DNA of 64,000 bases from Rhodoplanes serenus (lineage in GTDB: Bacteria > Pseudomonadota > Alphaproteobacteria > Rhizobiales > Xanthobacteraceae): positions 61,730-125,729 of the forward strand of contig CAMDDZ010000003.1 of assembly GCA_945893145.1 (NCBI GenBank), written 5' to 3'. Below are positions 1 through 64,000 of this stretch, piece by piece (position 1 is the first letter of the stretch; every line of letters starts with the position of its first letter). A program made the position numbers and the translations under genes. A model generated the notes under the pieces. The model made no database searches, was not told the origin of the DNA, and was given only the letters and a program-made list of their open reading frames with translations.

Positions 1-216
1 GTTTTTCTTGCGCACCATGCCGCAATAAAACAGCGCCAGCCCCGGCACGCTCATCATCAACACGAGACCGGAGGCGGAGATCATCCACGCGGTGTCGGCG
101 CCATCGATCTTGACGGGCGCGGCGGCCGCTTGCGCAAATGCGGGTGAGGCAAACATCGCAATCGCTGCCGTGATGACAGCAGTTGGCGCGCTGCGCGCGA
201 ACGCAGATTTGATCAT
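1..216 (-). CDS. amtB: Ammonium transporter AmtB, N-terminal part (runs off the left edge)
   Basis: Only the first 72 codons are present. They encode a signal-peptide-like start (MIKSAFARSAPTAVI..., ending near FAQA at residue 30), then a linker and the first membrane segment (AWMISASGLVLMMSVPGLAL), followed by FYCGMVRKKN. The first-helix motif with GLALFYCG is characteristic of Amt/Rh ammonium channels, which conduct NH3/NH4+ across the inner membrane and often have a cleaved leader in proteobacteria. It lies 28 bp downstream of glnK on the same strand, the standard glnK-amtB operon in which GlnK docks on AmtB to block it under nitrogen excess. The start is the only in-frame ATG. The family is confident; the rest of the gene is outside the window. 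Confidence 0.93.
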   Translation of the reverse strand, partial: MIKSAFARSAPTAVITAAIAMFASPAFAQAAAAPVKIDGADTAWMISASGLVLMMSVPGLALFYCGMVRKKN

Positions 217-244
217 TGGTGTCCCCCTAGAATGGCGTGCGTTT

Positions 245-1619
<1,375 letters not shown>

Positions 1620-1625
1620 GGGGAG

Positions 1626-1634
1626 TGGTATAAT
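1626..1634 (+). promoter_or_regulatory. Extended -10 promoter immediately upstream of the hydroxylase ATG
   Basis: TGGTATAAT is a perfect extended -10 (TGnTATAAT). Its TATAAT ends 8 bp before the ATG at 1643, so transcription would start at or within a few bases of the start codon and leave no room for a Shine-Dalgarno sequence. This predicts a leaderless mRNA. It also overlaps the alternative upstream start of the divergent thioesterase gene. Inferred from sequence only. Confidence 0.5.
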
Positions 1635-1642
1635 CGCCCACG

Positions 1643-2881
1643 ATGACGAAGACAAAGCAGACCAGCGAGCGCGTGGATGTCCTGATCGGCGGCGCCGGCT
1701 TTGCCGGGCTGGCGCTTGCCATCGCGCTGCGCCAGGGGCTGGGCGATTCCTTCGCGGTCACGGTGGCCGATCCTGCGCTCGGCAAGAGCCATGCAGGCGA
1801 TTTGCGTGCCTCCGCCATTGCGGCCGCGGCGCGACGGCTGTTCGAGGCCATCGGCGTGTGGGATGCGCTGGCGGATGGCGCGCAGCCGATCCTCGACATG
1901 GTCGTGACCGACTCAAAGCTCCACGACGCCATGCGGCCTAGGTTCCTCACCTTCGGGGGTGAGGTGGAACCTGGCGAGCCATTCGCCCACATGGTGGAGA
2001 ACGGACCGCTCAGCGACGCGCTCACCCAGAAGGCCAAGGCCGAAGGCGTCGAGCTGCGGCAGGTGGCGGTGTCCGATTTCGAGGCCGGTGGCGAGCGTGT
2101 CACGGTGCGGCTTGCCGACGGCGGTTCGTTCGCAGCGCGGTTGCTGGTGGCCGCTGACGGTGCGCGCTCGGCGATCCGCGAGCGCGCCGGCATTCAAAGC
2201 GTTGGCTGGACCTATGAACAAAGCGCCATCGTCACCACCGTCGCGCACGAGCGCGACCACAACGGCCGGGCCGAGGAGCATTTTCTGCCCGCGGGTCCGT
2301 TCGCAATCCTGCCGCTGAAGGGCCGCCGCGCATCGCTGGTCTGGACCGAAGAAGCGCGCGAGGCCGCGCGCATCGTAGCATTGCCGGACAAGGAATTTCA
2401 CGCCGAGCTCGAGCGCCGCTTCGGCCTGCGGCTCGGCGAGATCGAAGTTATCGGTCCGCGACTGGCTTATCCGCTCGGCCTGTCGGTGGCGCGCTCGTTC
2501 GTTGCCGACCGGATTGCGCTGGTCGGCGACGCCGCGCACGTCATCCATCCGATCGCCGGACAGGGTCTTAATCTCGGTTTGCGCGATGTTGCGGCGCTGG
2601 CGGAGGCGATTGTCGATGCGGCGCGGCTCGGGCTTGATCCCGGCTCGGCCCAGGTGCTCGACCGCTATCAGCGCTGGCGGCGGTTCGACACCATGGCGAT
2701 GGGTGTGGCGACCGACAGCCTCAATCGCCTGTTCTCCAATCAGTCCGACGTGCTGCGGCTCGCGCGCGATGTGGGCTTAGGCCTGGTCGAGCGCGTGCCG
2801 GCGCTCAAAGGCTTGTTCATTCGCGAGGCTGCGGGATTGACCGGCGAGGTGCCGAAGCTTTTGCGGGGCGAGGCGCTGTAG
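1643..2881 (+). CDS. FAD-dependent UbiH/UbiF/COQ6-family monooxygenase
   Basis: This is a 412-residue class A flavoprotein hydroxylase. The ADP-binding Rossmann motif VLIGGAGFAGLALAIAL is at 13-29, and the second FAD motif VGDAAHVIHPIAGQGLNLG at about 292-312 is the UbiH/COQ6 signature in which GD binds the ribityl moiety and the GQGLN segment is highly conserved. These enzymes hydroxylate the ubiquinone precursor ring at the membrane. In alphaproteobacteria one such enzyme may act at more than one ring position (UbiL-type), and the sequence alone does not say which. It is transcribed divergently from tesB and ends 7 bp from the convergent GNAT gene. No clear ribosome binding site precedes the ATG, fitting a leaderless start. 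Confidence 0.9.
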   Translation: MTKTKQTSERVDVLIGGAGFAGLALAIALRQGLGDSFAVTVADPALGKSHAGDLRASAIAAAARRLFEAIGVWDALADGAQPILDMVVTDSKLHDAMRPRFLTFGGEVEPGEPFAHMVENGPLSDALTQKAKAEGVELRQVAVSDFEAGGERVTVRLADGGSFAARLLVAADGARSAIRERAGIQSVGWTYEQSAIVTTVAHERDHNGRAEEHFLPAGPFAILPLKGRRASLVWTEEAREAARIVALPDKEFHAELERRFGLRLGEIEVIGPRLAYPLGLSVARSFVADRIALVGDAAHVIHPIAGQGLNLGLRDVAALAEAIVDAARLGLDPGSAQVLDRYQRWRRFDTMAMGVATDSLNRLFSNQSDVLRLARDVGLGLVERVPALKGLFIREAAGLTGEVPKLLRGEAL

Positions 2882-2888
2882 CGCCTGC

Positions 2889-3368
2889 TTACACGCGTGA
2901 CGCCGCTACCGCTCGCGTCATCACGATCAGCGTCAGCCCTGCATAGGGCTCGCGCTTGGCCTCGGTGAAGCCGAGGCGCTGATAAAAAGCCTGCGCGTCG
3001 GTGAGCTGAACCGGCACTTGCAGGCTGAGTTCGCGAAGCTTGCGGTGGCGCGCTTCTGTCTCGGCGAAGTCGATCAGCGCGCGGCCGCAGCCGTGACGCT
3101 GCCATTGCGGCAGCACGGCCAGCAGGAAAATCTGCAAGGTCTCGGCTGCCGTCTGCACGCAGACCATTCCGATCACGTCGCCGTCGCGTTCCAGCACCCA
3201 AAGTGTGTCGCTGTAGACCAGCTGGAAGACGTTGACCCGGTCCATCCAGTTCGACGTGCCGAGCCGGTCATTGATCGGATAGAACGTCGCGTCCAGCAAC
3301 CGGAAGATCGCCCGCGTGTCGCGCGGGCGGCAGGGCCGCACCCGATGCGGCGCCGCAACGCCATTCAC
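2889..3368 (-). CDS. GNAT-family N-acetyltransferase
   Basis: This encodes a 159-residue acetyl-CoA-dependent N-acyltransferase of unknown substrate. It shows the GNAT core: beta strand LWVLERDGDVIGMVCV, then LQIFLLAVLPQWQRHGCGRALI with the acetyl-CoA pyrophosphate loop QRHGCGRA, and AQAFYQRLGFTEA near the C-terminus. The GTG start at 3368 was chosen because it overlaps the TGA of the upstream GST gene as GTGA, indicating translational coupling; the frame stays open further upstream only as a read through the GST gene. The ATG at 3364 is in another frame. The C-terminus is convergent with the ubiquinone-type hydroxylase. Confidence 0.85.
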   Translation of the reverse strand: MNGVAAPHRVRPCRPRDTRAIFRLLDATFYPINDRLGTSNWMDRVNVFQLVYSDTLWVLERDGDVIGMVCVQTAAETLQIFLLAVLPQWQRHGCGRALIDFAETEARHRKLRELSLQVPVQLTDAQAFYQRLGFTEAKREPYAGLTLIVMTRAVAASRV

Positions 3369-3991
3369 GTCAGCGGTACGACCGCGATCTGCTCCTTGAA
3401 CGCCGGCCGCGATGAGATCGCCGCGTACCAGCGGTCGAGGTTTGGCGTCGATGGCCGCTCCGGGATGAGCTGCATGTAGCGGTAGATCATGATGCCGACC
3501 GGGATATCTCCGTAGGAGAAGGCGTCGCCGGCCATGAACTGCGTCTTGCCGAGCTGTGCGTCCATGATTTTGGCGGCGGTGACGGTTTTCTCCTTGGCGG
3601 CTGCGATGGCGTTGGAGTCGCGCTTCTCGGGCGGCGTGCGGATCAGCCCCCAGAACACCGGCGTGATCGCCGGTCCCATGACAGAAAGCTGCCAATCCAT
3701 CCACTTCGACGCCAGCGCCCGGGTTTTCAGATCCGCTGGTTCGAGCGTGCGGTTGGAATGCTTGGCGGCGATGTAGCGCAGGATCGAATTCGATTCCCAC
3801 AGCGTGAAGCCATCCTCTTCCTCCAGCGTTGGAATCAGCGAGTTGGGGTTCATCGCCAGATAGAACGGGTCTTTGGTCTTGCCGAACGCGCCGCCGACGT
3901 CGACGCGGTCGAACGGCAGCTTCATCTCGGCGAGCCCCCAGATCACCTTCTGCACGTTGGACGAGGTGTTGCGGCCCCAGATTTTCAGCAT
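3365..3991 (-). CDS. Glutathione S-transferase family protein
   Basis: This is a 208-residue cytosolic GST fold. The thioredoxin-like N-terminal domain (1-80) includes WGRNTSSNVQKVIWGLAEM, the conserved cis-Pro region SLIPTLEEEDG and the glutathione-binding WESNSILRYIA; the all-helical C-terminal domain carries the GDAFSYGDIPVGI N-capping-box region. The reaction would be glutathione conjugation, isomerisation or dehalogenation, and the substrate is unknown. The ATG at 3991 has a strong GGGAGG at a 4-base spacing; longer upstream starts have none. It is coupled to the downstream GNAT gene, suggesting one bicistronic unit. Confidence 0.92.
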   Translation of the reverse strand: MLKIWGRNTSSNVQKVIWGLAEMKLPFDRVDVGGAFGKTKDPFYLAMNPNSLIPTLEEEDGFTLWESNSILRYIAAKHSNRTLEPADLKTRALASKWMDWQLSVMGPAITPVFWGLIRTPPEKRDSNAIAAAKEKTVTAAKIMDAQLGKTQFMAGDAFSYGDIPVGIMIYRYMQLIPERPSTPNLDRWYAAISSRPAFKEQIAVVPLT

Positions 3992-4014
3992 CGTTTCCTC
4001 CCTAATTCGTTGGT

Positions 4015-5484
4015 TCAGCCGTGTTTCTGCAACAGCGGCCGGAAATCCCGGATGTTTGTGGTGCTCTCGATCTTGAGCACCCGCTCGATCAGGTTTGCCG
4101 CCGTCGTGGCGCCCAGCACCGGTGCGATCAGATCGCGGCACTTTGCGACCACCTCGTCGCGCGGCATCGGATTGTCGGCGGTGCCGCGCACCGCCTTGAC
4201 GTGTTCGCGCAGCTCGGTGCCATCCGCCAGCACGACCGTGACGATCGATTGGCGCACCACGCGCTCGAGCTCTTCGTCGGGCACAAGCTCCACCTTGGCG
4301 CGCGCCCGCAGCGTCGCGGCGTCCTGCATGCGCGCGACGTCATGCGCGGCGTGGAACGACACCGTCTTGTCGAGCAACATCACGGCGACCATGTGCTGCA
4401 GGCAGATGTCCGGTATTTCGCGATTGTTGACCACCGAGGCTTCACGCACGCCAAGCCGCACGATCACCTTACGCACATCGTCGGCGCCGAACGGGCGCCG
4501 CTTGAGCAACGCTTCCAGCGCATCGAGCGGCGCCTGGATCGGCGAGCCGACCGACCATTTCTTGATGTTGGTGCGGATGATCTCGTAGCGCTCGCCGAGT
4601 TTTTCGATCAGCCGCTCGGGATTGGACCGCGGCGGGTTGGCAAGAAAGAAGTTGTCCGGGCCGCTCAGGATATCGTCGATGCCGCTCCAGCCTGCGCTCA
4701 CCAGCAGGGCCGAGGTCACGCCGCTGCGTGCCGGCATGCCGCCGAACACAAACGCCTTCTCAACGTGCGCGCTGTCGCGCTGCCAAGCCGCAATGCCCGA
4801 GGATTGCTGCGCCGTGTAGTCGATCAGCCAGCGCATCTGCTGAACATTGAGGCTCGCCGCGCAGCCGCCCGCTGCGGCCGCGCCAAACGCGCCCGCGATG
4901 CTATGCGAGCTTTTGTGCAGCTCTCGCGACAGCGCGGGCACGCCAAGCGTCATGGTCATGCGTGGGCCGATGTCGTAGCCGAGCGCCACCGCGCGCAGGA
5001 AATGCATGCCGCCGATGCCGAACTTCTCGCCAACTGCGAGTGCCGCCGGCACCACCGCACAACCCGGATGCGACAACGACGGCGCGTGCGAATCGTCTGT
5101 CTCGTCGGCATGCGCCATGACGCCGTTCGCAAGCGCCGCCTCGATCGGGCCGGTCTGCACATCGGAGCCAACGACGGTCGCGATTTTGTCGCCGCCATAG
5201 CCGCGCACGAATTTGATCGCGGTCTGGCCCGGCAGCAACTCGGCGCCGGAAATCATCGCCGCGAACGTATCGAGGATGTGGTGCTTGGTCTTCTCAACCA
5301 CATCGCCGGGCAGCGCACGATCGCGCGCCTCGCTCATGTAGGCGCTGAGCGCCGCCATCACCGGCCCGACGGGCTGCGCGCCGCGCGCCGTGCCCGGAAT
5401 TGTGACGGCCGCGATGGCGCCACCGCCTTGCAACACGTCGCGTCGCGTCACGCCAGGCCCGCCGCTCGTTGGTCCGCCCGGCAC
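4015..5484 (-). CDS. MmgE/PrpD family protein with Tat signal
   Basis: This 489-residue protein belongs to the 2-methylcitrate dehydratase/immune-responsive gene 1 family. The helical lyase domain includes HADETDDSHAPSLSHPG (the conserved active-site His/Asp region) and CAVVPAALAVGEK. Unusually it begins with a twin-arginine leader (VTRRDVLQGGGAIAAVTIPGTARG), so it is predicted to be exported folded, unlike cytosolic PrpD; similar Tat-tagged PrpD proteins occur in Bradyrhizobium relatives. It starts with GTG one base after the stop of the Trm112-like gene; an internal GTG at codon 12 is an alternative. Its substrate is unknown, and no methylcitrate-cycle genes are nearby. Confidence 0.87.
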   Translation of the reverse strand: MPGGPTSGGPGVTRRDVLQGGGAIAAVTIPGTARGAQPVGPVMAALSAYMSEARDRALPGDVVEKTKHHILDTFAAMISGAELLPGQTAIKFVRGYGGDKIATVVGSDVQTGPIEAALANGVMAHADETDDSHAPSLSHPGCAVVPAALAVGEKFGIGGMHFLRAVALGYDIGPRMTMTLGVPALSRELHKSSHSIAGAFGAAAAGGCAASLNVQQMRWLIDYTAQQSSGIAAWQRDSAHVEKAFVFGGMPARSGVTSALLVSAGWSGIDDILSGPDNFFLANPPRSNPERLIEKLGERYEIIRTNIKKWSVGSPIQAPLDALEALLKRRPFGADDVRKVIVRLGVREASVVNNREIPDICLQHMVAVMLLDKTVSFHAAHDVARMQDAATLRARAKVELVPDEELERVVRQSIVTVVLADGTELREHVKAVRGTADNPMPRDEVVAKCRDLIAPVLGATTAANLIERVLKIESTTNIRDFRPLLQKHG

Positions 5485-5485
5485 G

Positions 5486-5686
5486 TCAATCGAGCCGCCG
5501 CGCTTCTTCCGCCAGCATGATCGGAATGCCGTCGCGGATCGGGTAGGCGAGCCTGGCCTGGCGCGAGATCAGTTCCTGTTTCCCGGCATCGTATTCGAGC
5601 GGGCCCTTGGTCAATGGGCAGACCAGGATTTCCAGGAGCTTCGGATCGACGCCGCCGGCGGGGCGGTCGGTTGGTGCTGTGGTCAT
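5486..5686 (-). CDS. Trm112 family small protein (UPF0434/YcaR-like)
   Basis: This encodes 66 residues with the family core [20 protein letters not shown] and [18 protein letters not shown]. Bacterial Trm112/YcaR proteins are small zinc-ribbon-like relatives of the eukaryotic methyltransferase activator, but like many bacterial members this copy keeps only one cysteine of the zinc site. Its role in bacteria is not established. It sits 1 base upstream of the PrpD-family gene and downstream of the Lon-N gene on the same strand, separated from the latter by a 49-bp palindromic repeat. Confidence 0.9.
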
Positions 5687-5719
5687 CGGCAGGCTCCGGA
5701 TCGAGTGCCGTTTACTTTA

Positions 5720-5768
5720 GAGCATGATCCCGAAAAGTGGATACCGGTTTTCGGAAAAGATCATGCTC
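5720..5768 (+). repeat. 49-bp palindromic dispersed repeat, copy 1
   Basis: Terminal inverted 10-mers GAGCATGATC/GATCATGCTC enclose an inner inverted pair CCGAAAA/TTTTCGG, so the unit folds into a long hairpin. Related copies lie at 44101-44149, 47578-47626, 51729-51777 and 56626-56674. This copy separates the Trm112-like and Lon-N genes. It looks like the REP/MITE-type elements common in Bradyrhizobium relatives. Confidence 0.9.
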
Positions 5769-5794
5769 AAAAAAACGGAATGCCGCGACCGCTG

Positions 5795-6469
5795 TCACTG
5801 CAGCGGCGTCTCGCCGCCGGAGGTGTTCTTGGCGAGATCGATCTCGGTCATCGCGACCAGGATTTCGGCCCGTGTCTTGAGATCGGGCGCCTCCAGCAGC
5901 GCCTGCTTCTCGGCCGCGCCATAGGGCGACATCATGGCGAGCGCGTTGACCAAAGCTTCATTCGGCGCGCTCTCGATGCCGTCCCAATCGGTCTTGAGAT
6001 TGTTGGCTTTCAGAAACGCGGTCAGCGCTTCGAGCAGCGTCTTACGATCCACCTCGTCTTCGCCCTTGCGCGCGATGAAATCGGCCGTGAACGGCTGATA
6101 GGTGACGCGGCACTGCCGATAGGCGGTCGCGACCTTGAGCTCCTCCTCGAGGCGGAACCGTGCGATGCCGGTCAGCTGGAGCAGATAGCGGCCGTCGCCG
6201 CTCTCTGCGATCTGCGTGATGCGGCCGACGCAGCCGATCTTGAACAGATGCGGCTTGTCGTCCGGACCGGGATGCGCCGGATCAGGCTGGATCATGCCGA
6301 TCAGCCGGTGGCCGTCGCGCAGCGAGTCGTCGATCATCGCCAGATAGCGCGGCTCGAAGATGTTGAGCGGCATTTGTCCGCGCGGCAGCAGCAGCGCGCC
6401 CGCCAGCGGAAACACCGGGAGAATTTCCGGCAGATCCGCGGATCCGCGATAGACCACGTTCATCGGCAT
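5795..6469 (-). CDS. Lon protease N-terminal (LonN/PUA-like) domain protein
   Basis: This 224-residue protein consists only of the Lon substrate-binding domain: LPEILPVFPLAGALLLPRGQ and NIFEPRYLAMIDDSL at the N-terminus, then IGMIQPDP and GCVGRITQIAESGDGRYLL, as in COG2802. No AAA or Ser-Lys protease domain follows. Stand-alone LonN proteins are widespread in alphaproteobacteria with undefined function, possibly substrate recruitment. The ATG at 6469 has GGAGGAGAGG at good spacing and is preferred over the upstream in-frame start. It is the likely distal partner of the thioredoxin-TPR gene upstream, a common pairing. Confidence 0.9.
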   Translation of the reverse strand: MPMNVVYRGSADLPEILPVFPLAGALLLPRGQMPLNIFEPRYLAMIDDSLRDGHRLIGMIQPDPAHPGPDDKPHLFKIGCVGRITQIAESGDGRYLLQLTGIARFRLEEELKVATAYRQCRVTYQPFTADFIARKGEDEVDRKTLLEALTAFLKANNLKTDWDGIESAPNEALVNALAMMSPYGAAEKQALLEAPDLKTRAEILVAMTEIDLAKNTSGGETPLQ

Positions 6470-6482
6470 CGGCCTCTCCTCC

Positions 6483-6552
6483 GCCCTCATCCCGAGGAGC
6501 GATCCATAAGCGCGTTTACGCGCGTCTTCGACGCGCTATGGGATCGCGTCCC
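6483..6552 (+). repeat. Dispersed repeat of the 'cataagcgcgtt' family, copy 1
   Basis: This intergenic segment contains the stretch CATAAGCGCGTTTACGCGCG followed by a TCTTCGA-CGCTATGGG block. A diverged copy in the opposite orientation lies inside 20399-20528. It separates the thioredoxin-like gene from the Lon-N gene and contains nested inverted repeats able to form a hairpin. Confidence 0.7.
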
Positions 6553-6600
6553 CAACGATGGGGCCGACAGAGTTTCATCTCGGCGGCGACGGCCGAGGCA

Positions 6601-7515
6601 TTACGCAAACAGCACTGACGACAAACGCTTGCGGCCCGCGACAGTCGCCTCGTCGGTCGGGCCCCAGGCGTCGAAGAATTGCACGAGCTGCTTGCGCGCG
6701 CCGTCATCGTTCCATTTGCGGTCGCGCTTGACGATTTCCATCAGATGCTCGACCGCCTCTGCGCGCTTGCTGCCGGCGTTGAGCGCAATGGCGAGATCGA
6801 AGCGCGCCTGATGATCCTTCGGATCGGCCGCGATCTTCTGCTCAAGCTCATTGATGGGCCCAACGGATTTTGACTGCTCCGCCAGCTCGATCGCCGCGCG
6901 CGCCGCCGCGACCGCGGCGTCGTTGCGCTTGGCCTCCGGCACCAGGGCGAGCGTTTTCTTGGCCTCGTCGATCGCGCCATTGCCGACGTGGCAGCGGGCG
7001 AGCCCGGCCAGCGCCGCGATGTTGGCTGCGTCCTGCTCCAGGAGCTGCGCGTACATCTCGGCCGCGGTTTCGTAATCCTTGTTGGCGAGCTGCTCGTCCG
7101 CGGCCTTGAGCAGATCCTTTTCCTCGCCGCCGATCTTGCCCTTGGTCAGCCGCTCCAGGAACGCCGTGACCTGGCCCTCCGGCAACGCGCCCATGAAGCC
7201 GTCGGCCGGCTGGCCGTTGACGAAGGCGATGACCGCCGGGATCGACTGGATGCCCATTTGGCCCGGGATGGCCGGATGGTCGTCGATGTTCATTTTGACG
7301 AGCTTGACCTTGCCCTTGGCGGCTTTGACCACCTTTTCGAGGATCGGGGTCAGTTGCTTGCAGGGCCCGCACCACGGCGCCCAGAAGTCGATCAGCACCG
7401 GCTGGCGCTTCGATTCCTCGATAACGTCTTTGACGAAAGCCTGTGTGGTGGTCTCCTTGATGAGACCCTCGGGGGCGGCCGCTGGGGCTCCCCCGCCGTT
7501 CTGCAACATGGTCAC
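6601..7515 (-). CDS. Thioredoxin-fold co-chaperone with C-terminal TPR (CnoX/YbbN-like)
   Basis: This encodes 304 residues. The N-terminal thioredoxin domain (about 20-125) has the redox motif WCGPC at 48-52 and cis-Pro region QSIPAVIAF; after a linker, a TPR-like C-terminal half (about 135-304) carries LLKAADEQLANKDYETAAEMYAQLLEQ and similar helical pairs. This matches YbbN/CnoX, a thioredoxin-like holdase that hands clients to GroEL or DnaK. E. coli CnoX has a SxxC site, whereas here both cysteines are present, so an oxidoreductase function is possible. The start is a GTG with the in-frame ATG two codons on. It is followed on the same strand by the Lon-N gene. Confidence 0.92.
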   Translation of the reverse strand: MTMLQNGGGAPAAAPEGLIKETTTQAFVKDVIEESKRQPVLIDFWAPWCGPCKQLTPILEKVVKAAKGKVKLVKMNIDDHPAIPGQMGIQSIPAVIAFVNGQPADGFMGALPEGQVTAFLERLTKGKIGGEEKDLLKAADEQLANKDYETAAEMYAQLLEQDAANIAALAGLARCHVGNGAIDEAKKTLALVPEAKRNDAAVAAARAAIELAEQSKSVGPINELEQKIAADPKDHQARFDLAIALNAGSKRAEAVEHLMEIVKRDRKWNDDGARKQLVQFFDAWGPTDEATVAGRKRLSSVLFA

Positions 7516-7598
7516 GCGATTCTCGCCTCGCCCGGCCGGGACGAATATCCCGGTGTTCCCCGATTAAATGGCTAGGAACGCTACAATTGCAATCGGGT

Positions 7599-8111
7599 CT
7601 AGGCTTTTTGGGAACCCTGGCCCACTGGCTCGATCCGCGGCTCATGGCCGGTGGCGCGGAGGAACTTCACCAGGTCGTCGCGGGCCAGCGCTGTGGTCAT
7701 GGTGTTGACCAGCGGATGCGCGTTGATGGTGGCGTGTTCCATCAGCGCCGCATCGAGCACCACGGTCACCAGGCCGCCGCTGTCATTGAGCGCGCCAAAG
7801 GGTGTCACCGCGCCGGGCTCGACGCCGAGCGTCTGGCGCATCAGATCTGCGGAGCCGAAGGAAAAGCGCCCGCTGGCGCCCAGCAGGCGGTGCAGCGACT
7901 TCAGCTCGATCGAGGCGTCCTCCAGCGCCGTCACCAGGAACAAGGCGTCTTTCTTGTCCTTGAGGAACAGGTTCTTGGTGTGAGCGCCCGGAATGGTTCC
8001 GCGCAGCGCCTGCGACTGCTCGACCGTAAAGAGCGCAGTGTGATTGACGGTCGAATACGCAATTCCGAGGTGATCGAGATAGGTAAACAGCTGTTCGGGC
8101 GTGGCGGGCAT
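7599..8111 (-). CDS. ProX/YbaK-type aminoacyl-tRNA deacylase
   Basis: This is a 170-residue stand-alone editing domain of the YbaK/ProX superfamily. It shows LGIAYSTVNHTALFTVEQS, then GAHTKNLFLKDKK, where the conserved Lys lies in the KNLFLKD motif, and GALNDSGGLVTVVLD, all features of ProX-type proteins that hydrolyse Ala-tRNA(Pro) or related mischarged tRNAs in trans. It is monocistronic, between the thioredoxin-like gene and the tRNA-Gly. The start ATG gives the usual family length. The subfamily (ProXp-ala versus PrdX) is judged from motifs only. Confidence 0.88.
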   Translation of the reverse strand: MPATPEQLFTYLDHLGIAYSTVNHTALFTVEQSQALRGTIPGAHTKNLFLKDKKDALFLVTALEDASIELKSLHRLLGASGRFSFGSADLMRQTLGVEPGAVTPFGALNDSGGLVTVVLDAALMEHATINAHPLVNTMTTALARDDLVKFLRATGHEPRIEPVGQGSQKA

Positions 8112-8216
8112 GGCGTCTTAACGACGATTTGGGCTGTGGTTGCAATGCCCGCCCGGGATTGGCTATACGAGCGCACCCATACGGACTTTTGGCGGCCTTG
8201 CCGCCATCACCAGGAT

Positions 8217-8291
<75 letters not shown>

Positions 8292-8426
8292 AAAATTCCT
8301 TTTCTCACAAAGGGATTTAGTCGATGCGCGAAAAGCGCATTCGGCAACAATCGGCAGAACGAAACACGAAGTCCCAACCCGAATACGGGGAAAATCTTGG
8401 GACTTTGTTCGCCTGCTGTTCGCTTA

Positions 8427-8771
8427 TCAGGCGCGATAATTCCAAGACATCGCGCGCGCAAGCCATCTCTCTTCAAGTTCACGCTCGAAGATGAGCCTGG
8501 CAATCGCTTGCCGGCTAAGTCCCAAGCCAGCAATGGATTGGTCGAACTTTTTCACGAACTGCTGGTCCTGGAAATGTGCAGTCAGTTTGCGGCCCACTTG
8601 CTTTCCCCTACCGGATTTCGCCGAAAGTTTCTTGGGCAATTTCACAGGCATTCGCAGCGATTTGACAATGAGGATGCGCGCCAATTCGGAATCGGCGAGC
8701 CCAAGCCCTTCCGCGTATCTTTCGAAACGTTCTCTCTTTTCGGGGGATAGGCGTGCTGTGATCTGCTTCAT
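8427..8771 (-). CDS. Small protein with two tandem ribbon-helix-helix-like halves
   Basis: This 114-residue protein belongs to no family I can name. It contains two similar halves: QITARLSPEKRERFERYAEG followed by LGLADSELARILIVKSL (about 3-39), and KLTAHFQDQQFVKKFDQSIA followed by GLGLSRQAIARLIFERELEE (about 62-103). Each has the short-strand plus two-helix pattern of RHH/CopG repressors, so it may be a fused pseudo-dimer DNA-binding protein. A basic linker (KLPKKLSAKSGRGKQVGRK) joins them. The ATG at 8771 is preferred over an upstream start at 8894, which would run through the intergenic region. It is divergent from the 149-residue and HD genes and is a candidate regulator of them. Confidence 0.6.
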   Translation of the reverse strand: MKQITARLSPEKRERFERYAEGLGLADSELARILIVKSLRMPVKLPKKLSAKSGRGKQVGRKLTAHFQDQQFVKKFDQSIAGLGLSRQAIARLIFERELEERWLARAMSWNYRA

Positions 8772-8775
8772 ATAA

Positions 8776-8790
8776 GACTCAGATTGAGTC
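8776..8790. promoter_or_regulatory. Palindrome in the divergent intergenic region (candidate operator)
   Basis: GACTCA-gat-TGAGTC is a perfect dyad with 6-bp arms. It lies 4 bp upstream of the RHH-like start, in the only gap between the divergent genes, beside the -10-like sequences TAGAAT (8795-8800) and TATATA (8805-8810). Its position suits autoregulation by the RHH-like protein. The function is inferred. Confidence 0.4.
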
Positions 8791-8893
8791 GGACTAGAAT
8801 TTACTATATACGGTTGTACGAGCTTTGCAGCGTGATTCTGGGACTGGCGTCGACCTTCAAAATGCCGTTCAATGAACACGTCAGAGGACGCCA

Positions 8894-9343
8894 ATGGCGA
8901 TTGCTCTTCAAATTTCAGATGTGCCTTCTCAAGAATTCTCCGTGGATGACTTCACGGCCAGTCTTCTTGCTGGAGTAGCAGCAAAGGGAAAGACGCGGAT
9001 ACCCATCGGTCATCCGCGCGTCGAGAACGGCTTCAAAGAGATCGTCGACCTGTTGCGCCAATCGGCGCTTACAGCGGAAAAAAACGGGCGTTCCGATTTT
9101 GCATTTCGCATATTGGAAGTATTGGAAGAACTGCGGCCTGATCCCAATTCAGGATTGTTTGAAGGCTTTTGGTCAAGCCTTCGGAGGCAGCAGCCGGGCC
9201 GCGCGTCGGTGCCAAATCCAAGTTATAATTTTTTGCAGCTCCGTTTACCTCCTCACGATGCAAAGGCTTACCTCGCCCGGTTGCCAAATGAATGGCAAAC
9301 CATTGTTGATGAGGCAGTGAAGCGTTTAATGAAAGGACTGTGA
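8894..9343 (+). CDS. Uncharacterised 149-residue protein upstream of the HD-PRTase gene
   Basis: I do not recognise a family. The protein is soluble, with no signal or membrane segment. An N-terminal part (QISDVPSQEFSVDDFTASLL) is followed by a helical region (FKEIVDLLRQSALTAEKNGR, then FAFRILEVLEELRP) and a C-terminal segment NFLQLRLPPHDAKAYLARLP ending in a helix. It starts with ATG at 8894, and its stop is 17 bp before the HD-PRTase ATG, so the two form an operon and this is a likely partner or regulator of the large enzyme. Codon use is AT-richer than the surrounding core genes, like the rest of this block. Confidence 0.65.
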   Translation: MAIALQISDVPSQEFSVDDFTASLLAGVAAKGKTRIPIGHPRVENGFKEIVDLLRQSALTAEKNGRSDFAFRILEVLEELRPDPNSGLFEGFWSSLRRQQPGRASVPNPSYNFLQLRLPPHDAKAYLARLPNEWQTIVDEAVKRLMKGL

Positions 9344-9360
9344 CCCGAGCTCGATAGAAG

Positions 9361-12279
9361 ATGTTCGCCTATGCAGAACGTGTAGCTCGCTGGGCAAATG
9401 TTCTCCGCGCTGATCCTATCTGGACTGAAGAATTAGAGAAAGCTTTTGACTCCATTGGTTTCGATCAAAATTACTTAGCTGGCTTACGGCAGGCTCGTCG
9501 CAACTACAGCCGCATCAAAGCGATCAAAGATCACATTTGGGGAATGATCGAGCTGGAGCCCGGCGATGCCTGGCTCTTGGATTGTCCTCTATTGCAGCGG
9601 ATGCGCCACGTTCGGCAAACGGGATTCACCTTCCTAACGTATCCTAACGCTCATCACACGAGGATGGAGCACTCGTTGGGAGTGTATCAAGTCGTAAAGC
9701 GATTACTCGCCAGCTTTCGGCGTACCCAAGAAGCATTCGCCATTGAAGGGCGGCTACACGGGCATCAACAAATCAACTTAACACCCGCTGCCTATCCTAG
9801 ACAGTCACGTCAGGAGACTTTGGTACTCCATGCTGCTCTTCTTCATGATGTGGGACATGGAGTTTTTTCGCACGTATCGGAGCGCCTGTTTGCCGCACAC
9901 TCCAACGAACTCAAAATTGGTAAGCAGTCAGTACGACAATTTCGCGACAGCTTCAGATTAAAATATGAATTGGTCGAAGGTGACGTACAAACCGGGAGGC
10001 CCAAACCCCTTGCCGAACTGCTGACGATAGCAATTATTACCTCAAAACGTTTCGAAGAGTTCTATAAGCTCCTGCCTGGCCGAGTTGACGACGACCCATT
10101 TCCCGATCTGTGCGACATTGCAGTGCTGGTACTGGGCGACCGAATAGAACCAAATGACTTTGCATTACCAGAAGTTCTCTCAGGTCCCGTGGATGCGGAC
10201 AAGATTGACTACATGATACGTGATGCTCACGCATGCGGCATTAGCATTGGAATCGACGTAGCGCGGGTATTTGTTCGAGCAGGCATCTACGAAGGTTCTC
10301 CTTCTTCACTTGAACATCTGAAACTTGCTGGGTTCAATGAAGGCCATCCCCTAAGGCTGTTCGTAATTGAACAATCCGGCACAGATGCGGTTCGCGAACT
10401 AGGGACAGCCCGCCTATCGCTCTATGAGCGAGTGTATAATCACCAGCTTACCAGAGGTGCCCAGGCAGCATTTGGCGATATGATACTGCGTGCTGCAAAG
10501 AGCACAGATTTTGCAATTGCACAGTATGCCGACTTTCTCACACTATGGCAGCAGCCGGAAGATGTGGTTCTTTCCAGTCTCAAACGTTGTGGCGACCCGG
10601 CGATCAACAGGACAGCGCAGTCGTTGCTTGCGCGCCAGCTCCCCAAACGCGCCGCTTGCTTTGCCCGAGAATACCTGAACGCGCCAGAAGCGCCGGTCGA
10701 TGTTGTAAGCAACGCACTCCAGGATGCACACGAATTGCGACTGCAAGAATTTGCAGACGCCATTCTCGCGCGCCTGGACGGACCTCGCGGTGCCGCATTG
10801 CTGGCTAGCATCCAACAAGAAGCAACCATCATCCATGAGAAGCTCACCAACGATCGTCCTCCTGGAATCTCGCTGCCAAAAGATCGTGCTCCGCCGTTGA
10901 TGAGGTTTCTACCGTATCCCCGGGCACATGATTCAACGCCACCGCCGGCGCTCGTGATCCGTGGCGATCGCGTTGAACGCTTTGGAGATCGGTATTTCAG
11001 TTACCTATATGCTGGGGAAACATCTTCTCAAATTGGCTACCTATTGGTCCCGGATGAGTGGCGAGAAATCGCCCTTTTAGCCTGCCAGAACGTTGTTTAT
11101 CGAAATTACGGAGAAGACTTCCGCGTTATCATCGAAGGAGATTTCACGGCTGAGGAGGCAAAACTCCGCAATGCCTCGATCGAGATTGAAGCCCAGTTTC
11201 GTCCATGCCTAAACGCCGAGCGCATAGCCCGCAGGTGTAAACTTCGAATCGGTGATGTTGACGCAATGTCTAAAGCGTTGATTCGAAGCGGATACTTCGA
11301 CTCCATTCCTGCTCTTTTCCCACACCGGATTACAAAAGAAATAGAAAGCATTGCAGAACGATTTTCTGAATTTTCTGGTGAACAAGGATGGAAAGTTGGC
11401 GCGCCTCACGTAGCGACATTTGTTAGTCAGTTTCCTCCAGGACTTCGGTCTGAGTTGATCTCACTACTCCAAACTCCGAATCGATTTCTGTTCTTAGGTC
11501 GAGATACAACCATAAAGTTGGTCGCAAATGGCCTAGCGACACTCAATCTTCCCACACCGCTGCATTTAGTCCCTCTCACGCCAAGCAGTGGCCAATATAT
11601 CAGGACTCACATTCGGGGCTCGGTTGATCCGAAGAACGTGGTCGTGCACGCAAGTCTGAATGCAGCTTTGGCGGCGGTTAAGAACGGAGGTTCCGTTGCA
11701 TTCATCGACGACAACATTTCGTCGGGCACACAGTCCTCACGTCAACTGGACATTTACATGGGCGGCTCTGTTGAGAAGCCTCAAGGGAACTACATAATCG
11801 ATGCCTTGGATGAAAGTGAAAAAGCTCTTCTGCGATCGCGTCCGATTGCGGCTGCATTCTCTGTGGGGCACGAAGATGGACGAGCTAAACTTGCAGAGAC
11901 TGCCCGCAAACATGGAATTCAACTAGCGCCGGGGCACATTGTCTGGGGACGCCCAATCACCGATTTTTCAGGAAAGGGCGCAATATCCGACGCTCTACGA
12001 ACGTTCCTCGAACAAGTCGGTACGTCCGTTTTGCAAAGAAGATTTGAACGGGAGGGTAACGGGAATGCTGAACGGATCGCTCAAGAATTCGCCCTAGGAT
12101 ATGGTCGCCTTGAAGCTTTGGTAGCGACATCCTTCAGCGTGCCGACAGCCACTTATCCAGCTTTTTGGTGCCCCGGATTTCGGAACGTTCCGCAAGATCA
12201 GGGTAAGTCTCCGTTTCAGATACCGTGGATGCCACTATTTCTTCGGACAAACATGCTTCGACATTTGGTACTTGGATAG
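9361..12279 (+). CDS. SAMHD1/dGTPase-type HD hydrolase fused to a PRTase-like (PRTase-CE type) domain
   Basis: This 972-residue protein has two recognisable ends. Residues about 57-290 are an HD phosphohydrolase of the SAMHD1/dGTPase class: DHIWGMIEL, LLDCPLLQRMRHVRQTG, HHTRMEHSLGV with His104, LLHDVGHG with His162-Asp163, and PVDADKIDYMIRDAHACG with the final metal Asp278. About 290-650 is helical and unassigned. Residues about 660-972 resemble the PRTase-CE domain of predicted bacterial conflict systems, with a PRPP-loop-like VAFIDDNISSGTQ at 779-791 and a C-terminal block ending TYPAFWCPGF and PWMPLFLR. An HD enzyme could deplete dNTPs or process a nucleotide; the PRTase could make or sense a phosphoribosyl product. 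It lies in an AT-rich block behind tRNA-Gly. Domain calls are motif-based; a defence role is inference. Confidence 0.75.
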   Translation: MFAYAERVARWANVLRADPIWTEELEKAFDSIGFDQNYLAGLRQARRNYSRIKAIKDHIWGMIELEPGDAWLLDCPLLQRMRHVRQTGFTFLTYPNAHHTRMEHSLGVYQVVKRLLASFRRTQEAFAIEGRLHGHQQINLTPAAYPRQSRQETLVLHAALLHDVGHGVFSHVSERLFAAHSNELKIGKQSVRQFRDSFRLKYELVEGDVQTGRPKPLAELLTIAIITSKRFEEFYKLLPGRVDDDPFPDLCDIAVLVLGDRIEPNDFALPEVLSGPVDADKIDYMIRDAHACGISIGIDVARVFVRAGIYEGSPSSLEHLKLAGFNEGHPLRLFVIEQSGTDAVRELGTARLSLYERVYNHQLTRGAQAAFGDMILRAAKSTDFAIAQYADFLTLWQQPEDVVLSSLKRCGDPAINRTAQSLLARQLPKRAACFAREYLNAPEAPVDVVSNALQDAHELRLQEFADAILARLDGPRGAALLASIQQEATIIHEKLTNDRPPGISLPKDRAPPLMRFLPYPRAHDSTPPPALVIRGDRVERFGDRYFSYLYAGETSSQIGYLLVPDEWREIALLACQNVVYRNYGEDFRVIIEGDFTAEEAKLRNASIEIEAQFRPCLNAERIARRCKLRIGDVDAMSKALIRSGYFDSIPALFPHRITKEIESIAERFSEFSGEQGWKVGAPHVATFVSQFPPGLRSELISLLQTPNRFLFLGRDTTIKLVANGLATLNLPTPLHLVPLTPSSGQYIRTHIRGSVDPKNVVVHASLNAALAAVKNGGSVAFIDDNISSGTQSSRQLDIYMGGSVEKPQGNYIIDALDESEKALLRSRPIAAAFSVGHEDGRAKLAETARKHGIQLAPGHIVWGRPITDFSGKGAISDALRTFLEQVGTSVLQRRFEREGNGNAERIAQEFALGYGRLEALVATSFSVPTATYPAFWCPGFRNVPQDQGKSPFQIPWMPLFLRTNMLRHLVLG

Positions 12280-12302
12280 TCTGGAGTCTCGGCCCTTCGG
12301 GT

Positions 12303-12597
12303 GGCGCCTGCGCGCGGGATTCGTAACTCCGCTCCCGGGAGGCTCGGGTTGCTCGCTTCTCTCATGAGGAGAGGAGTCCCGACGCCAAAAATCGCCGCGA
12401 TGAAGCGCTAAGAGGCGAGCGCCCGTTCGCACCGGGCGGAGACACGCCTCGCAAGCGTGTGCCGGACCGCAGTCCGGCTTGGGGCCTATGGCTCCGGCGC
12501 CTTTCGGCGCTTCATCCCCTTCCGATCTTTCCGAGGGCGACACGAGACGGCGTCCGGGCGCCGAACCATCCCGGCGATCGCGCATGTCTTCAACACA
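12303..12597 (+). repeat. Large diverged dispersed repeat, copy 1 (end of the accessory block)
   Basis: This non-coding unit shares ordered blocks with 56236-56625: GGCGCCTGCGCGCGGGATTC near its start, then CTCCCGGGAGG, CAAAAATCGCCGCGATG in the middle, and CCCGGCGATC followed by a CAACACA end. This copy lacks about 95 bp relative to the other. It begins 23 bp after the HD-PRTase stop and may mark the block's right edge. Small ORFs across it are not conserved in frame between copies. Confidence 0.8.
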
Positions 12598-13075
12598 ACA
12601 CGTCCGCACCACCAGAGCAGGGCGTGCCCCGCTCAAAATTTTCTCCACTCTCATCACGTCTTCCACAGCGCGCCCGCGCGGATGGCGTGCTCTGCAACCG
12701 ACAACGTGTGGTGGAAAAGCCGCAGTGGTGGATATTAATGGGGATGCAAAATTGTTTTCCCAAGTGAATCACAGCACGTCCATAAGCAATGCACATCTCA
12801 TACCGAAGCTTCCTGACATTTCCGCGTCAAATTCACTTTTGAATCAAGCAGCATAGAAACGATCCACCGGTTCCACGGCGGTGTGGCGTACCGGCGAATG
12901 TCCTCTACGGCTCGTCAGGGTGTTATTCCCCGCTTTGCCCAGCTCCCACAATTGTGTGTGAACGCGCGCTCGCTGATCGTGACGTCATCGATGCCTGACA
13001 AGGCAGCGAGACGTTGCGGTGTCGTGTTGCGTGCCGTGTTCCAAAACAACCGTAAAAGCAAAGAGGGGCCCGTTC
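12598..13075. other. Intergenic region without a convincing gene
   Basis: About 480 bp between the repeat and the beta-barrel gene hold only short, compositionally implausible ORFs. The promoter of the beta-barrel gene must lie here; I could not pick a clear -35/-10. A GAGGGG Shine-Dalgarno sits at 13063-13068. Confidence 0.6.
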
Positions 13076-14431
13076 ATGCATCGCGTTGTAGGGTTGTCAG
13101 TTGTTCTTGCCACCGTGTTGAGTGCGAATGCCGCGCTTGCACAAACCGCCACAACCACATTGCAGCCGGCCAGCGGGCCGAGTTCGGTCGGCGTTGACGT
13201 TTGGTCCACACTTTATCCACGACCGCCGCAATCGACCATCACGCAGCCGACGCTTCGGGCTGCGAACCAGCCGGTGACCAGCGGTCCGGTGCAGCCGGTT
13301 GGCATCAACGCCGGCAACGTCATCTGGTATCCGTCGATTACCGGCGCCACGTTCTACGACGACAACGTGTTTGCGCGCAGTTCCAACCGGGTGGGCGATT
13401 GGGCGGCGATCGTGCGTCCGGAGCTCGCTTGGCGCTCGAACAACTGGGCCAACGCCCAGGTCGGCGCCGATGCCTTTATCGAGAAGCGCTGGTATCGCCA
13501 GTTCAAGAGCGAAGATCAGCTCAATGGCGCGGCCCAAATCGGCGGCACCGCGCAGCCCGACGCCAACACCCAACTCGTCGGCCGGCTCGCCTATCTCCAC
13601 GCTCATGAGGATCGCGGCACCAGCGATTCCGTCAACACGTCCTTCGCCAGACCATTGGCATACGACCAGTTCGAGGCGGCGGGCGCGATCAACAAACGCT
13701 TCGACCGAGTGTGGACCTCGCTCGGCGCCGCCGGTGCCTGGATCCATTTCCAGGATCCGACGCTCAACGGCCTTACGATCAGCCAAGCCTATCGCAACGG
13801 TGCGATTGTCCGCGTTCCGGCGCGCGTCGGCTATGTGATTGCGCCGTCGACCAGCGTCTTCGGCGAGGTCTCCGTCAACCGGCGCGACTTCCGTGACGAT
13901 GCATTCGACTCGCGCGGCTACCGCGTGGTGGGCGGCATGCTGTTCGAACCGGGCGCCGGCTCGCGTCTGAAAGGCGAAGTCTTTGCCGGCTATATGGCGC
14001 AGAACTACAACGGCGCGTCGTTCCAGAAGGTCTCGACCTGGACCTTCGGCAGCAGCCTGGCGGTGCTGGTCGCGAACAACGTGACCGCGGTGTTCGAAGG
14101 CCGCCGTGATGCGCGCGAAGCATCGCTCAGCGGCGGTCAGGTCCCTGGCGACGGCGTCAGCGTCGTCGAAACCATGGCAGCGGTGCGGGCCGACGTGCTG
14201 GTGGCGCCGAACTTCGTGATTGGTGGTGGTGTCGCCTATCTGTCGGATCAGTATCTCGGCGCCAACCGCACCGATCGGAGCTGGAGCCCGCTGGCGTCCG
14301 CCAAATACTTCGTCAACAGGAACCTGACGCTCGGCTTCGACTACCGCTATCTGACTTTCGACTCGAGCGGGCTCGGCGTCAACGGCTACTACAAGAACGT
14401 CTATCTGTTCTCGGCGAACCTGCGCTACTGA
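13076..14431 (+). CDS. Outer-membrane beta-barrel protein
   Basis: This encodes 451 residues. A Sec signal peptide (MHRVVGLSVVLATVLSANAA, cleavage after ALAQ) is followed by a Thr/Pro-rich linker and then alternating amphipathic strands typical of barrels (for example NVIWYPSITGATFYDDNVFA, TWTFGSSLAVLVANNVTAVF, NLTLGFDYRYLTF). The protein ends in FSANLRY, a C-terminal aromatic beta-signal for the BAM machinery. It resembles the uncharacterised barrels (BBP2_2-like) frequent in Rhizobiales; the function is unknown. The ATG at 13076 has GAGGGG upstream and places the signal peptide at the N-terminus; the longer frame from 13019 does not. It is convergent with the repeat protein and shares its terminator. 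Confidence 0.82.
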   Translation: MHRVVGLSVVLATVLSANAALAQTATTTLQPASGPSSVGVDVWSTLYPRPPQSTITQPTLRAANQPVTSGPVQPVGINAGNVIWYPSITGATFYDDNVFARSSNRVGDWAAIVRPELAWRSNNWANAQVGADAFIEKRWYRQFKSEDQLNGAAQIGGTAQPDANTQLVGRLAYLHAHEDRGTSDSVNTSFARPLAYDQFEAAGAINKRFDRVWTSLGAAGAWIHFQDPTLNGLTISQAYRNGAIVRVPARVGYVIAPSTSVFGEVSVNRRDFRDDAFDSRGYRVVGGMLFEPGAGSRLKGEVFAGYMAQNYNGASFQKVSTWTFGSSLAVLVANNVTAVFEGRRDAREASLSGGQVPGDGVSVVETMAAVRADVLVAPNFVIGGGVAYLSDQYLGANRTDRSWSPLASAKYFVNRNLTLGFDYRYLTFDSSGLGVNGYYKNVYLFSANLRY

Positions 14432-14486
14432 GCGGCCCTGCGCTGCTGAGCAGACCTACGTTACTGAGATTGTCCGAACGGCAAAA

Positions 14487-14513
14487 AAACGGGGTCCCGC
14501 AGGACCCCGTTTT
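14487..14513. terminator. Bidirectional intrinsic terminator
   Basis: A perfect stem AAACGGGGTCC/GGACCCCGTTT has a CGCAG-type loop, an A-tract on the left and T residues on the right. It therefore works for both the beta-barrel gene (+) and the repeat-protein gene (-), which converge on it. Confidence 0.85.
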
Positions 14514-14542
14514 CGCTTGTGTTGACGGTTGGGCTAGGCGCG

Positions 14543-17389
14543 TTACCGCTGCGCCACGCCAACCTCTTGCGCGATGCGCGGGATGCGGCGTGCCGCCAGC
14601 CAGCACACATCCACGATCTTCTTGCTGTAGCGCTTCGGATTCCGGAGCACCAGGATGCAGCGGTTGGCGAGCTTGTCGAGATCCGCGGCGCTCATCCCGG
14701 CGAAGGCATCGTTGCCGCCATCGCTGTAGGTGCCGCTGAACCCGCCGATCGCGATGCCGCCACCGCCACCGCCGCTGCTGTCGCCAGCAATGATGGTGGT
14801 GTTGTTGGTGGTCGACGTCGTGGTCGTGTTGGTCGTGTCGCCGATGGTGTCCCCGGTGCTGCCGAGGATTTCGGTGAGCGTGTCGCCGAGGTTGGTCACC
14901 GTGGTGTTCAGCGTGTCACCCAGATTGGTGACGGTGCTGTTCACGGCGCCTGTCACGTCGCCGACCGAAGGCAGCGTCGGCAGCGTGGGAAGCGTCGGCA
15001 ATGTCGGCAGCGTCACGCCGGGCAGTGTCGGCAGGGTCGCGCCAGGCGGTTCCGTGCCGCCGAGGACGCTGACAACAACCGAGCCAACCGTGGTGCCGGT
15101 TCCGGTGTTGCCGGTGTCGTTGCCGGTGATGTTGCCGACCCCGACGTTGGTCGAGCTGATCGGCGCGGTTCCGGTATCGCCGGTGTTGGCGCCGGTGTTG
15201 AGTGCGCCGACGTTGGTCGAGCCGAGCTGATTGCCGGTCGACTGATCGCCAGTGAGGCTGCCGTTGTTCAGGGCCGCAACATTGGTCGAGCCAACCTGGC
15301 TGCCCGGGCCGGTATCGCCGGTCGGGCTGTTGGTGTTCAGCACGCTGGCGTTGGTGCCGACTCCAGTCGTGCCGCTCGTCGAGCTGCCGGTCGGGCTGTT
15401 GGTGTCGAGCACGCTGGCATTGATGCCTGCGAGCTGGTTACCGCTGCCCGTGGTGCCGGTCGGACTTGTGGTGTCCAGCACGCCGGCATTGGTGCCGACG
15501 ATCTGATTGCCGGCGCCAGTGTTACCGACTGGGCTTGCGGTGTTCAGCACGCCCGCGTTGACGCCAGCGACCTGATCGCCAGTGCCGGTGTTGCCGGTCG
15601 GGCTGCCGAGGTTAGCGACGCCGACATTGCCGGTGGCGAGCGCGTCGCCCGTGCCGGTGGTGCCAGTCGGGCTGGCGGCGTTCAGCACGCCCGCGTTGAC
15701 GCCCGCGACCTGGTCGCCAGTGCCGGGGTTACCGGTCGGGCTACCAAGATTAGCGACGCCCGCGTTGGCGGTGCCGAGGTTGTTGTCGCCAGGACCCGCG
15801 TTGCCGGTCGAGCTTGTGGTGTTCAACACGCCCGCATTGGCGGCCGCGAGGCCGTCATTGGTGGCGGCGCCGGTGTTGCCGGTGGGGCTTGCTGTGTTCA
15901 GCACGCCCGCGTTGGCCGCGGCGGTCTGGTCGGCAGTGCCAGTGTTACCGGTCGGGCTGCCAAGATTGGCGACGCCGACATTGCCAGCAGCGGCCTGATC
16001 GCCGGGTCCGGTGTTGCCGGTGGGGCTTGCGACGTTCAGCACGCCCGCATTGGCGGCTGCGACGCCGTTGTCACCCGGGCCGGTGTTGCCGGTCGGGCTT
16101 CCAAGGTTGGCGATGCCGGTGTTGGAGCCGACCAGCTGATTGCCGCTGCCGGTCGTGCCGGTCGGGCTCGCGGCGTTCAGCACGCCCGCGTTGACGCCAG
16201 CGACCTGATCGCCAGTGCCGGTGGTTCCGGTGGGGCTCGCTGCATTCAGCACGCCGACATTGGCGGCGGCCACGCCGTTGTTGCCCGGGCCGGTGTTACC
16301 GGTCGGGCTGGCGAGGTTGCCGATGCCAACGTTGGTCGAAGTGGCTTGAGTGCCGCTCGCCGCGTTGCCGGTCGGGCTGGACGGCGCATTCAGCGCGCCG
16401 ACGTTGGTGGAGGCGACGCCGGTGTCGCCGGGGCCGGTGTTCCCGGTGTTGGCGGCATTGAGGATGCTAGCGTTGGTCGACGCCAGACCATTGTCACCGG
16501 TGTTGTTGTTTCCGGTGTTTGTGCCGGGCGCATTGAGCGCACTGACGTTGGTCGAAGCCAGGCCATTGTTGTTCGCCGCGTTGCCGGTGTTGGTGCCGGT
16601 GGCGTTCAGCGCGCTCACGTTGGTGGAAGCGAGCCCGCTGTTTGGCGTGCTGTCGCCGGTCGTGGCGCCAGGTGCGTTGAGGATGCTGGCGTTGGTGGAG
16701 ACGATCGGCGTGTCGGTGCCGTTGCCGGTCGTGGTGCTGGCGGCGAGAGCTGGGTTCGTTGCACTGCCGAGCGTGACGGTTACGCTCGGATCAGGATTGA
16801 CCTTGACGGTCAGGCCCTTGGTCCCGCCGATGTTGACGACGCGCGGATTGGTGATGCCAGGCGCTGCCTTGTTGGCCCATCGCTTGAGCGCTGCCTGCGT
16901 CCGCACGCTGGCGTGACCGACGGTCCCGACCACGACGTTGCTCTTGTACTTCACGACCTTGCCGGTCGGTGCAATCAGAGCGTTGATCGTGCGGTTCACG
17001 CCGTTCGTGTTGCGCTGAATTTGCTGATTGGTTCGGCCAGTAACGGGAGCCGTGGTCCGGTTGCCGAAGTTGGCGGCACCGGAGAAGAAGCTGTTGCCGG
17101 TGAAGCTGCTGGTGAAGCCGCTGCCAGGCGTACCCGTCGGATTGGACGTGATACCGGATGTGATGCCGCCAGTGACGCCGCTGGTGACACCACTGGTAAT
17201 GCCGCCGACGGAACCGGTGACGCCGCTGGTCACTCCACCGAGGGTTGTGCCACCGATCGATACTCCAAGGGCCTTGCCGACCGGGCCGGCGAACGTCGGT
17301 GTGCTGAGGGCCGTGCTCAAGCAAAGCGCGGCAACCGCCGCGCCCAGAACCTTACCTGTTTGATTTGACTTGGCTTTTTTGGCTGTCAT
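14543..17389 (-). CDS. Secreted repetitive protein with about 23 tandem 23-residue repeats
   Basis: This 948-residue protein is of unknown family. A Sec leader (GKVLGAAVAALCLSTALS ending TFAG) is followed by a Gly/Ser/Thr-rich region and a small domain (NRTINALIAPTGKVVKYKSN). An array of about 23 units follows, with consensus near NAGVLNxASPTGNTGxGDQVAG. Then come PTLPTLPTLPTLP, a Thr/Asn-rich tract, six glycines and a conserved-looking end (DLDKLANRCILVLRNPKRY, then VDVCWLAARR) with two cysteines. The alternating small/hydrophobic NxGVLN core suggests a beta-solenoid or surface fibre, but this is inference. The ATG at 17389 with GGGAGAGGCG is preferred over the longer frame. Acidic, Lys/Arg-poor repeats and unit-length variation suggest array instability. 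Confidence 0.75.
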   Translation of the reverse strand: MTAKKAKSNQTGKVLGAAVAALCLSTALSTPTFAGPVGKALGVSIGGTTLGGVTSGVTGSVGGITSGVTSGVTGGITSGITSNPTGTPGSGFTSSFTGNSFFSGAANFGNRTTAPVTGRTNQQIQRNTNGVNRTINALIAPTGKVVKYKSNVVVGTVGHASVRTQAALKRWANKAAPGITNPRVVNIGGTKGLTVKVNPDPSVTVTLGSATNPALAASTTTGNGTDTPIVSTNASILNAPGATTGDSTPNSGLASTNVSALNATGTNTGNAANNNGLASTNVSALNAPGTNTGNNNTGDNGLASTNASILNAANTGNTGPGDTGVASTNVGALNAPSSPTGNAASGTQATSTNVGIGNLASPTGNTGPGNNGVAAANVGVLNAASPTGTTGTGDQVAGVNAGVLNAASPTGTTGSGNQLVGSNTGIANLGSPTGNTGPGDNGVAAANAGVLNVASPTGNTGPGDQAAAGNVGVANLGSPTGNTGTADQTAAANAGVLNTASPTGNTGAATNDGLAAANAGVLNTTSSTGNAGPGDNNLGTANAGVANLGSPTGNPGTGDQVAGVNAGVLNAASPTGTTGTGDALATGNVGVANLGSPTGNTGTGDQVAGVNAGVLNTASPVGNTGAGNQIVGTNAGVLDTTSPTGTTGSGNQLAGINASVLDTNSPTGSSTSGTTGVGTNASVLNTNSPTGDTGPGSQVGSTNVAALNNGSLTGDQSTGNQLGSTNVGALNTGANTGDTGTAPISSTNVGVGNITGNDTGNTGTGTTVGSVVVSVLGGTEPPGATLPTLPGVTLPTLPTLPTLPTLPSVGDVTGAVNSTVTNLGDTLNTTVTNLGDTLTEILGSTGDTIGDTTNTTTTSTTNNTTIIAGDSSGGGGGGIAIGGFSGTYSDGGNDAFAGMSAADLDKLANRCILVLRNPKRYSKKIVDVCWLAARRIPRIAQEVGVAQR
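15100..16706 (-). repeat. In-frame tandem repeat array (about 69-bp units)
   Basis: About 23 coding repeats, each near 69 bp (23 codons, some 22-25), lie within the secreted repetitive protein. Every unit carries an Asn-rich N(A/V)(G/S)(V/A/I)LN core and most carry SPTGxTG. The variants group into two alternating types (VLNxASPTG and VANLGSPTG), hinting that the array grew by duplication of two-unit blocks. Confidence 0.85.
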
Positions 17390-17595
17390 GTCGCCTCTCC
17401 CACGTGGCCGTTGCGGCCGTAGACTATTAAGAGTCTGGTAACCAACGTAGCTGGTGAGGCACAGGTTCCCCTTTGCCGTGCAATTTTGAGCACTTTCGAC
17501 TCGCGCCGGTTGCAAACCGGATTGTGCAGTGCGTTGATGTGAAATGATGTGCCGCGAAAATGATGCCGTGGCGCTGCCGCTTAGATTTTTGGCGT

Positions 17596-19323
17596 TCAGT
17601 ATCCGGCGGCGAGCGAGCCGCGGGTGCGCGCATCGGCGGCGCCGATCAGGCCAGCGGGCGTGATCAAAATCGAATTCACCGTGGTGGCCGGCGAACGAAC
17701 AATGATGCGGTGGCCGCGTGCTTCGAGAGCTTGCACGATCGCGGCAGAGAGCGAGCGCTCCACGATCACCTCATCGGGCAGCCATTGATTGTGAATGCGC
17801 GGCGCGGTCACCGCGTCGGCGACGCTCATGCGGTGGTCGATCATGTTGATCAGCACTTGCAGCACCGCGGTGATGATGCGGCTGCCGCCCGGCGCGCCGG
17901 TCACCAGCAAGGGGCGCCCGTCCTTGAGCACGATGGTTGGTGTCATGGACGACAGCGGCCGCTTGCCCGGTCCTGGTGCGTTCGCCTGGCCAAGGCCAAC
18001 GAGACCGAAGATGTTGGGCGCGCCTGGTTTGGCCGCGAAGTCGTCGAGCTCGTTGTTGAGCAGGATGCCGGTGCCGTCCGCGATCAGGCCGACGCCGTAG
18101 CTCTGGTTGAGTGTGTAAGTATTGGCGACTGCATTGCCGAGGCGATCCACGACCGAAAAATGCGTGGTGTTGTCGCCTTCGAATGCAAACGGATTGCCGG
18201 CCGCGATGTCGCGCGGCGCCTGCGCGCGCTGCAGATCGATGCTGGCGCGGAGTGTCGCGGCGTAGCGCTTCGACAAAAGGCCCGCGACGGGCATCGTGAC
18301 GAAGTCGGGATCGCCAAGGAATTGCGCGCGGTCCGCATAGGCGCGCTTCATCGTCTCGATCAAAAGATGCAGCGAGTTGGGATCGTCGGCGCGCAGTGCG
18401 AAGCCTTCGAGCACATTGAGCATCTCGATCAGCAGCACGCCGCCGGAGGAGGGCGGCGGCATCGAAACGATCTCGTGGCCGCGATAAGTGCCGCGCACCG
18501 CCGCGCGCTCGATGGGCCGATAGTTGTTCAAGTCGGCGGCGGTCATCAGTCCGCCGGCCTTGCGCACCGCGGCGACGATGCGTTGCGCGGTCGCGCCCTC
18601 GTAGAAGCCGCGCGCACCGTTGTGTGCGATCGCCTCCAGCGACGCCGCAAGATCGCGCTGCACCAGCATTTCGCCCTCGGCGAGCGGCGTGCCGTCGGCT
18701 TTGAGGAAAATCTTCGCCGACGCCGGCCATTGCGCGAGCCGCGGCGTCGCCTGCGGCAGCGAATCGGCCACGTCGGCCTCGACCGGAATGCCGTTGCGCG
18801 CCAGCGCGATGGCGGGCTCGATCAATTGCGCGAGCGTGAAATGGCCCGAGCCATATTTCGTGTGCGCGTGCGCGAGGCCGGCCACGGTGCCCGGGACACC
18901 GATGGCGAGGCCATGATCGCGCGACTTCTTCGGATCGGCGTCGCCGTGCGCATCGAGAAAGACATCGGGCGTGGTCGCCGCCGGCGCGGTTTCGCGATAG
19001 TCGATCGCCACCTGTCGGTTTTGTCCGGCGAGATGGAGCAGCATGAAGCCACCGCCGCCGATGTTGCCGGCACGCGGATAGGTGACCGCCATCGCAAAGC
19101 CGACCGCGACCGCCGCGTCGATCGCATTGCCGCCCCGCTGCAGGATATCGGCGCCAATGCGAGCGGCGCGCGCCTCCTGCGCCACCACCATACCGCTCTG
19201 CGCGGTGACCGGGACGGTGCGTGGAACGTCGCCCGCGGTCGAGCCGCGCTGCGCCCGCGCCGAACTGAGAGCGCTTGCCGCCAGCAGACCGAGCGTGAAC
19301 GCGCGGCGGGTGGTCCGGATCAT
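17596..19323 (-). CDS. ggt: Gamma-glutamyltransferase
   Basis: This is a 575-residue periplasmic Ntn-hydrolase that cleaves glutathione and transfers the gamma-glutamyl group. It starts with a Tat-like leader (MIRTTRRAFTLGLLAASALS). It shows GNAIDAAVAVGFAMAVTYP and GNIGGGGFMLLHL in the large subunit, and the autoprocessing motif GDNTTHFSVVD at about residue 381, where the Thr becomes the N-terminal nucleophile of the small subunit. The later PLSSMTPTIVLKDGRP and GAPGGSRIIT are also family signatures. Length is normal. It is transcribed divergently from the TTT receptor with a 75-bp gap, so the imported substrate may relate to its products, but this is only a contextual guess. Confidence 0.95.
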   Translation of the reverse strand: MIRTTRRAFTLGLLAASALSSARAQRGSTAGDVPRTVPVTAQSGMVVAQEARAARIGADILQRGGNAIDAAVAVGFAMAVTYPRAGNIGGGGFMLLHLAGQNRQVAIDYRETAPAATTPDVFLDAHGDADPKKSRDHGLAIGVPGTVAGLAHAHTKYGSGHFTLAQLIEPAIALARNGIPVEADVADSLPQATPRLAQWPASAKIFLKADGTPLAEGEMLVQRDLAASLEAIAHNGARGFYEGATAQRIVAAVRKAGGLMTAADLNNYRPIERAAVRGTYRGHEIVSMPPPSSGGVLLIEMLNVLEGFALRADDPNSLHLLIETMKRAYADRAQFLGDPDFVTMPVAGLLSKRYAATLRASIDLQRAQAPRDIAAGNPFAFEGDNTTHFSVVDRLGNAVANTYTLNQSYGVGLIADGTGILLNNELDDFAAKPGAPNIFGLVGLGQANAPGPGKRPLSSMTPTIVLKDGRPLLVTGAPGGSRIITAVLQVLINMIDHRMSVADAVTAPRIHNQWLPDEVIVERSLSAAIVQALEARGHRIIVRSPATTVNSILITPAGLIGAADARTRGSLAAGY

Positions 19324-19398
19324 GGCGCGAGCCTACCCGAAGCGGTGATGGGGTGATACCGTTCGGTCATCAGACAAGAAACGCCAGGGAGGATCATC

Positions 19399-20379
19399 AT
19401 GCTGACGCGCCGCGCTGCGCTCACCGGACTTGCTGCAGGCACCGCCACGGTTGCGCTGGGCGCGCCCGCCTGGAGCCAAAATTTCACCAAGCAGATGCAC
19501 GTGATCGTGCCCTACGGACCGGGCGGTACCTCCGACATTCTGGCGCGCCTCATTGGCCCGAAGCTGTCGGAAGCGATCGGCCAGCCGGTGATCGTCGAGA
19601 ACAAGCCAAGCGCGTCCGGCAACATCGGCGCCGACTATGTGGCCAAGCAACCGGGTGACGGCCACACGCTGCTGATCACCGACGTCGGCACGCTGGCGAC
19701 GCAGCCGAGCCTGGTGAAGAAACTCTCGTTCGACGTGCAGAAGGACCTGGTGCCGGTCGGCATGGTGATGTTCTCGCCCTATTGTTTCGCGGTGCATCCG
19801 TCGCTGCCGGTGAACACCTGGGCGGAGCTGATCGCCTACGACAAGGCCAATCCCGGCAAGCTCAATGTTGCCAACAGCGGCGTCGGCTCGATCCAGCATC
19901 TGCTGGCGATCGTGATTGCCAAGAAGTACGGGCTGAAGTGGGGCATGGTGCCGTATCGCGGCGGCGCGCCCGCGATCCGTGCCGTGGTGTCGAATGAGAG
20001 CAACGTGATCCTCAACGGCGCGCTCGCCACCATGCCGTTCGTCACGCAGAACCAACTCAAGGGCATTGCGGTGTCGGGCGACAAGCGCTTGGCCGGCGTG
20101 CCGAACCTGCCGACCTTCAAGGAGCTCGGCATGCCGATCGTCGAAGTCGGCTCTTGGCAGGGCTTCCTCGCCAGCAAAGGCACGCCGCCCGCCATGGCGG
20201 CGCGGCTGAATATGGAGATCAAGAAGATTCTTATGACTCCGGAAATCTCCAAAAAGATTGTCGATCTGGGTGGTGAGGTGCGCACCGACACGCCGGATGA
20301 ATTCGGCGCTTGGATCGCCAAGGCGATCGCTGAATGGGGCGCGGTGGTGAAAGCTGAAGGCATTCAGGTTGATGGCTAG
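19399..20379 (+). CDS. tctC: TTT transporter solute receptor (Bug/TctC family)
   Basis: This is a 326-residue periplasmic binding protein of the tripartite tricarboxylate transporter family. The leader MLTRRAALTGLAAGTATVAL is RR-containing and probably Tat. The mature part has VIVPYGPGGTSDILARLIGP, GQPVIVENKPSASGNIGADY and DGHTLLITD, all Bug-family signatures that line the carboxylate-binding cleft. It is the only receptor here in an operon with both membrane subunits (tctB, tctA downstream). Substrates of such receptors are usually small carboxylates or aromatic acids; this one's is unknown. A repeat element separates it from tctB, possibly setting expression ratios. Confidence 0.93.
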   Translation: MLTRRAALTGLAAGTATVALGAPAWSQNFTKQMHVIVPYGPGGTSDILARLIGPKLSEAIGQPVIVENKPSASGNIGADYVAKQPGDGHTLLITDVGTLATQPSLVKKLSFDVQKDLVPVGMVMFSPYCFAVHPSLPVNTWAELIAYDKANPGKLNVANSGVGSIQHLLAIVIAKKYGLKWGMVPYRGGAPAIRAVVSNESNVILNGALATMPFVTQNQLKGIAVSGDKRLAGVPNLPTFKELGMPIVEVGSWQGFLASKGTPPAMAARLNMEIKKILMTPEISKKIVDLGGEVRTDTPDEFGAWIAKAIAEWGAVVKAEGIQVDG

Positions 20380-20398
20380 CGTTTGCTGACATTGTTCC

Positions 20399-20528
20399 GC
20401 CCTCACCCTGAGGAGGCCGCGAAGCGGCCGTCTCGAAGGGCGAGGGCGGCCCCATCCTTCGAGACGCGCCCCATAGCGAGTTGAAGACGCCCGTGAACGC
20501 GCTTATGGGGCGCTCCTCAGGATGAGGC
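20399..20528 (-). repeat. Repeat element inside the TTT operon (copy 2 of the 'cataagcgcgtt' family)
   Basis: This 130-bp segment between receptor and tctB is bounded by the inverted pair CCTCACCCTGAGGA / TCCTCAGGATGAGG. Read on the minus strand, it matches the repeat at 6483-6552 (CCATAAGCGCGTT, GGCGTCTTC, CGCTATGGGG). An internal GGCCGCGAAGCGGCC hairpin is also present. It is typical of Bradyrhizobium-type intergenic elements. Confidence 0.75.
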
Positions 20529-20543
20529 CGAGAGAGGGTCGTG

Positions 20544-20993
20544 ATGACCTTGAAGATCAACATCCCCGATCTCGCGTTCGCCGCGTTCCTGGTTGCGATC
20601 GGTGCATTCGCATTTGCGCTCGCGAGCGAGCTGACGGTGGGCACCGCGGCCGCAATGGGGCCGGGCTATGTGCCGCGCGGGCTTGCTATCGTGGTGATGA
20701 TCTACGGCGCGGTGCTTGGCCTGCGCGCCATGTTTGCCGGGCACGCGGCGCTGCCGGACATCGCGTGGCGGCCGCTGATTCTGATCAGCGCTTCGGTCGC
20801 GCTGTTTGCCGCCATGCTGCCTTATGCGGGCCTCGCGCTCTCGAGCCTCACGGTGGTGATCTGCGCGGGCTTCGCCTCCTACGACGTGCGGCTGCACGAG
20901 AACGCGGTGCTCGCCGTCGCGCTCGCGGCCTTCTCAGTGCTGTTGTTCGTCACGGTGCTCGGCCTGCCGATCCCGGTCCGACCGCAGTGGTAG
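20544..20993 (+). CDS. tctB: TTT transporter small membrane subunit TctB
   Basis: This is a 149-residue protein with four hydrophobic segments (DLAFAAFLVAIGAFAFAL; GLAIVVMIYGAVLGL; PLILISASVALFAAML; AVLAVALAAFSVLLFVTVLG) and the TctB-type MGPGYVPRGLA loop after the first helix. TctB is the poorly conserved small subunit of TTT systems in the inner membrane. GTG-ATG are adjacent; the ATG at 20544 sits at better spacing from GAGAGGG. It is followed 16 bp later by tctA. Confidence 0.9.
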   Translation: MTLKINIPDLAFAAFLVAIGAFAFALASELTVGTAAAMGPGYVPRGLAIVVMIYGAVLGLRAMFAGHAALPDIAWRPLILISASVALFAAMLPYAGLALSSLTVVICAGFASYDVRLHENAVLAVALAAFSVLLFVTVLGLPIPVRPQW

Positions 20994-21009
20994 GCGGAGA
21001 GGAACCGTC

Positions 21010-22509
21010 GTGGACCTGATCGCCAATCTCGCCACCGGATTTGCGGTCGCGCTGACGCCAGCCAATCTTGGCTTCTGCTTCATCGGTGCGCTGATCGGCA
21101 CGCTGGTCGGCGTGCTGCCCGGCATCGCGCCGATCACCACCATCGCGATCCTGCTGCCGTTCACCTTCACGCTGCCGCCGGCCTCGTCGCTCATCATGCT
21201 GGCTGGCATCTTCTATGGCGCGCAATACGGCGGCTCGACCACGGCGATCCTGGTCAACGTGCCGGGCGAGTCCTCCTCCATTGTCACCTGCCTCGACGGC
21301 CACCAGATGGCGAAGCAGGGCCGTGCCGGCCCCGCGCTGGCGATTGCGGCCATCGCGTCGTTCTTCGCGGGCACCGTTTCGACCCTGGTGATTGCCACCG
21401 CAAGCGTGCCGATGTCCTGGCTGGCGCTGAAGTTCAACGCGCCGGAATACTTCAGCCTGATGGTGCTCGGCCTGACCGGCGCGGTGGTGCTGGCCCATGG
21501 CGCGCCCGAGAAGGCGGTGGCGATGGTGCTGGTCGGGCTGCTGCTCGGCCTCGTTGGCATCGACGTCAACACCGGCGCGCCGCGCATGACCATGGATATC
21601 GCGGAGCTTGGCGACGGCATCGGTTTCGTGCCGGTCGCCATCGGTTTGTTCGGGTTTGCCGAGCTTGCCATCGCGCTCGGCCAGCCGCAGGACCGCAACC
21701 TGCTGTCTGTCAAACTGAGCAGTCTCTGGCCGTCGCGCGAGGAAATTCGCCAATGCATTCCCGCGATGATTCGCGGCACCGCGATCGGCTCGGTGCTCGG
21801 CGTGCTGCCGGGCGGCGGCGCCGCGCTATCGTCGTTCGCAGCCTATGCGGTGGAGAAGAAATCCGCGCGCGATCCGTCGCGTTTCGGCCGCGGCGCCATC
21901 GAGGGCGTCGCCGCGCCGGAGGCCGCCAACAACGCCGGCGCGCAGACCAGCTTCATTCCGCTGCTCACGCTCGGCATTCCCGGCAATGCCATCATGGCGC
22001 TGATGGTCGGCGCCATGATGATCCAGGGCGTGCAGCCCGGGCCGCAGGTGATGACCGCGCAGCCGCAATTGTTCTGGGGCGTGATCGCCTCGATGTGGCT
22101 CGGCAACCTGATGCTGATCGTGCTCAACCTGCCGATGATCGGGCTGTGGGTGGCGCTGCTGCGCGTGCCCTATCGGCTGATGTTTCCCGCCATCGTGCTG
22201 TTCTGTTGCATCGGCACCTATTCGACCGGCAACACCGTGTTCGACGTCTGGGTGATGCTGTTGTTTGGCGTGCTCGGCGTGTTCTTCGTCAAGGTCGGCG
22301 CCGAGCCCGCGCCGTTCATCTTGGGCTTTATCCTCGGCCCGCTGATGGAAGAGAACTTCCGCCGCGCCATGTATCTGTCGCGCGGCGACGCCACGGTGTT
22401 CGTCGAGCGTCCGATCAGCGCGACGCTGCTCGCGATGTCGGTGGCGCTGCTGGTGATCCTCGTGTTGCCGGCGGTGAAGCGCAAGCGTGAGGAGGTGTTC
22501 AAGGAGTAG
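21010..22509 (+). CDS. tctA: TTT transporter large membrane subunit TctA
   Basis: This is a 499-residue polytopic inner-membrane protein driving Na+ or H+ coupled uptake with TctB and the receptor. The two family signatures are present in the two halves: LVGVLPGIAPITT near residue 35 and VLGVLPGGGAALSSFAAY near 262. GAQYGGSTTAILVNVPGES and EGVAAPEAANNAGAQTSFIP are strongly conserved TctA loops. It starts with GTG at 21010 after GGAGAGGAACC. The 3' end overlaps the convergent hydrolase gene by 11 bp, so the two transcripts are antisense at their ends. Confidence 0.96.
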   Translation: MDLIANLATGFAVALTPANLGFCFIGALIGTLVGVLPGIAPITTIAILLPFTFTLPPASSLIMLAGIFYGAQYGGSTTAILVNVPGESSSIVTCLDGHQMAKQGRAGPALAIAAIASFFAGTVSTLVIATASVPMSWLALKFNAPEYFSLMVLGLTGAVVLAHGAPEKAVAMVLVGLLLGLVGIDVNTGAPRMTMDIAELGDGIGFVPVAIGLFGFAELAIALGQPQDRNLLSVKLSSLWPSREEIRQCIPAMIRGTAIGSVLGVLPGGGAALSSFAAYAVEKKSARDPSRFGRGAIEGVAAPEAANNAGAQTSFIPLLTLGIPGNAIMALMVGAMMIQGVQPGPQVMTAQPQLFWGVIASMWLGNLMLIVLNLPMIGLWVALLRVPYRLMFPAIVLFCCIGTYSTGNTVFDVWVMLLFGVLGVFFVKVGAEPAPFILGFILGPLMEENFRRAMYLSRGDATVFVERPISATLLAMSVALLVILVLPAVKRKREEVFKE

Positions 22510-23476
22510 CGGCTCCCTCGTCGAGGAACGCCTGCACGGCCCTGAACAGCTCCAGCCGGTTCTTCTCCAGCATCATGTGGTGCGTGCCTTCGGCCAGCAT
22601 CACGAGGCGCTTGCCGGGCGAGTTCACCATCAGCGGAAACAGCGTCTGCGCCATATAGGGTGGCGTGTCGCGGTCCCATTCGCCGACCACAATGAGCGTC
22701 GGCGCGGTGATCTTTGCCGGATCGTACATGGTCTTGCCGGATGACCAGTATTCCTGGGTGTCCTGCACGGTGCCATTGGGTGCGCGCACGACCGGCGGAT
22801 TCTGTTTCGCGCCGTCGGGATCGGTCGCCCAGGTGGCGTCAGCCCATTGCTCGAACCAGCCGGCCGGAATCTGCGCCGCCTTCTTGTCGTCGGGCACACC
22901 ATTGTGCCAACGCGCCTTCGCCTGCTCGCGGGTGACGGTGCGATAGGCGCCAAGCGGTCCGGAACCGAGATTTTGCGCGAGCAACGACGGCGTGGTGCGC
23001 AGCCAGCCCGGCGCGTAGAGCATCAGCCGTGCGGTCTTGTCCGGATTCTGGATCGCGGTGGTTGCCATTAGGGTGCAGCCCCACGACCAGCCGAGCAGAT
23101 TGAGCCGCGAGATGTTGCGGCGCTTGAGGATCATGTTGAGCACCGCGGTGATGTCCTTCACCGCGTCAGGCGTACGCGCGACCGGCGGATTGTTCGCCGC
23201 GGGCTCGCTCATTTGTTTCGGCCGCGTGGATTTGCCGTAGCCGCGCACATCGAGGCAATAAACGTCGTAGCCGCGCGACGCGATGTATTCCATCCACGAC
23301 TGGCCGCCGAGCGGGATATCGAAGCCGGTGTGCGCCGGATAGGTCGAGCCGTGCACGAACAGCAGCGTGCGCTCCGGCGAAAACGTTGCGAGATTCGCCG
23401 GGCGCTTGTTGCGGACGTAAATCGCGATGCCCGGATCGGACGGTACCGTGATGTCTTCGGTGATGAGATCGGTCAT
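22499..23476 (-). CDS. Alpha/beta-hydrolase
   Basis: This is a 325-residue alpha/beta-hydrolase fold protein. It shows LLFVHGSTYPAHTGFD (oxyanion region), YDVYCLDVRGYGKSTRP, the nucleophile elbow LGWSWGC with Ser, PTLIVVGEWDRDTP for the acid, and EGTHHMMLE with the catalytic His. No signal peptide is seen. The substrate (ester, lactone or epoxide) cannot be told from sequence. It is first read after the enolase-superfamily gene on the same strand (23-bp gap), so it may act with that enzyme and the NMT1-like protein in one catabolic unit. Its 3' end overlaps tctA. Confidence 0.92.
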   Translation of the reverse strand: MTDLITEDITVPSDPGIAIYVRNKRPANLATFSPERTLLFVHGSTYPAHTGFDIPLGGQSWMEYIASRGYDVYCLDVRGYGKSTRPKQMSEPAANNPPVARTPDAVKDITAVLNMILKRRNISRLNLLGWSWGCTLMATTAIQNPDKTARLMLYAPGWLRTTPSLLAQNLGSGPLGAYRTVTREQAKARWHNGVPDDKKAAQIPAGWFEQWADATWATDPDGAKQNPPVVRAPNGTVQDTQEYWSSGKTMYDPAKITAPTLIVVGEWDRDTPPYMAQTLFPLMVNSPGKRLVMLAEGTHHMMLEKNRLELFRAVQAFLDEGAATP

Positions 23477-23499
23477 CGGTTACTCGACTTCGCCCATGC

Positions 23500-24597
23500 T
23501 CAGTCTTTTACCCGGCAGTCCTTCAAAATCTCCGGCTTGAACGCGAGGCCGTGCCCCGGCCGCTCCGGCGCGGTGATCATGCCGTTCACCACCGGCACCG
23601 GATTGACCCAGAGATCCTCCGACAAGCCCATATCCTCAATCCACGCCCCGTTCGGGATCGAGGCCAGGAGCTGCACGTTCAGCTCGGGGAACAGGTGCGG
23701 CGCCATTTGCAGGCCCCAGGTGTCGGCCAGCACCGAAATCTTGCGCAGGTCGGTGTAGCCGCCGCGCATCGGATCGGGCTGCAGGATCGGGCAGCGCGGA
23801 TTTTCGAAGAACGGCCGCAGGTCGAACCGCGTGAAATGCGTCTCGCCGCCGACGATGCGGATCGGGAGCGCCTCGGCGACGCGCATGTAGCCCTTGAAGT
23901 CGTCGGCCGGCACCGGCTCTTCCAGCCAGTAGATGTCGTAATCGACGATCTTGCGGCCCTGGTTGATCGCAACGTCAGAGGTCCAGCCCTGGTTGATGTC
24001 GATCATGATGTCGATGTCGGGGCCGAGCGCCTCGCGCATCCGCTTCACGTTATCGACGTCGCCACGCAGATTGGTGGTGTGCGCCATCTGCATCTTGATC
24101 GCCTTGTAGCCAAGCGACTTGTAATAAAGCGCCTTGGCGATCATGCCGTCGCCGCCCGAACCGCGGAAGCAGCCGGAGCCGTACACCGGAAGCTGCGAGC
24201 GCACGTGGCCCCACAGCCGGTGCAGCGGCAGGTTGGCGCGCTTGCCGATCGCGTCCCACAGCGCGATGTCGAGCGCCGACATCGCCATGGTGAGGATACC
24301 GCCGCGGTTGTAGGTGACGGTGCGCTTCCAGGTCTCGTGCCAGATGCCTTCGACCGCGGTCGCATCCTTGCCGATCACGAACGGGATGATGGTCTCGTTC
24401 AGCGCCGCCACGATGGTGCGCAGGCCCGGCCGGAACGAGAATAGATAGCCCATGCCGACGATGCCGCCCTTGGTCTCGACTTCGAGCACCAGCAGATTGC
24501 GCGCGTCGCCGAAGGCGTGGCCCTTGAGCCAGGGCGTCTCGGGCCATGGCACGCGCAGGATGCTGGTGCGGATGGCGGTGATGGTCATGTCGGTCAT
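23500..24597 (-). CDS. Mandelate racemase/muconate lactonizing (enolase superfamily) enzyme
   Basis: This is a 365-residue enolase-superfamily protein. The capping domain is at 1-125, and the barrel carries metal ligands Asp200 (DIDIMIDINQGW), Glu226 (WLEEPVP) and Glu252 (IVGGETHF), with His301 in QMAPHLFPELN as general acid/base. Lys168 fits the first position of the KxK motif, but the second position is Gln170 (AIKMQMA) instead of Lys or Arg, so only one face of the active site has a Lys base. That suggests a dehydratase or stereospecific epimerase rather than a racemase. The ATG at 24597 is 2 bp after the stop of the NMT1-like gene, indicating an operon. Confidence 0.92.
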   Translation of the reverse strand: MTDMTITAIRTSILRVPWPETPWLKGHAFGDARNLLVLEVETKGGIVGMGYLFSFRPGLRTIVAALNETIIPFVIGKDATAVEGIWHETWKRTVTYNRGGILTMAMSALDIALWDAIGKRANLPLHRLWGHVRSQLPVYGSGCFRGSGGDGMIAKALYYKSLGYKAIKMQMAHTTNLRGDVDNVKRMREALGPDIDIMIDINQGWTSDVAINQGRKIVDYDIYWLEEPVPADDFKGYMRVAEALPIRIVGGETHFTRFDLRPFFENPRCPILQPDPMRGGYTDLRKISVLADTWGLQMAPHLFPELNVQLLASIPNGAWIEDMGLSEDLWVNPVPVVNGMITAPERPGHGLAFKPEILKDCRVKD

Positions 24598-24599
24598 GG

Positions 24600-25493
24600 C
24601 TAGATTCCGTTCAGGGTCGGTTCGACGCATTCATCATAGCTTGGCGGGCGGGCGATGAATCCACCCGAATGCAGGCTTTGCCCGAGCCGTGCGAAGCCTT
24701 GCGGGATCATCCTGGTTTCGCGCGACCACAGCCCGGCATCTTTGTAGCGCCGCAACGAGGCGGTAAGGATGTCCAGCGGCACATCGGGGAAGAACGACGC
24801 CACACCCTCGGCGAGCTTTTCGGCCGGGTTGGCGTAGAGCCATGCCAACATCTTCGCGGTGGCGCGAGTCATGGTGGCAAATTCGTCGCGATATTTGGCA
24901 CAAGCCTCGCGTGTTGCGATGAAGGCCGTGTAGGCGGTCGGTCCGCGCGTGCTGGCCGCATAGAGGATGTCGCCGGCCTTGTCCTTTTCCGCCATTGAAA
25001 CAAACGGCTCGAACGCCTGCATGACGTCGATGTCGCCAGCTTGCAGCGCGTGGTAATTGCGCGTCATCGCCCGGTCGGAAAAGCGCGGCAGCGTCGAAGG
25101 GTCGATGCCTTCATCGCGCAAATCCTGCTGCAGGCACATCCAGGGCGTCGGCACTTCCGAAACCGACGCAAAACGTTTGTTGTGAAGGTCCGCGAGACGA
25201 AACGGCTGCTCACCCTTGCGGCCGATCAGGAAGAATGGGTCGTGCGAAACCACCTCGCAGAAATTCACGAGCGGCGAATGCCGGTCCTGATCGTGCGCCC
25301 GCATCACCCGCATCGGTCCGCCCCATGTTACGTCGACCGAGCCATCGAGCAGTTTGGGCACCGCGTCGCCCGGCGCGTCCGAGGTCATCAGTTCGACGTC
25401 GAGGCCCTCACGTTTGTAGAAGCCGAGCGCGTGCGTGGCGTAATACGGCGCGTAAAAGATCGCCCGGAAGTTCTCCATCAGTCTGATCGGCAT
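24600..25493 (-). CDS. NMT1/THI5-like (SsuA-type) binding protein without signal peptide
   Basis: This 297-residue protein has the periplasmic-binding-protein-like THI5/NMT1 fold: IFYAPYYATHALGFYKREGLDVE, TSDAPGDAVPKLLDGSVDVTWGGP and TRNYHALQAGDIDVMQAFEPF. Starting at the ATG at 25493 (MPIRLMENFRAIFYAPYY) it has no leader; the longer in-frame extension is Arg/Pro/Thr-rich and not a signal peptide. No ABC permease or ATPase genes are adjacent. The cysteine cluster typical of eukaryotic THI5 pyrimidine synthases is absent. It may be a cytosolic enzyme or sensor tied to the enolase-superfamily gene 2 bp downstream. It is divergent from a Bug receptor, 89 bp away. Confidence 0.82.
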   Translation of the reverse strand: MPIRLMENFRAIFYAPYYATHALGFYKREGLDVELMTSDAPGDAVPKLLDGSVDVTWGGPMRVMRAHDQDRHSPLVNFCEVVSHDPFFLIGRKGEQPFRLADLHNKRFASVSEVPTPWMCLQQDLRDEGIDPSTLPRFSDRAMTRNYHALQAGDIDVMQAFEPFVSMAEKDKAGDILYAASTRGPTAYTAFIATREACAKYRDEFATMTRATAKMLAWLYANPAEKLAEGVASFFPDVPLDILTASLRRYKDAGLWSRETRMIPQGFARLGQSLHSGGFIARPPSYDECVEPTLNGI

Positions 25494-25582
25494 GGAATGC
25501 GCCCCCGCTCCGCGCATGGCTGTTGTTGTCGTTGGCTGCGATTTTTGGGAATGTTGTGCTTCGGTGCAAGGGACCCACGCGC

Positions 25583-26551
25583 ATGAGAGCCATCTTTCGC
25601 TGCCTGCTGCTGGCCGTTTTCGCGGTTGCGGCCCCAGCCTGGGCACAGGACGCCTATCCGAGCCAGGCGATTACGCTGGTGGTGCCGGTGCCGCCGGGCG
25701 GCGCCTCGGATTTTGTGGCACGGACCATCGGCCAGAAGCTATCCGAGGTTTTGGGCCAGCCGGTCATCATCAGCAATCAGGGTGGCGCGAGCGGCACCAT
25801 CGCGTCGAACAACGTCGCCAAGGCCGCGCCGGACGGCTACACGCTGCTGGTCAGCTCGATCACCACCCACGGCATCGGCCCGCTGATCAACACCAACGCG
25901 CCCTATGACACGCTGAAGGATTTCACGCCGGTCATCTTTCTCGCGGATTTTCCGCTGGTCATGACGGTGAACTCCGGCCATCCGGAAAAATCGGTCGCGG
26001 AGCTGATCGCTTTTGCCAAGGCCAATCCGGGCAAGCTCACCTTTGCGTCGTCGGGCAACGGCGGCGCACCGCATCTGTCCGGCGAGCTATTTCAGATCGT
26101 CACCGGCACCAAGATGCTGCATGTGCCCTATCGCGGCAGCGCACCTGCGGTGGTCGACGTGGCGGGCGGCCGTGTCGACATCATGTTCGACGGCGCGGCC
26201 TCGATGCTTGCGATGATCCAGGCTGGCAAGCTGCGGCCACTCGGCACGTTGAGCAACGCACGGCTTTCTATTTTGTCCGAAGTGCCGACCTTCGATGAGC
26301 TTGGCATCAAGGGCGTCGATGTCTCGCTCTGGTTCGGGCTGAGCGGTCCGGCGGGGATGCCACCGGCGGTGGTGCAGCGGCTCAACACCGAGATCGACAA
26401 GATCCTGAAAATGCCGGATGTACGCGAGGCCTTGAATCGCCAGGGTGGCGTGCCGATGGGCGGCGCGCCCAAGCGCTATGACGATTGGGTGCGCGCCGAG
26501 CAGGCGCGCTGGGGCGACGTCATCAAGAAGAACAACATCAAGGTGGAATAA
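25583..26551 (+). CDS. Bug-family solute receptor (TTT type), second copy
   Basis: This is a 322-residue receptor with Sec leader MRAIFRCLLLAVFAVAAPAW and cleavage after AWAQ. It carries VPVPPGGASDFVARTIGQ, GQPVIISNQGGASGTIASN and DGYTLLVSS. It is an orphan: no tctA/tctB follows, so it would have to use the subunits of another system (for example those at 20544-22509) or act as a sensor ligand-binder. Its TAA overlaps the ATG of the TPR gene (TAATG), indicating coupled translation with that protein. The longer upstream frame was rejected because it would bury the leader. Confidence 0.92.
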   Translation: MRAIFRCLLLAVFAVAAPAWAQDAYPSQAITLVVPVPPGGASDFVARTIGQKLSEVLGQPVIISNQGGASGTIASNNVAKAAPDGYTLLVSSITTHGIGPLINTNAPYDTLKDFTPVIFLADFPLVMTVNSGHPEKSVAELIAFAKANPGKLTFASSGNGGAPHLSGELFQIVTGTKMLHVPYRGSAPAVVDVAGGRVDIMFDGAASMLAMIQAGKLRPLGTLSNARLSILSEVPTFDELGIKGVDVSLWFGLSGPAGMPPAVVQRLNTEIDKILKMPDVREALNRQGGVPMGGAPKRYDDWVRAEQARWGDVIKKNNIKVE

Positions 26552-27897
26552 TGCAGCATGACAGCCATGGCCTGCCGATCTCCACGTCGTCCGCGGAGGC
26601 CGCGGCGGCGTTCGGGCGCACCGTCGAGAGCTATCTCAAGGCGCGTGTCGATCTGCGCGATCATCTCTCGGCCATGCTGAAGGCCGATCCCGAGTTTGGT
26701 TTCGCGCAATGCCTCAAGGGCTATTTTGTCATGCTGCTCGACAAGCAAGCGGCGGTGCCGGTCGCGGCCGAAGCGGCGAAAGCGGCACGCCGCCTCTCAG
26801 CGAATGCGACGACGCGCGAAAAGATGCACATCGATGCACTCGATGCCTGGACTGCGGGAGACCTTCGCCGTGCGCTGGCGGTCTGGGAGGAAATCCTGCT
26901 GGCGCATCCGACCGACGTGCTGGCGTTCCGCTTTGCGCATTACAAATATTTCTGGACCGGCCGCGTGCGTGACATGCTGGCTTCGGTCGAGCGTATCGCG
27001 CCGAAATGGAGCCGCGAGCTGCCCGGTTATGGCCCGATGCAGGGTTGCCGTTGCTTTGCCCATGAGGAAACCGGCGACTACGCCGTCGCGGAGGCAGCCG
27101 GCCGCGAAGCCATCGAAATCGATCCGGCCGATCTTTGGGCTGCGCACGGCGTCGCCCACGTCATGGAGATGCAAGGCCGCTCGCGGGACGGCATCGCCTG
27201 GCTGTCCGGGCTTGAACGCCACTGGGAGCCGGGCAACCAGTTACGGCATCATCTGTGGTGGCACCGCGCGCTCTATCATTTCGAGCAACGCGAGTTCGAC
27301 GAGGTGCTGGCGCTGTACGACCGGCAATTCCGCAATCTCGGCTCGCCGCTGACGCAATCGCAGCCCGATTATATCATCGACATCCAGAACGCGGCTTCGA
27401 TGCTGTTCCGTCTCGAACGGCAGGGCGTTGATGTCGCCGGACGTTGGACCGAGATCGCCGACAAGGCGGAGCAGCGCATCGGCGATTGCCTGTCCGCCTT
27501 CACGTTGCCGCATTGGATGATGGCGCTGGCGGCCGCCGGCCGCGACGACGCCGCGCGCCGGATGCTGGATGGCATGCGGGCCTTTGGCGACGGCACAACC
27601 AGCACCGCGCCCGACGTCAGGGAGATCGCGCTGCCGGTATCGCAGGCCGTGCTGGCGCACCGCCACGGCGACTACGTCAAGGCGCTCGATTTGATGCGGC
27701 CAATCCTGCCAGACACCCAGCGGCTTGGCGGCAGCCACGCGCAGCATGACGTGCTGCGCCAGGTTTTCCTCGATTGCGCCATGCGCGCGGGCCGCGACGA
27801 CGACATTCGTCTGGTGCTCGGGTTGGCGGCGCGCTTTCCCGCCCCGGTCGAGCAGCGGGTCGGCTACGCCGAGGCGGCGCGGCGGCTCTCTCACTAA
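26551..27897 (+). CDS. TPR-repeat protein (TTC38-like)
   Basis: This 448-residue helical repeat protein has no leader or membrane span. TPR-like pairs recur (for example MLKADPEFGFAQCLKGYFVM, DVLAFRFAHYKYFWTGRVRD, AGREAIEIDPADLWAAHGVA, RHHLWWHRALYHFEQREFDE). The spacing and the histidine-rich HHLWWHRALYHFE helix resemble the TTC38 family, whose role is unknown and which often sits in catabolic loci. The ATG overlaps the stop of the Bug receptor, so the two proteins are made together. What it binds is not evident. Confidence 0.82.
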   Translation: MQHDSHGLPISTSSAEAAAAFGRTVESYLKARVDLRDHLSAMLKADPEFGFAQCLKGYFVMLLDKQAAVPVAAEAAKAARRLSANATTREKMHIDALDAWTAGDLRRALAVWEEILLAHPTDVLAFRFAHYKYFWTGRVRDMLASVERIAPKWSRELPGYGPMQGCRCFAHEETGDYAVAEAAGREAIEIDPADLWAAHGVAHVMEMQGRSRDGIAWLSGLERHWEPGNQLRHHLWWHRALYHFEQREFDEVLALYDRQFRNLGSPLTQSQPDYIIDIQNAASMLFRLERQGVDVAGRWTEIADKAEQRIGDCLSAFTLPHWMMALAAAGRDDAARRMLDGMRAFGDGTTSTAPDVREIALPVSQAVLAHRHGDYVKALDLMRPILPDTQRLGGSHAQHDVLRQVFLDCAMRAGRDDDIRLVLGLAARFPAPVEQRVGYAEAARRLSH

Positions 27898-27990
27898 CTA
27901 TACTGTAATGTTCGGTTGAGAACTTTTCCCCTCGACGGCGTTGAAGGGATTAGGGAGACTCGCACGCTTTGATTCCAGGAGCCGCACAGC

Positions 27991-30900
27991 ATGGCTGGGC
28001 CCCTCGCAAACGGGGACGAACGCGCCGCCCGCGCCCTGATCGACGCGGCCGGCAAGCTTGTGAAGGACGCAGGCACGCCAGCTGATTTTGCCGCGCTGCT
28101 GTTCGGCCGCGCCGCGCCCGAGGATCTTGCCGGCTACGCGCCCGCTGAATTGGCGGCGCTCGCCCGCAGTGCCTTTGCGTTCCTCGCCACGCGCCAGCCC
28201 GGAGCCGCCAAGGTCCGCTTCGAGCAAACCGAGGCGGAGGCCGGTGAGCGACTCAAGTCGATCTCGGTGATCGAAATCGCCAACGACAATATGCCGTTCC
28301 TGCTCGACTCGGTGATGGGCGAGGTGGCGGCATGGGGCCTCGATGTCCGGCTCGTCGTGCATCCCATTTTGGCCGTGGAGCGTGACGCCGCGGGCAAACT
28401 CAAAGCGCCGCCCAGCGAAGCGCGTGGCCACAACGGCGGTCCGCGCGAGAGCTTCATCCATATCCACGTCGGCCGCATCGAAGACGCCAAGGAGCGCGTC
28501 GACGTGGTCCGCGCGCTGGAGGAGGTGCTGGCCGAGGTCCGCGTCTGCGTGCAGGACTGGCCGCAGATGCGCGCCCGCGTCGGCGACGTGATCAAGGAGT
28601 TGAAGACCAGCCCGCCGCCATTGCCGGTCGATGACATCGCCGAGGCTGTGCAGTTTCTGGAATGGCTCGCCGCCGACAATTTCACGCTGCTCGGCGCATG
28701 CGACAACGTATTCGGCAAGGATCTCGAGATTGTACCGGTGGCGGGCACCGGGCTCGGTCTGCTGCGCCAGCCCGATGCGATGGTGCTCAAGCGCGCCGGC
28801 CGCACGATGACGATGACGGCCGCGATTCGCGCATTCCTCGACGAGCCGAAGACGCTGATCATCACCAAGGCCAACATGCGCGCGCGGGTGCACCGCCGTG
28901 TCCATCTCGACTATGTCGGCGTGAAGCGGTTCGACGCCGGCGGCGCCCTGATCGGCGAGCGCCGGATCATCGGCCTTTTCACCTCGACGGTTTACACCCG
29001 TTCGACCGGGTCCGTTCCTTATCTGCGCCGCAAGGCTGTGGCGCTGCTGCGGCGCGCCGGCTTCGATCCGGACAGCCACTCCGGCAAGGCTTTGGTCAAC
29101 GTGCTGGAGACCTATCCGCGCGACGAGCTGTTCCAGCTCGACGACGACACGCTCTATCAGTTCGCGCTGGCGATCATGCAGCTCGACGAACGGCCGCGCG
29201 TCCGCGTGTTGGCGCACCGTGACCGGTTCGACCGCTTCGTCTCGGTGTTGGTGTTCGTGCCACGAGAACGTTTCGACTCCAACACCCGGCAGTTGATCGG
29301 CGAATATCTCGCCGAGACCTACAACGGCCGCGTCAGCGCGTTCCGGCCATTCTTTCCCGAAGGTCCGTTGACTCGCGTCCACTTCATCATCGGGTGTGAA
29401 GCGGGCGAGGCGCCAGAGCCGGATCGCGGGACCTTGGAGGAAGCGGTCAGTGCGATCGTGCGCACGTGGACCGACGAGCTTGGGGACGCGCTTGCCAAGG
29501 CGCACGACCCCGCCCGGGCGCGCGCTTTGTTCGAGCGCTACAACGAGGCGTTCTCCGACGGCTATCGCGAGGCCTATTCGCCGCTCGATGCGGTCGCCGA
29601 CATCAAGGTGGTCGAAAACCTTTCGGCGGAGCGGCCGCTCGCGGCGCATTTCTATCATCGGGTCTGGGACAACAAGAGCAGCGTCGGGCTGAAGGTCTGG
29701 AGCCATCAGCGGCCGATCCCGCTCTCCGAGCGCGTGCCGGTGCTCGAGAACATGGGCTTCCGGGTGGTCGACGAGCAGACCTATCAGGTCATGGCCGGCG
29801 CGGCGGACCAGCCGGGCGCCTGGTTCCACGACATGATGCTGGAGCGCGCCGACGGTGGCGCGATCGATCTCGACGCCATGAAGCATCCGCTTGAAACCGC
29901 CTTCATGGTGGTGATGTGCGGTGTGGCGGAGAGCGATGGCTACAACGCGTTGGTGCTGGCCGCCGGGCTTGGCTGGCGCGACGTGGCGCTGATCCGCACC
30001 ATCTCGCGCTTCCTCCGCCAGATCCGCGTGCCCTATTCGCAAGACTACATGTGGGCGACGCTGCGCAAGCACGCCGGGCTGGCGGGGAGGATTGTCGAGC
30101 TGTTCCACATCCGGTTCGACCCGCGTCACGACATTGCGATGGAGGAACGCGCGAAACGCGAGGCGGCGCTGCGCGCCGAGATCGAGACTGCGCTTGCCGC
30201 GGTCGATAGTCTCGATGAGGATCGCATCATTCGGCATTTCGTCAACGCAGTGCAGGTGGCGATCCGCACGAACTTTTATCAGATCGACTCAGGCGGCCAT
30301 CCCAAGGCGCTGATCGCCATCAAGTTCGAAAGCCGGAAGGTCGACGGCATGCCATTGCCGCGGCCGCTCTATGAAATTTTCGTCTATTCGCCGCGCGTCG
30401 AGGGCGTCCACCTGCGCTTCGGCAAGGTGGCGCGCGGTGGCATCCGCTGGTCGGACCGGCCACAGGATTTCCGCACGGAAATTCTCGGCCTCGTGAAGGC
30501 GCAGCAGGTTAAGAACGCGGTGATCGTGCCGGTCGGCTCGAAGGGCGGCTATGTGCCGAAACTTTTGCCCGCGGGTGCTTCGCGCGAGGTGGCGCAGGCC
30601 GAAGGCACGGCGACCTACCGGCTTTTTATCTCGACGCTGCTCGACATCACCGACAACCTCGACCACGACAAAGGCGTTATCCCGCCGACGAACGTGGTGC
30701 GCCACGATGGCGACGATCCTTATCTCGTGGTCGCCGCCGACAAGGGCACGGCGACATTCTCCGACATCGCCAACGAAATTGCCGAGCAGCACGGCTATTG
30801 GCTCGGCGATGCTTTCGCGTCGGGCGGCTCAGCCGGTTACGACCACAAGGGAATGGCAATCACGGCACGTGGCGCCTGGGAGGCGGTGAAGCGCCACTTC

Positions 30901-32820
30901 CGCGAGCTCGACGTCGATATCACGCGCACGCCATTCACCACGGTCGGCGTCGGCGACATGTCGGGCGATGTGTTCGGCAATGGGATGCTGCGCGAGAAAA
31001 CGACTAAGCTCGTGGCGGCGTTCGATCACCGCGACATTTTCATCGATCCCGATCCCGACCCGGAAAAGAGTTTCGCCGAGCGGGCGCGGCTGTTCGCGCT
31101 GCCGCGGTCGAGTTGGCAGGACTACGACAAGACGCTCATTTCCAAGGGCGGTGGTGTGTTCTCGCGCGCCCACAAGGAAATGACGCTGTCGAAGGAAGCG
31201 CAGGCCGCGCTTGGTTTTGCGCGGGACAAGGCGAGCCCGCAGGAGGTGATGAACGCCATCCTGAAAGCGCAGGTCGATCTGTTGTTCTTTGGCGGCATCG
31301 GCACCTATGTGCGGGCCTCGGCCGAGACCGACGAAGCGGCCGGCGACCGCGCCAACGATGCGATCCGCGTGACCGGCGGGCAGCTCCGCTGCAAGGTGGT
31401 GGGAGAGGGCGCCAACCTCGGCATGACCCAGCGCAGCCGAATCGAGGCGGCGCAGCGCGGCGTGAAACTCAACACCGATGCCATCGATAATTCGGCCGGC
31501 GTGAACACGTCCGACATCGAGGTCAACATCAAGATCGCGCTCAGCCTGCCGGTCCGCGACGGACGGCTGACCGTGAAGGCGCGTAACGCGCTGCTCGGCC
31601 AGATGACCGACGAGGTGGCGGGCCTCGTGCTGCGCAACAATTATCTGCAAACGCTGGCGCTCTCGCTCGCCGAGCGGCGTGGGCTGGAGGATTTGGGCTT
31701 CCAGCAGCGGCTGATGCAGATGCTCGAGCAACGCGGCGAGCTCGACCGGGCGGTAGAGTTTTTGCCCGACGACATGGAGATCGCCGAGCGATTCCGGCGC
31801 TCGCAGCCGCTGACGCGGCCGGAGCTGTCGGTGCTGCTGGCCTATGCCAAGCTCGCGCTCAAGCAGGAGCTGATCGATTCCGCCGTGCCCGACGATCCCT
31901 ATCTCGGGCGTGAGCTCGGCCGCTATTTTCCCAAGGCGCTGGCCGAGCAATTCCCCGACGCGCTGGAGAAACACCGGCTGCGGCGCGACATCATTGCGAC
32001 GCAGCTCGCCAACTCCATGATCAACCGCGGCGGGCCTTCGCTGGTGGTGCGCATCGCTGATCAGACTGGCGCGGGCGCCGCCGGCATCGCGGCTGCGTTT
32101 GCGGCGGTGCGCGACAGTTACGACATGCCGGCGCTCAACGACGAGATCAATACGCTCGACGGCAAGGTGCCTGGCAAGGTTCAGCTCGCGCTCTACGAGG
32201 AAGTGCAGAAGCTTCTGCTCGACCGACTGGTCTGGTTCCTGCGCAACGCCGATCTGTCGAAAGGGCTGGCCGATACTGTCGAGCATTACCGGCAGGGCAT
32301 CGGCGCGGTGGCCAGCGCGCTCGACGCGACACTGCCGCCGGAGGCTGCAACGGCGCGGACGGCGCGGGCGACGCAATTGAAGTCGGCTGGCGTGCCGGAG
32401 GCGCTCGCGCGCCGCATCGCCGAAATTCCCGAGCTCACCGCCGCGCCCGACGCAGTGCTGGTCGCCGACCGCACCGGCAAGCCGATCGCCACCGTCGTTG
32501 CGACCTATTTCGCCGCCGAAGCCTACTTCCAGCTCGACCGCGTGGTCGCCGCCGGGCGCGGCATCGTCGCAGCGGACTATTTCGATCGCCTGGCGCTCGA
32601 CCGGGCCTTCGATTCGATCGGCGACGCCGAGCGGCGGCTGACCGCCGCGATGGTGGCGACCGGTCAGTCCGGCGCCGCGGCGGTTGAGGCCTGGGTCGCG
32701 CCGCACCGGGCCGAGGTGGAACGGATTCGCTCGGCAATCCATCAAATCGCCGGCACCGGGCTCACTTTGTCCAAGCTTACGGTGGCGGCGAGCCTGCTGG
32801 GCGACCTCGCAAGAGCCTGA
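27991..32820 (+). CDS. gdhB: NAD-dependent glutamate dehydrogenase, large (GDH-180 type)
   Basis: This is a 1609-residue cytoplasmic enzyme of the large GDH class that deaminates glutamate to 2-oxoglutarate and ammonia. The N-terminal ACT-like regulatory region precedes the catalytic core with VARGGIRWSDRPQDFRTE near residue 814, VIVPVGSKGGYVPKLL near 845, the dinucleotide region TVGVGDMSGDVFGNGML, and VVGEGANLGMTQRSRIE near 1136. Its length matches the family. It starts with ATG at 27991 after AGGAG. It is monocistronic. With glnK-amtB at the left edge, it places nitrogen assimilation and release in the same window. Long antisense frames across it are composition artefacts. Confidence 0.96.
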   Translation: MAGPLANGDERAARALIDAAGKLVKDAGTPADFAALLFGRAAPEDLAGYAPAELAALARSAFAFLATRQPGAAKVRFEQTEAEAGERLKSISVIEIANDNMPFLLDSVMGEVAAWGLDVRLVVHPILAVERDAAGKLKAPPSEARGHNGGPRESFIHIHVGRIEDAKERVDVVRALEEVLAEVRVCVQDWPQMRARVGDVIKELKTSPPPLPVDDIAEAVQFLEWLAADNFTLLGACDNVFGKDLEIVPVAGTGLGLLRQPDAMVLKRAGRTMTMTAAIRAFLDEPKTLIITKANMRARVHRRVHLDYVGVKRFDAGGALIGERRIIGLFTSTVYTRSTGSVPYLRRKAVALLRRAGFDPDSHSGKALVNVLETYPRDELFQLDDDTLYQFALAIMQLDERPRVRVLAHRDRFDRFVSVLVFVPRERFDSNTRQLIGEYLAETYNGRVSAFRPFFPEGPLTRVHFIIGCEAGEAPEPDRGTLEEAVSAIVRTWTDELGDALAKAHDPARARALFERYNEAFSDGYREAYSPLDAVADIKVVENLSAERPLAAHFYHRVWDNKSSVGLKVWSHQRPIPLSERVPVLENMGFRVVDEQTYQVMAGAADQPGAWFHDMMLERADGGAIDLDAMKHPLETAFMVVMCGVAESDGYNALVLAAGLGWRDVALIRTISRFLRQIRVPYSQDYMWATLRKHAGLAGRIVELFHIRFDPRHDIAMEERAKREAALRAEIETALAAVDSLDEDRIIRHFVNAVQVAIRTNFYQIDSGGHPKALIAIKFESRKVDGMPLPRPLYEIFVYSPRVEGVHLRFGKVARGGIRWSDRPQDFRTEILGLVKAQQVKNAVIVPVGSKGGYVPKLLPAGASREVAQAEGTATYRLFISTLLDITDNLDHDKGVIPPTNVVRHDGDDPYLVVAADKGTATFSDIANEIAEQHGYWLGDAFASGGSAGYDHKGMAITARGAWEAVKRHFRELDVDITRTPFTTVGVGDMSGDVFGNGMLREKTTKLVAAFDHRDIFIDPDPDPEKSFAERARLFALPRSSWQDYDKTLISKGGGVFSRAHKEMTLSKEAQAALGFARDKASPQEVMNAILKAQVDLLFFGGIGTYVRASAETDEAAGDRANDAIRVTGGQLRCKVVGEGANLGMTQRSRIEAAQRGVKLNTDAIDNSAGVNTSDIEVNIKIALSLPVRDGRLTVKARNALLGQMTDEVAGLVLRNNYLQTLALSLAERRGLEDLGFQQRLMQMLEQRGELDRAVEFLPDDMEIAERFRRSQPLTRPELSVLLAYAKLALKQELIDSAVPDDPYLGRELGRYFPKALAEQFPDALEKHRLRRDIIATQLANSMINRGGPSLVVRIADQTGAGAAGIAAAFAAVRDSYDMPALNDEINTLDGKVPGKVQLALYEEVQKLLLDRLVWFLRNADLSKGLADTVEHYRQGIGAVASALDATLPPEAATARTARATQLKSAGVPEALARRIAEIPELTAAPDAVLVADRTGKPIATVVATYFAAEAYFQLDRVVAAGRGIVAADYFDRLALDRAFDSIGDAERRLTAAMVATGQSGAAAVEAWVAPHRAEVERIRSAIHQIAGTGLTLSKLTVAASLLGDLARA

Positions 32821-32993
32821 TCGTTTCTAAAACACAAGCTTTATCAATATATTAGAAGGAGCTCCGCCGCCCGGTGCTCCGCCGGAACCTTTCTTAACTT
32901 TCATCCGCCGGGTTGAACCTTGGCTCCCCTCGCCAACACCAATGTGCGGAACCGGCGACATCAGTTGCCGGCACGATGGGAGCGAGAAGTGTC

Positions 32994-33752
32994 ATGGCGA
33001 TCAAGTTCGCCCGAAGTGTCCTAGCCGCGGCAGTCGGTGGTGCCATGTTGGCAGCCCTTGCCCAGCCCGCCTACGGCCTCGAATTTTCCAAGCATTCGTC
33101 CAACAGCGCGGACGTCAACGCGATCCTCGCCAAGGGTAAGATCGACGACGGCGACACCTACGAGTTGAAGCTCTATATCGCGAGCCTGCCCAAGAAGCCG
33201 AACACCGTCGTGTACCTCGACTCGCCCGGCGGCGTTCTCATCGAGGGCCTGCGGCTCGGCCGGTTCTTCTACGAGGCCAAGATCGAGACCGTGGTCGCGG
33301 CCAAGACCATGTGCGCCAGCGCTTGCGCGCTCGCCTTCCTCGGCGGCCGTGACAACGCGACCGGCAAGTCGAAGCGGACCAAGGCCACGAACGGCCGGCT
33401 CGGCTTCCACTCGTTCAGCCGTGAGTTCGACACGGACCGCAAATACTCTGCGGATGATCTGAAATACGTGGTGCAGAAGACCCAGACGGAGGTCTACGGC
33501 ATTGCCGAATATCTCCGCGACATCAAAGCCGACCCGGATGTGCTGCGTATCATGTTGCACGCCAGGGCCGACGAAATGAACTTCGTCTCCAACGACGATG
33601 CGGTCACGCTCGGCATCCTGATCTTTGACGAGAAGCGCACCAGCGTCATCCAGCCGGAACTCGTGACCCGCGAGCTCAACCGGCGCCCCGCTGGAGAAGT
33701 GCCGACACCCGCCCTAGGGCCGCAGGTGATGCGGTTGCAAAGCGCAGGCTGA
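32994..33752 (+). CDS. Periplasmic ClpP/crotonase-fold protein
   Basis: This 252-residue exported protein has a Sec leader (MAIKFARSVLAAAVGGAMLA, cleaved after PAYG). The mature part follows the ClpP-like pattern: TVVYLDSPGGVLIEGLRLGR (SPGG at 77-80), then TMCASACALAFLGG with candidate nucleophile Ser109 between two cysteines, and GRLGFHSFSR with candidate His139. COG3904-like periplasmic proteins share this layout; none is well characterised, and the protease role is inferred. The ATG at 32994 follows GGGAGCGAG. A strong terminator follows. A second family member sits on the tRNA-Thr island (54418-55227). Confidence 0.82.
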   Translation: MAIKFARSVLAAAVGGAMLAALAQPAYGLEFSKHSSNSADVNAILAKGKIDDGDTYELKLYIASLPKKPNTVVYLDSPGGVLIEGLRLGRFFYEAKIETVVAAKTMCASACALAFLGGRDNATGKSKRTKATNGRLGFHSFSREFDTDRKYSADDLKYVVQKTQTEVYGIAEYLRDIKADPDVLRIMLHARADEMNFVSNDDAVTLGILIFDEKRTSVIQPELVTRELNRRPAGEVPTPALGPQVMRLQSAG

Positions 33753-33804
33753 TTAGAGTTGGCGATCCGACCCTGCCGCGCGCAGGCCCAATTCCAAGGT
33801 CGGC

Positions 33805-33838
33805 CCCGCCCCGGAGCAATCCGGGGCGGGCTTGTTTT
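33805..33838 (+). terminator. Intrinsic terminator after the ClpP-fold gene
   Basis: A 10-bp GC stem (CCCGCCCCGG/CCGGGGCGGG) with loop AGCAAT is followed by CTTGTTTT. It lies between the ClpP-fold gene (+) and the convergent purH (-) and serves the former. Confidence 0.8.
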
Positions 33839-33859
33839 GGAAGGAGCTTTAAGTCGCAG

Positions 33860-35449
33860 CTAATGCCGGAAGTGCCGCGTGCCGGTGAACACCATGGCGA
33901 CACCATGATCGTCGGCGGCCTTGATGACGTCCGGGTCTTTCACCGAGCCGCCCGGCTGAATCACCGCGGTGGCGCCGGCTTCGATGGCGACCAGCAGACC
34001 ATCGGCGAACGGAAAGAAGGCGTCCGAAGCGACCACCGAACCCTTGGTGAGCGGCACCGCGAGCTTCAATTCCTTGGCGGCGTCCTCGGCCTTGCGTGCC
34101 GCGATCCGCGCCGCATCGATGCGGCTCATTTGTCCTGCGCCGATGCCCACGGTGGCGCGATTCTTGGCATAGACGATGGTGTTCGACTTCACGTGCTTGG
34201 CGACGCGGAAGGCGAAGCGCAGATCGTCGAGTTCGGCCGCGGTCGGCTCACGCTTGGTCACGGTCTTGAGCTGCATCTCATCAACCGTGGCGTTGTCGCG
34301 CGATTGGACCAGCAGCCCGCCGGCGACTGACTTCACGGTCAGGCCGGAGGCGCGAGGATCCGGCAACCCGCCGGCGAGCAGCAGCCGCAGGTTCTTTTTC
34401 GCGCCGACGATGGCGATGGCTTCATCGGTCGCGTCCGGCGCGATGATCACCTCGGTGAAAATCTCGGTGATGGCCCTGGCCGTATCCGCATCGAGTGTGC
34501 GGTTGAGCGCAACAATGCCGCCGAACGCCGAGGTGGAATCGCAGACCAGCGCCTTGCGGTAGGCATCCGTCAGCGTCGCGCCTTCGGCGACGCCGCACGG
34601 ATTGGCGTGCTTGATGATGGCAACCGCCGCCGTGCGCTTCGGATTGAACTCGGCGACGCATTCGTAGGCCGCGTCGGTGTCGTTGATGTTGTTGTAAGAG
34701 AGCTGTTTGCCCTGCACCTGCCGCGCGGTGGCGACACCGTAGCGCTGGTCGGGCGCGCGGTAGAACGCCGCGCTCTGATGCGGGTTCTCGCCATAGCGCA
34801 ACGCCTCGGCGAGTTTGCCGCCGAAGGCGCGGAACGTCGGCGCCGGATCGGCGAGTTCGTTGGCGAACCAGTTGGAGATCGCAGCGTCGTAGCTCGCGGT
34901 GCGTGCATAGGCTTTGGCGGCGAGCTTCTTGCGCAGCGTCAGTGTGGTCGCGCCGCCGTACTGCGACAGCTCGCTTAAGATTTTGGTGTAGTCCTCCGGC
35001 TCGACCACCACGGCGACATCGGCGTGGTTTTTGGCCGCGGCGCGAATCATTGCCGGCCCGCCGATGTCGATATTCTCGATGCAATCGTCGTATTTTGCGC
35101 CCTTCGCGACCGTCGCTTCGAACGGATAGAGATTGACCACCAGAAGGTCGATCGGCCCGATGCCGTGCTGCTGCATGGCGGCGGCGTGTTCCTTGTTGTC
35201 GCGGATCGCCAGCAGTCCGCCATGCACCTTGGGGTGTAGCGTCTTCACGCGGCCATCCATCATCTCCGGGAAGCCCGTGAGCTCGGACACATCCATCACC
35301 TTCAGCCCGGCGTCCTTCAAAGTCTTGGCAGTGCCGCCGGTCGAGATGAGCTCGATGCCATGGGCCGCCAGCCCGCTGGCGAACTCGAGCAGGCCGGCCT
35401 TGTCGGATACCGAAATGAGAGCGCGGGTGACGCGGCGGTGGTCGGTCAT
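33860..35449 (-). CDS. purH: Bifunctional AICAR formyltransferase/IMP cyclohydrolase PurH
   Basis: This is a 529-residue enzyme for the last two steps of purine synthesis. The N-terminal MGS-like cyclohydrolase domain shows [32 protein letters not shown] and [16 protein letters not shown]. The C-terminal formyltransferase domain shows [14 protein letters not shown] (catalytic Lys-His at about 277) and the AFGGIVALN and [10 protein letters not shown] motifs. Full length. It is separated from the upstream heparinase-like gene by 24 bp on the same strand, probably one transcript with rsmB. Confidence 0.98.
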
Positions 35450-35473
35450 TGCACAAACATAATCATGGATTGG

Positions 35474-37231
35474 TCACAGCGGCAGCTCGGGCTCCTCGCC
35501 GGGGCCACGCTCCTTGGCGTTGCTGGCCGGCGTCACATAGACAAAGCTCCAATGCACCCGCGGCACCTTGCGGGCGCGGCCATAGACCACGATCTGCACC
35601 GTCCGCCGCGGGCCATCCGGTCCGGAGAGATAAACGCTCTCCTCGACCTCGGCGCGATCTTCATGCGCCGTGAAGGTCCAGACGTCGCGGCTCGGCAGTA
35701 CCAGCATCACGCCGCGGCCGTCGGTCAGCTTGTTGGCGCGAACCAGCGGGTGCAAATGGAAACGGATCGCGAAGTCGTCCGGCTTATCGGACGCCAGCAG
35801 ATCGCCCTCCGCCGACACGAACAGGTCCTCGCCGTCGAGGCGCGAGCCGTCGCTCGCCAGCTTCAATGCCCGCTGATGTACGACGTTGAAGCGTTCGGCG
35901 AAGCCGTCGTGCGACGCTCGCACGATCGAGCCATCGTCCTGGTCTTCCCGCGAGACCGGCACATGGGTGGGACCGCTCACGATCGGCGTGCCGATCAGGC
36001 GCTTGAACGATCCGGTCTCGAGGAAACGGCACGACGAAGTGTCGTTGAACACCACGGTTGAATGCGCCGCCGTGGCCCGCGCCACCTGGCGCCAGGTCTC
36101 CCGATTGGTTCGCGGCAGGCCGCAGTTCACCACGATGCGCTGCAGTCCCGCCGACAGCTCGAACGACAGGCAACCGGCATGCGCCTCCTGGCTCATGGTG
36201 AGCGGCGGCGGCGTACCGGTATCCATCAGGAGGACGAGGCCGCCCGTTTCCGCGCGCTGATAGCCGGAGTAAGGCGCGTTCGCGAGCGGCGCGCCGCGCG
36301 CATCGTCATGGGCCAGGATGGTGGCGATGAGGTCCGGCTCAGTCGGGCCCATGCCGTTGAAGTGCGCGAAGTTGCCGTCACCGTGCCGGAAGAAGCGCAG
36401 CATCGGCATCATGCGGTCGATGGCGTTGTTGAGCGTGGCCGGCGGCGGAATGTTTCGCGCCGTGAAAGCCTGCCGCAATGGCAGCAGGTCGAGTAGGATT
36501 TCAATCAACGCGCCCGGGTTGCGGCTGATGTGGCCGCCGTCAGACAGAATCTGGCGCTCGACCTCGGCGATCAGTCGTTTGATCGTGGTGCGCAAGTGCC
36601 GGACCTGGCCCGCCATGCACAGCGCCGCGTAGGTCAGTGCCACCAGCGTCTGCATGCGCGGCACGCCATCCGGCGCTTCGAGTGCGGTGTGGCGCAGATA
36701 GCGAACCTGACGTGCGAGGCTGCGCAGAAAGCGGCGATAGAACTGATCGTCGGCGTCGTGCAGGATCAGCGGCGCTTGGCTGAGCCAGGCGGTGATGCGT
36801 TGCGCCAAAATCTCAGGCCGCCAGGCGATGGGATGGAACGCGCCTTGGAGCGTGATCCATTCCTCCACCAGCGCGCGCGCGTTGGCGCGCGTGATGCCCG
36901 ACTCAGCTGCGCGCAAGTGGCGCAGCCAGCCGAAGCCCAAGAGCTCAGCCGCCCATTCGTCGGACGGCGGCTGAATGTCGAACGGCGAGCGGCCGTCGCA
37001 GATCACGATCTTGCCCGCGAAGGCAAAGCGGCCGGCGTAGATTTCGCTCGCGCGCGAGCCGTCGGCGGTGTGCAGGTCCTGCGGCGCGATCACCAGCCGG
37101 TCAGGCTTGCCGGGGAAAATACTCCAGCGGATCAGCGGATGGCCGCGCAGCCGGCCGGCGACATTGCGCATGCCGCGGCGCACCAGATGCAGCGACAGCT
37201 TGGCCCGCTCCGCGATCGACAGGCCGGCCAT
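35474..37231 (-). CDS. Heparinase II/III-like family protein
   Basis: This 585-residue protein has an N-terminal (alpha/alpha) toroid-like helical region (for example WLSQAPLILHDADDQFYRRF, LRSLARQVRYLRHTALEAPD) and a beta-rich heparinase II/III C-terminal domain (TGGLVLLMDTGTPPPLTMSQ, EAHAGCLSFELSAGLQRIVV, AHSTVVFNDTSSCRF). Family members cleave uronic-acid polysaccharides by beta-elimination. No leader is evident, so this copy may be cytosolic or use a non-classical route, and its substrate is unknown. The position between rsmB and purH is common in Rhizobiales. The start follows GAGGCGACA. Confidence 0.88.
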   Translation of the reverse strand: MAGLSIAERAKLSLHLVRRGMRNVAGRLRGHPLIRWSIFPGKPDRLVIAPQDLHTADGSRASEIYAGRFAFAGKIVICDGRSPFDIQPPSDEWAAELLGFGWLRHLRAAESGITRANARALVEEWITLQGAFHPIAWRPEILAQRITAWLSQAPLILHDADDQFYRRFLRSLARQVRYLRHTALEAPDGVPRMQTLVALTYAALCMAGQVRHLRTTIKRLIAEVERQILSDGGHISRNPGALIEILLDLLPLRQAFTARNIPPPATLNNAIDRMMPMLRFFRHGDGNFAHFNGMGPTEPDLIATILAHDDARGAPLANAPYSGYQRAETGGLVLLMDTGTPPPLTMSQEAHAGCLSFELSAGLQRIVVNCGLPRTNRETWRQVARATAAHSTVVFNDTSSCRFLETGSFKRLIGTPIVSGPTHVPVSREDQDDGSIVRASHDGFAERFNVVHQRALKLASDGSRLDGEDLFVSAEGDLLASDKPDDFAIRFHLHPLVRANKLTDGRGVMLVLPSRDVWTFTAHEDRAEVEESVYLSGPDGPRRTVQIVVYGRARKVPRVHWSFVYVTPASNAKERGPGEEPELPL

Positions 37232-37342
37232 GAAAGGTGTCGCCTCTTTGCTGCGCGGGGGGTCCGCGGCCCCGCCCTTACCCGCCGCAACGTATAGCGA
37301 AGCGTGAAACGGGGGCCAACCGTCACAAATGCCCGAAAACCC

Positions 37343-38668
37343 TTACTTTCTTACGATTCGAGCGGCGTAAAAGCCGTCCAGCCCCGCCATCCGCAGGTCC
37401 GAATCGGGCAGCTGGCAGGGCAGGGTCCGCAGGTCGTCCTCGGGGGTGATCAATTCAGCGAGGCCGCCCACTTCGGCGGCCTGAATGGGCTCCCGGCGCA
37501 AGTCCGGATGGCGTGCCAGCAGGGCCGTCACCGCCTCGCCGCCCTCCTCAGGCTCCAACGAACAGGTGCAATAGACCAGGGTGCCGCCGGGCTTGAGCAG
37601 CGTCACCGCATGGTCGAGCAGCCGGGTCTGCAGCGCGGTGAGCTTTACGAGATCGGCCTCGGACTTGAGCCAGGGAATGTCGGGATGGCGGCGAATGGTG
37701 CCGGTCGAGGAGCACGGCGCGTCCACCAAGATGGCGTCGAACGGCCCCGCCTGCCAAAGCGTCGCGTCGGCCACCACGGCTTCGGCCTCCAGACCAAGCC
37801 GTGTGAGATTTTCGCGCAGACGCGCGAGCCGCGGCTTCGAGCGATCGACCGCGGTGACGCGCGCACCGGCAAGCGCAAGCTGCGCAGTCTTGCCGCCCGG
37901 CGCGGCGCAGAGATCGGCGACCGACTTGCCTCGCACGTCGCCGAGCAGGCGCGCCGGCAACGCCGCGGCGGCGTCCTGCACCCACCAGGCACCATCGCCG
38001 AAGCCCGCAAGCTGCGCGACCGGGCCATGCGCTGTGGTGCGCACGGTGCCCGTTGGCAGCACCCTGCCTTGCAGGCGGGCTGCCCAATCGTCCGGATCGC
38101 TTTTGACGGTGAGATCGAGCGCAGGCTCGCGCCCATTGGCGGCCGCGATGGCGCGCGCGGTGGCTTCGCCATAGTGCGCGATCCAACGCTGCATCAGCCA
38201 TTCCGGCGTGTCGAGCAGCACGGTGTCGAGCGCGGCGAGGCGATGCTTGCCCTCGCGCGTGAGCTGCCGCAGCACCGCGTTGACGAGGCCGGCGTAGTGC
38301 AAGCCGGGGCGGTCCGCCTGCACCAGCCGCACCGAAAGATCGACGGCGGCGTGATCGGGCACTTCGAGAAACAGGATCTGCGCCGCGCCGATTAGCAACG
38401 CGCTTTCGACCCGCGGGGCCTCCTTGGGCAGCCCGCGTTTGAGTTGCTCCGCGAGCAGGTGGCGCAGCGTGCCGAGCCGCCGCATGGTCGTGCCGACCAG
38501 CATTCGCACCAGCGCGCGGTCGCGGTCCGGCAGCGTGTTCAGCGGACCAGCCTCGAGCTGCTCGTCGAGCGGCCGCTTGCGCTGGAGGACGCCGTCGACA
38601 ATGTCGGCGGCGATGCGGCGGGCGGCGAGACCGGGTGTTTCGGGAGGCATTGCCGCCATCCATGCCAT
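37343..38668 (-). CDS. rsmB: 16S rRNA (cytosine-967-C5)-methyltransferase RsmB
   Basis: This is a 441-residue RsmB/Sun protein. The N-terminal NusB-like RNA-binding domain (RIAADIVDGVLQRKRPLDEQ, DRALVRMLVGTTMRRLG) is followed by the SAM domain: DLCAAPGGKTAQLALAGARV (motif I), DAILVDAPCSSTGTIRRHPD with the release Cys, and LVYCTCSLEPEEG with the catalytic Cys. Three in-frame ATGs (38668, 38659, 38650) are possible; none has a strong Shine-Dalgarno, and 38650 gives the shortest N-terminus. It methylates C967 of 16S rRNA. It is divergent from the DUF1674 gene. Confidence 0.95.
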   Translation of the reverse strand: MAWMAAMPPETPGLAARRIAADIVDGVLQRKRPLDEQLEAGPLNTLPDRDRALVRMLVGTTMRRLGTLRHLLAEQLKRGLPKEAPRVESALLIGAAQILFLEVPDHAAVDLSVRLVQADRPGLHYAGLVNAVLRQLTREGKHRLAALDTVLLDTPEWLMQRWIAHYGEATARAIAAANGREPALDLTVKSDPDDWAARLQGRVLPTGTVRTTAHGPVAQLAGFGDGAWWVQDAAAALPARLLGDVRGKSVADLCAAPGGKTAQLALAGARVTAVDRSKPRLARLRENLTRLGLEAEAVVADATLWQAGPFDAILVDAPCSSTGTIRRHPDIPWLKSEADLVKLTALQTRLLDHAVTLLKPGGTLVYCTCSLEPEEGGEAVTALLARHPDLRREPIQAAEVGGLAELITPEDDLRTLPCQLPDSDLRMAGLDGFYAARIVRK

Positions 38669-38735
38669 AAGTGGTCGGCCGCCGCACGGCTGCTCCCGCC
38701 TTGACGGCGCTCGGCCCGAGCGCATCTAACAGGGC

Positions 38736-38957
38736 ATGACGTCATCGAACGACAAAAGCGGCGTTGTGTCCGATGCGTCCGGGCCGAAACGGCAGCTCGC
38801 GCCCGCGGCCGAGCGCGCGCTCAAGGAAGCCGCCGAGCGCCGCGCCGAGGCGGATCGCCAAGCGGCCGCACGGCCGAAGGAAGTGCCCGAGCGCAACGGT
38901 CCTGAGCCGACCCGCTATGGCGATTGGGAAAAGAAGGGCTTGGCTTCGGATTTCTGA
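38736..38957 (+). CDS. DUF1674 protein (SdhAF4-like succinate dehydrogenase assembly factor)
   Basis: This encodes 73 residues with the family's defining C-terminus NGPEPTRYGDWEKKGLASDF. The mitochondrial relative SDHAF4/Sdh8 binds flavinylated SdhA and protects it before complex II assembly; alphaproteobacterial DUF1674 proteins are its presumed ancestors. The N-terminal half is charged, low-complexity and helix-prone (ERALKEAAERRAEADRQAAA). The sdh operon is not in the window. It is transcribed divergently from rsmB, 67 bp away. Confidence 0.93.
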   Translation: MTSSNDKSGVVSDASGPKRQLAPAAERALKEAAERRAEADRQAAARPKEVPERNGPEPTRYGDWEKKGLASDF

Positions 38958-39055
38958 GAGCTGAGATCGGCGATAATCGCTAGCAATATCAATCCAATAA
39001 CTCATTCTTTGTTTGACGATTGCGCGGGTCTGCCGACTCAGCCTATACCAGGAAT

Positions 39056-39601
39056 ATGTTCCTTGTACTAAGACTATTGTCCGCATCGCGCAGCGGCACT
39101 GTGCCTGCGCTCGCTGTCGCAACGTTTCTGCTGGGCCTGGGTCTTGGCGTGACGGTCGGTCCGGTGATTGCGAGCCGAGGTAGCGCGCCGGTGCTAGCGT
39201 CCGCCGAACCGGCTTCTCCGCCGAGCCCAACCACCGAGATACGCGCCGCCTATCCGAGCGACGTGCTGCGCGTGCTCGACGGTGACACGTTCGAGGCGCG
39301 CGTCAATTTGTGGCCCGGCCTCGCCATCACGACGCGTGTGCGGCTGCGCGGCATCGACGCGCCCGAACTGAAGGCGCGCTGTGCCGAGGAGCGCAGTAAG
39401 GCGGAGGCCGCACGCGACGCGCTGGCGCGGCTGCTCGATCAGGGCGGCGTCGGCGTATCGCGAGTCACCCTGGACAAATACGGCGGCCGCGTCGTCGCGG
39501 CCGCGTCCACGCGCATGACCGCCGACGTGTCGGCGGCGTTGCTCGATGCCGGCTTGGTTCGCCGCTACGGCGGCGGCCGGCGCGACTCGTGGTGCTCTTA
39601 A
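39056..39601 (+). CDS. Exported thermonuclease-like (SNase/TNase) protein
   Basis: This 181-residue protein has an N-terminal hydrophobic segment (VPALAVATFLLGLGLGVTVG) acting as leader or anchor and a staphylococcal-nuclease-type domain: VLRVLDGDTFEARV, RVRLRGIDAPELKARC (the Arg and Asp of the active site), AEERSKAEAARDAL and DKYGGRVVAA with the second Arg. These nucleases cut DNA and RNA with Ca2+ in the periplasm. The domain is complete, though short. The ATG at 39056 has only a close AGGA; a TTG at 39020 in frame is an alternative. It is convergent with the L,D-transpeptidase gene, 10 bp apart. Confidence 0.85.
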   Translation: MFLVLRLLSASRSGTVPALAVATFLLGLGLGVTVGPVIASRGSAPVLASAEPASPPSPTTEIRAAYPSDVLRVLDGDTFEARVNLWPGLAITTRVRLRGIDAPELKARCAEERSKAEAARDALARLLDQGGVGVSRVTLDKYGGRVVAAASTRMTADVSAALLDAGLVRRYGGGRRDSWCS

Positions 39602-39611
39602 AACCGGCGTC

Positions 39612-40139
39612 TTAGCGCGTGACGACCACCGGCGTTCCGACGCTGACGCGCGCGAAGAGATCCATGATGTCGGCGTTGTACATCCGGATGCAGCCGTAGG
39701 ACACGAAGCCGCCGACCGAACTCGGCTGATTGGTGCCGTGAATGGCGTATTCGCCGCCGGCGAGCGTGAGCGCGGCCTCGCCCATCGGATTGCGCGGCGA
39801 GCCGCCGGGAATGAGGTCCGGCAGGCGCGGATTGTCGCGCTTGACGTCAGGCGGCGGCGCCCAGTCCGGACGGACGCGCTTGCTGTCGATGTACGACGTA
39901 CCCATCCATTGCTTGCCGGCACGGCCGACGCCGACCGGATAGCGCAGCGCCTGGCCGCGGCCGAGCACCAGATAAAGCCGCCGCTCGCCGGTGCGCACCA
40001 CGATGGTGCCGGCCGAGACGTTATCGTTGAAGGTGACGACTTCGCGGGCCGAAGCCGGCGACGAAGCGATCAGATTGGCGAGGGGGGAAACGACGAAAGC
40101 CGCAAGCGACGCGGTGAAGGACCGGCGCGCAACACGCAT
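39612..40139 (-). CDS. L,D-transpeptidase (YkuD family)
   Basis: This is a 175-residue exported enzyme with leader SFTASLAAFVVSPLANLIAS (preceded by RVARR, possibly Tat). The YkuD domain includes RTGERRLYLVLGRGQALRYP and the catalytic stretch with His134 (IHGTN) and Cys150 in VSYGCIRM, the SxGC motif. It makes 3-3 cross-links in peptidoglycan or attaches proteins to it; Rhizobiales use these enzymes heavily. The ATG at 40139 gives an N-terminal leader, while the longer frame does not. Confidence 0.95.
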   Translation of the reverse strand: MRVARRSFTASLAAFVVSPLANLIASSPASAREVVTFNDNVSAGTIVVRTGERRLYLVLGRGQALRYPVGVGRAGKQWMGTSYIDSKRVRPDWAPPPDVKRDNPRLPDLIPGGSPRNPMGEAALTLAGGEYAIHGTNQPSSVGGFVSYGCIRMYNADIMDLFARVSVGTPVVVTR

Positions 40140-40264
40140 GACGCACTCCACAAACTTACAAGGCCGTAGACAACGGCCGTACGCGATACACGGCGCCAAT
40201 GCTGCGCCGTTAACCTAAATATTCGTTTAATTCGTTGTTGGTCCGGTCCGCGCCGCGCGTTCTT

Positions 40265-40293
40265 TTCCCCTCTCCCGTTCCGGGAGAGGGGAA
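40265..40293. repeat. Strong 13-bp hairpin between the L,D-transpeptidase and acs genes
   Basis: A perfect stem TTCCCCTCTCCCG/CGGGAGAGGGGAA with a TTC loop. It has no U-tract on either strand, so it is not a canonical intrinsic terminator; its CCTCTCCC core resembles the elements at 46440-46581. It may still stop or stabilise the acs transcript. Confidence 0.55.
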
Positions 40294-40331
40294 GGGCGTG
40301 TGTGGCGACGCTTATGCCAAAATGATTTCGC

Positions 40332-42431
40332 TCAGCCGCCGAACAGCCGCGAGAAGAACCCGCGCTTTTCCTGGGGCTTCGCGACGGCAGGCGCTGCAGG
40401 CTTCGGCTGCGGCGCGAGATCGTTCGTCGGCAGCGCTGCCGCGGATGCGGGCGGCGTCGCGGCCGCCGACAATGACGCCGGCTTGGGCGCGCCGTCCTTG
40501 CGGTTCTGCCGGTTGTCCACCAGGTCATTGACCACGCCCGGATCGGCGAGCGTCGAGGTGTCGCCGAGATTGCCGTATTCGTCCTCGGCGATCTTGCGCA
40601 GGATGCGGCGCATGATCTTGCCGGAGCGTGTCTTCGGCAGACCAGGCGCGAACTGGATCAAGTCGGGCGAGGCGATCGGGCCGATCTCCTTGCGCACCCA
40701 GCCGACCAACTCCTTGCGCAATTCCTCGGTCGGCTGCTCGCCCGTCATCAGTGTGACGTAGGCATAGATGCCCTGGCCCTTGATGTCGTGCGGATACCCG
40801 ACCACAGCGGCTTCCGAGCATTTCGGATGCGCCACCAGCGCGCTCTCGACCTCGGCGGTGCCGAGCCGATGGCCCGCGACGTTGATCACATCGTCGACGC
40901 GGCCGGTGATCCAGTAATAGCCGTCCCCGTCGCGCCGGCAGCCGTCGCCGGTGAAGTACTTGCCCGGATAGGTCTTGAAGTAGGTATCGATGAAGCGCTG
41001 GTGGTCGCCATAGACCGTGCGCATCTGGCCCGGCCAGGAGTCGGCGATGCAAAGATTGCCCGAGGTCGCGCCCTCCAGCACCTTGCCCTCGGCATCGACG
41101 ATCACCGGCTGGCAGCCGAAGAACGGCAACGTTGCCGAGCCCGGCTTGAGCCGCGTCGCGCCCGGCAGCGGTGTGATCAGAATGCCGCCGGTTTCGGTCT
41201 GCCACCACGTGTCCACGATCGGGCAGCGGCCATCGCCGACCACGCGGTGATACCACTCCCAAGCTTCTGGATTGATCGGCTCGCCGACCGAGCCGAGCAG
41301 ACGCAGGCTCGCGCGCGAGGTTTTCTTCACCGGGGCTTCGCCCGCTTGCATCAGCGCACGGATCGCGGTCGGCGCCGTGTAGAACGTGTTGACCTGATGC
41401 TTGTCGCAAACCTCCCAGAAGCGCGACATGCTCGGGTAGTTCGGCACGCCCTCGAACATTAGCGTGGTGGCGCCGTTGGAGAGCGGGCCATAGAGAATGT
41501 AGCTGTGGCCGGTGACCCAGCCGACGTCGGCGGTGCACCAGTAGATGTCTCCGTCGTGGTAGTCGAACACGTATTGATGCGTGATCGACGTATAGACCAT
41601 GTAACCGCCGGTGGTGTGCAGCACGCCCTTGGGTTTACCGGTCGAGCCTGAGGTGTAGAGAATGAACAGCGGGTCCTCCGCGTTCATCTCCTCGCACGGA
41701 CACTCCGACGTCACCTGGGCCGCGGCCTCGTGATACCAGACGTCGCGCACCGGATTCATCTCGACGGCGCCGCCGGTCCGCTTCACTACGATGACATGAT
41801 CGACGCCGCCAACCTTGGCGATGGCGGCGTCGGTGTTGGCTTTCAGCGGAACCTTGCGGCCGCCGCGCAGGCCCTCGTCGGCGGTGATGACGACGTTGGA
41901 GCTGCAGTCCTCGATCCGGCCGGCGAGCGAGTCGGGTGAGAAGCCGCCGAACACCACCGAATGCACCGCGCCGAGCCGCGCGCAGGCGAGCATCGCGTAA
42001 GCCGCCTCCGGGATCATCGGCATGTAGATGGTGACGCGGTCGCCCTTCTTGACGTTGCGGTTGCGCAGGATGTTGGCCATCCGGCACACCTCGTCGTGCA
42101 GCTCCTGATAGGTGATCTTCTTGTCGTCCTTGGGGTCGTCGCCCTCCCAGATGATCGCAGTCTGGTTGGCGCGCTTTTCCAGATGGCGGTCGATGCAGTT
42201 GTAGGCGGCGTTGAGCGTGCCGTCCTCGAACCACTTGATCGAAACGTCGCCGGAGTAATTGGTGTTCTTCACCTTGCTGAACGGCCGGGTCCAGGTGATG
42301 CGCTTGGCCTGCTCGGCCCAGAACCCGTTCGGGTCGGCGATCGAGCGCGCGTACATCTCCTTGTACTTGGCTTCGTCGATAAAGCCGCGCTGCTTCCACT
42401 CGGCCGGAATGTCGTAGATTTTGTCGGACAT
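40332..42431 (-). CDS. acs: Acetyl-CoA synthetase with an unusual C-terminal tail
   Basis: This is a 699-residue AMP-forming acetate-CoA ligase. It has the N-terminal YNCIDRH region, the P-loop [14 protein letters not shown], the adenylate motif WWQTETGG, and the C-terminal lid with [17 protein letters not shown], whose Lys is the site normally inactivated by acetylation. The domain core ends near [14 protein letters not shown]; a further 50-60 residues of Ala/Pro-rich sequence end in [11 protein letters not shown], which is longer than typical Acs (about 650). The ATG at 42431 has GGAG at 6 bases. It feeds acetate into the TCA cycle; regulatory genes are not adjacent. Confidence 0.96.
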
Positions 42432-42598
42432 CTTGTTCTCCACGCGGGCCGCGATTTCGCGCGACGGGCGCGATCGCCGTTTTCTGTCAACACATTATGC
42501 GACGGTGAACCAACAGGCGACAAGGCAGTGAATTGTCCCACTTTGGTCGAGGGCCTTGGAGTATGTTGTTTCGGCTGTAACCAGCATTGGAGAGCGTC

Positions 42599-43096
42599 AT
42601 GCTGAAGCAGGGTTTGAAGGTTGCCTGCACCCTCGCGGTCCTCCTGCTGCCGCTCGGTTCCGCTGGCGCCCAGACGCCATCCGGCGAAACCATGGCTGCG
42701 GCCCGCGAGCTGGTTACCACCATGCGGATGGGCGATCAGTTCAAGATTCTCCTGCCGGCCATCATGCAAACCATGCGCGGCGTGATCACGCGCAACGATC
42801 CCAGCGTCGAGCGCGACTTCGACACCACGTTGCCCTTGCTATTAGAGGCAATGAATGCGCGCATTGGCGAATTCGCCGAATTGCAGGCCGGCATCTACGC
42901 CGGGCAGTTCACCGCCGATGAGCTCAAGGAGTTGACCGCGTTCTACCGGCAGCCGATCGGCCAGAAGATGATCGAGCGGACGCCGGTAATCGCGCAGCAG
43001 AGCATGGCGATGGGGCAGGTGTTCGGCCGGCGGATCGGCGAGGAGCTGCAATCGCGTATGCGGGAGGAGCTGCGAAAGAAGGGCCACGCGCTTTAG
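42599..43096 (+). CDS. DUF2059 exported protein
   Basis: This 165-residue protein has a Sec leader (LKVACTLAVLLLPLGSAGAQ) and the helical DUF2059 region: AARELVTTMRMGDQFKILLP, RIGEFAELQAGIYAGQFTAD, ELKELTAFYRQPIGQKMIER. The pattern of Leu/Phe-spaced helices and the FYRQPIGQK motif is typical. The family is periplasmic and uncharacterised. The ATG at 42599 follows GGAGAGCG. It lies 36 bp upstream of a Bug receptor in the same direction and could share its transcript. Confidence 0.9.
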   Translation: MLKQGLKVACTLAVLLLPLGSAGAQTPSGETMAAARELVTTMRMGDQFKILLPAIMQTMRGVITRNDPSVERDFDTTLPLLLEAMNARIGEFAELQAGIYAGQFTADELKELTAFYRQPIGQKMIERTPVIAQQSMAMGQVFGRRIGEELQSRMREELRKKGHAL

Positions 43097-43132
43097 CGCG
43101 GTTGATCGAAGAACAGAGGGCAGGGCGGGTCG

Positions 43133-44101
43133 ATGAAAAGGTTGATTGGAGTCATTGTGGCGTTTGCGACCGCGCTATGCGTCGCAACCACAGCGCAAGC
43201 GCAGTCCTATCCGAACCGGCCGATCCGCCTGGTGGTTGGCTTCCCGCCTGGCGGCGCCGCCGACATCATTGCGCGGCTCTACGCGCAGGCCCTGTCGGTG
43301 CAATTGGGCCAGCCGGTGGTGATCGAGAACAAGCCGGGCACCGGCGGCAATCTGGCGAGCGATATCGTCGCCAAGGCGGAGCCCGACGGCTATACGCTGC
43401 TGCACGGCACCGAAAACGTCTTCATCAGCAATCCGCACGTCTACAGCCGGATGCCGTTCGATCCGTTCAAAGACCTGGTGCCGGTCGCGAGTCTCGTCTC
43501 GAACCAGATCGTGCTGGCGGTTAATCCGGTGGTGCCGGCGAATACGCTGACCGAATTCGTTGAGCTCGCGCGCCGCACCAAGCCGCCGCTGTTCTACGCC
43601 TCGATCGGCAACGGCAGCCAGCATCATCTCGCCATGGAGATGTTGAAGCAGCACGTCAATATCGACCTCACCCACGTGCCGTATCGCGGCGGCGGCCCGG
43701 CCGCCATCGCGCTGCTCGGTGGCGAGGTCTCGGCGATGTTCGGCGGCGGTTCGGTGGTGCCGATCATCCGCTCCGGCAAGCTGCGCGGGCTTGCTTCGAC
43801 CGGCCCCGTGCGCAATCCGGCGACGCCCGACCTGCCGACCATCGGCGAAGTGTATCCGGGTTATGAAGCGCTGAGCTGGCACGCGGTATTCGTGCCGGCT
43901 GGTACGCCGCAGCCGATCATCGAGCGGCTGCAAAAGGAAATCGCTGTCGTGCTGAAACAGCCGGAGTTTGCTGCACGATTGGCCAGCACCGGATCGGGCG
44001 AGCCCTATTCGGCGACGCCGCAGGAACTCACCGCGCGGATGAAGCGCGACTACGAAAAGTACGGCAAGCTGATCCGCTCGATCGGCATCAAGGTGGAGTA
44101 G
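43133..44101 (+). CDS. Bug-family solute receptor, third copy
   Basis: This is a 322-residue receptor with leader MKRLIGVIVAFATALCVATT, cleaved after AQAQ. It carries LVVGFPPGGAADIIARLYAQ, GQPVVIENKPGTGGNLASDI and DGYTLLHGT, and ends IGIKVE as many Bug proteins do. It is an orphan without membrane subunits. The M20 hydrolase (44680-45903) follows on the same strand after the minus-strand DUF1761 gene. The final base of its TAG stop is the first base of a 49-bp palindromic repeat, so the 3' end of the mRNA carries that hairpin. Confidence 0.93.
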   Translation: MKRLIGVIVAFATALCVATTAQAQSYPNRPIRLVVGFPPGGAADIIARLYAQALSVQLGQPVVIENKPGTGGNLASDIVAKAEPDGYTLLHGTENVFISNPHVYSRMPFDPFKDLVPVASLVSNQIVLAVNPVVPANTLTEFVELARRTKPPLFYASIGNGSQHHLAMEMLKQHVNIDLTHVPYRGGGPAAIALLGGEVSAMFGGGSVVPIIRSGKLRGLASTGPVRNPATPDLPTIGEVYPGYEALSWHAVFVPAGTPQPIIERLQKEIAVVLKQPEFAARLASTGSGEPYSATPQELTARMKRDYEKYGKLIRSIGIKVE

Positions 44102-44149
44102 AGCATGATCCCGAAAAGTGGATACCGGTTTTCGGATAAGATCATGCTC
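44101..44149 (+). repeat. 49-bp palindromic dispersed repeat, copy 2
   Basis: Near-identical to the copy at 5720-5768, with one clear change (GGATAAG for GGAAAAG). It begins on the last base of the receptor's TAG stop and lies just before the convergent DUF1761 gene, so it could act as a shared transcript end. Confidence 0.9.
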
Positions 44150-44159
44150 AAAGAGAGCG

Positions 44160-44588
44160 CTACCGTCCCATCCAGCCGACGATCGCGCCGATCAGGAGGA
44201 ACGCGCCGAGCCAGCCGCCGGCGTCGATCACCGTCAGCATGAATTTGCGTCCCTGGAACACGTTGTTGACGCCGCTGGTGGTCAGCACGAAACCGAACCA
44301 GCAGAGCGCAGCCGAGATGATGCCGGCGCGTAGCGTGAACGCACCCATATGGACCAGGATGCCGTACAGCGCATAAGCGATGACGACTTCGGCCACGAAC
44401 ACGATGACGAAAGGTGCGAATTTGGCGAAGCCCTGCTTGGCAGCCTGCTCCGCCTTGCACTGCTCCAGGCTTTTGCCCTGCGCGGCCAGCCAAGACGCAC
44501 TCAGCGCGGTGTAATAGATCGCGCCGAACACCCAGGCCGCGGCGGCACCTAAGAAAATCGACAAGAAATTGACGCTCAAAAACGGCAT
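44160..44588 (-). CDS. DUF1761 membrane protein
   Basis: This 142-residue protein has four membrane segments (FLSIFLGAAAAWVFGAIYYT; FVIVFVAEVVIAYALYGILV; GIISAALCWFGFVLTTSGVN; VIDAGGWLGAFLLIGAIVGW). The first helix AAAAWVFGAIYYTALSASWL and the GFVLTTSGVN segment match DUF1761, a small inner-membrane family of unknown function. It sits between two divergent or convergent units and is probably monocistronic. The start ATG precedes the first helix directly. Confidence 0.88.
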   Translation of the reverse strand: MPFLSVNFLSIFLGAAAAWVFGAIYYTALSASWLAAQGKSLEQCKAEQAAKQGFAKFAPFVIVFVAEVVIAYALYGILVHMGAFTLRAGIISAALCWFGFVLTTSGVNNVFQGRKFMLTVIDAGGWLGAFLLIGAIVGWMGR

Positions 44589-44679
44589 CGGAAGCCTCCC
44601 CGGTGATCGCCGGCACTGTACAACAACGGCGCGGAACCTGCTTTACTTTTGCATCCTGTAGCGTGCGTACGAGGTCGCC

Positions 44680-45903
44680 GTGCCGTCTATCAATCCCGAT
44701 CGCCTGCTGGGCGACCTCTACAAGCTGCGGACGTTCGGCACCTACAAGACCGGCGTGCACCGGCCGACGTTTTCGCCGGAAGACGTCGCCTCGCGCCAGT
44801 GGCTCACCGAGCGCATGACCGAGGCCGGCCTCGACGCGCAGATCGACGGCATCGGCAATGTCATCGGCTTTACCCGCGCGAGCGGCCGCAAGATGCTGGC
44901 CGGCTCCCATATCGAGAGTCAGAATTATGCGGGTTGGCTCGATGGCCCGCTCGGCGTGATCTACGCGCTCGAGGCCGCGCGGGCGTTGCGCGAAGATAAG
45001 GCGACCGGCGACGCGGGCGTCGACGTGGTCGCGTTTTGCGACGAGGAGGGTCACTTCGGCAGCTTCTTCGGCAGCCGCTCATTCATCGGTGACATCGCCG
45101 AGGCCGACATCGACAAGGCGAAGGATCGCACCAGCGGCAAGCCGATGCGCGACGCGCTGAAAGACGCGGGCTACGCCGGCCGCCCGCGCCTGAAGATCGA
45201 TCCGCGCCGCTACGTCGGCTATTTCGAGGCGCACATCGAGCAGGGCCGCACGCTGGAGTCCGGCAATCTCAAGGTCGGCGTCGTCACCGGCCTGGTCGGC
45301 CTCTGGAACTATCGCATCACCGCGATCGGTCAGCAGAACCACGCCGGCACCACGATGATGTGGGAGCGGCGCGACGCCGGCATGACCATGGTGCGGCTGC
45401 TCGCGGCCATCGACCGGCGCTTCGGCGAGATCAAAGCCGCGCGCACGGTTTGGACCTTCGGCAGCGCGCGGTTCGAGCCGGGCGAGCCGAGCATCATTCC
45501 GGGCCGCGCCGAGGCCGTGCTGCAATTCCGTGACGCCGACATGGCGGTGCTGGAGCGGATGGAAAAGGCGCTGTTCGAATTAGTTGAGGAGACGAACCGC
45601 GCCGGGCCGTGCGAGCTGACGATTGCCAATCTGCGGCGCAGCGTTCCGGCCGCGATGAACGAGGGCTTCCAGCAAGCGATTGAAGCCGCCGTGGCGCATC
45701 ACGCGCCGGGTCTTGGGATCCGGATGCCGTCCGGCGCCGGACACGATGCACAGGTGATGGCGCAGGTTATTCCAGCCGCGATGCTGTTCGTGCCGAGCAT
45801 CGGCGGCATCAGCCATCACTGGAGCGAAGACACCTCGGACGCGGACATCGTGCTCGGCGCGCGGGTGTTTTGCGATGCGGTTGCGAGCGTGCTGAAAGAT
45901 TAG
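44680..45903 (+). CDS. M20-family Zn hydrolase (allantoate/N-carbamoyl amino acid amidohydrolase type)
   Basis: This is a 407-residue dinuclear-metal amidohydrolase. It shows LAGSHIESQNYAGWLDGPLG with metal ligands His77 and Asp88, VVAFCDEEGHFGS with Glu122/Glu123, YFEAHIEQGRTLE, NHAGTTMM at the dimerisation-domain active-site loop, and GGISHHWSED near the C-terminus. This set matches the hydantoinase/allantoate amidohydrolase branch that removes carbamoyl or ureido groups from L-amino acids. Substrate identity is not decidable here. It starts with GTG at 44680 after GAGGTC. It may process what the upstream Bug receptor binds. Confidence 0.92.
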   Translation: MPSINPDRLLGDLYKLRTFGTYKTGVHRPTFSPEDVASRQWLTERMTEAGLDAQIDGIGNVIGFTRASGRKMLAGSHIESQNYAGWLDGPLGVIYALEAARALREDKATGDAGVDVVAFCDEEGHFGSFFGSRSFIGDIAEADIDKAKDRTSGKPMRDALKDAGYAGRPRLKIDPRRYVGYFEAHIEQGRTLESGNLKVGVVTGLVGLWNYRITAIGQQNHAGTTMMWERRDAGMTMVRLLAAIDRRFGEIKAARTVWTFGSARFEPGEPSIIPGRAEAVLQFRDADMAVLERMEKALFELVEETNRAGPCELTIANLRRSVPAAMNEGFQQAIEAAVAHHAPGLGIRMPSGAGHDAQVMAQVIPAAMLFVPSIGGISHHWSEDTSDADIVLGARVFCDAVASVLKD

Positions 45904-45914
45904 CGGCCGCAATC

Positions 45915-45991
45915 GTCATTGCGAGGAGCCGAAGGCGACGAAGCAATCCAGAGTGCGGGTCTCTGGATTGCTTCGCTTCGCTCGCAATGAC
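45915..45991 (+). repeat. 77-bp inverted-repeat element
   Basis: Outer arms GTCATTGCGAG / CTCGCAATGAC and inner arms AAGCAATCCAGAG / CTCTGGATTGCTT make a long imperfect hairpin between the M20 hydrolase and the EVE gene. This is a common element in Rhizobiales genomes. Confidence 0.9.
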
Positions 45992-45995
45992 GAGA

Positions 45996-46418
45996 TCATC
46001 CCTTCATCCCACCCATCTTGCACACGAGCTTCCATTCCGCGTCCGTCACCGGCTGAACGGAGAGCCGCCCGTATTTCACCAGCGCCATGTTTTTGAGCTT
46101 CGGCTCGGCCTTGACGGCGGCGAGCGTCACCGGCTTGGGCAACGACTCGCCCGCGCCGGTCTGCACCGCCACCCAGGGCTCGCCCTTCTCGGCGGTCGGA
46201 TCGGCGAATGCCTCCTTGATGATTTCGCCGATACCGACGACCTGCTTCTCGTCGCCGGTGTGATAGAAGAAAAACTTCTCGCCCTTCTTCATGGCTTGCA
46301 GGTGCTTCCGCGCCGCGAAGTTGCGCACGCCGCTCCAGGGCTCGCCCTTGGCGCCGCGCTTCACCTGGTCGTCCCAGGAAAACTCTTCCGGTTCGGTCTT
46401 CATCAGCCAGTAAGCCAT
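45996..46418 (-). CDS. EVE domain protein (THYN1-like)
   Basis: This is a 140-residue EVE/PUA-like protein with the hallmark start MAYWLMKTEPEEFSWDD, then WSGVRNFAARKHLQAMKKGE and FFFYHTGDEKQVVGIGEI. EVE domains read modified bases (5-methylcytosine derivatives) in DNA or RNA; in bacteria they also occur fused to restriction enzymes, though this one is alone. The ATG at 46418 was chosen because the domain starts there; a 537-residue frame covering it plus part of gpsA in the wrong phase is not real. It is the third gene of a tsaD-gpsA-EVE set, a common Rhizobiales arrangement. Confidence 0.93.
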   Translation of the reverse strand: MAYWLMKTEPEEFSWDDQVKRGAKGEPWSGVRNFAARKHLQAMKKGEKFFFYHTGDEKQVVGIGEIIKEAFADPTAEKGEPWVAVQTGAGESLPKPVTLAAVKAEPKLKNMALVKYGRLSVQPVTDAEWKLVCKMGGMKG

Positions 46419-46439
46419 AGCGCTACTCCCGCTTGCTTT

Positions 46440-46581
46440 CCCTCTCCCCGCTTTTGCGGGGAGAGGGTGGTGAGGTCCGAAGGACCGAGCCGGGTGAGGG
46501 GCGAGTGGCGTATTCTGCGCTGGCCCCTCACCCGACCTCGCTACGCTCGGTCGACCTCTCCCCGTAAGAACGGGGAGAGGT
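46440..46581 (+). repeat. Paired-hairpin repeat element
   Basis: Two GC hairpins, CCCTCTCCCCGC-loop-GCGGGGAGAGGG at 46440-46467 and CCTCTCCCCGT-loop-ACGGGGAGAGG at 46555-46580, flank a CCGGGTGAGGGG/CCCCTCACCCG inverted pair. It lies between gpsA and the EVE gene. Confidence 0.88.
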
Positions 46582-46588
46582 GAAAAAA

Positions 46589-47560
46589 TTACTCCGCTCT
46601 GATCGGCCGTGTGAGCAAAGACTCGATCGCTTGGTCGACGTTCATCTCGTGCGCGAGGACGGCCGCAATCGCCGCCGAAATCGGCATGTCCACGTTCTGC
46701 GCCCGCGCCATCTCCAGCAGCACCGGCGCCGTGTAAGCGCCTTCGGCGAGCTTTTCGCTGGGCTTTTCGCCCTGGGCGAGCGCAACGCCGAACGAGAAAT
46801 TGCGCGACTGCGGCGTCGAGCACGTCAGCAGCAGATCGCCCAAGCCGGACAGGCCCATCATGGTCTCTGGCTTGGCGCCATAGGCGCGGCCGAACCGCAC
46901 CAGCTCGGCAAAGCCGCGCGTGGTCAGCGCCGCCGCCGCGCTGGCGCCGAGCTTGCGGCCGGCGACGATGCCGGCTGCGATCGCCAGCACGTTCTTCGCC
47001 GCGCCGCCGATCTCGACGCCGCGCACATCGGTCGAGTGATAGGGCCGGAACGCCGCCGAGCCGAGTGCTTGCGCCAGCGCCGCCGCCATCGTCTCGTCGC
47101 CGACCGCGAGCGTCACTGCGGTCGGCAGGCCGCGCGCCACATCGATGGCGAAGCTTGGCCCCGACAGGATCGCCGGCAACGCCGCCGGCGCGCATTCGGC
47201 GATGATGTCGGACATGAATTTTTGCGTACCGCGCTCGATGCCCTTGGCGCAGGCGACCAGCGGCGTGCGGGCGGCGACCAGCGGCGCCAGCGTTTTGACG
47301 ACGGTGCGCATCGCCTGCGCCGGCACCACCAGCAGGATCGCCTCGGCGCGGGCAGCCTCGGCGAGATCGCGGACAACCGCAATATTGTCGTCGATCCGCG
47401 CGCCGGGCAGGAACAGGCTCTCGCGCTTGTTCGCGAGCTGCTCGGCGTTCTTCGCGTCGTGCTCCCACAACATCACAGCGCGTCCGGCCCGCGCGCAGGT
47501 CATCGCCAGCGCGGTTCCCCAGGCGCCGCCTCCGAGCACCGCAATGCGGTCGAATGTCAT
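46589..47560 (-). CDS. gpsA: Glycerol-3-phosphate dehydrogenase [NAD(P)+]
   Basis: This is a 323-residue enzyme for the glycerol phosphate backbone of lipids. The N-terminal NAD(P) fold has [20 protein letters not shown], followed by [20 protein letters not shown] with the characteristic SGPSFA motif, then [19 protein letters not shown] with the catalytic Lys and [19 protein letters not shown]. The ATG at 47560 gives an N-terminus flush with the GxGxxG motif; the longer frame enters the 49-bp repeat. It sits between tsaD (upstream on this strand) and the EVE gene. Confidence 0.97.
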
Positions 47561-47577
47561 GCCGCGGCTTCTTGCTT

Positions 47578-47626
47578 GCGCATGATCTTTTCCGAAAACC
47601 GGTTGCCACTTTTCGGGATCATGCGC
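47578..47626 (-). repeat. 49-bp palindromic dispersed repeat, copy 3 (inverted, diverged)
   Basis: GCGCATGATC/GATCATGCGC termini enclose CCGAAAACCGG and the CCACTTTTCGG arm, i.e. the minus-strand form of the repeat at 5720. It fills the gap between the tsaD stop (47628) and the gpsA start (47560) almost exactly. Confidence 0.85.
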
Positions 47627-47627
47627 C

Positions 47628-48704
47628 TCAATCCTTCGGAGCGACGAAATAGGAATGCGCGGGCTGCGGTCCCGCCACCTCATCGAGCGGCCAGCGCGCC
47701 CGCGGCGCGGTGTCGAGCGGATCGGTCAGGCCCGCCGCCAGCCGCTCGGCGCCGGCCCATGCGATCATCGCGCCATTGTCGGTGCAGAGCGCGGGCGGCG
47801 GCACCACCAGCACGGTGCCACCCTCGAAGCCGATACGATGGAGCGCCTTGCGGATCGCCTGGTTGGCGGCAACGCCACCCGCCGCGACCAGCGCGGACGG
47901 CGCACCGAAGCGTTCGCGGAACACGCGCAAGCCCGCGCGCAGCCGGTCGAGCACCACTTCCACCACGGCCTGCTGGAACGACGCGCAAAGATCGGCGACG
48001 TCCTGATCGCTCAGCGGCGCGATCTTTTCGGCTTCGAGCCGCAGCGCCGTTTTCAATCCAGACAACGAAAAATCGGGCTCGGAGCGGCCGTGCATCGGCC
48101 GCGGCAGCATGAAGCGCACCGGATTGCCGCGCGCGGCCTCTTTCTCGACCTGCGGGCCGCCCGGATAGCCGAGACCCAGAAGCTTCGCGGTCTTATCGAA
48201 CGCCTCTCCGATGGCGTCATCGACGGTGGTGCCGAGCCGCACGTAATTGCCCACGCTGCGCACCGCCACGATCTGGGTGTGCCCGCCGGAGGCGAGAAAC
48301 AGGCAATAGGGAAACGGCACGCCATCGGTTAGCCGCGGGGTCAGCGCGTGCGCTTCCAGATGATTGACCGCGATCATCGGCTTGGCGCTGACCATCGCGA
48401 TGGCCTTGGCGGTGGTCAGCCCGACAATCACGCCGCCGATCAGCCCCGGCCCGGCGGCCGCCGCCACGCCGTCGAGGGCGGCGAAATTCGTGCCGGCGTC
48501 GCTCATGGCCTTGGCGATGACGCGGTCGAGCGATTCCACATGCGCGCGGGCGGCGATCTCCGGCACCACCCCGCCGAAAGCGGCGTGCTCGTTGACCTGC
48601 GATAGCACGACGTTGGACAGGATCTTGCCCGGCTTGTCGTCATGGCGCTCGACCACCGCGGCGGCGGTCTCGTCGCATGTCGTCTCGATTCCGAGTACAA
48701 GCAT
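47628..48704 (-). CDS. tsaD: tRNA N6-adenosine threonylcarbamoyltransferase TsaD
   Basis: This is a 358-residue ASKHA-fold enzyme that makes t6A37 on ANN-decoding tRNAs. It starts [20 protein letters not shown] and has the metal motif HLEAHA (His115, His119), the [10 protein letters not shown] loop, and NQAIRKAL plus [16 protein letters not shown] at the C-terminus, all standard. Full length. It is first in a tsaD-gpsA-EVE operon and divergent from hemC, 45 bp away. Confidence 0.97.
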
Positions 48705-48749
48705 CGGGTTAAGGCCTGTGAAGGCAACGGCCTAACATTGCGGGGATCA

Positions 48750-49688
48750 GTGTCGCAACCCTCGGGCGGATCGGCAATCCTGCGGCTCGGCACGCGCGGC
48801 AGTCCGCTCGCGCTGGCTCAAGCCCGTATGGTGCGCGATGCGCTGGCCGGCGCGCTGCGGATCGAGCCGGAGCACATCGAGATCGCCGCAATCCGCACCA
48901 CCGGCGACCGCATCCAGGACCGTCCGCTGGCCGAGGCCGGAGGCAAGGGCCTGTTCACCAAGGAGATCGAGGAGGCGCTGCTCAGCGGCATGATCGACCT
49001 CGCGGTACATTCGGCCAAAGACATGCCGACCGTGCTGCCGGACGGCCTGATGCTGGCGGCATTCCTCACCCGCGAAGACCCGCGCGACGTGTTCGTCAGC
49101 CGCAAGGCGAAGACGCTCGCTGGGTTGCCGCAGGGCGCAACCATCGGCACATCGTCGCCGCGGCGTCAGGCGCTGGCGCGGCGATTGCGGCGCGACCTGC
49201 GCGTGGTGGACTTGCGCGGCAACGTGGAAACGCGGCTCCGCAAGCTCGACGAAGGCGTCGCGGATGGCACCTTGCTGGCGTTGGCAGGATTGAAGCGGCT
49301 CGGCTTGACCGAGCACGCGACGCAAGTGCTCATGATCGACGATTTTCTCCCGGCGGTGGGGCAAGGCGCGATCTGCATCGAGACCCGCGCCTCCGACGAC
49401 AAGACCCGCACGCTGCTGAATCGGATCGACGATCCCGATACCGCCACCGCGATCATAGCCGAGCGTGCGTTCCTGGCGGCGCTCGACGGCTCGTGCCGCA
49501 CGCCGATCGCCGGGCACGCCACGGTCGAGAACGGCCGGGTGCGCTTCCGCGGCATGATCGTGAAGCCCGATGGCAGCGAGGCCTTCGAGGCGACGCGCGA
49601 CGGTCCGGCCGGTGACGCGGCGCTGCTCGGCGACGATGCCGGGCGCGAACTCAAATCCCGCGCCAGTCCCGATTTCTTCGCGCGCTGA
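48750..49688 (+). CDS. hemC: Porphobilinogen deaminase (hydroxymethylbilane synthase)
   Basis: This is a 312-residue enzyme polymerising four porphobilinogens. It carries LRLGTRGSPLALAQARMV, the SAKDMPTVLPDGL loop, GTSSPRRQALARRLRRDL, and LDGSCRTPIAGHA with Cys249, the dipyrromethane cofactor attachment site. It starts with GTG at 48750 after CGGGGATC; the upstream frame enters the tsaD gene antisense. It is followed after 1 bp by hemD, then by the Mic60-like gene. Confidence 0.97.
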   Translation: MSQPSGGSAILRLGTRGSPLALAQARMVRDALAGALRIEPEHIEIAAIRTTGDRIQDRPLAEAGGKGLFTKEIEEALLSGMIDLAVHSAKDMPTVLPDGLMLAAFLTREDPRDVFVSRKAKTLAGLPQGATIGTSSPRRQALARRLRRDLRVVDLRGNVETRLRKLDEGVADGTLLALAGLKRLGLTEHATQVLMIDDFLPAVGQGAICIETRASDDKTRTLLNRIDDPDTATAIIAERAFLAALDGSCRTPIAGHATVENGRVRFRGMIVKPDGSEAFEATRDGPAGDAALLGDDAGRELKSRASPDFFAR

Positions 49689-49689
49689 C

Positions 49690-50403
49690 ATGCTGTTCCT
49701 TGTCACCCGGCCCGCGCCCGACAACGAACGCACCGCGGCCGAATTGCGGGCGGGGGGGCATGAAGTCCTGCTTGCCCCGATGTTGCGGATTGAGCCGTTG
49801 TCCGGTGTCGATCTCGGCGCCGGGCCGTGGGCCGGGATCCTGATTACCAGCGCCAACGGCGCGCGCGCCGTCGCGGCGCACCCGCGGCTCGGCGAAATCG
49901 CGGCGTTGCCGATGGTTGCGGTTGGGCGCAGCAGCGCCGAGGCGGCGCGCCAGGCGGGGTTCGCGCAAACCATCTCGGCCGACGGCGATGGGCGGGACCT
50001 GGTCCGCATGGTGGCGGCACGCTTCGTCGGTCAACCGGCGCCGCTGCTTTATCTCGCCGGGGAGGATCGGGCGCGCGATCTGGTCGGCGAGCTGGGCGGT
50101 TTCGGCGTGTCGGTGCGCCCGGTGGTGGTCTATCGCACCGCCCGGATCGCGGACTTTCCGCCGCCGGTACGAGCCGCGCTGACGGGCGGGATCATCGACG
50201 GCGTGCTGCATTTCTCCCGCCGCAGCGTGGAGAATTACCTGGAATGTGCCGGGACTCTGCTCGATTCGGCGCTCGCGCCTAAGCATTTTTGCCTGTCCGA
50301 ACGGGCCGCCGCGCCACTCAGGGCGGCCGGTGCTGCCACAATTCAGGTTGCGGTGCGCCCGGACGAGGCCGCCTTGTTGGCTTTGGCCACATCCCGAACT
50401 TAG
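49690..50403 (+). CDS. hemD: Uroporphyrinogen-III synthase
   Basis: This 237-residue protein is low in sequence conservation as usual for HemD but clear by context and by MLFLVTRPAPDNERTAAELR, then ILITSANGARAVAAHP, VGRSSAEAARQAGF and HFSRRSVENYLECA. It inverts ring D of hydroxymethylbilane. The ATG at 49690 is one base after the hemC stop, indicating tight coupling; the longer frame would start within hemC. It precedes the Mic60-like gene by 22 bp. Confidence 0.95.
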   Translation: MLFLVTRPAPDNERTAAELRAGGHEVLLAPMLRIEPLSGVDLGAGPWAGILITSANGARAVAAHPRLGEIAALPMVAVGRSSAEAARQAGFAQTISADGDGRDLVRMVAARFVGQPAPLLYLAGEDRARDLVGELGGFGVSVRPVVVYRTARIADFPPPVRAALTGGIIDGVLHFSRRSVENYLECAGTLLDSALAPKHFCLSERAAAPLRAAGAATIQVAVRPDEAALLALATSRT

Positions 50404-50425
50404 AAGAATCGAATAGAATGCCGCC

Positions 50426-51730
50426 ATGGCAACACCGGGCAAACGTCCCCCGTCGGGCACCTCAGGCGCGCGCCGCCAGCGGCCCGCACCGCTCATCGAA
50501 CTGAAGGCGAGCGAGGTCGCATCCGAGCCCGTCGCAACGCCGCCGCCCCCGCCGCAAGAGCCGTTACAAGAGCCGTTGCACGAAACCTTCCGGGCACAGC
50601 CGGAGCCGCCGCCCTACGAACCGCCTGAACCGCCGCGGCGCGATCCACCGCAATCCGAAGCGCGAGCTGACGAGCCGCAGCGACCATTTTTGGCCTGGCT
50701 GCCGCAGGAACTGCCGTGGCCGCTGGTCGGGGCCGGTGCTGCGGGTGCGGCCTGCACGTTGTTATTGTTGGCGGTGCTCTGGCTGGTGTGGCCGAGCAGC
50801 CGCGATCCGGTTGCCACGCTGGGCCCGCGGCTTGCGACAATCGAGACGCAACTGCGCGATCTGGCATCGCGGCCGGCCGCCGCGCCGGGCGTCGATCCCA
50901 AAGCGATCGACGAACTTGCGGCGCGCATGGCGCGGCTAGAAAGCGCGGTCGCGACGCCACGGCCCGCGGCGACCGATCCCATCATGCTGAGCCACCTCAC
51001 CGCCAACGAAAATGCGGTGAAGTCGCTCAACGACACGGTGGTTGCGCTGGCAAAGCAGATCGAGACGGCCGCCGCCGCCGCGCGTGACGCAACCGCTCGT
51101 GCCGACGAAGCCGCTGTCGCTGCCCGCGAGGCGCGCAGCCGCGCCGACAGCGCGACCGCGGCGCTGGCCGACGTCCAGATCAATGCCCGGAACGCCAGCG
51201 CCGGAACCGATCGCGCGCTGCGGCTCGCGGTGGCGGCGTCGGCGCTGCGCAACGCGGTCGAGCGCGGCGATCCCTATGCGGCTGAGCTTGCCGCCGCTCG
51301 CCCGCTTGCCATCGACGCCAATGCGCTCGCGCCGCTGGAGCCATTTGCCGCCGAGGGCGTGCCGAGCCACGCGGCGTTGGCGCAGGAGCTTGCGGCGCTG
51401 TTGCAGCCGATGCTGCGCGCGGCTGGCAGCACCATTAAGCGCGACGGCAATTTCCTCGATCGCTTGCAGGCCAATGCCGAGCGGCTGGTGCGCATTCGTC
51501 CGGTCGATGAGCCGCCGGGCGACGACCCGGTCGCGGTGTTGGCGCGGATTGAAGCGAGGGCCGCCCATGCCGACACGGCAGGCGCGCTGACCGAGCTCGG
51601 CAAGCTTCCGGCGGCGGTTCGCGCGCCGGCGCAGCCCTGGATCGCCAAGGCCGAAGCCCGCGATAAGGCCGTCGCCGCGAGCCGGCGTTTCGCGGGCGAC
51701 GCCATCGCCGCGCTCAAGCCCGCAATGTGA
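50426..51730 (+). CDS. Mic60/mitofilin-like inner-membrane protein
   Basis: This 434-residue protein has a Pro/Glu-rich cytoplasmic N-terminus (1-96), one membrane segment (LVGAGAAGAACTLLLLAVLW, about 98-122), a coiled-coil-like Ala-rich periplasmic region (150-290) and a C-terminal mitofilin-type domain (LDRLQANAERLVRIRPVDEP, ARIEARAAHADTAGALTELG, PAAVRAPAQPWIAKAEARDK). Alphaproteobacterial Mic60, the ancestor of the mitochondrial cristae organiser, is known to be encoded next to hemC/hemD, exactly as here. It probably shapes inner membrane and contacts the outer membrane through BamA. Its stop codon is the first part of a 49-bp repeat. Confidence 0.88.
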   Translation: MATPGKRPPSGTSGARRQRPAPLIELKASEVASEPVATPPPPPQEPLQEPLHETFRAQPEPPPYEPPEPPRRDPPQSEARADEPQRPFLAWLPQELPWPLVGAGAAGAACTLLLLAVLWLVWPSSRDPVATLGPRLATIETQLRDLASRPAAAPGVDPKAIDELAARMARLESAVATPRPAATDPIMLSHLTANENAVKSLNDTVVALAKQIETAAAAARDATARADEAAVAAREARSRADSATAALADVQINARNASAGTDRALRLAVAASALRNAVERGDPYAAELAAARPLAIDANALAPLEPFAAEGVPSHAALAQELAALLQPMLRAAGSTIKRDGNFLDRLQANAERLVRIRPVDEPPGDDPVAVLARIEARAAHADTAGALTELGKLPAAVRAPAQPWIAKAEARDKAVAASRRFAGDAIAALKPAM

Positions 51731-51777
51731 GCATGATTCCGGAACGGGTGAACCGGTTGTCGGACACGATCATGCTC
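51729..51777 (+). repeat. 49-bp palindromic dispersed repeat, copy 4 (diverged)
   Basis: GAGCATGATT/GATCATGCTC termini with a diverged middle (GGAACGGGTGAACCGG). It begins inside the TGA stop of the Mic60-like gene and ends 17 bp before hemY. Confidence 0.85.
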
Positions 51778-51794
51778 AAATCAGGCGTGCAACG

Positions 51795-53366
51795 ATGACC
51801 CGCGTGATTGTCTTCCTGGCGGCCGTCGCCGTGCTGGCGCTCGGCGCAGCATGGATCGCCGATCGCCCGGGCGACGTCACGATCACGTGGCTTGGCTATC
51901 GGCTCGAAACCTCGCTGATGGTGCTGGTGGTGGCGGTCACAATCGTCATCGCGGTTGCGCTGGCGCTGTGGTCGCTGATCCGCACCGTGCTGCGCTCGCC
52001 CGATCTGATCGCCATGGTGCTCAGCCAGCGCCGCGGGGTGCGTGGTTATCTGGCGATCTCCCGCGGCCTGGTTGCGGTTGGCGCCGGCGATGTGCGCACA
52101 GCGCGGCGCTACGCCAGCGAGGCCGAGCGCATCGCGCCGGGCGAACCGCTTGCGCTGTTGCTCAACGCGCAATGCGCGCAGCTCGCGGGTGACCGGGCGG
52201 CCGCCGAGTTTTCGTTCCGCGCCATGGCGGAGCGCGAGGACACCAAGCTGCTCGGCCTGCGCGGCCTGTTCGTCGAGGCGCGCCGCCGCGAGGACGCGGC
52301 CGCCGCGCGGGCTTACGCCGAGGAAGCCGCGACTGCCGCGCCGTCGCTGGCCTGGGCCGGGCAGGCTGTGCTGGAGTTTCGCTGCACGGCTGGCGACTGG
52401 GCCGGCGCGCTCGCGGCGCTCGATCGCAACAGCAAACACAATCTGATCCAGAAGGCGGAGTATCGCCGTCTGCGCGCCGTGCTGCTGACGGCGCGCGCGC
52501 TGGCGATCGAGGAAACCGAACGCGACCGCGCGCGCACGCTGGCGCTCGAGGCCGCCAAGCTCGCGCCGGCGCTGGTGCCTGCCGCCGAGCTCGCGGCGCG
52601 CTTTCTGGGAGAGACCGGCGAGATCAAGAAGGCGAGCCGCATCATCGAGGCAGCCTGGAAGGCCAATCCGCATCCCGATCTGGCCGAGGCCTATGCGCAC
52701 CTGCGGCCGGGCGATTCCGCGCGCGAACGGCTGGCGCGGGTGCAGGCGCTGGCGCTGAAGGCGCCCGGTCACGTCGAGAGCGCGCTGGCAGTGGCGCGCG
52801 CCGCGGTCGACGCGCTGGACTTCACGGCGGCACGGCTGGCGTTGCGTCCGTTGCTGAAGGAGCCGACGCAGCGCATCGCCGAACTGATGGCCGAGATCGA
52901 ACAGCGCGACAGCGGCGACGAAGGCCGCTCACGCGAATGGATGACGCGCGCGCTGCACGCGCCGCGCGACCCCGCCTGGGCGGCGGACGGCTTCGTGTCG
53001 GATCGCTGGATGCCGGTTTCGCCGGTGAGCGGGCGGCTCGATGCGTTTCAGTGGAAGGTACCGCTGGCCGAGATGGCCGATGCAAGCTCCGTCATCGAGA
53101 GCGACGAGCCGGCGCCCGCTCCGGCCGAAGCGCCGCCGTACGCGCTGCGATTGCCGTCCGTTCCGGAGCGCAACGAGACGCCGCCGGCGGTTGCCGAACA
53201 GCTGCCGCCAGAGGCCAAGCCGAAGCGCCGCCGCCAGGCCGCGGTGCCGCCGCCGGTCGAGGCCGTGATTCCGCTGGTGCATGCGCCGGACGATCCGGGT
53301 CCCGAGCCGCTGCCGTCCGAGGAGCCGCAGCCGGAACCGCCGCCGCGACGTGGCTTCTTTAAGTAA
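51795..53366 (+). CDS. hemY: HemY N-terminal-domain TPR protein
   Basis: This 523-residue protein has two N-terminal membrane segments (TRVIVFLAAVAVLALGAAWI; TSLMVLVVAVTIVIAVALAL) flanking DRPGDVTITWLGYRLETSLM, the HemY_N signature, then TPR-like helices (RRGVRGYLAISRGLVAVGAG, AERIAPGEPLALLLNAQCAQ) and a Pro/Glu-rich tail ending PPRRGFFK. Despite the name, this is the proteobacterial TPR HemY, not protoporphyrinogen oxidase; its role in haem synthesis is indirect. It completes the hemC-hemD-mic60-hemY block and is followed by tRNA-Thr. Confidence 0.93.
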   Translation: MTRVIVFLAAVAVLALGAAWIADRPGDVTITWLGYRLETSLMVLVVAVTIVIAVALALWSLIRTVLRSPDLIAMVLSQRRGVRGYLAISRGLVAVGAGDVRTARRYASEAERIAPGEPLALLLNAQCAQLAGDRAAAEFSFRAMAEREDTKLLGLRGLFVEARRREDAAAARAYAEEAATAAPSLAWAGQAVLEFRCTAGDWAGALAALDRNSKHNLIQKAEYRRLRAVLLTARALAIEETERDRARTLALEAAKLAPALVPAAELAARFLGETGEIKKASRIIEAAWKANPHPDLAEAYAHLRPGDSARERLARVQALALKAPGHVESALAVARAAVDALDFTAARLALRPLLKEPTQRIAELMAEIEQRDSGDEGRSREWMTRALHAPRDPAWAADGFVSDRWMPVSPVSGRLDAFQWKVPLAEMADASSVIESDEPAPAPAEAPPYALRLPSVPERNETPPAVAEQLPPEAKPKRRRQAAVPPPVEAVIPLVHAPDDPGPEPLPSEEPQPEPPPRRGFFK

Positions 53367-53437
53367 CCTGGCTTCTTTAAATAATGCGGGCGTTGCCAAG
53401 GGCGGCAGGCAGGGCTATCAGATGGCCGCCCCATTCA

Positions 53438-53512
53438 GCCGGCGTAGCTCAGTGGTAGAGCATCCGCTTCGTAAGCGGGTGGTCGGGGGTTCAAATCCCT
53501 CCGCCGGCACCA
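53438..53512 (+). tRNA. tRNA-Thr (anticodon CGT)
   Basis: The acceptor GCCGGCG pairs with CGCCGGC; the D-arm contains TAGCTCAGTGGTAGAGC; anticodon stem CCGCT/AGCGG presents loop TCGTA with CGT at 53470-53472; the T-arm contains GGTTCAAATCC. The discriminator is A53509 and CCA is encoded. Its last 23 bp are repeated exactly at 55582-55604, marking an integration site. Confidence 0.96.
53490..53512 (+). repeat. attL: tRNA-Thr 3'-end core (23-bp direct repeat)
   Basis: This 23-bp segment from the T-loop to the CCA is identical to 55582-55604 (starts TTCAAATCCC, ends GCCGGCACCA). It is the classical target of tyrosine integrases in tRNA T-arms. Confidence 0.9.
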
Positions 53513-53798
53513 TTCCATCGTTCCATAGATGTTCTCTGCGACGCATAGCGACGGAATTTCAATACGTTGCCTGATTTCGAGTGTGCGCATTGCCGATCAT
53601 AGCTTGCGGTGCCTTCGCGGGTAAACATTTCTGTATGTCGAGCCATATCTGCCAGTGCAAGGTCACGACTCGCGGTGTCGATATCTAAATCCGCCGTCGC
53701 TTGCAAAAGTTCACGTAGGTCGCTTCCACCTGTGATCTCATGTGTTGTCTTGCTGCCAAGCTGGTATGCTGCTTTGCAGCGCAATAAACTCAGAATCG

Positions 53799-54323
53799 CT
53801 AATAAGAAACTGAGGGTCGGCTCCGGGCGTACGCCCCCCTTGCGCAAGGTCCCTGTATTGGGTCGCGGCAACCTCGGCCAAAAGATACCTTGTCCTCCAA
53901 GATAACGGCCGCGAACTCGGCATCTATAGATTGACGATAGATCCATGAAATATCGTCTATCGGAAGGTATTTAATTCTAGCGTTCTTTATTCGTATGCTC
54001 GGCTTTTGCAGCAGCGGCAGGCCATCGTTCCGCGGTTCTGCGGTTATTTTCTTACCGTAGGCTTCCGATAGGCTAACCAGGGCGTACGCCTCTGTGCCGT
54101 CAGCCTGTTTCCAGCGGATGTTTAACCAAGACACATTCCGTGTGAAGTAATAACCGTTCACAACCTCAGCATCGGTCTCAATGCCATTTGTGCGTACCTC
54201 TTCTCTAACCTTGATATCTGCGGCTGAATAAGTGACAAACCAAAGCAGAGCTACAGAAATCCCGCCAAAGAGGATTCCGAAGAATATGATCTTAAATGCC
54301 GTTTTTAGTCTCTTGGACGTCAT
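53799..54323 (-). CDS. Membrane-anchored protein of the island (DUF3592-like), possibly frameshifted at its end
   Basis: This encodes 174 residues. One N-terminal membrane segment (FKIIFFGILFGGISVALLWF) is followed by a beta-rich part (NGIETDAEVVNGYYFTRNVS, TEAYALVSLSEAYGKKITAE, IRIKNARIKYLPIDD) resembling DUF3592-type domains. After about residue 140 the composition becomes Gly/Arg/Cys-rich (FGRGCRDPIQGPCARG), while another frame carries more protein-like sequence (DPQFLISDSEFIALQSSIPA), so a frameshift near 53880 is likely. It lies 94 bp downstream of the ClpP-fold gene on the same strand. Function unknown. Confidence 0.6.
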   Translation of the reverse strand: MTSKRLKTAFKIIFFGILFGGISVALLWFVTYSAADIKVREEVRTNGIETDAEVVNGYYFTRNVSWLNIRWKQADGTEAYALVSLSEAYGKKITAEPRNDGLPLLQKPSIRIKNARIKYLPIDDISWIYRQSIDAEFAAVILEDKVSFGRGCRDPIQGPCARGAYARSRPSVSY

Positions 54324-54417
54324 TATCGGTTACTCCGGCTGTACCGGTCGCAGAAACGTGAATCCAACCAATGCTGATGGGCCGCTTCCAGCATGGTTTA
54401 GTGCCTCGTTAATGCCT

Positions 54418-55227
54418 TTATCGCTGATGCATCTTTTGAAACTCGCTGATTCCAGACACCGCCTCTTGATATTGAATTCTATCAAGGCACCGACCAGTGC
54501 CTTGCCGGGCTTCTGTAGAACCGCATTGCGCCACCGCTAATTCATAGGTGCTTGGCGCCAAAATTGGAATCAGCGAGCGTTCCTGAGCCGTAAGGTAATG
54601 CAATATATCTGATCCAGTTGCCATATTGCGGCTAATAATTGCATCCGGGATGCTAATTTCTTGAAAGTATGCCTTTAGCTCGGCCATCACTTTTGTATAT
54701 CTACGTTCTGCTTCCATCGGATCAACACCGGCGATATCTGAATACCTCATACGATGAACACCGAGAACAGTGCCTCGTCGTGCCCAGCCGCCGGCCCATA
54801 TAATAAAGCATGAGCTGGCGCACTCGCATCGTCGATCTCCAGCTCCCGTACGCGGGTTAAAATAAAAATTGCCCCCGAGCTGATCAGAATAGCAGTGACG
54901 CTCATCACCGAAATCGTTTCGTAGGTTTGGTGCTAGGGTAGTGGGGCGCAGCATTCGAACCATTTTTCCAATTTCAATACCGTCATATAAGGAACCGCCG
55001 GGCGAGTAAGTTTTTACATACATGATTGGTTTATTCCGCCGAGCGACGTCAAGTACGGTCTGACGAAAGCGGGTTGCGTCTCCTTGATTGACAGTACCCG
55101 TCAAAACGAGGTTCGCGAATCTTTCGGACTCTTCAACATAAATATCGAGAGCATGAGTGCGATGAGCGCTTAGAAAAATGGCAAGAGTGCCTACGATTAA
55201 CCGCGCTGAAATCAGGTATTTCGCCAT
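54418..55227 (-). CDS. Exported ClpP-fold protein carried by the island
   Basis: This is a 269-residue protein with leader YLISARLIVGTLAIFLSAHR, cleaved near HALD. It shares the layout of the chromosomal ClpP-like protein at 32994: YVKTYSPGGSLYDGIEIGKM (SPGG at 75-78), RRCECASSCFIIWAGG with candidate Ser138 between cysteines, and VLGVHRMRYSD with candidate His158. It has extra cysteines (HCYSD, QCGSTEA, RCLDRI) suggesting disulfides. The role is unknown; a periplasmic protease or a degenerate binding fold is possible. It is a recent acquisition relative to the paralogue, given its place on the tRNA-Thr element and its AT-rich codons. Confidence 0.8.
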   Translation of the reverse strand: MAKYLISARLIVGTLAIFLSAHRTHALDIYVEESERFANLVLTGTVNQGDATRFRQTVLDVARRNKPIMYVKTYSPGGSLYDGIEIGKMVRMLRPTTLAPNLRNDFGDERHCYSDQLGGNFYFNPRTGAGDRRCECASSCFIIWAGGWARRGTVLGVHRMRYSDIAGVDPMEAERRYTKVMAELKAYFQEISIPDAIISRNMATGSDILHYLTAQERSLIPILAPSTYELAVAQCGSTEARQGTGRCLDRIQYQEAVSGISEFQKMHQR

Positions 55228-55376
55228 AGTAGCAGTCTCCGGCGTGCTAAGAGTTTCGATATGAAAACGGCCAACCGACGGCCCGTCCGTGGCTACCTAA
55301 GGTAGGCGACAAAAGCGCTGTTTTGGAGGAAATATTCACGCGCAAAGCCTGCTAGGTAGAGGGCCTATCTCAACTG

Positions 55377-55604
55377 TTAAGTCGACCGCACGGGCGGATG
55401 ACTGACGGCATCGCGCAAGATTGACAGCGCTTCTGCAACTTCCTGACTCTTAATCGCAATTATTTCCATCAGTTGGGATGGCGTCCGAGTGTCCACGATG
55501 GAGCGCTTATTCGGGTTGACAGCCTTAAGGTCGTAGACGGCATCCTCGATGTCTTTGGCCTTGGAGGCTATCCTAAGGGCCTTCAAATCCCTCCGCCGGC
55601 ACCA
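55377..55604 (-). pseudogene. 5'-truncated gene end, HsdM-like (type I methyltransferase C-terminus?)
   Basis: The frame from the right att repeat reads DLKALRIASKAKDIEDAVYD, then LKAVNPNKRSIVDTRTPSQL and MEIIAIKSQEVAEALSILRD. The DLKAVNP-N-DTRTP-Q-AKS-EVxEAL pattern resembles the extreme C-terminus of HsdM-type N6-adenine methyltransferases as I remember them. The frame stays open through the att repeat but has no plausible start inside the element (only a TTG at 55586). This fits a gene whose 5' part was removed when the element recombined. The family assignment is tentative. Confidence 0.45.
55582..55604 (+). repeat. attR: second copy of the tRNA-Thr 3' end
   Basis: Exact 23-bp duplicate of 53490-53512, not part of a complete tRNA. 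The bases just before it differ from the tRNA (GGCC versus GGGG), so the repeat boundary is sharp. Confidence 0.9.
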
Positions 55605-55633
55605 GCCTTCGCGCAGCGAAGACTGCCCGCCAT

Positions 55634-55661
55634 AGCCCGCCTGGCGACGGCGGGCTTTTTG
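55634..55661 (+). terminator. Intrinsic terminator, originally of the tRNA-Thr transcript
   Basis: Stem AGCCCGCC/GGCGGGCT with loop TGGCGAC, followed by TTTTT. It lies 30 bp after attR, where the tRNA-Thr end would be in an uninserted chromosome. Confidence 0.8.
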
Positions 55662-55741
55662 TTGCCACCCGCTTCGGCTCGCAAGCCAGCTTTCCGCAAT
55701 TGTTCAGAACATCGAAGACCGGCCGCAGTGCCGCCGGTCGT

Positions 55742-55948
55742 TCAGCGCGCCGCGATAGGGTCGAGCTGGGCGTCCTCTTGAACCTTGGCGTCGGAGGCGT
55801 TGATCTGGTGGCCGGCCATGCAATGCGGGCACCAGACCCAGATAGTCAGCTGCATCGACTGCATTCGCTGGAGCGTGAGACGGTCGGCCTGAATGGCGGT
55901 CTCGACTTCGTCGCCCGTGCGCGGGCACCCGTAGGACACAACACTCAT
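55742..55948 (-). CDS. Small zinc-ribbon-like protein
   Basis: This is a 68-residue protein with two possible metal-binding pairs: SYGCPRTGDEVE (one Cys) and VWVWCPHCMAGHQI (CxxC plus His), linked by a strand-rich part (TAIQADRLTLQRMQSMQLTI). The ATG at 55948 has GGAGGCG at 5 bases and is preferred over a GTG four codons upstream. Homologous small proteins are common in Bradyrhizobium relatives, often several copies per genome, and are unstudied. Function unknown. Confidence 0.75.
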   Translation of the reverse strand: MSVVSYGCPRTGDEVETAIQADRLTLQRMQSMQLTIWVWCPHCMAGHQINASDAKVQEDAQLDPIAAR

Positions 55949-56235
55949 ACGCGCCTCCACTGACCCCTAGAAACAACCGGGGCTTGGGCAAATTGTCAAG
56001 ACATTACGGCCGCTTGGCGTGATTTTGGGCGGCCGGTGTGGCATCGCGAGCGCCGCCAAATTTGGCTGCGGCACGCCGGAAATAGCGGCGGCGTCTGAAT
56101 TCGGAGGGTTAACGGGGATATCGGCCGCCGGCACGCGTTATGGCTTTACGGATCGAACGAATAAGCTCACTAGGTTTACTGTCCTACCCAACCGAGGGCG
56201 TCATCATGAGGCGTCGTGCTGGCGGGGTGGGACGC
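55949..56235. other. Intergenic region without a gene
   Basis: About 290 bp hold only short ORFs with poor composition. The promoter of the zinc-ribbon gene must be here, reading leftwards. Confidence 0.6.
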
Positions 56236-56625
56236 GGCGCCTGCGCGCGGGATTCGCAACCCCGCTCCCGGGAGGCCTCGGGTAACTGTCCCCCCGACTA
56301 CGAGGGGCGCCCAGTTTAGGGCACACGGGGACCGGATGAACGGCGGCGTGAGCCGCCGGGATCAGGGCGAGCGCGAGTTCGCTGCCGGTTTTTGTCAGTA
56401 ACGGTTCCGAGGGCCAAAAATCGCCGCGATGGAGCGTCGGCCGGCGCGCGCCCCCGCTTTGGGCGCCACGCCGGTTTGTCCCCGTTGGAGTAATCCATCG
56501 GTGGACGAGGCGTGATCGAGATGTGGCGTCGACCGGCGCTCCATCCCCTCGGATTTTCCGAGGGACCAACGAAACGGCGCCCGGGCGCCCAACAAATCCC
56601 GGCGATCACGCACGTCCGCAACACA
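56236..56625 (+). repeat. Large diverged dispersed repeat, copy 2
   Basis: Shares ordered blocks with 12303-12597, in the same orientation, and carries about 95 bp more. It directly abuts the 49-bp palindromic repeat at 56626, so the two repeat families are adjacent here but not at the first copy. It carries no conserved coding frame. Confidence 0.8.
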
Positions 56626-56674
56626 GAGCATGATCCCGAAAAGTGGATACCGGTTTTCGGAAAAGATCATGCTC
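56626..56674 (+). repeat. 49-bp palindromic dispersed repeat, copy 5
   Basis: Identical to the copy at 5720-5768 across the parts compared by eye. It lies between the large repeat and the unknown secreted-protein gene. Confidence 0.9.
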
Positions 56675-56703
56675 AAACAAGAAGCCAGGAGGGCAGATTG
56701 AAC

Positions 56704-57735
56704 TCAGCCGCGTTCCAGCAGGGCGGCGATCGCTTTGATCTGATTGCGAACGTAGTTCGGCAGGCCGGAGCTGATCGAGTTGCCGGTGTTGAACGAGCTG
56801 TTGCCGAGCAGCACTTGCGACGGCACCAGATTCCGCAGCACCGGCACGTTCTGGTACTTCTTCTGCGAGTCCAGCGTGTTGGTGCTGACCGCGAGCGCGA
56901 TCATGATGGTCGCGATGCTGCTCTTGGCATCGCCGGGGTTCGGCTGGAGCACCGCCACGAGCTTGCCGAAGCGCATCACCTGATTGACGTAGAACATGTT
57001 CTGCTCGAACACACCCGTCACCGGCGTGTCGATGCCGGTCAGCTTGCGCAGCGCCGCCTCGTCGATGTCGGCGGGTGTCAACAGACGCAGTTCGCTTTCG
57101 AACTCGAGGGTGTCGGAGACCTTGCGCTCGCCGTCGCGCAGCTTGTTGGCAAGCGCAACGCCCATCGGCAGCTTGCCTTCGAGCTTGTATTGCGAGCGGA
57201 CGCAGAGCGCGACGCCGGTGCCTTCGCACCACGCCCGGTCTGGGTTTTTGATGTTGGCGGCGCGTTCGTCTTTCGGGATCGAGACCTCGGAAGGCTTGAT
57301 GGCCTCGTGCTTGATCGCCGGGTCGATGCTCTGGATGAACGGCAAGGTCGCAAAGCGCGCCAGCCCGACCGATTCCGCCGGACGCGACAGCCGGAAGCGC
57401 GCCTCGGTGATGTACATCTGCAGCTCGTCCTTCACCTCTTTCCTCATTCCATCGACGATGCGATGGATCGTGCCTTCGGCGAAGGCCGGAAAGATGCTGA
57501 GGAACTGGCGCTGCAGCGGCTTCTTCGTTGCCCAATCATCGAAGCGGATGAAGGCGCCGGCGTCGGTCGTCTCGTCGAGCCGATAGTCGTTGAACAGGAT
57601 GGTGCGCGGCTTGAGCTGATCGAGCGTGGTGGCCGGCACCGAGGCGACCTTGACGATCTGGAAGTCTCGGACTTGGGCCACAGCAAAGGTCGCCGCGCAC
57701 AGGAAAAGCGCGGCCATCGTCGTACGCATCCACAT
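56704..57735 (-). CDS. Uncharacterised exported protein
   Basis: This 343-residue protein has a Sec leader (MRTTMAALFLCAATFAVAQ). The mature part is helical with segments such as TTDAGAFIRFDDWATKKPLQ, HRIVDGMRKEVKDELQMYIT and EQNMFYVNQVMRFGKLVAVL. Two central cysteines (AWCEGTGVALCVRS) may pair. I do not recognise a family. Starts at 57735 (MWMRT) or 57729 (MRTT) are both possible; longer in-frame extensions lack a leader at the terminus. It is followed (leftwards) by two repeats. Function unknown. Confidence 0.7.
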   Translation of the reverse strand: MWMRTTMAALFLCAATFAVAQVRDFQIVKVASVPATTLDQLKPRTILFNDYRLDETTDAGAFIRFDDWATKKPLQRQFLSIFPAFAEGTIHRIVDGMRKEVKDELQMYITEARFRLSRPAESVGLARFATLPFIQSIDPAIKHEAIKPSEVSIPKDERAANIKNPDRAWCEGTGVALCVRSQYKLEGKLPMGVALANKLRDGERKVSDTLEFESELRLLTPADIDEAALRKLTGIDTPVTGVFEQNMFYVNQVMRFGKLVAVLQPNPGDAKSSIATIMIALAVSTNTLDSQKKYQNVPVLRNLVPSQVLLGNSSFNTGNSISSGLPNYVRNQIKAIAALLERG

Positions 57736-58049
57736 GGTGCTCAGCCCGAACCCGGTTGGACGTCCCTTGCCCACAGCTATACCGCGGACAATGGCCGATT
57801 TGTGTAATGGGAATGCATGAACATTGGGTAATCGCAGTCGCGGCAGGATGGCAGCATGACGCGCAACGCCGCGAATTGGTTCCGGTTTGGCGCTTTCGGG
57901 CGGCGTATTCTTTGCCGCATGCCCCTTCGATGGCTGGAAGCAGGCCTGCGCTGCCCGCAGAGACATGACGGTTACCTTCCGCTACGTTTCCGCCAGAAGC
58001 CGCAAATGGTCGGGCCAAATCCGGGGCCAAGAGTGTCGTCGGGGAGGAC

Positions 58050-58793
58050 ATGATGAGCGAGTTGGACGGCGCGATCCGCGATCTGGTGATCGCCAACCGC
58101 ATCCTGGCGAAGGAGGAGGTGCTCGACGCCTACGGCCACGTCAGCGTCCGGCACCCAACCAAGCCCGACCGCTATCTCTGCTCGCGCTCGCTCAGCCCGG
58201 AGCTGGTGACCCCCGAAGACATCATCGAGTTTGCGCTCGACGGCACACCGGTCGGCGACAACCGCCCGGCTTATCTGGAGCGCTACATCCACGGCGCGAT
58301 CTACGAGTCACGGCCCGAGATTAACGCCGTGGTCCATTCCCACGCCGAGGACACGCTCGCCTTCGGCATCACCAAGGCGCCGTTCTGCTGCGTCGCGCAT
58401 GTGGCGAGCGATATGGGCAGCCACGTTCCGGTCTGGGACATTGCCGACAAATTCGGCGATGCCACCAACCTGCTGGTGGTCAACATGGAGCAGGGCCGCG
58501 ATCTGGCCCGCGCGCTCGGCAAGAACAGCGTGGTGCTGATGCGCGGTCACGGCTTCTCGGCCGCAGCCGACGGCCTGCTCAAGCTGGTGCGCATGAGCGT
58601 CTACCTGCCACGCAACGCGCGCGCGCTGCTGACCGCGATGCGGCTCGGCGAATTCAAGGCGCTGTCGGAGGGAGAAATCAAAGCGCGCAACAATTTCCGG
58701 GCAGGATCGCCGGAGATGCAGCGCGGCTGGGAATATTGGGCGCGGCGCGCCGGTTGCGGCGACATGCTGGTGGGCAGCAGGGGTGGCGTTTAA
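58050..58793 (+). CDS. Class II aldolase/adducin family protein
   Basis: This is a 247-residue metal-dependent aldolase-fold protein. It shows EEVLDAYGHVSVRHP, ERYIHGAIYE with Glu77, AVVHSHAEDT with metal ligands His96 and His98, and VLMRGHGFSA with His167. These lyases or decarboxylases act on sugar phosphates or on aromatic/aliphatic hydroxy acids. It starts with ATG-ATG after GGGGAGGAC. The stop overlaps the next gene's ATG (TAATG), so it works with the ACMSD-type amidohydrolase, an arrangement seen in ring-cleavage or decarboxylation pathways. Confidence 0.92.
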   Translation: MMSELDGAIRDLVIANRILAKEEVLDAYGHVSVRHPTKPDRYLCSRSLSPELVTPEDIIEFALDGTPVGDNRPAYLERYIHGAIYESRPEINAVVHSHAEDTLAFGITKAPFCCVAHVASDMGSHVPVWDIADKFGDATNLLVVNMEQGRDLARALGKNSVVLMRGHGFSAAADGLLKLVRMSVYLPRNARALLTAMRLGEFKALSEGEIKARNNFRAGSPEMQRGWEYWARRAGCGDMLVGSRGGV

Positions 58794-59740
58794 TGGCCGC
58801 GAGACGGATCGACGTTCATTTCCATCTGATTCCGAAATTCTATGCCGACGCCGTTTATGCGGCGGGCTCAGGTCCCGCGATCGGACGCTATCCCGACTGG
58901 TCGCCGGAGCTTTCGCTCGAGATCATGGACCGCTTCGACATCGCGGTGGCGTTGACCTCGCTGGCGCAGCCGGGCGTTCAGTTCTGCCAATCGGAGCAAG
59001 CCAAGACGATGGCGCGCCGCTGCAACGATTACGCCGCCGAACTCAACGCGCGCTGGCCGAAGCGCTTTGGCGCGCTCGGCACGGTCTCGATGTGGGATGT
59101 GCGCCACGCGGTTGAGGAGGTCGGCTACGCGCTCGACACGCTCAAATTCAGCGGCGTCAGCCTGTTCGCCAGCTACGACGGTATTTTCCTCGGCGATGCC
59201 AAATTCGATCCCGTAATGGAAGCGCTCAACGCGCGCGACGCGGTGGTGTTCGTGCATCCCGGCACGCATCCGCTGAACAAGGACATCAAGCTGCCGTGGC
59301 CGGGTTTCATGATGGAATACCTGTTCGACACCACGCGCGCGGTGGTCAATCTCATCTTCAGCGGCACGCTGGAGAAGTTTCCGCGCATCCGTTTCATTCT
59401 GCCGCACGCTGGCGGTCTGGTGCCGTATTTTTCCTGGCGGCTCTCGGTGTCGCCGATGATCGATCCGCGACTGCGACAGTTGTCGCGCGACGACATCTTC
59501 GGGCTGCTGAAGCGCTTCTGGTACGACAACGCGCTGTCGCCCGGAGCGCAGACCTGGGGCTGCCTGGAGAATGTTGCCGCGATGGACCAGATCGTGTTCG
59601 GCAGCGACTGGCCGTTCGCCAACGCGCGCGTGACCGCCGAGGCGATCAAGACTTACGAGGCGCTCGATGCGATCTCGCCAGCGCAGCGCGCGGCCATCGA
59701 CCGCGGCAATGCGCTGCGGCTGTTTCCGCAGTTCGCCTGA
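58793..59740 (+). CDS. ACMSD-type amidohydrolase (amidohydrolase_2 family)
   Basis: This is a 315-residue TIM-barrel metal enzyme. The metal ligands are His9 and His11 (DVHFH), His155 (FVHPGTH), and Asp272 (FGSDWPF), with His205 (LPHAGG) as the catalytic base, the set used by aminocarboxymuconate-semialdehyde and resorcylate decarboxylases. It most likely performs a non-oxidative decarboxylation or hydrolysis in aromatic-acid catabolism. It is coupled to the class II aldolase by a TAATG overlap and followed after 9 bp by an MFS transporter. Confidence 0.93.
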   Translation: MAARRIDVHFHLIPKFYADAVYAAGSGPAIGRYPDWSPELSLEIMDRFDIAVALTSLAQPGVQFCQSEQAKTMARRCNDYAAELNARWPKRFGALGTVSMWDVRHAVEEVGYALDTLKFSGVSLFASYDGIFLGDAKFDPVMEALNARDAVVFVHPGTHPLNKDIKLPWPGFMMEYLFDTTRAVVNLIFSGTLEKFPRIRFILPHAGGLVPYFSWRLSVSPMIDPRLRQLSRDDIFGLLKRFWYDNALSPGAQTWGCLENVAAMDQIVFGSDWPFANARVTAEAIKTYEALDAISPAQRAAIDRGNALRLFPQFA

Positions 59741-59749
59741 CATCGGGCG

Positions 59750-60955
59750 ATGGAAACCACGCCGCGGAAACCGGGTCGTCTGTTTGCACTTGCGCTGGGC
59801 CTCACCGCGCTGATCACGCCGCTCGCCGTTCATCTGTTTTTCCCGGTGATTCCGGCCGTGAAGGTCGCGCTCGGCTTGTCGGACGCCTACGCCTACCTGA
59901 CGTTCAGCGTTGCACTGTTCGGCATGGCCTTCGCCACGCTGTTTTATGGTTCGTTGTCGGATCGCTACGGACGGCGGCCGGTGCTGCTGTCGGGCCTCGT
60001 GTTGTTCCTGGCCGGTAGCGCGCTGTCGGCGGCAGCGCAGACGCCAGCCATGCTGGTGGCGGGGCGACTGGTGCAGGCGGTCGGCGCTGGCTGCGGATTG
60101 GCACTGACGCGTGCCATCGCGCGCGACGCCTACAGCGCCGATCGCCTGGTCAAGTCGATCGCGTATCTGACCATGTTCGGTACGCTCGGCCCGATGGTAT
60201 CGCCGTTCATTGGCGGATTGCTCACCGACACGTTCGGCTGGCGCAGCGTGTTCGGCTTTGCGCTGGTGGCCGGCGGCGCCATCGCGCTCACCGCTTATCT
60301 GGTGTTGTTCGAAACCCATCCAGTCGCGAGCCGCACCAAAAGCGACGCGAGCATGGTTGAGGGTTACGTCGCGTTGTTCAGCCGGCTGCGCTTCAACGCC
60401 TTCGTGCTGCAAAGCGGCTTCGTCACCGGCTCCTTCATGGTGATGGCAAGCGCGGCGGCTTCGCTGATGACGGAATTGCTGCACCGGCCTGCGGCCGAGT
60501 TCGGGCTTTACTTCCTGCTGTTTCCGATCGGCTTCTTTATCGGCAATTTTATCTCCAGCCGCGTCGGCAACCGGGTCAAAACCGAAACCATGGTGCTGAT
60601 CGGCTCGTTGCTGGCGCTGGCGAGCGTCGCCACGCAGGCCGTGCTGTTGTGGCAAGGCATGCTGACGCCGCTGCTGTTCTTCATTCCGGGCACGTTCGTC
60701 ACCATGGCGCAGGGCATCGCACTGCCCTACGCGCAGGTCGGCGCCATGGCGGAAATCCCGCGCTTTGCTGGCACGGCCGCGGGCATTGGCGTGTTCATGC
60801 AGAATTTTTGGGCCGCGGTGCTCGCGCAACTTTACGGGCTTTTGGCGGATGGGACGCCGATGCCGATGAGCGTGCTTGCGGTACTAGGAGCTTCGTTGTG
60901 CCTGGTGTTTGGCGCGATACCGTTCTGGCTGGCGCGGCGGCGCGTCACGCCTTGA
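59750..60955 (+). CDS. MFS transporter (Bcr/CflA-like)
   Basis: This is a 401-residue transporter with twelve hydrophobic segments. It shows MFS motif A in FYGSLSDRYGRRPVLLSG and RLVQAVGAGCGLALTRAIAR in TM4, resembling the Bcr/CflA drug-resistance branch, though a catabolic substrate is likelier from context. It lies 9 bp after the amidohydrolase on the same strand. The 3' end overlaps the convergent RidA gene by 11 bp. Direction of transport is not predictable. Confidence 0.93.
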   Translation: METTPRKPGRLFALALGLTALITPLAVHLFFPVIPAVKVALGLSDAYAYLTFSVALFGMAFATLFYGSLSDRYGRRPVLLSGLVLFLAGSALSAAAQTPAMLVAGRLVQAVGAGCGLALTRAIARDAYSADRLVKSIAYLTMFGTLGPMVSPFIGGLLTDTFGWRSVFGFALVAGGAIALTAYLVLFETHPVASRTKSDASMVEGYVALFSRLRFNAFVLQSGFVTGSFMVMASAAASLMTELLHRPAAEFGLYFLLFPIGFFIGNFISSRVGNRVKTETMVLIGSLLALASVATQAVLLWQGMLTPLLFFIPGTFVTMAQGIALPYAQVGAMAEIPRFAGTAAGIGVFMQNFWAAVLAQLYGLLADGTPMPMSVLAVLGASLCLVFGAIPFWLARRRVTP

Positions 60956-61355
60956 TGACGGCGATCACCTCGACCTCGACCAGGAAGTCCGGATGAGAGA
61001 GGCGCCGCACCTCGACCGCTGTGCTGGTCGAAAGGTCGTCCTGGCAGAACTCCATCCGGGCGTCGATATGCTCGAAATAGGCGTCGATGTCGGTGGTGAA
61101 GGTCTGCCGCTTCACCACGTCGGACCAGGTGGCGCCGGCGGCCGCGAGCGCGATGCTGATGTTGGAAAACACCTGGCGGATCTGCGCGCGCATATCGCCT
61201 TTGCCGACGATCTCGGCTTTGTCATTGCGCGACAGGGTGCCGGACACGAACACGATCTTGCCGGGCACCACGGTGACGACCGGCGCGTAGAGCACCTTGC
61301 CTTTCACCACCCGCTTCGACAGGCCCTCAGGGAAGATGTTCTGCCGTTCGACCAT
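60945..61355 (-). CDS. RidA/YjgF family protein
   Basis: This is a 136-residue trimeric RidA-fold protein with GKIVFVSGTLSRND, QIRQVFSNISIALAAAGATW, SDVVKRQTFTTDIDAYFEHI and VEVRRLSHPDFLVEVEVIAV. The canonical RidA Arg that binds the substrate carboxylate (Arg105 in E. coli) is replaced: the aligned stretch reads DLSTSTAVEV rather than a PARST-type one. This places it in a non-deaminase Rid subgroup common in catabolic clusters. The ATG at 61355 has GGAG upstream. Confidence 0.9.
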   Translation of the reverse strand: MVERQNIFPEGLSKRVVKGKVLYAPVVTVVPGKIVFVSGTLSRNDKAEIVGKGDMRAQIRQVFSNISIALAAAGATWSDVVKRQTFTTDIDAYFEHIDARMEFCQDDLSTSTAVEVRRLSHPDFLVEVEVIAVIKA

Positions 61356-61479
61356 GTCAGATTCTCCGACTGCTTCATAAATGTAGGTTCTGTATCGCTG
61401 CAGCGGCTTCAATCTGAAGGGATCAGCCTCTAAGATCAATCAATGATCCATCGCGAGTGATCGACGACAGGAGATTGCC

Positions 61480-62445
61480 ATGGGCCGGTTCGCAACGCTC
61501 GTCATGCTCGCTCTTGCGCTCGGCGCCACTGGCGTTCAGGCGCAGAGCTTCCCGAACAAGCCTATCCGTGTCGTCGTGCCATATCCGGCCGGCGGCTCGG
61601 TCGACAACATCTCGCGCGCGGTGACGCCGCGGCTCAGCGCGATCTGGGGCCAGCCGGTCCTGATCGAGAACAAAGCCGGCGGCGCCACGGGGATCGCCGC
61701 CGAACTGGTCGCGAAGTCGCCAGCGGACGGACACACTCTGTTCGCGACCGGGATGGAGACCTTCGCGATCAATCCATTCATGCTGGCCAAGCTGTCCTAC
61801 GAGGTGAAAGACTTCGTGCCGGTCAGCGGCTACGGATTGTCGAACCAAATTCTGGTCGTGCCGTCGTCGTCGCCCTTCAAGTCGCTCGCCGATGTGATCG
61901 CCTTCGCGCGCTCCAAGCCCGGCGAGTTGCAATACGCCACCATCGGGCTCGGCGGATCGAGCCACATCAACATGGTGCTGTTCGAGAACATGACTGGCTT
62001 GAAGCTGACGCCGGTGCACTATCGCGGCGGCGCGCCTGCGACCGCCGACCTGCTCGGCGGACACGTACCGCTGAGCTTCTTGAGCTCGCAGCTGGTGGAT
62101 GCTGGCATCCGGTCGGGCCACCTTCGCCCGATCGCGGTCGGCAGCAAGACGCGGCTGGCGCGGCTTCCGGATGTGCCGACGGTGGCGGAGAGCGGCGTGC
62201 CGGGCTTCGAAGCAGTGAGCTGGTTCGGCATCTGGGCGCCGGCCGGAACGCCGCCAGATGTCGTGGCCAAGATTAACGCCGATATTCAGAAGGTGTTCGC
62301 CGATCCGGACTTCCGCGAAAAGTTCCTGGATCGCGCCATGCTCGACTCCATTGTGGGCTCGCCCCAAGAATTCGCCCAATTCATCGAGGCGGAAGCAGCG
62401 AAATGGAGCAAAGTCCTTAAGGATGCGAAATTGAAGGTTGAATGA
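61480..62445 (+). CDS. Bug-family solute receptor, fourth copy
   Basis: This is a 321-residue receptor with leader MGRFATLVMLALALGATGVQ, cleaved after VQAQ. It carries VVVPYPAGGSVDNISRAVTP, GQPVLIENKAGGATGIAAEL and DGHTLFATG. It is an orphan, without tctA/tctB, at the end of the aldolase/amidohydrolase/MFS cluster; it may bind the same aromatic or carboxylic acid. The ATG follows CAGGAG. Confidence 0.93.
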   Translation: MGRFATLVMLALALGATGVQAQSFPNKPIRVVVPYPAGGSVDNISRAVTPRLSAIWGQPVLIENKAGGATGIAAELVAKSPADGHTLFATGMETFAINPFMLAKLSYEVKDFVPVSGYGLSNQILVVPSSSPFKSLADVIAFARSKPGELQYATIGLGGSSHINMVLFENMTGLKLTPVHYRGGAPATADLLGGHVPLSFLSSQLVDAGIRSGHLRPIAVGSKTRLARLPDVPTVAESGVPGFEAVSWFGIWAPAGTPPDVVAKINADIQKVFADPDFREKFLDRAMLDSIVGSPQEFAQFIEAEAAKWSKVLKDAKLKVE

Positions 62446-62510
62446 TGCCTTGAATTACCTCGATTGCGACCACAGCTTTTAGCGGCGGATATGCTGGTTC
62501 GATTCATGAG

Positions 62511-62885
62511 ATGGATGCAATCGTGAAAAATATTCTGCTTCTCACTTCGACACTTTTGGTCTTCTCAGGCGCGACCGCGTCGGCGGCCGAGCTGAAGGAC
62601 CTCGTTGGCAAATGGCGCTGGCAGCAGTCCACCATCGAGGTGACGACCTGCCAGGGCGATAACATCTGCGCCAAGGTCGTCGCCGGGCCGAAGAACGTTG
62701 GCATGGAAATGTTTGGGTCGAAGCTCGTGGTGAAGGACGGCAATCTGGTCGGGCAGATTGTCCATCCGGAAACCAAGGACACATACAACACGCGGTTTCA
62801 GCAAAAAGACAAAGACAATTGGCATCTCGACGGCTGTACGGCCGCGCGCATTTGCTTGAGCGGCGACTTCACGCGCGTGAAGTAA
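62511..62885 (+). CDS. DUF2147-like exported protein
   Basis: This is a 124-residue protein with leader KNILLLTSTLLVFSGATASA (after MDAIV, or from a GTG at 62523, which would put Lys next to the start as usual). The mature part has the family layout LVGKWRWQQSTIEVTTCQGD, ICAKVVAG, VHPETKDTYNTRF, HLDGCTAARICLSGDF with four cysteines likely forming two disulfides. DUF2147 proteins are small periplasmic proteins of unknown role. Which start is used is undecided. Confidence 0.8.
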   Translation: MDAIVKNILLLTSTLLVFSGATASAAELKDLVGKWRWQQSTIEVTTCQGDNICAKVVAGPKNVGMEMFGSKLVVKDGNLVGQIVHPETKDTYNTRFQQKDKDNWHLDGCTAARICLSGDFTRVK

Positions 62886-62897
62886 GCTGCATCCGAT

Positions 62898-63134
62898 TCA
62901 AGCCGCGGCGCGATTGAATCGACGCGCGATCAGCAAGAACACCAAGCCGATCACCACGAGGGCCGCTCCGATTTGCCAAAATGGCACCAGGATGAATTCG
63001 AATTTTACCGGGTCGCCGAAATTATAGCTGGCCGAAACGCCTATCGACGTCAGCACGAAATACGCCGCAATCAATCCCAAACCGGCCATGCAACCCAACC
63101 GGCCGAGCCATCGAAAAAAACGTCCCATGGTCAT
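62898..63134 (-). CDS. Small two-helix membrane protein
   Basis: This is a 78-residue protein with two membrane segments (CMAGLGLIAAYFVLTSIGVS; FWQIGAALVVIGLVFLLIAR) joined by ASYNFGDPVKFEFILVP. No family is recognised. Start at 63134 (MTMGRFF) with AGGCGA upstream; longer frames are less likely. It is convergent with the DUF2147 gene, 12 bp apart. Confidence 0.65.
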   Translation of the reverse strand: MTMGRFFRWLGRLGCMAGLGLIAAYFVLTSIGVSASYNFGDPVKFEFILVPFWQIGAALVVIGLVFLLIARRFNRAAA

Positions 63135-63203
63135 TCGCCTATTTGCTGGGATGCTCTTTAATTCTGACATGCGGCGAACGGTTCCACGTCGCCGTTGCGT
63201 GCC

Positions 63204-64000
63204 TCACTCCTGGATCTTGATCCCGGCGCGCCGGATCACCTCGGCGTAGCGATCGGATTCGGATTTGATGAATTGGCGGAAGTCCTCTGCAGAGCCGAGC
63301 GGCATTGCCGCGCCTTGGCTGATGAAGCGGCCTTTCACATCCGGCGCGGAGAAAACCTTGGCCGCCTCACGGTTCAGCCAGGCGACGGCCGCCGCTGGCG
63401 TGCCGGCCGGCGCCAGCATGCCGAACCAAGCGCCGACTTCGATCGGCGCGCCCTGTTCGATCATGGTAGGCACGTCGGGCAGGGCGGCGACGCGCTGCTT
63501 GGTCGAAACGCCGATCGGCCGCACCAGGCCGCCCTTGATCGAAGGCAGCGCCAGCGACACCACGTCGAACATCATGCTGACGTGGCCTGCCGCCAAATCC
63601 TGCGCCGCCGGCGCCGCGCCCTTGTAGGGCACGTGCACGATGTCGATGCCGGCGTGCAGCTTGAGCAGTTCGGCCGCGATATGGCCCGACGCGCCGACGC
63701 CCTGCGACGCGTAGCTCAGCTTGCCGGGATTGGCTTTGGCGTAGGCGATCAGCTCGGCCAGCGAATGCGCCGGCACCGACGGATGCACCACCAGGACGTT
63801 CGGCACTGTGACCAGCAAGATCACCGGTTCGAAGCTCTTGAAGGGGTCGTAGGGAATTTTGGTCAGGTGCGGCAGCATCGCCAGCACCGCGTGATTTCCC
63901 ATCAGGAGGGTGTAGCCATCGGGCTGGGCCTTGGCGACGCCCTCGGTCCCGATCACGCCGGCTGCGCCGGGCCGGTTTTCGACCACGATGGTCGCGGTGC
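63204..64000 (-). CDS. Bug-family solute receptor, fifth copy, cut by the window's right edge
   Basis: At least 265 residues of a Bug/TctC receptor, running off the window upstream. It shows VVENRPGAAGVIGTEGVAKA, DGYTLLMGNHAVLAMLPHLT, ANPGKLSYASQGVGASGHIA and VPYKGAAPAAQDLAAGHVSM, all family signatures. The N-terminal leader and first strands are missing. Its partners are unknown. Confidence 0.92.
   Translation of the reverse strand, partial: TATIVVENRPGAAGVIGTEGVAKAQPDGYTLLMGNHAVLAMLPHLTKIPYDPFKSFEPVILLVTVPNVLVVHPSVPAHSLAELIAYAKANPGKLSYASQGVGASGHIAAELLKLHAGIDIVHVPYKGAAPAAQDLAAGHVSMMFDVVSLALPSIKGGLVRPIGVSTKQRVAALPDVPTMIEQGAPIEVGAWFGMLAPAGTPAAAVAWLNREAAKVFSAPDVKGRFISQGAAMPLGSAEDFRQFIKSESDRYAEVIRRAGIKIQE

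Follow-up and report, generated by a model that had tools for sequence, protein, structure and literature searches.

Gene content and genomic site of the locus

The window, i.e., the whole stretch of 64,000 nucleotides of Rhodoplanes serenus DNA that was analyzed, contains a tRNA-Gly(gcc) gene at positions 8217–8291 (+ strand), and the 3' end of this gene forms the left edge of a variable block lying between it and a gamma-glutamyltransferase gene (8292–17595). Synteny with six congeners stops at 8291–8295, and the block has no match to the equivalent interval in G001, G004, G007, and G008, which is approximately 0.8 to 5.1 kb in these genomes. Its left part carries an RHH-like gene (8427–8894, − strand), a gene encoding a small protein of 149 amino acids (8894–9343, + strand), and, after 17 nt, a gene encoding a protein of 972 amino acids that combines an HD core with a PRTase tail (9361–12279, + strand). 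G+C content is 0.512 for 8292–12279 and 0.640 window-wide. The initial annotation had described an AT-richer block behind tRNA-Gly with RHH-like, 149-residue, and 972-residue reading frames, the last two separated by 17 bp, and all of these features were recovered. A repeat of the tRNA end as a mark of integration was not detected, and scans for promoters and terminators showed no excess over shuffled sequences. An inverted repeat at 8776–8790 was rejected as an operator, as an equal number was obtained in 16.6% of shuffles.

HD and PRTase families are both found among the enzymes of nucleotide metabolism, which would fit a host enzyme with an ordinary role in nucleotide salvage. We regard this explanation as very improbable: the partner was present in 0/40 relatives examined, 10 congeners among them, the full-length HD-PRTase protein was found in no other of the 341 genomes of a family sample, the G+C content is lowered and the site is variable, and in relatives of the protein a predicted nuclease replaces the PRTase.

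The large protein combines a conserved HD core with an exchangeable tail

The SAMHD1-like HD core of the large protein (residues 50–450; 9508–10710, + strand) served as input for a tree. In Pfam, the HD domain (PF01966) is matched at residues 101–200 with 26.6 bits (cut-off 22), while HD_assoc_2 reaches 18.9 bits and stays under its cut-off of 23.1; HD-CE (PF24391) gave no match to the protein up to E 1. Searched against the PDB, the family profile finds 2hek (3.6e-33), 9mr6 (2.7e-23), and 2o6i (8.2e-23) as well as SAMHD1 chains (8.9e-21 to 1e-17). The residues R101, H104, H162, D163, H166, H171, E174, D278, D280, D288, Y359, and H361 are identical in 81/81 rows tallied, a count that leaves aside the 82nd row (L102), and the H..HD..D motif and the His/Glu dyad of the HD phosphohydrolase/dNTPase superfamily are present in all of the tallied rows. 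The signature His104, His162-Asp163, and Asp278 that had been proposed initially is thus fully conserved; by the SAMHD1 numbering (D311-K312, Y315), however, the metal-binding Asp is presumably D280, which is conserved as well, rather than D278. In anti-phage dGTPases and SAMHD1 the HD core is homologous and shows these conserved residues too, but the window protein differs from them in its additional tail and its partner and remains below the cut-offs of the anti-phage dGTPase model NF041026 (12.8 bits, cut-off 400) and the dGTP_triPase model TIGR01353 (25.9 bits, cut-off 152). The tree comprises 82 rows selected from the collected homologous proteins and loci; P0007, which has a tail unlike the others, was kept in alignment A1 and left out of the tree, and P0009 and P0102, which have none of the HD motifs, were excluded. 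HD genes are truncated in L102, beside an IS6 transposase gene, and in L002, at a contig end, and they are split in L006 and L007. The pairs L016/L042, L017/L043, L104/L168, L140/L142, and L141/L143 each denote one and the same place.

The C-terminal residues 686–962 (11416–12246, + strand) match PRTase-CE (PF24390) at E 4.9e-17, scoring 63.1 bits where the cut-off is 27. Within this tail lies the PRPP-loop-like VAFIDDNISSGTQ (residues 779–791; 11695–11733, + strand), in which the acidic pair and the glycine, D783, D784, and G789, are found in 42/42 rows and Q791 in 41/42, and the PRTase-CE-like ending with a PRPP-loop-like motif assumed in the initial annotation is confirmed at the level of sequence. 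The fusion of HD and PRTase is not a one-off, as 49 of the 88 proteins returned carry PF24390. Two separate origins of the PRTase tail were considered and not adopted, since the AU test does not reject a single clade (p 0.21).

In other relatives a predicted PD-(D/E)XK nuclease stands where the window protein has PRTase-CE. The first approximately 590 residues are homologous between PRTase- and nuclease-tailed proteins, and their alignment stops at approximately residue 588 (hhalign, E 2.3e-47). The assignment of the nuclease tail is a prediction based on a D..ENK motif, present in 14/15 nuclease-type rows, with no Pfam match; PDB searches returned relatives neither of this tail nor of the PRTase tail. 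Because the tail is replaced in these relatives, the HD core and the small protein represent the constant part, and the PRTase appears to be one of at least two attachments to the HD core.

A family of small partner proteins is encoded directly upstream

The 149-aa protein belongs to a family with a PNPSY motif and, together with the large protein, makes up the core of the module; searches of Pfam and NCBIfam up to E 1 gave no match to it. In 16/16 loci whose HD protein has a PRTase tail, has a nuclease-like tail, or is cut short, the HD gene is immediately preceded by a gene for a member of this one NP-motif family. The 16 comprise 14 loci, all with the partner directly upstream at gaps of −32 to 65 nt, and two further ones, L146 (E 2.3e-4) and L167 (E 9.3e-25). 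Across the 67 comparison loci, which encode other HD proteins and include some overlapping duplicates, no partner was detected below E 0.1, and free-standing HD relatives were also found. The co-occurrence with the 149-residue gene that had been expected for homologues is therefore borne out. The partner groups of the window and of the nuclease-type loci align with E 3.3e-6 (hhalign), and models built by leaving one group out recovered each held-out group at E ≤7.1e-5 among 1760 ORFs. The partner of L016 scored E 0.16 with one model, 3e-7 with another, and 2.1e-6 with hhalign. Two tail-less relatives are placed on the same side of the tree: L004 has no detectable partner (hhalign 0.59), and L017 has a borderline candidate (E 0.13–0.15, hhalign 0.008) that we do not claim. 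Upstream of the HD genes found on a Klebsiella plasmid, in a Klebsiella prophage, and on a Roseibium plasmid, no small partner-like gene is annotated. The proposal of a system made in the initial annotation withstands the check set there, because the tail matches PRTase-CE by sequence and the homologues keep the small partner.

Neighborhoods of relatives and the divergent gene

Among neighbors picked by eye, the nuclease-tailed versions, some of which are on plasmids, lie near genes of known defense systems, namely PtuA (4.3e-109) and PtuB (6.8e-31) of Septu at L097, NucC (2.3e-91) at L098, QatC (2e-53) at L104, PifA (8.5e-171), together with SspA and SspB, at L005, and PDC-S01 (4.7e-90) at L003. 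A nuclease-tailed pair with its partner is known from Rhizobium sp. CIAT894 (WP_125460992.1 and WP_010069570.1). For PRTase-tailed copies no known defense gene was found adjoining among the three neighbors of the L141 place that were covered. L146 and L167, one version of each kind, are located on viral contigs among tail genes with phage structural genes on both sides, and recombinases lie close to L104 and to the L141 place. Viral scans with the HD-PRTase family of the window and with its close partner family found nothing.

The RHH-like gene has phrog_5333 as its best family match (E 5.4e-4), Arc-like and CopG-like hits score worse than E 0.08, and a Pfam search gave no match. Because the phrog_5333 match sets in at residue 42 when the gene is read as 155 aa, translation may begin from an internal ATG at 8771 (minus strand), which would yield a protein of 114 aa and a spacing of 122 nt between the divergent genes. 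It had been counted initially as a component of the system, which is not supported: in three nuclease-type loci a divergent gene gives weak MerR matches below the cut-off, further ones show no such divergent gene, and the RHH gene was rejected as a core part, as it is not conserved across the loci of relatives. It would rather be a local transcriptional regulator outside the module core. The divergent regulator-like gene, seen in the window and in three plasmid loci, and the position of the small gene directly upstream of the large one, overlapping it in some loci, would also suit a toxin-antitoxin or addiction unit that stabilizes mobile elements, with the small gene as antitoxin, the HD protein as toxin, and any effect on phages being secondary. 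Plasmid and phage settings point in the same direction, and the proximity of nuclease versions to known defense genes argues against it; since many defense systems are toxic when unguarded, such neighbors are nevertheless compatible with this explanation, which we consider improbable.

Comparison with known systems

A description of a module consisting of the partner and an HD protein with tail was not found in the literature searched. Clover, which comprises the dGTPase CloA and the nucleotidyltransferase CloB, is likewise a two-gene unit with an HD protein, and its partner was shown to regulate the HD enzyme (PMC12265719), a kind of control that the window module would share. D163, H171 (+8), and E174 (+11) of the window protein have the same HD/His-Glu spacing as D118, H126, and E129 of CloA. 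The Clover partner is a Pol-beta-type nucleotidyltransferase, whereas the partner in the window gave no nucleotidyltransferase hit in Pfam or NCBIfam (E up to 1), and membership in Clover was rejected on this ground. The HD proteins of the window family carry a PRTase or a predicted nuclease as tail, which was not seen in the consulted part of the Clover description (PMC12265719).

Type III-A retrons, composed of a PRTase, a winged-helix protein, and a reverse transcriptase, have PRTase-CE (PF24390) in common with the window protein, to which the PADLOC PRTase_III-A models match weakly (E 0.003–0.011). PRTase-CE elsewhere adjoins reverse transcriptases, an arrangement known from type III retrons; in the window, unlike in type III-A retrons, the PRTase forms one polypeptide with an HD core that has a partner of its own. 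Membership in retrons was rejected, as no RVT_1 match at E 0.001 was found in the genome of the window, which is approximately 95% complete. Stand-alone PRTase-CE proteins that occur with an ORC-CDC6-like ATPase (PF24390 and PF24389) belong to the same PRTase family as the window tail. This ATPase is a neighbor in 5/17 stand-alone PRTase loci, two of the five being below the Pfam cut-off; the HD core and the PNPSY partner were not seen at these loci, and the window has no adjoining ORC-CDC6-like ATPase.

Proposed function of the module

We infer that the module is likely an undescribed anti-phage defense. The best explanation, in which we have modest confidence, is a two-gene module of a PNPSY-motif protein and an HD core with exchangeable tail that acts as an anti-phage switch. 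It draws on features read from the sequences, i.e., the gene order, the shared descent of the small proteins as well as that of the HD cores, the tail change, the conservation of catalytic residues in both the HD and the PRTase domain, the mobile contexts in which several relatives occur, and the defense neighbors of the nuclease versions. In phage defense the HD core would bind and read, or hydrolyze, dNTPs and answer pool shifts upon infection, as CloA does, the small protein would restrain the HD protein, and the tail would kill or stall the infected cell. A PRTase tail would act on PRPP or on a phosphoribosyl nucleotide, and a nuclease tail would cut nucleic acid. Alternatively, the HD core itself could be the weapon, a dNTPase depleting dNTPs as in dGTPase and Clover defense, with the tail and the small protein as sensors or regulators. 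The invariant HD and catalytic His/Glu residues, their spacing as in CloA, and the free-standing HD relatives speak for this arrangement; it is nonetheless the tail that changes, between PRTase and predicted nuclease, while the core stays, and in a report on type III retrons the PRTase is termed the effector (PMC12548924), so that we judge it unlikely.

More tentatively, the switch may possibly belong to a new and modular mobile immunity class in which a SAMHD1-like nucleotide-pool sensor core is combined with different killing tails and with guards from one hitherto unnamed family of small NP-motif proteins, and which travels on plasmids, in defense islands, and as cargo between phage tail genes. 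If the proposed switch is correct, a bacterial SAMHD1/dNTPase fold would serve, beyond nucleotide destruction, as a trigger for other effectors and would be kept safe by a small protein, and its study would help to show the chemistry of PRTase-CE, which type III retrons use as effector domain. One core with two tails offers a direct route to separating sensing from killing. The small-protein family, finally, provides a sequence handle for finding further such systems; L167 was located via its partner and not via the HD protein, the gene of which lies 9 nt downstream.

Genes and domains of the module

ORF and tRNA searches agree with the positions proposed in the initial annotation for the divergent RHH-like gene (8427-8894, minus strand), the 149-residue partner gene (8894-9343, plus strand), the 972-residue HD-PRTase gene (9361-12279, plus strand) and tRNA-Gly(gcc) (8217-8291), and the HD-PRTase start at 9361 lines up with the starts of its homologues in alignment. 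Both domains that had been read into the 972-residue protein are recognised by Pfam, an HD domain (PF01966, 26.6 bits versus a cut-off of 22) and a C-terminal PRTase-CE domain (PF24390, residues 686-962, 63.1 bits versus 27). In profile searches the HD part resembles the PDB entries 2hek (E 3.6e-33), 9mr6 (2.7e-23) and 2o6i (8.2e-23), and SAMHD1 chains at E 8.9e-21 and weaker.

The four residues initially named as the HD signature, His104, His162-Asp163 and Asp278, are identical in all 81 rows tallied (23 PRT1, 19 PRT2, 15 nuclease, 9 HD-only and 15 generic), as are R101, H166, H171, E174, D280, D288, Y359 and H361. They are kept in generic HD proteins too and thus point to an enzyme of the HD superfamily, not to defence. 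The spacing is like that of CloA of the Clover system (D118, H126 and E129; PMC12265719), as the catalytic His and Glu of the window protein likewise follow the HD aspartate at +8 and +11. In the tail, the suspected PRPP-loop-like site is kept at D783, D784 and G789 in 42/42 rows.

The small partner and its association with the HD gene

Known families cover every part of the module except the 149-residue partner, which was first described as being of unknown kind. Pfam, NCBIfam and PHROG indeed give no match for it, and PADLOC gives only JetA (E 0.011). Judged from sequence comparison, it belongs to a protein family. A search returned 27 proteins, query included. For five of the HD homologues P0002-P0008, seven in all, the longest contig has exactly the length of that of a partner homologue (6201, 5021, 6492, 4321 and 6439 bp), which suggests that the HD and partner genes may be neighbours in these five cases.

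That the small protein travels with the HD gene is borne out by a neighbourhood survey of homologues, in which the two co-occur at 16 loci. These are the window; L002, a Rhodospirillaceae MAG in which 19 nt separate the partner from the HD gene that follows; and loci where distant HD relatives are directly preceded by a small gene encoding an NP-type motif. The latter come from plasmids (Rhizobium sp. CIAT894 L097, Desulfosarcina ovata L098, Sphingobium L099, Methylocystis parvus L102), MAGs (L003, L005, L006, L007), a genome of the same order (L016) and viral contigs (L104, L167). The same arrangement is seen at three HD-PRTase genes, L140 and L141 from another genus of the family and L146 from a viral contig.

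In profile comparison, the nuclease-type partner group matches the window's partner at E 3.3e-6 and that of L016 at 2.1e-6. When each of four partner groups was held out in turn among 1760 ORFs of the loci, all four were recovered at E 7.1e-5 or better with no unrelated ORF ranked among them, and the L016 partner, a member of neither set, was recovered at 3e-7. With candidates tested alone against the four-group model, L016 scored E 0.16 and the tail-less relative L017 0.15, and L004, also tail-less, fell outside the best matches. Run on 67 comparison loci (L004, L017 and 65 with other HD proteins), the final model gave no match below E 0.1, L017 coming closest at 0.13. In viral scans it found L146 (2.3e-4), L167 (9.3e-25) and L168, the contig of L104, and nothing below 0.1 in the 21 other HD loci of these scans; L167 and L168 were picked up via the partner alone, and an HD gene adjoins it in both.

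Exchange of tails on a common HD core

The HD-PRTase fusion is not unique to the window: PF24390 was present in 49 of the 88 proteins that a profile search returned after scoring 8000 candidates, two of the 88 (Bradyrhizobium canariense and Microvirga) bearing the NCBI name 'phosphoribosyltransferase-like protein'. Other homologous cores carry a predicted PD-(D/E)XK nuclease, and the two families align by hhalign over residues 37-588 and 36-573 (E 2.3e-47), the alignment ending there. The motif E..GG..D(L/I)...(V/I)ENK is common to 14/15 predicted-nuclease rows, and L016 has a different form.

A tree was built from 82 cores over the part matching window residues 50-450, and it contains long branches. 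In it, the branch parting 67 tailed or HD-only rows from 15 generic HD rows has an SH-aLRT of 99, the nuclease group without L016 a support of 100, and the group that joins 13 of the 19 further PRTase rows to the window's group a support of 98. Six PRTase rows lie outside the window's group, and a single PRTase clade is not rejected (AU test, p 0.21). On these sequence data at least one tail change in the HD family is well supported, and further changes are possible.

The HD dGTPase of Clover can be activated when dTTP rises and is held off by the product of its partner (PMC12265719), and the PRTase of type III retrons is called the effector (PMC12548924). By combining these two precedents we infer a scheme in which the HD core would sense or hydrolyse dNTPs, the small partner would restrain it, and the tail, PRTase or predicted nuclease, would be the executing part. 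The HD core could instead be the effector itself, a reading that we prefer less mainly because the exchanged part is the tail and not the core. No description of the module was found in the accessible portions of the open-access literature on PRTase-CE, on PRTase with HD, conflict, retron or antiphage, on Clover/CloA, or on SAMHD1 or dNTPase with a nuclease domain.

PRTase-CE exceeded the cut-off in 18/398 genomes of a phylum sample, and only the window's frame is longer than 900 residues, the other 17 having 306-519. A YADD-motif frame adjoins nine of these 17 stand-alone frames, and the two of the nine that were examined both proved to be RVT_1. An ORC-CDC6-like neighbour is present at five of the 17, with three of the matches exceeding the Pfam cut-off and two falling short of it. 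At L056 and L062, genes for a HAD-type hydrolase, PRTase-CE and an ORC-CDC6-like protein stand in a row, the ORC-CDC6-like match of L056 being below the cut-off. The PRTase tail of the homologue P0010 (residues 664-830) also matches the PADLOC model RT_UG10_large (E 3.6e-6), suggesting that this family of reverse transcriptases includes a PRTase-like portion.

Genomic setting and rarity

The block noted as AT-richer has a G+C of 0.512 at 8292-12279 versus 0.640 for the window. Synteny with six congeners reaches 8291-8295, the 3' end of tRNA-Gly, and in the four of them that could be followed further (G001, G004, G007 and G008) it resumes at about 17,600, inside a gene at 17596-19323, named gamma-glutamyltransferase by eye, at the right edge of the variable interval. 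Since these four carry non-matching intervals (about 4.5, 5.1, 4.3 and 0.8 kb) between the two points, the site is variable; the genes at 13019-17515 were likewise not found in the congener stretches compared. These genes, in the same variable block, include a beta-barrel porin gene (13019-14431; BBP2_2, E 4.5e-57) and a gene for a 990-residue Gly/Asn/Thr-rich protein (14543-17515).

Among the genomes of relatives, 41 with the window's own included, only the latter has the partner. An HD match occurs in 14/341 genomes of a family sample, at full length only in the window's own, and full-length HD-PRTase in 2/242 genomes of another genus of the same family.

A second AT-richer block (53438-56676; G+C 0.494 at 54001-55000) follows tRNA-Thr. 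Three of its stretches (56236-56283, 56413-56436 and 56534-56625) share 82-96% identity with segments of 12303-12597, the DNA immediately after the module. Far from the window, contig C27 of the same genome has a SMODS nucleotidyltransferase match (43944-44270; L144; 31.5 bits versus 26.5) that could possibly belong to a CBASS-type system.

Defence neighbours and mobile settings

PADLOC was run on 20 neighbour proteins picked by eye at L003, L005, L006, L042, L097, L098, L099, L102, L104 and L143. It reported PtuA (4.3e-109) and PtuB (6.8e-31) at L097, NucC (2.3e-91) and WYL (1e-19) at L098, QatC (2e-53) at L104, QueC (2.9e-13) at L102, PifA (8.5e-171), SspA (8.4e-124) and SspB (9.3e-100) at L005, and PDC-S01 (4.7e-90) at L003. 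Two further matches were to a type II methyltransferase model (6.5e-26), some 4 kb away from the L006 unit, and, weakly, to viperin (3.9e-10) at L042, which is the same place as L016. One neighbour each of L099, L006, L102, L104 and L042 had no match, and among PRTase-tailed copies no defence gene was found at L143, the same place as L141 (0/3 neighbours matching PADLOC).

Two loci lie on viral contigs among structural genes. The PRTase-tailed L146 is flanked by genes for a tape-measure protein (2.2e-58) and a minor tail protein (3.2e-48), and L167, with a predicted nuclease tail, by genes for a head-closure protein (1.6e-14) and a tail protein (7.8e-7). The L141 place has a phage-type integrase gene nearby, and L104 a serine recombinase gene.

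A Klebsiella prophage (L101) encodes an HD protein of about 510 residues that has no tail, as does, with similar neighbours, a Klebsiella plasmid (L100). Some plain HD proteins (about 440-560 residues) have a different small neighbour upstream or downstream with a GRTLLQK/KKRLQK-type motif (L025 901-1404, L034 1861-2637, L086 2168-2677, L008 9335-9901, L009 5468-6031), to which Pfam gave no name and which presumably resembles SocA/Panacea.
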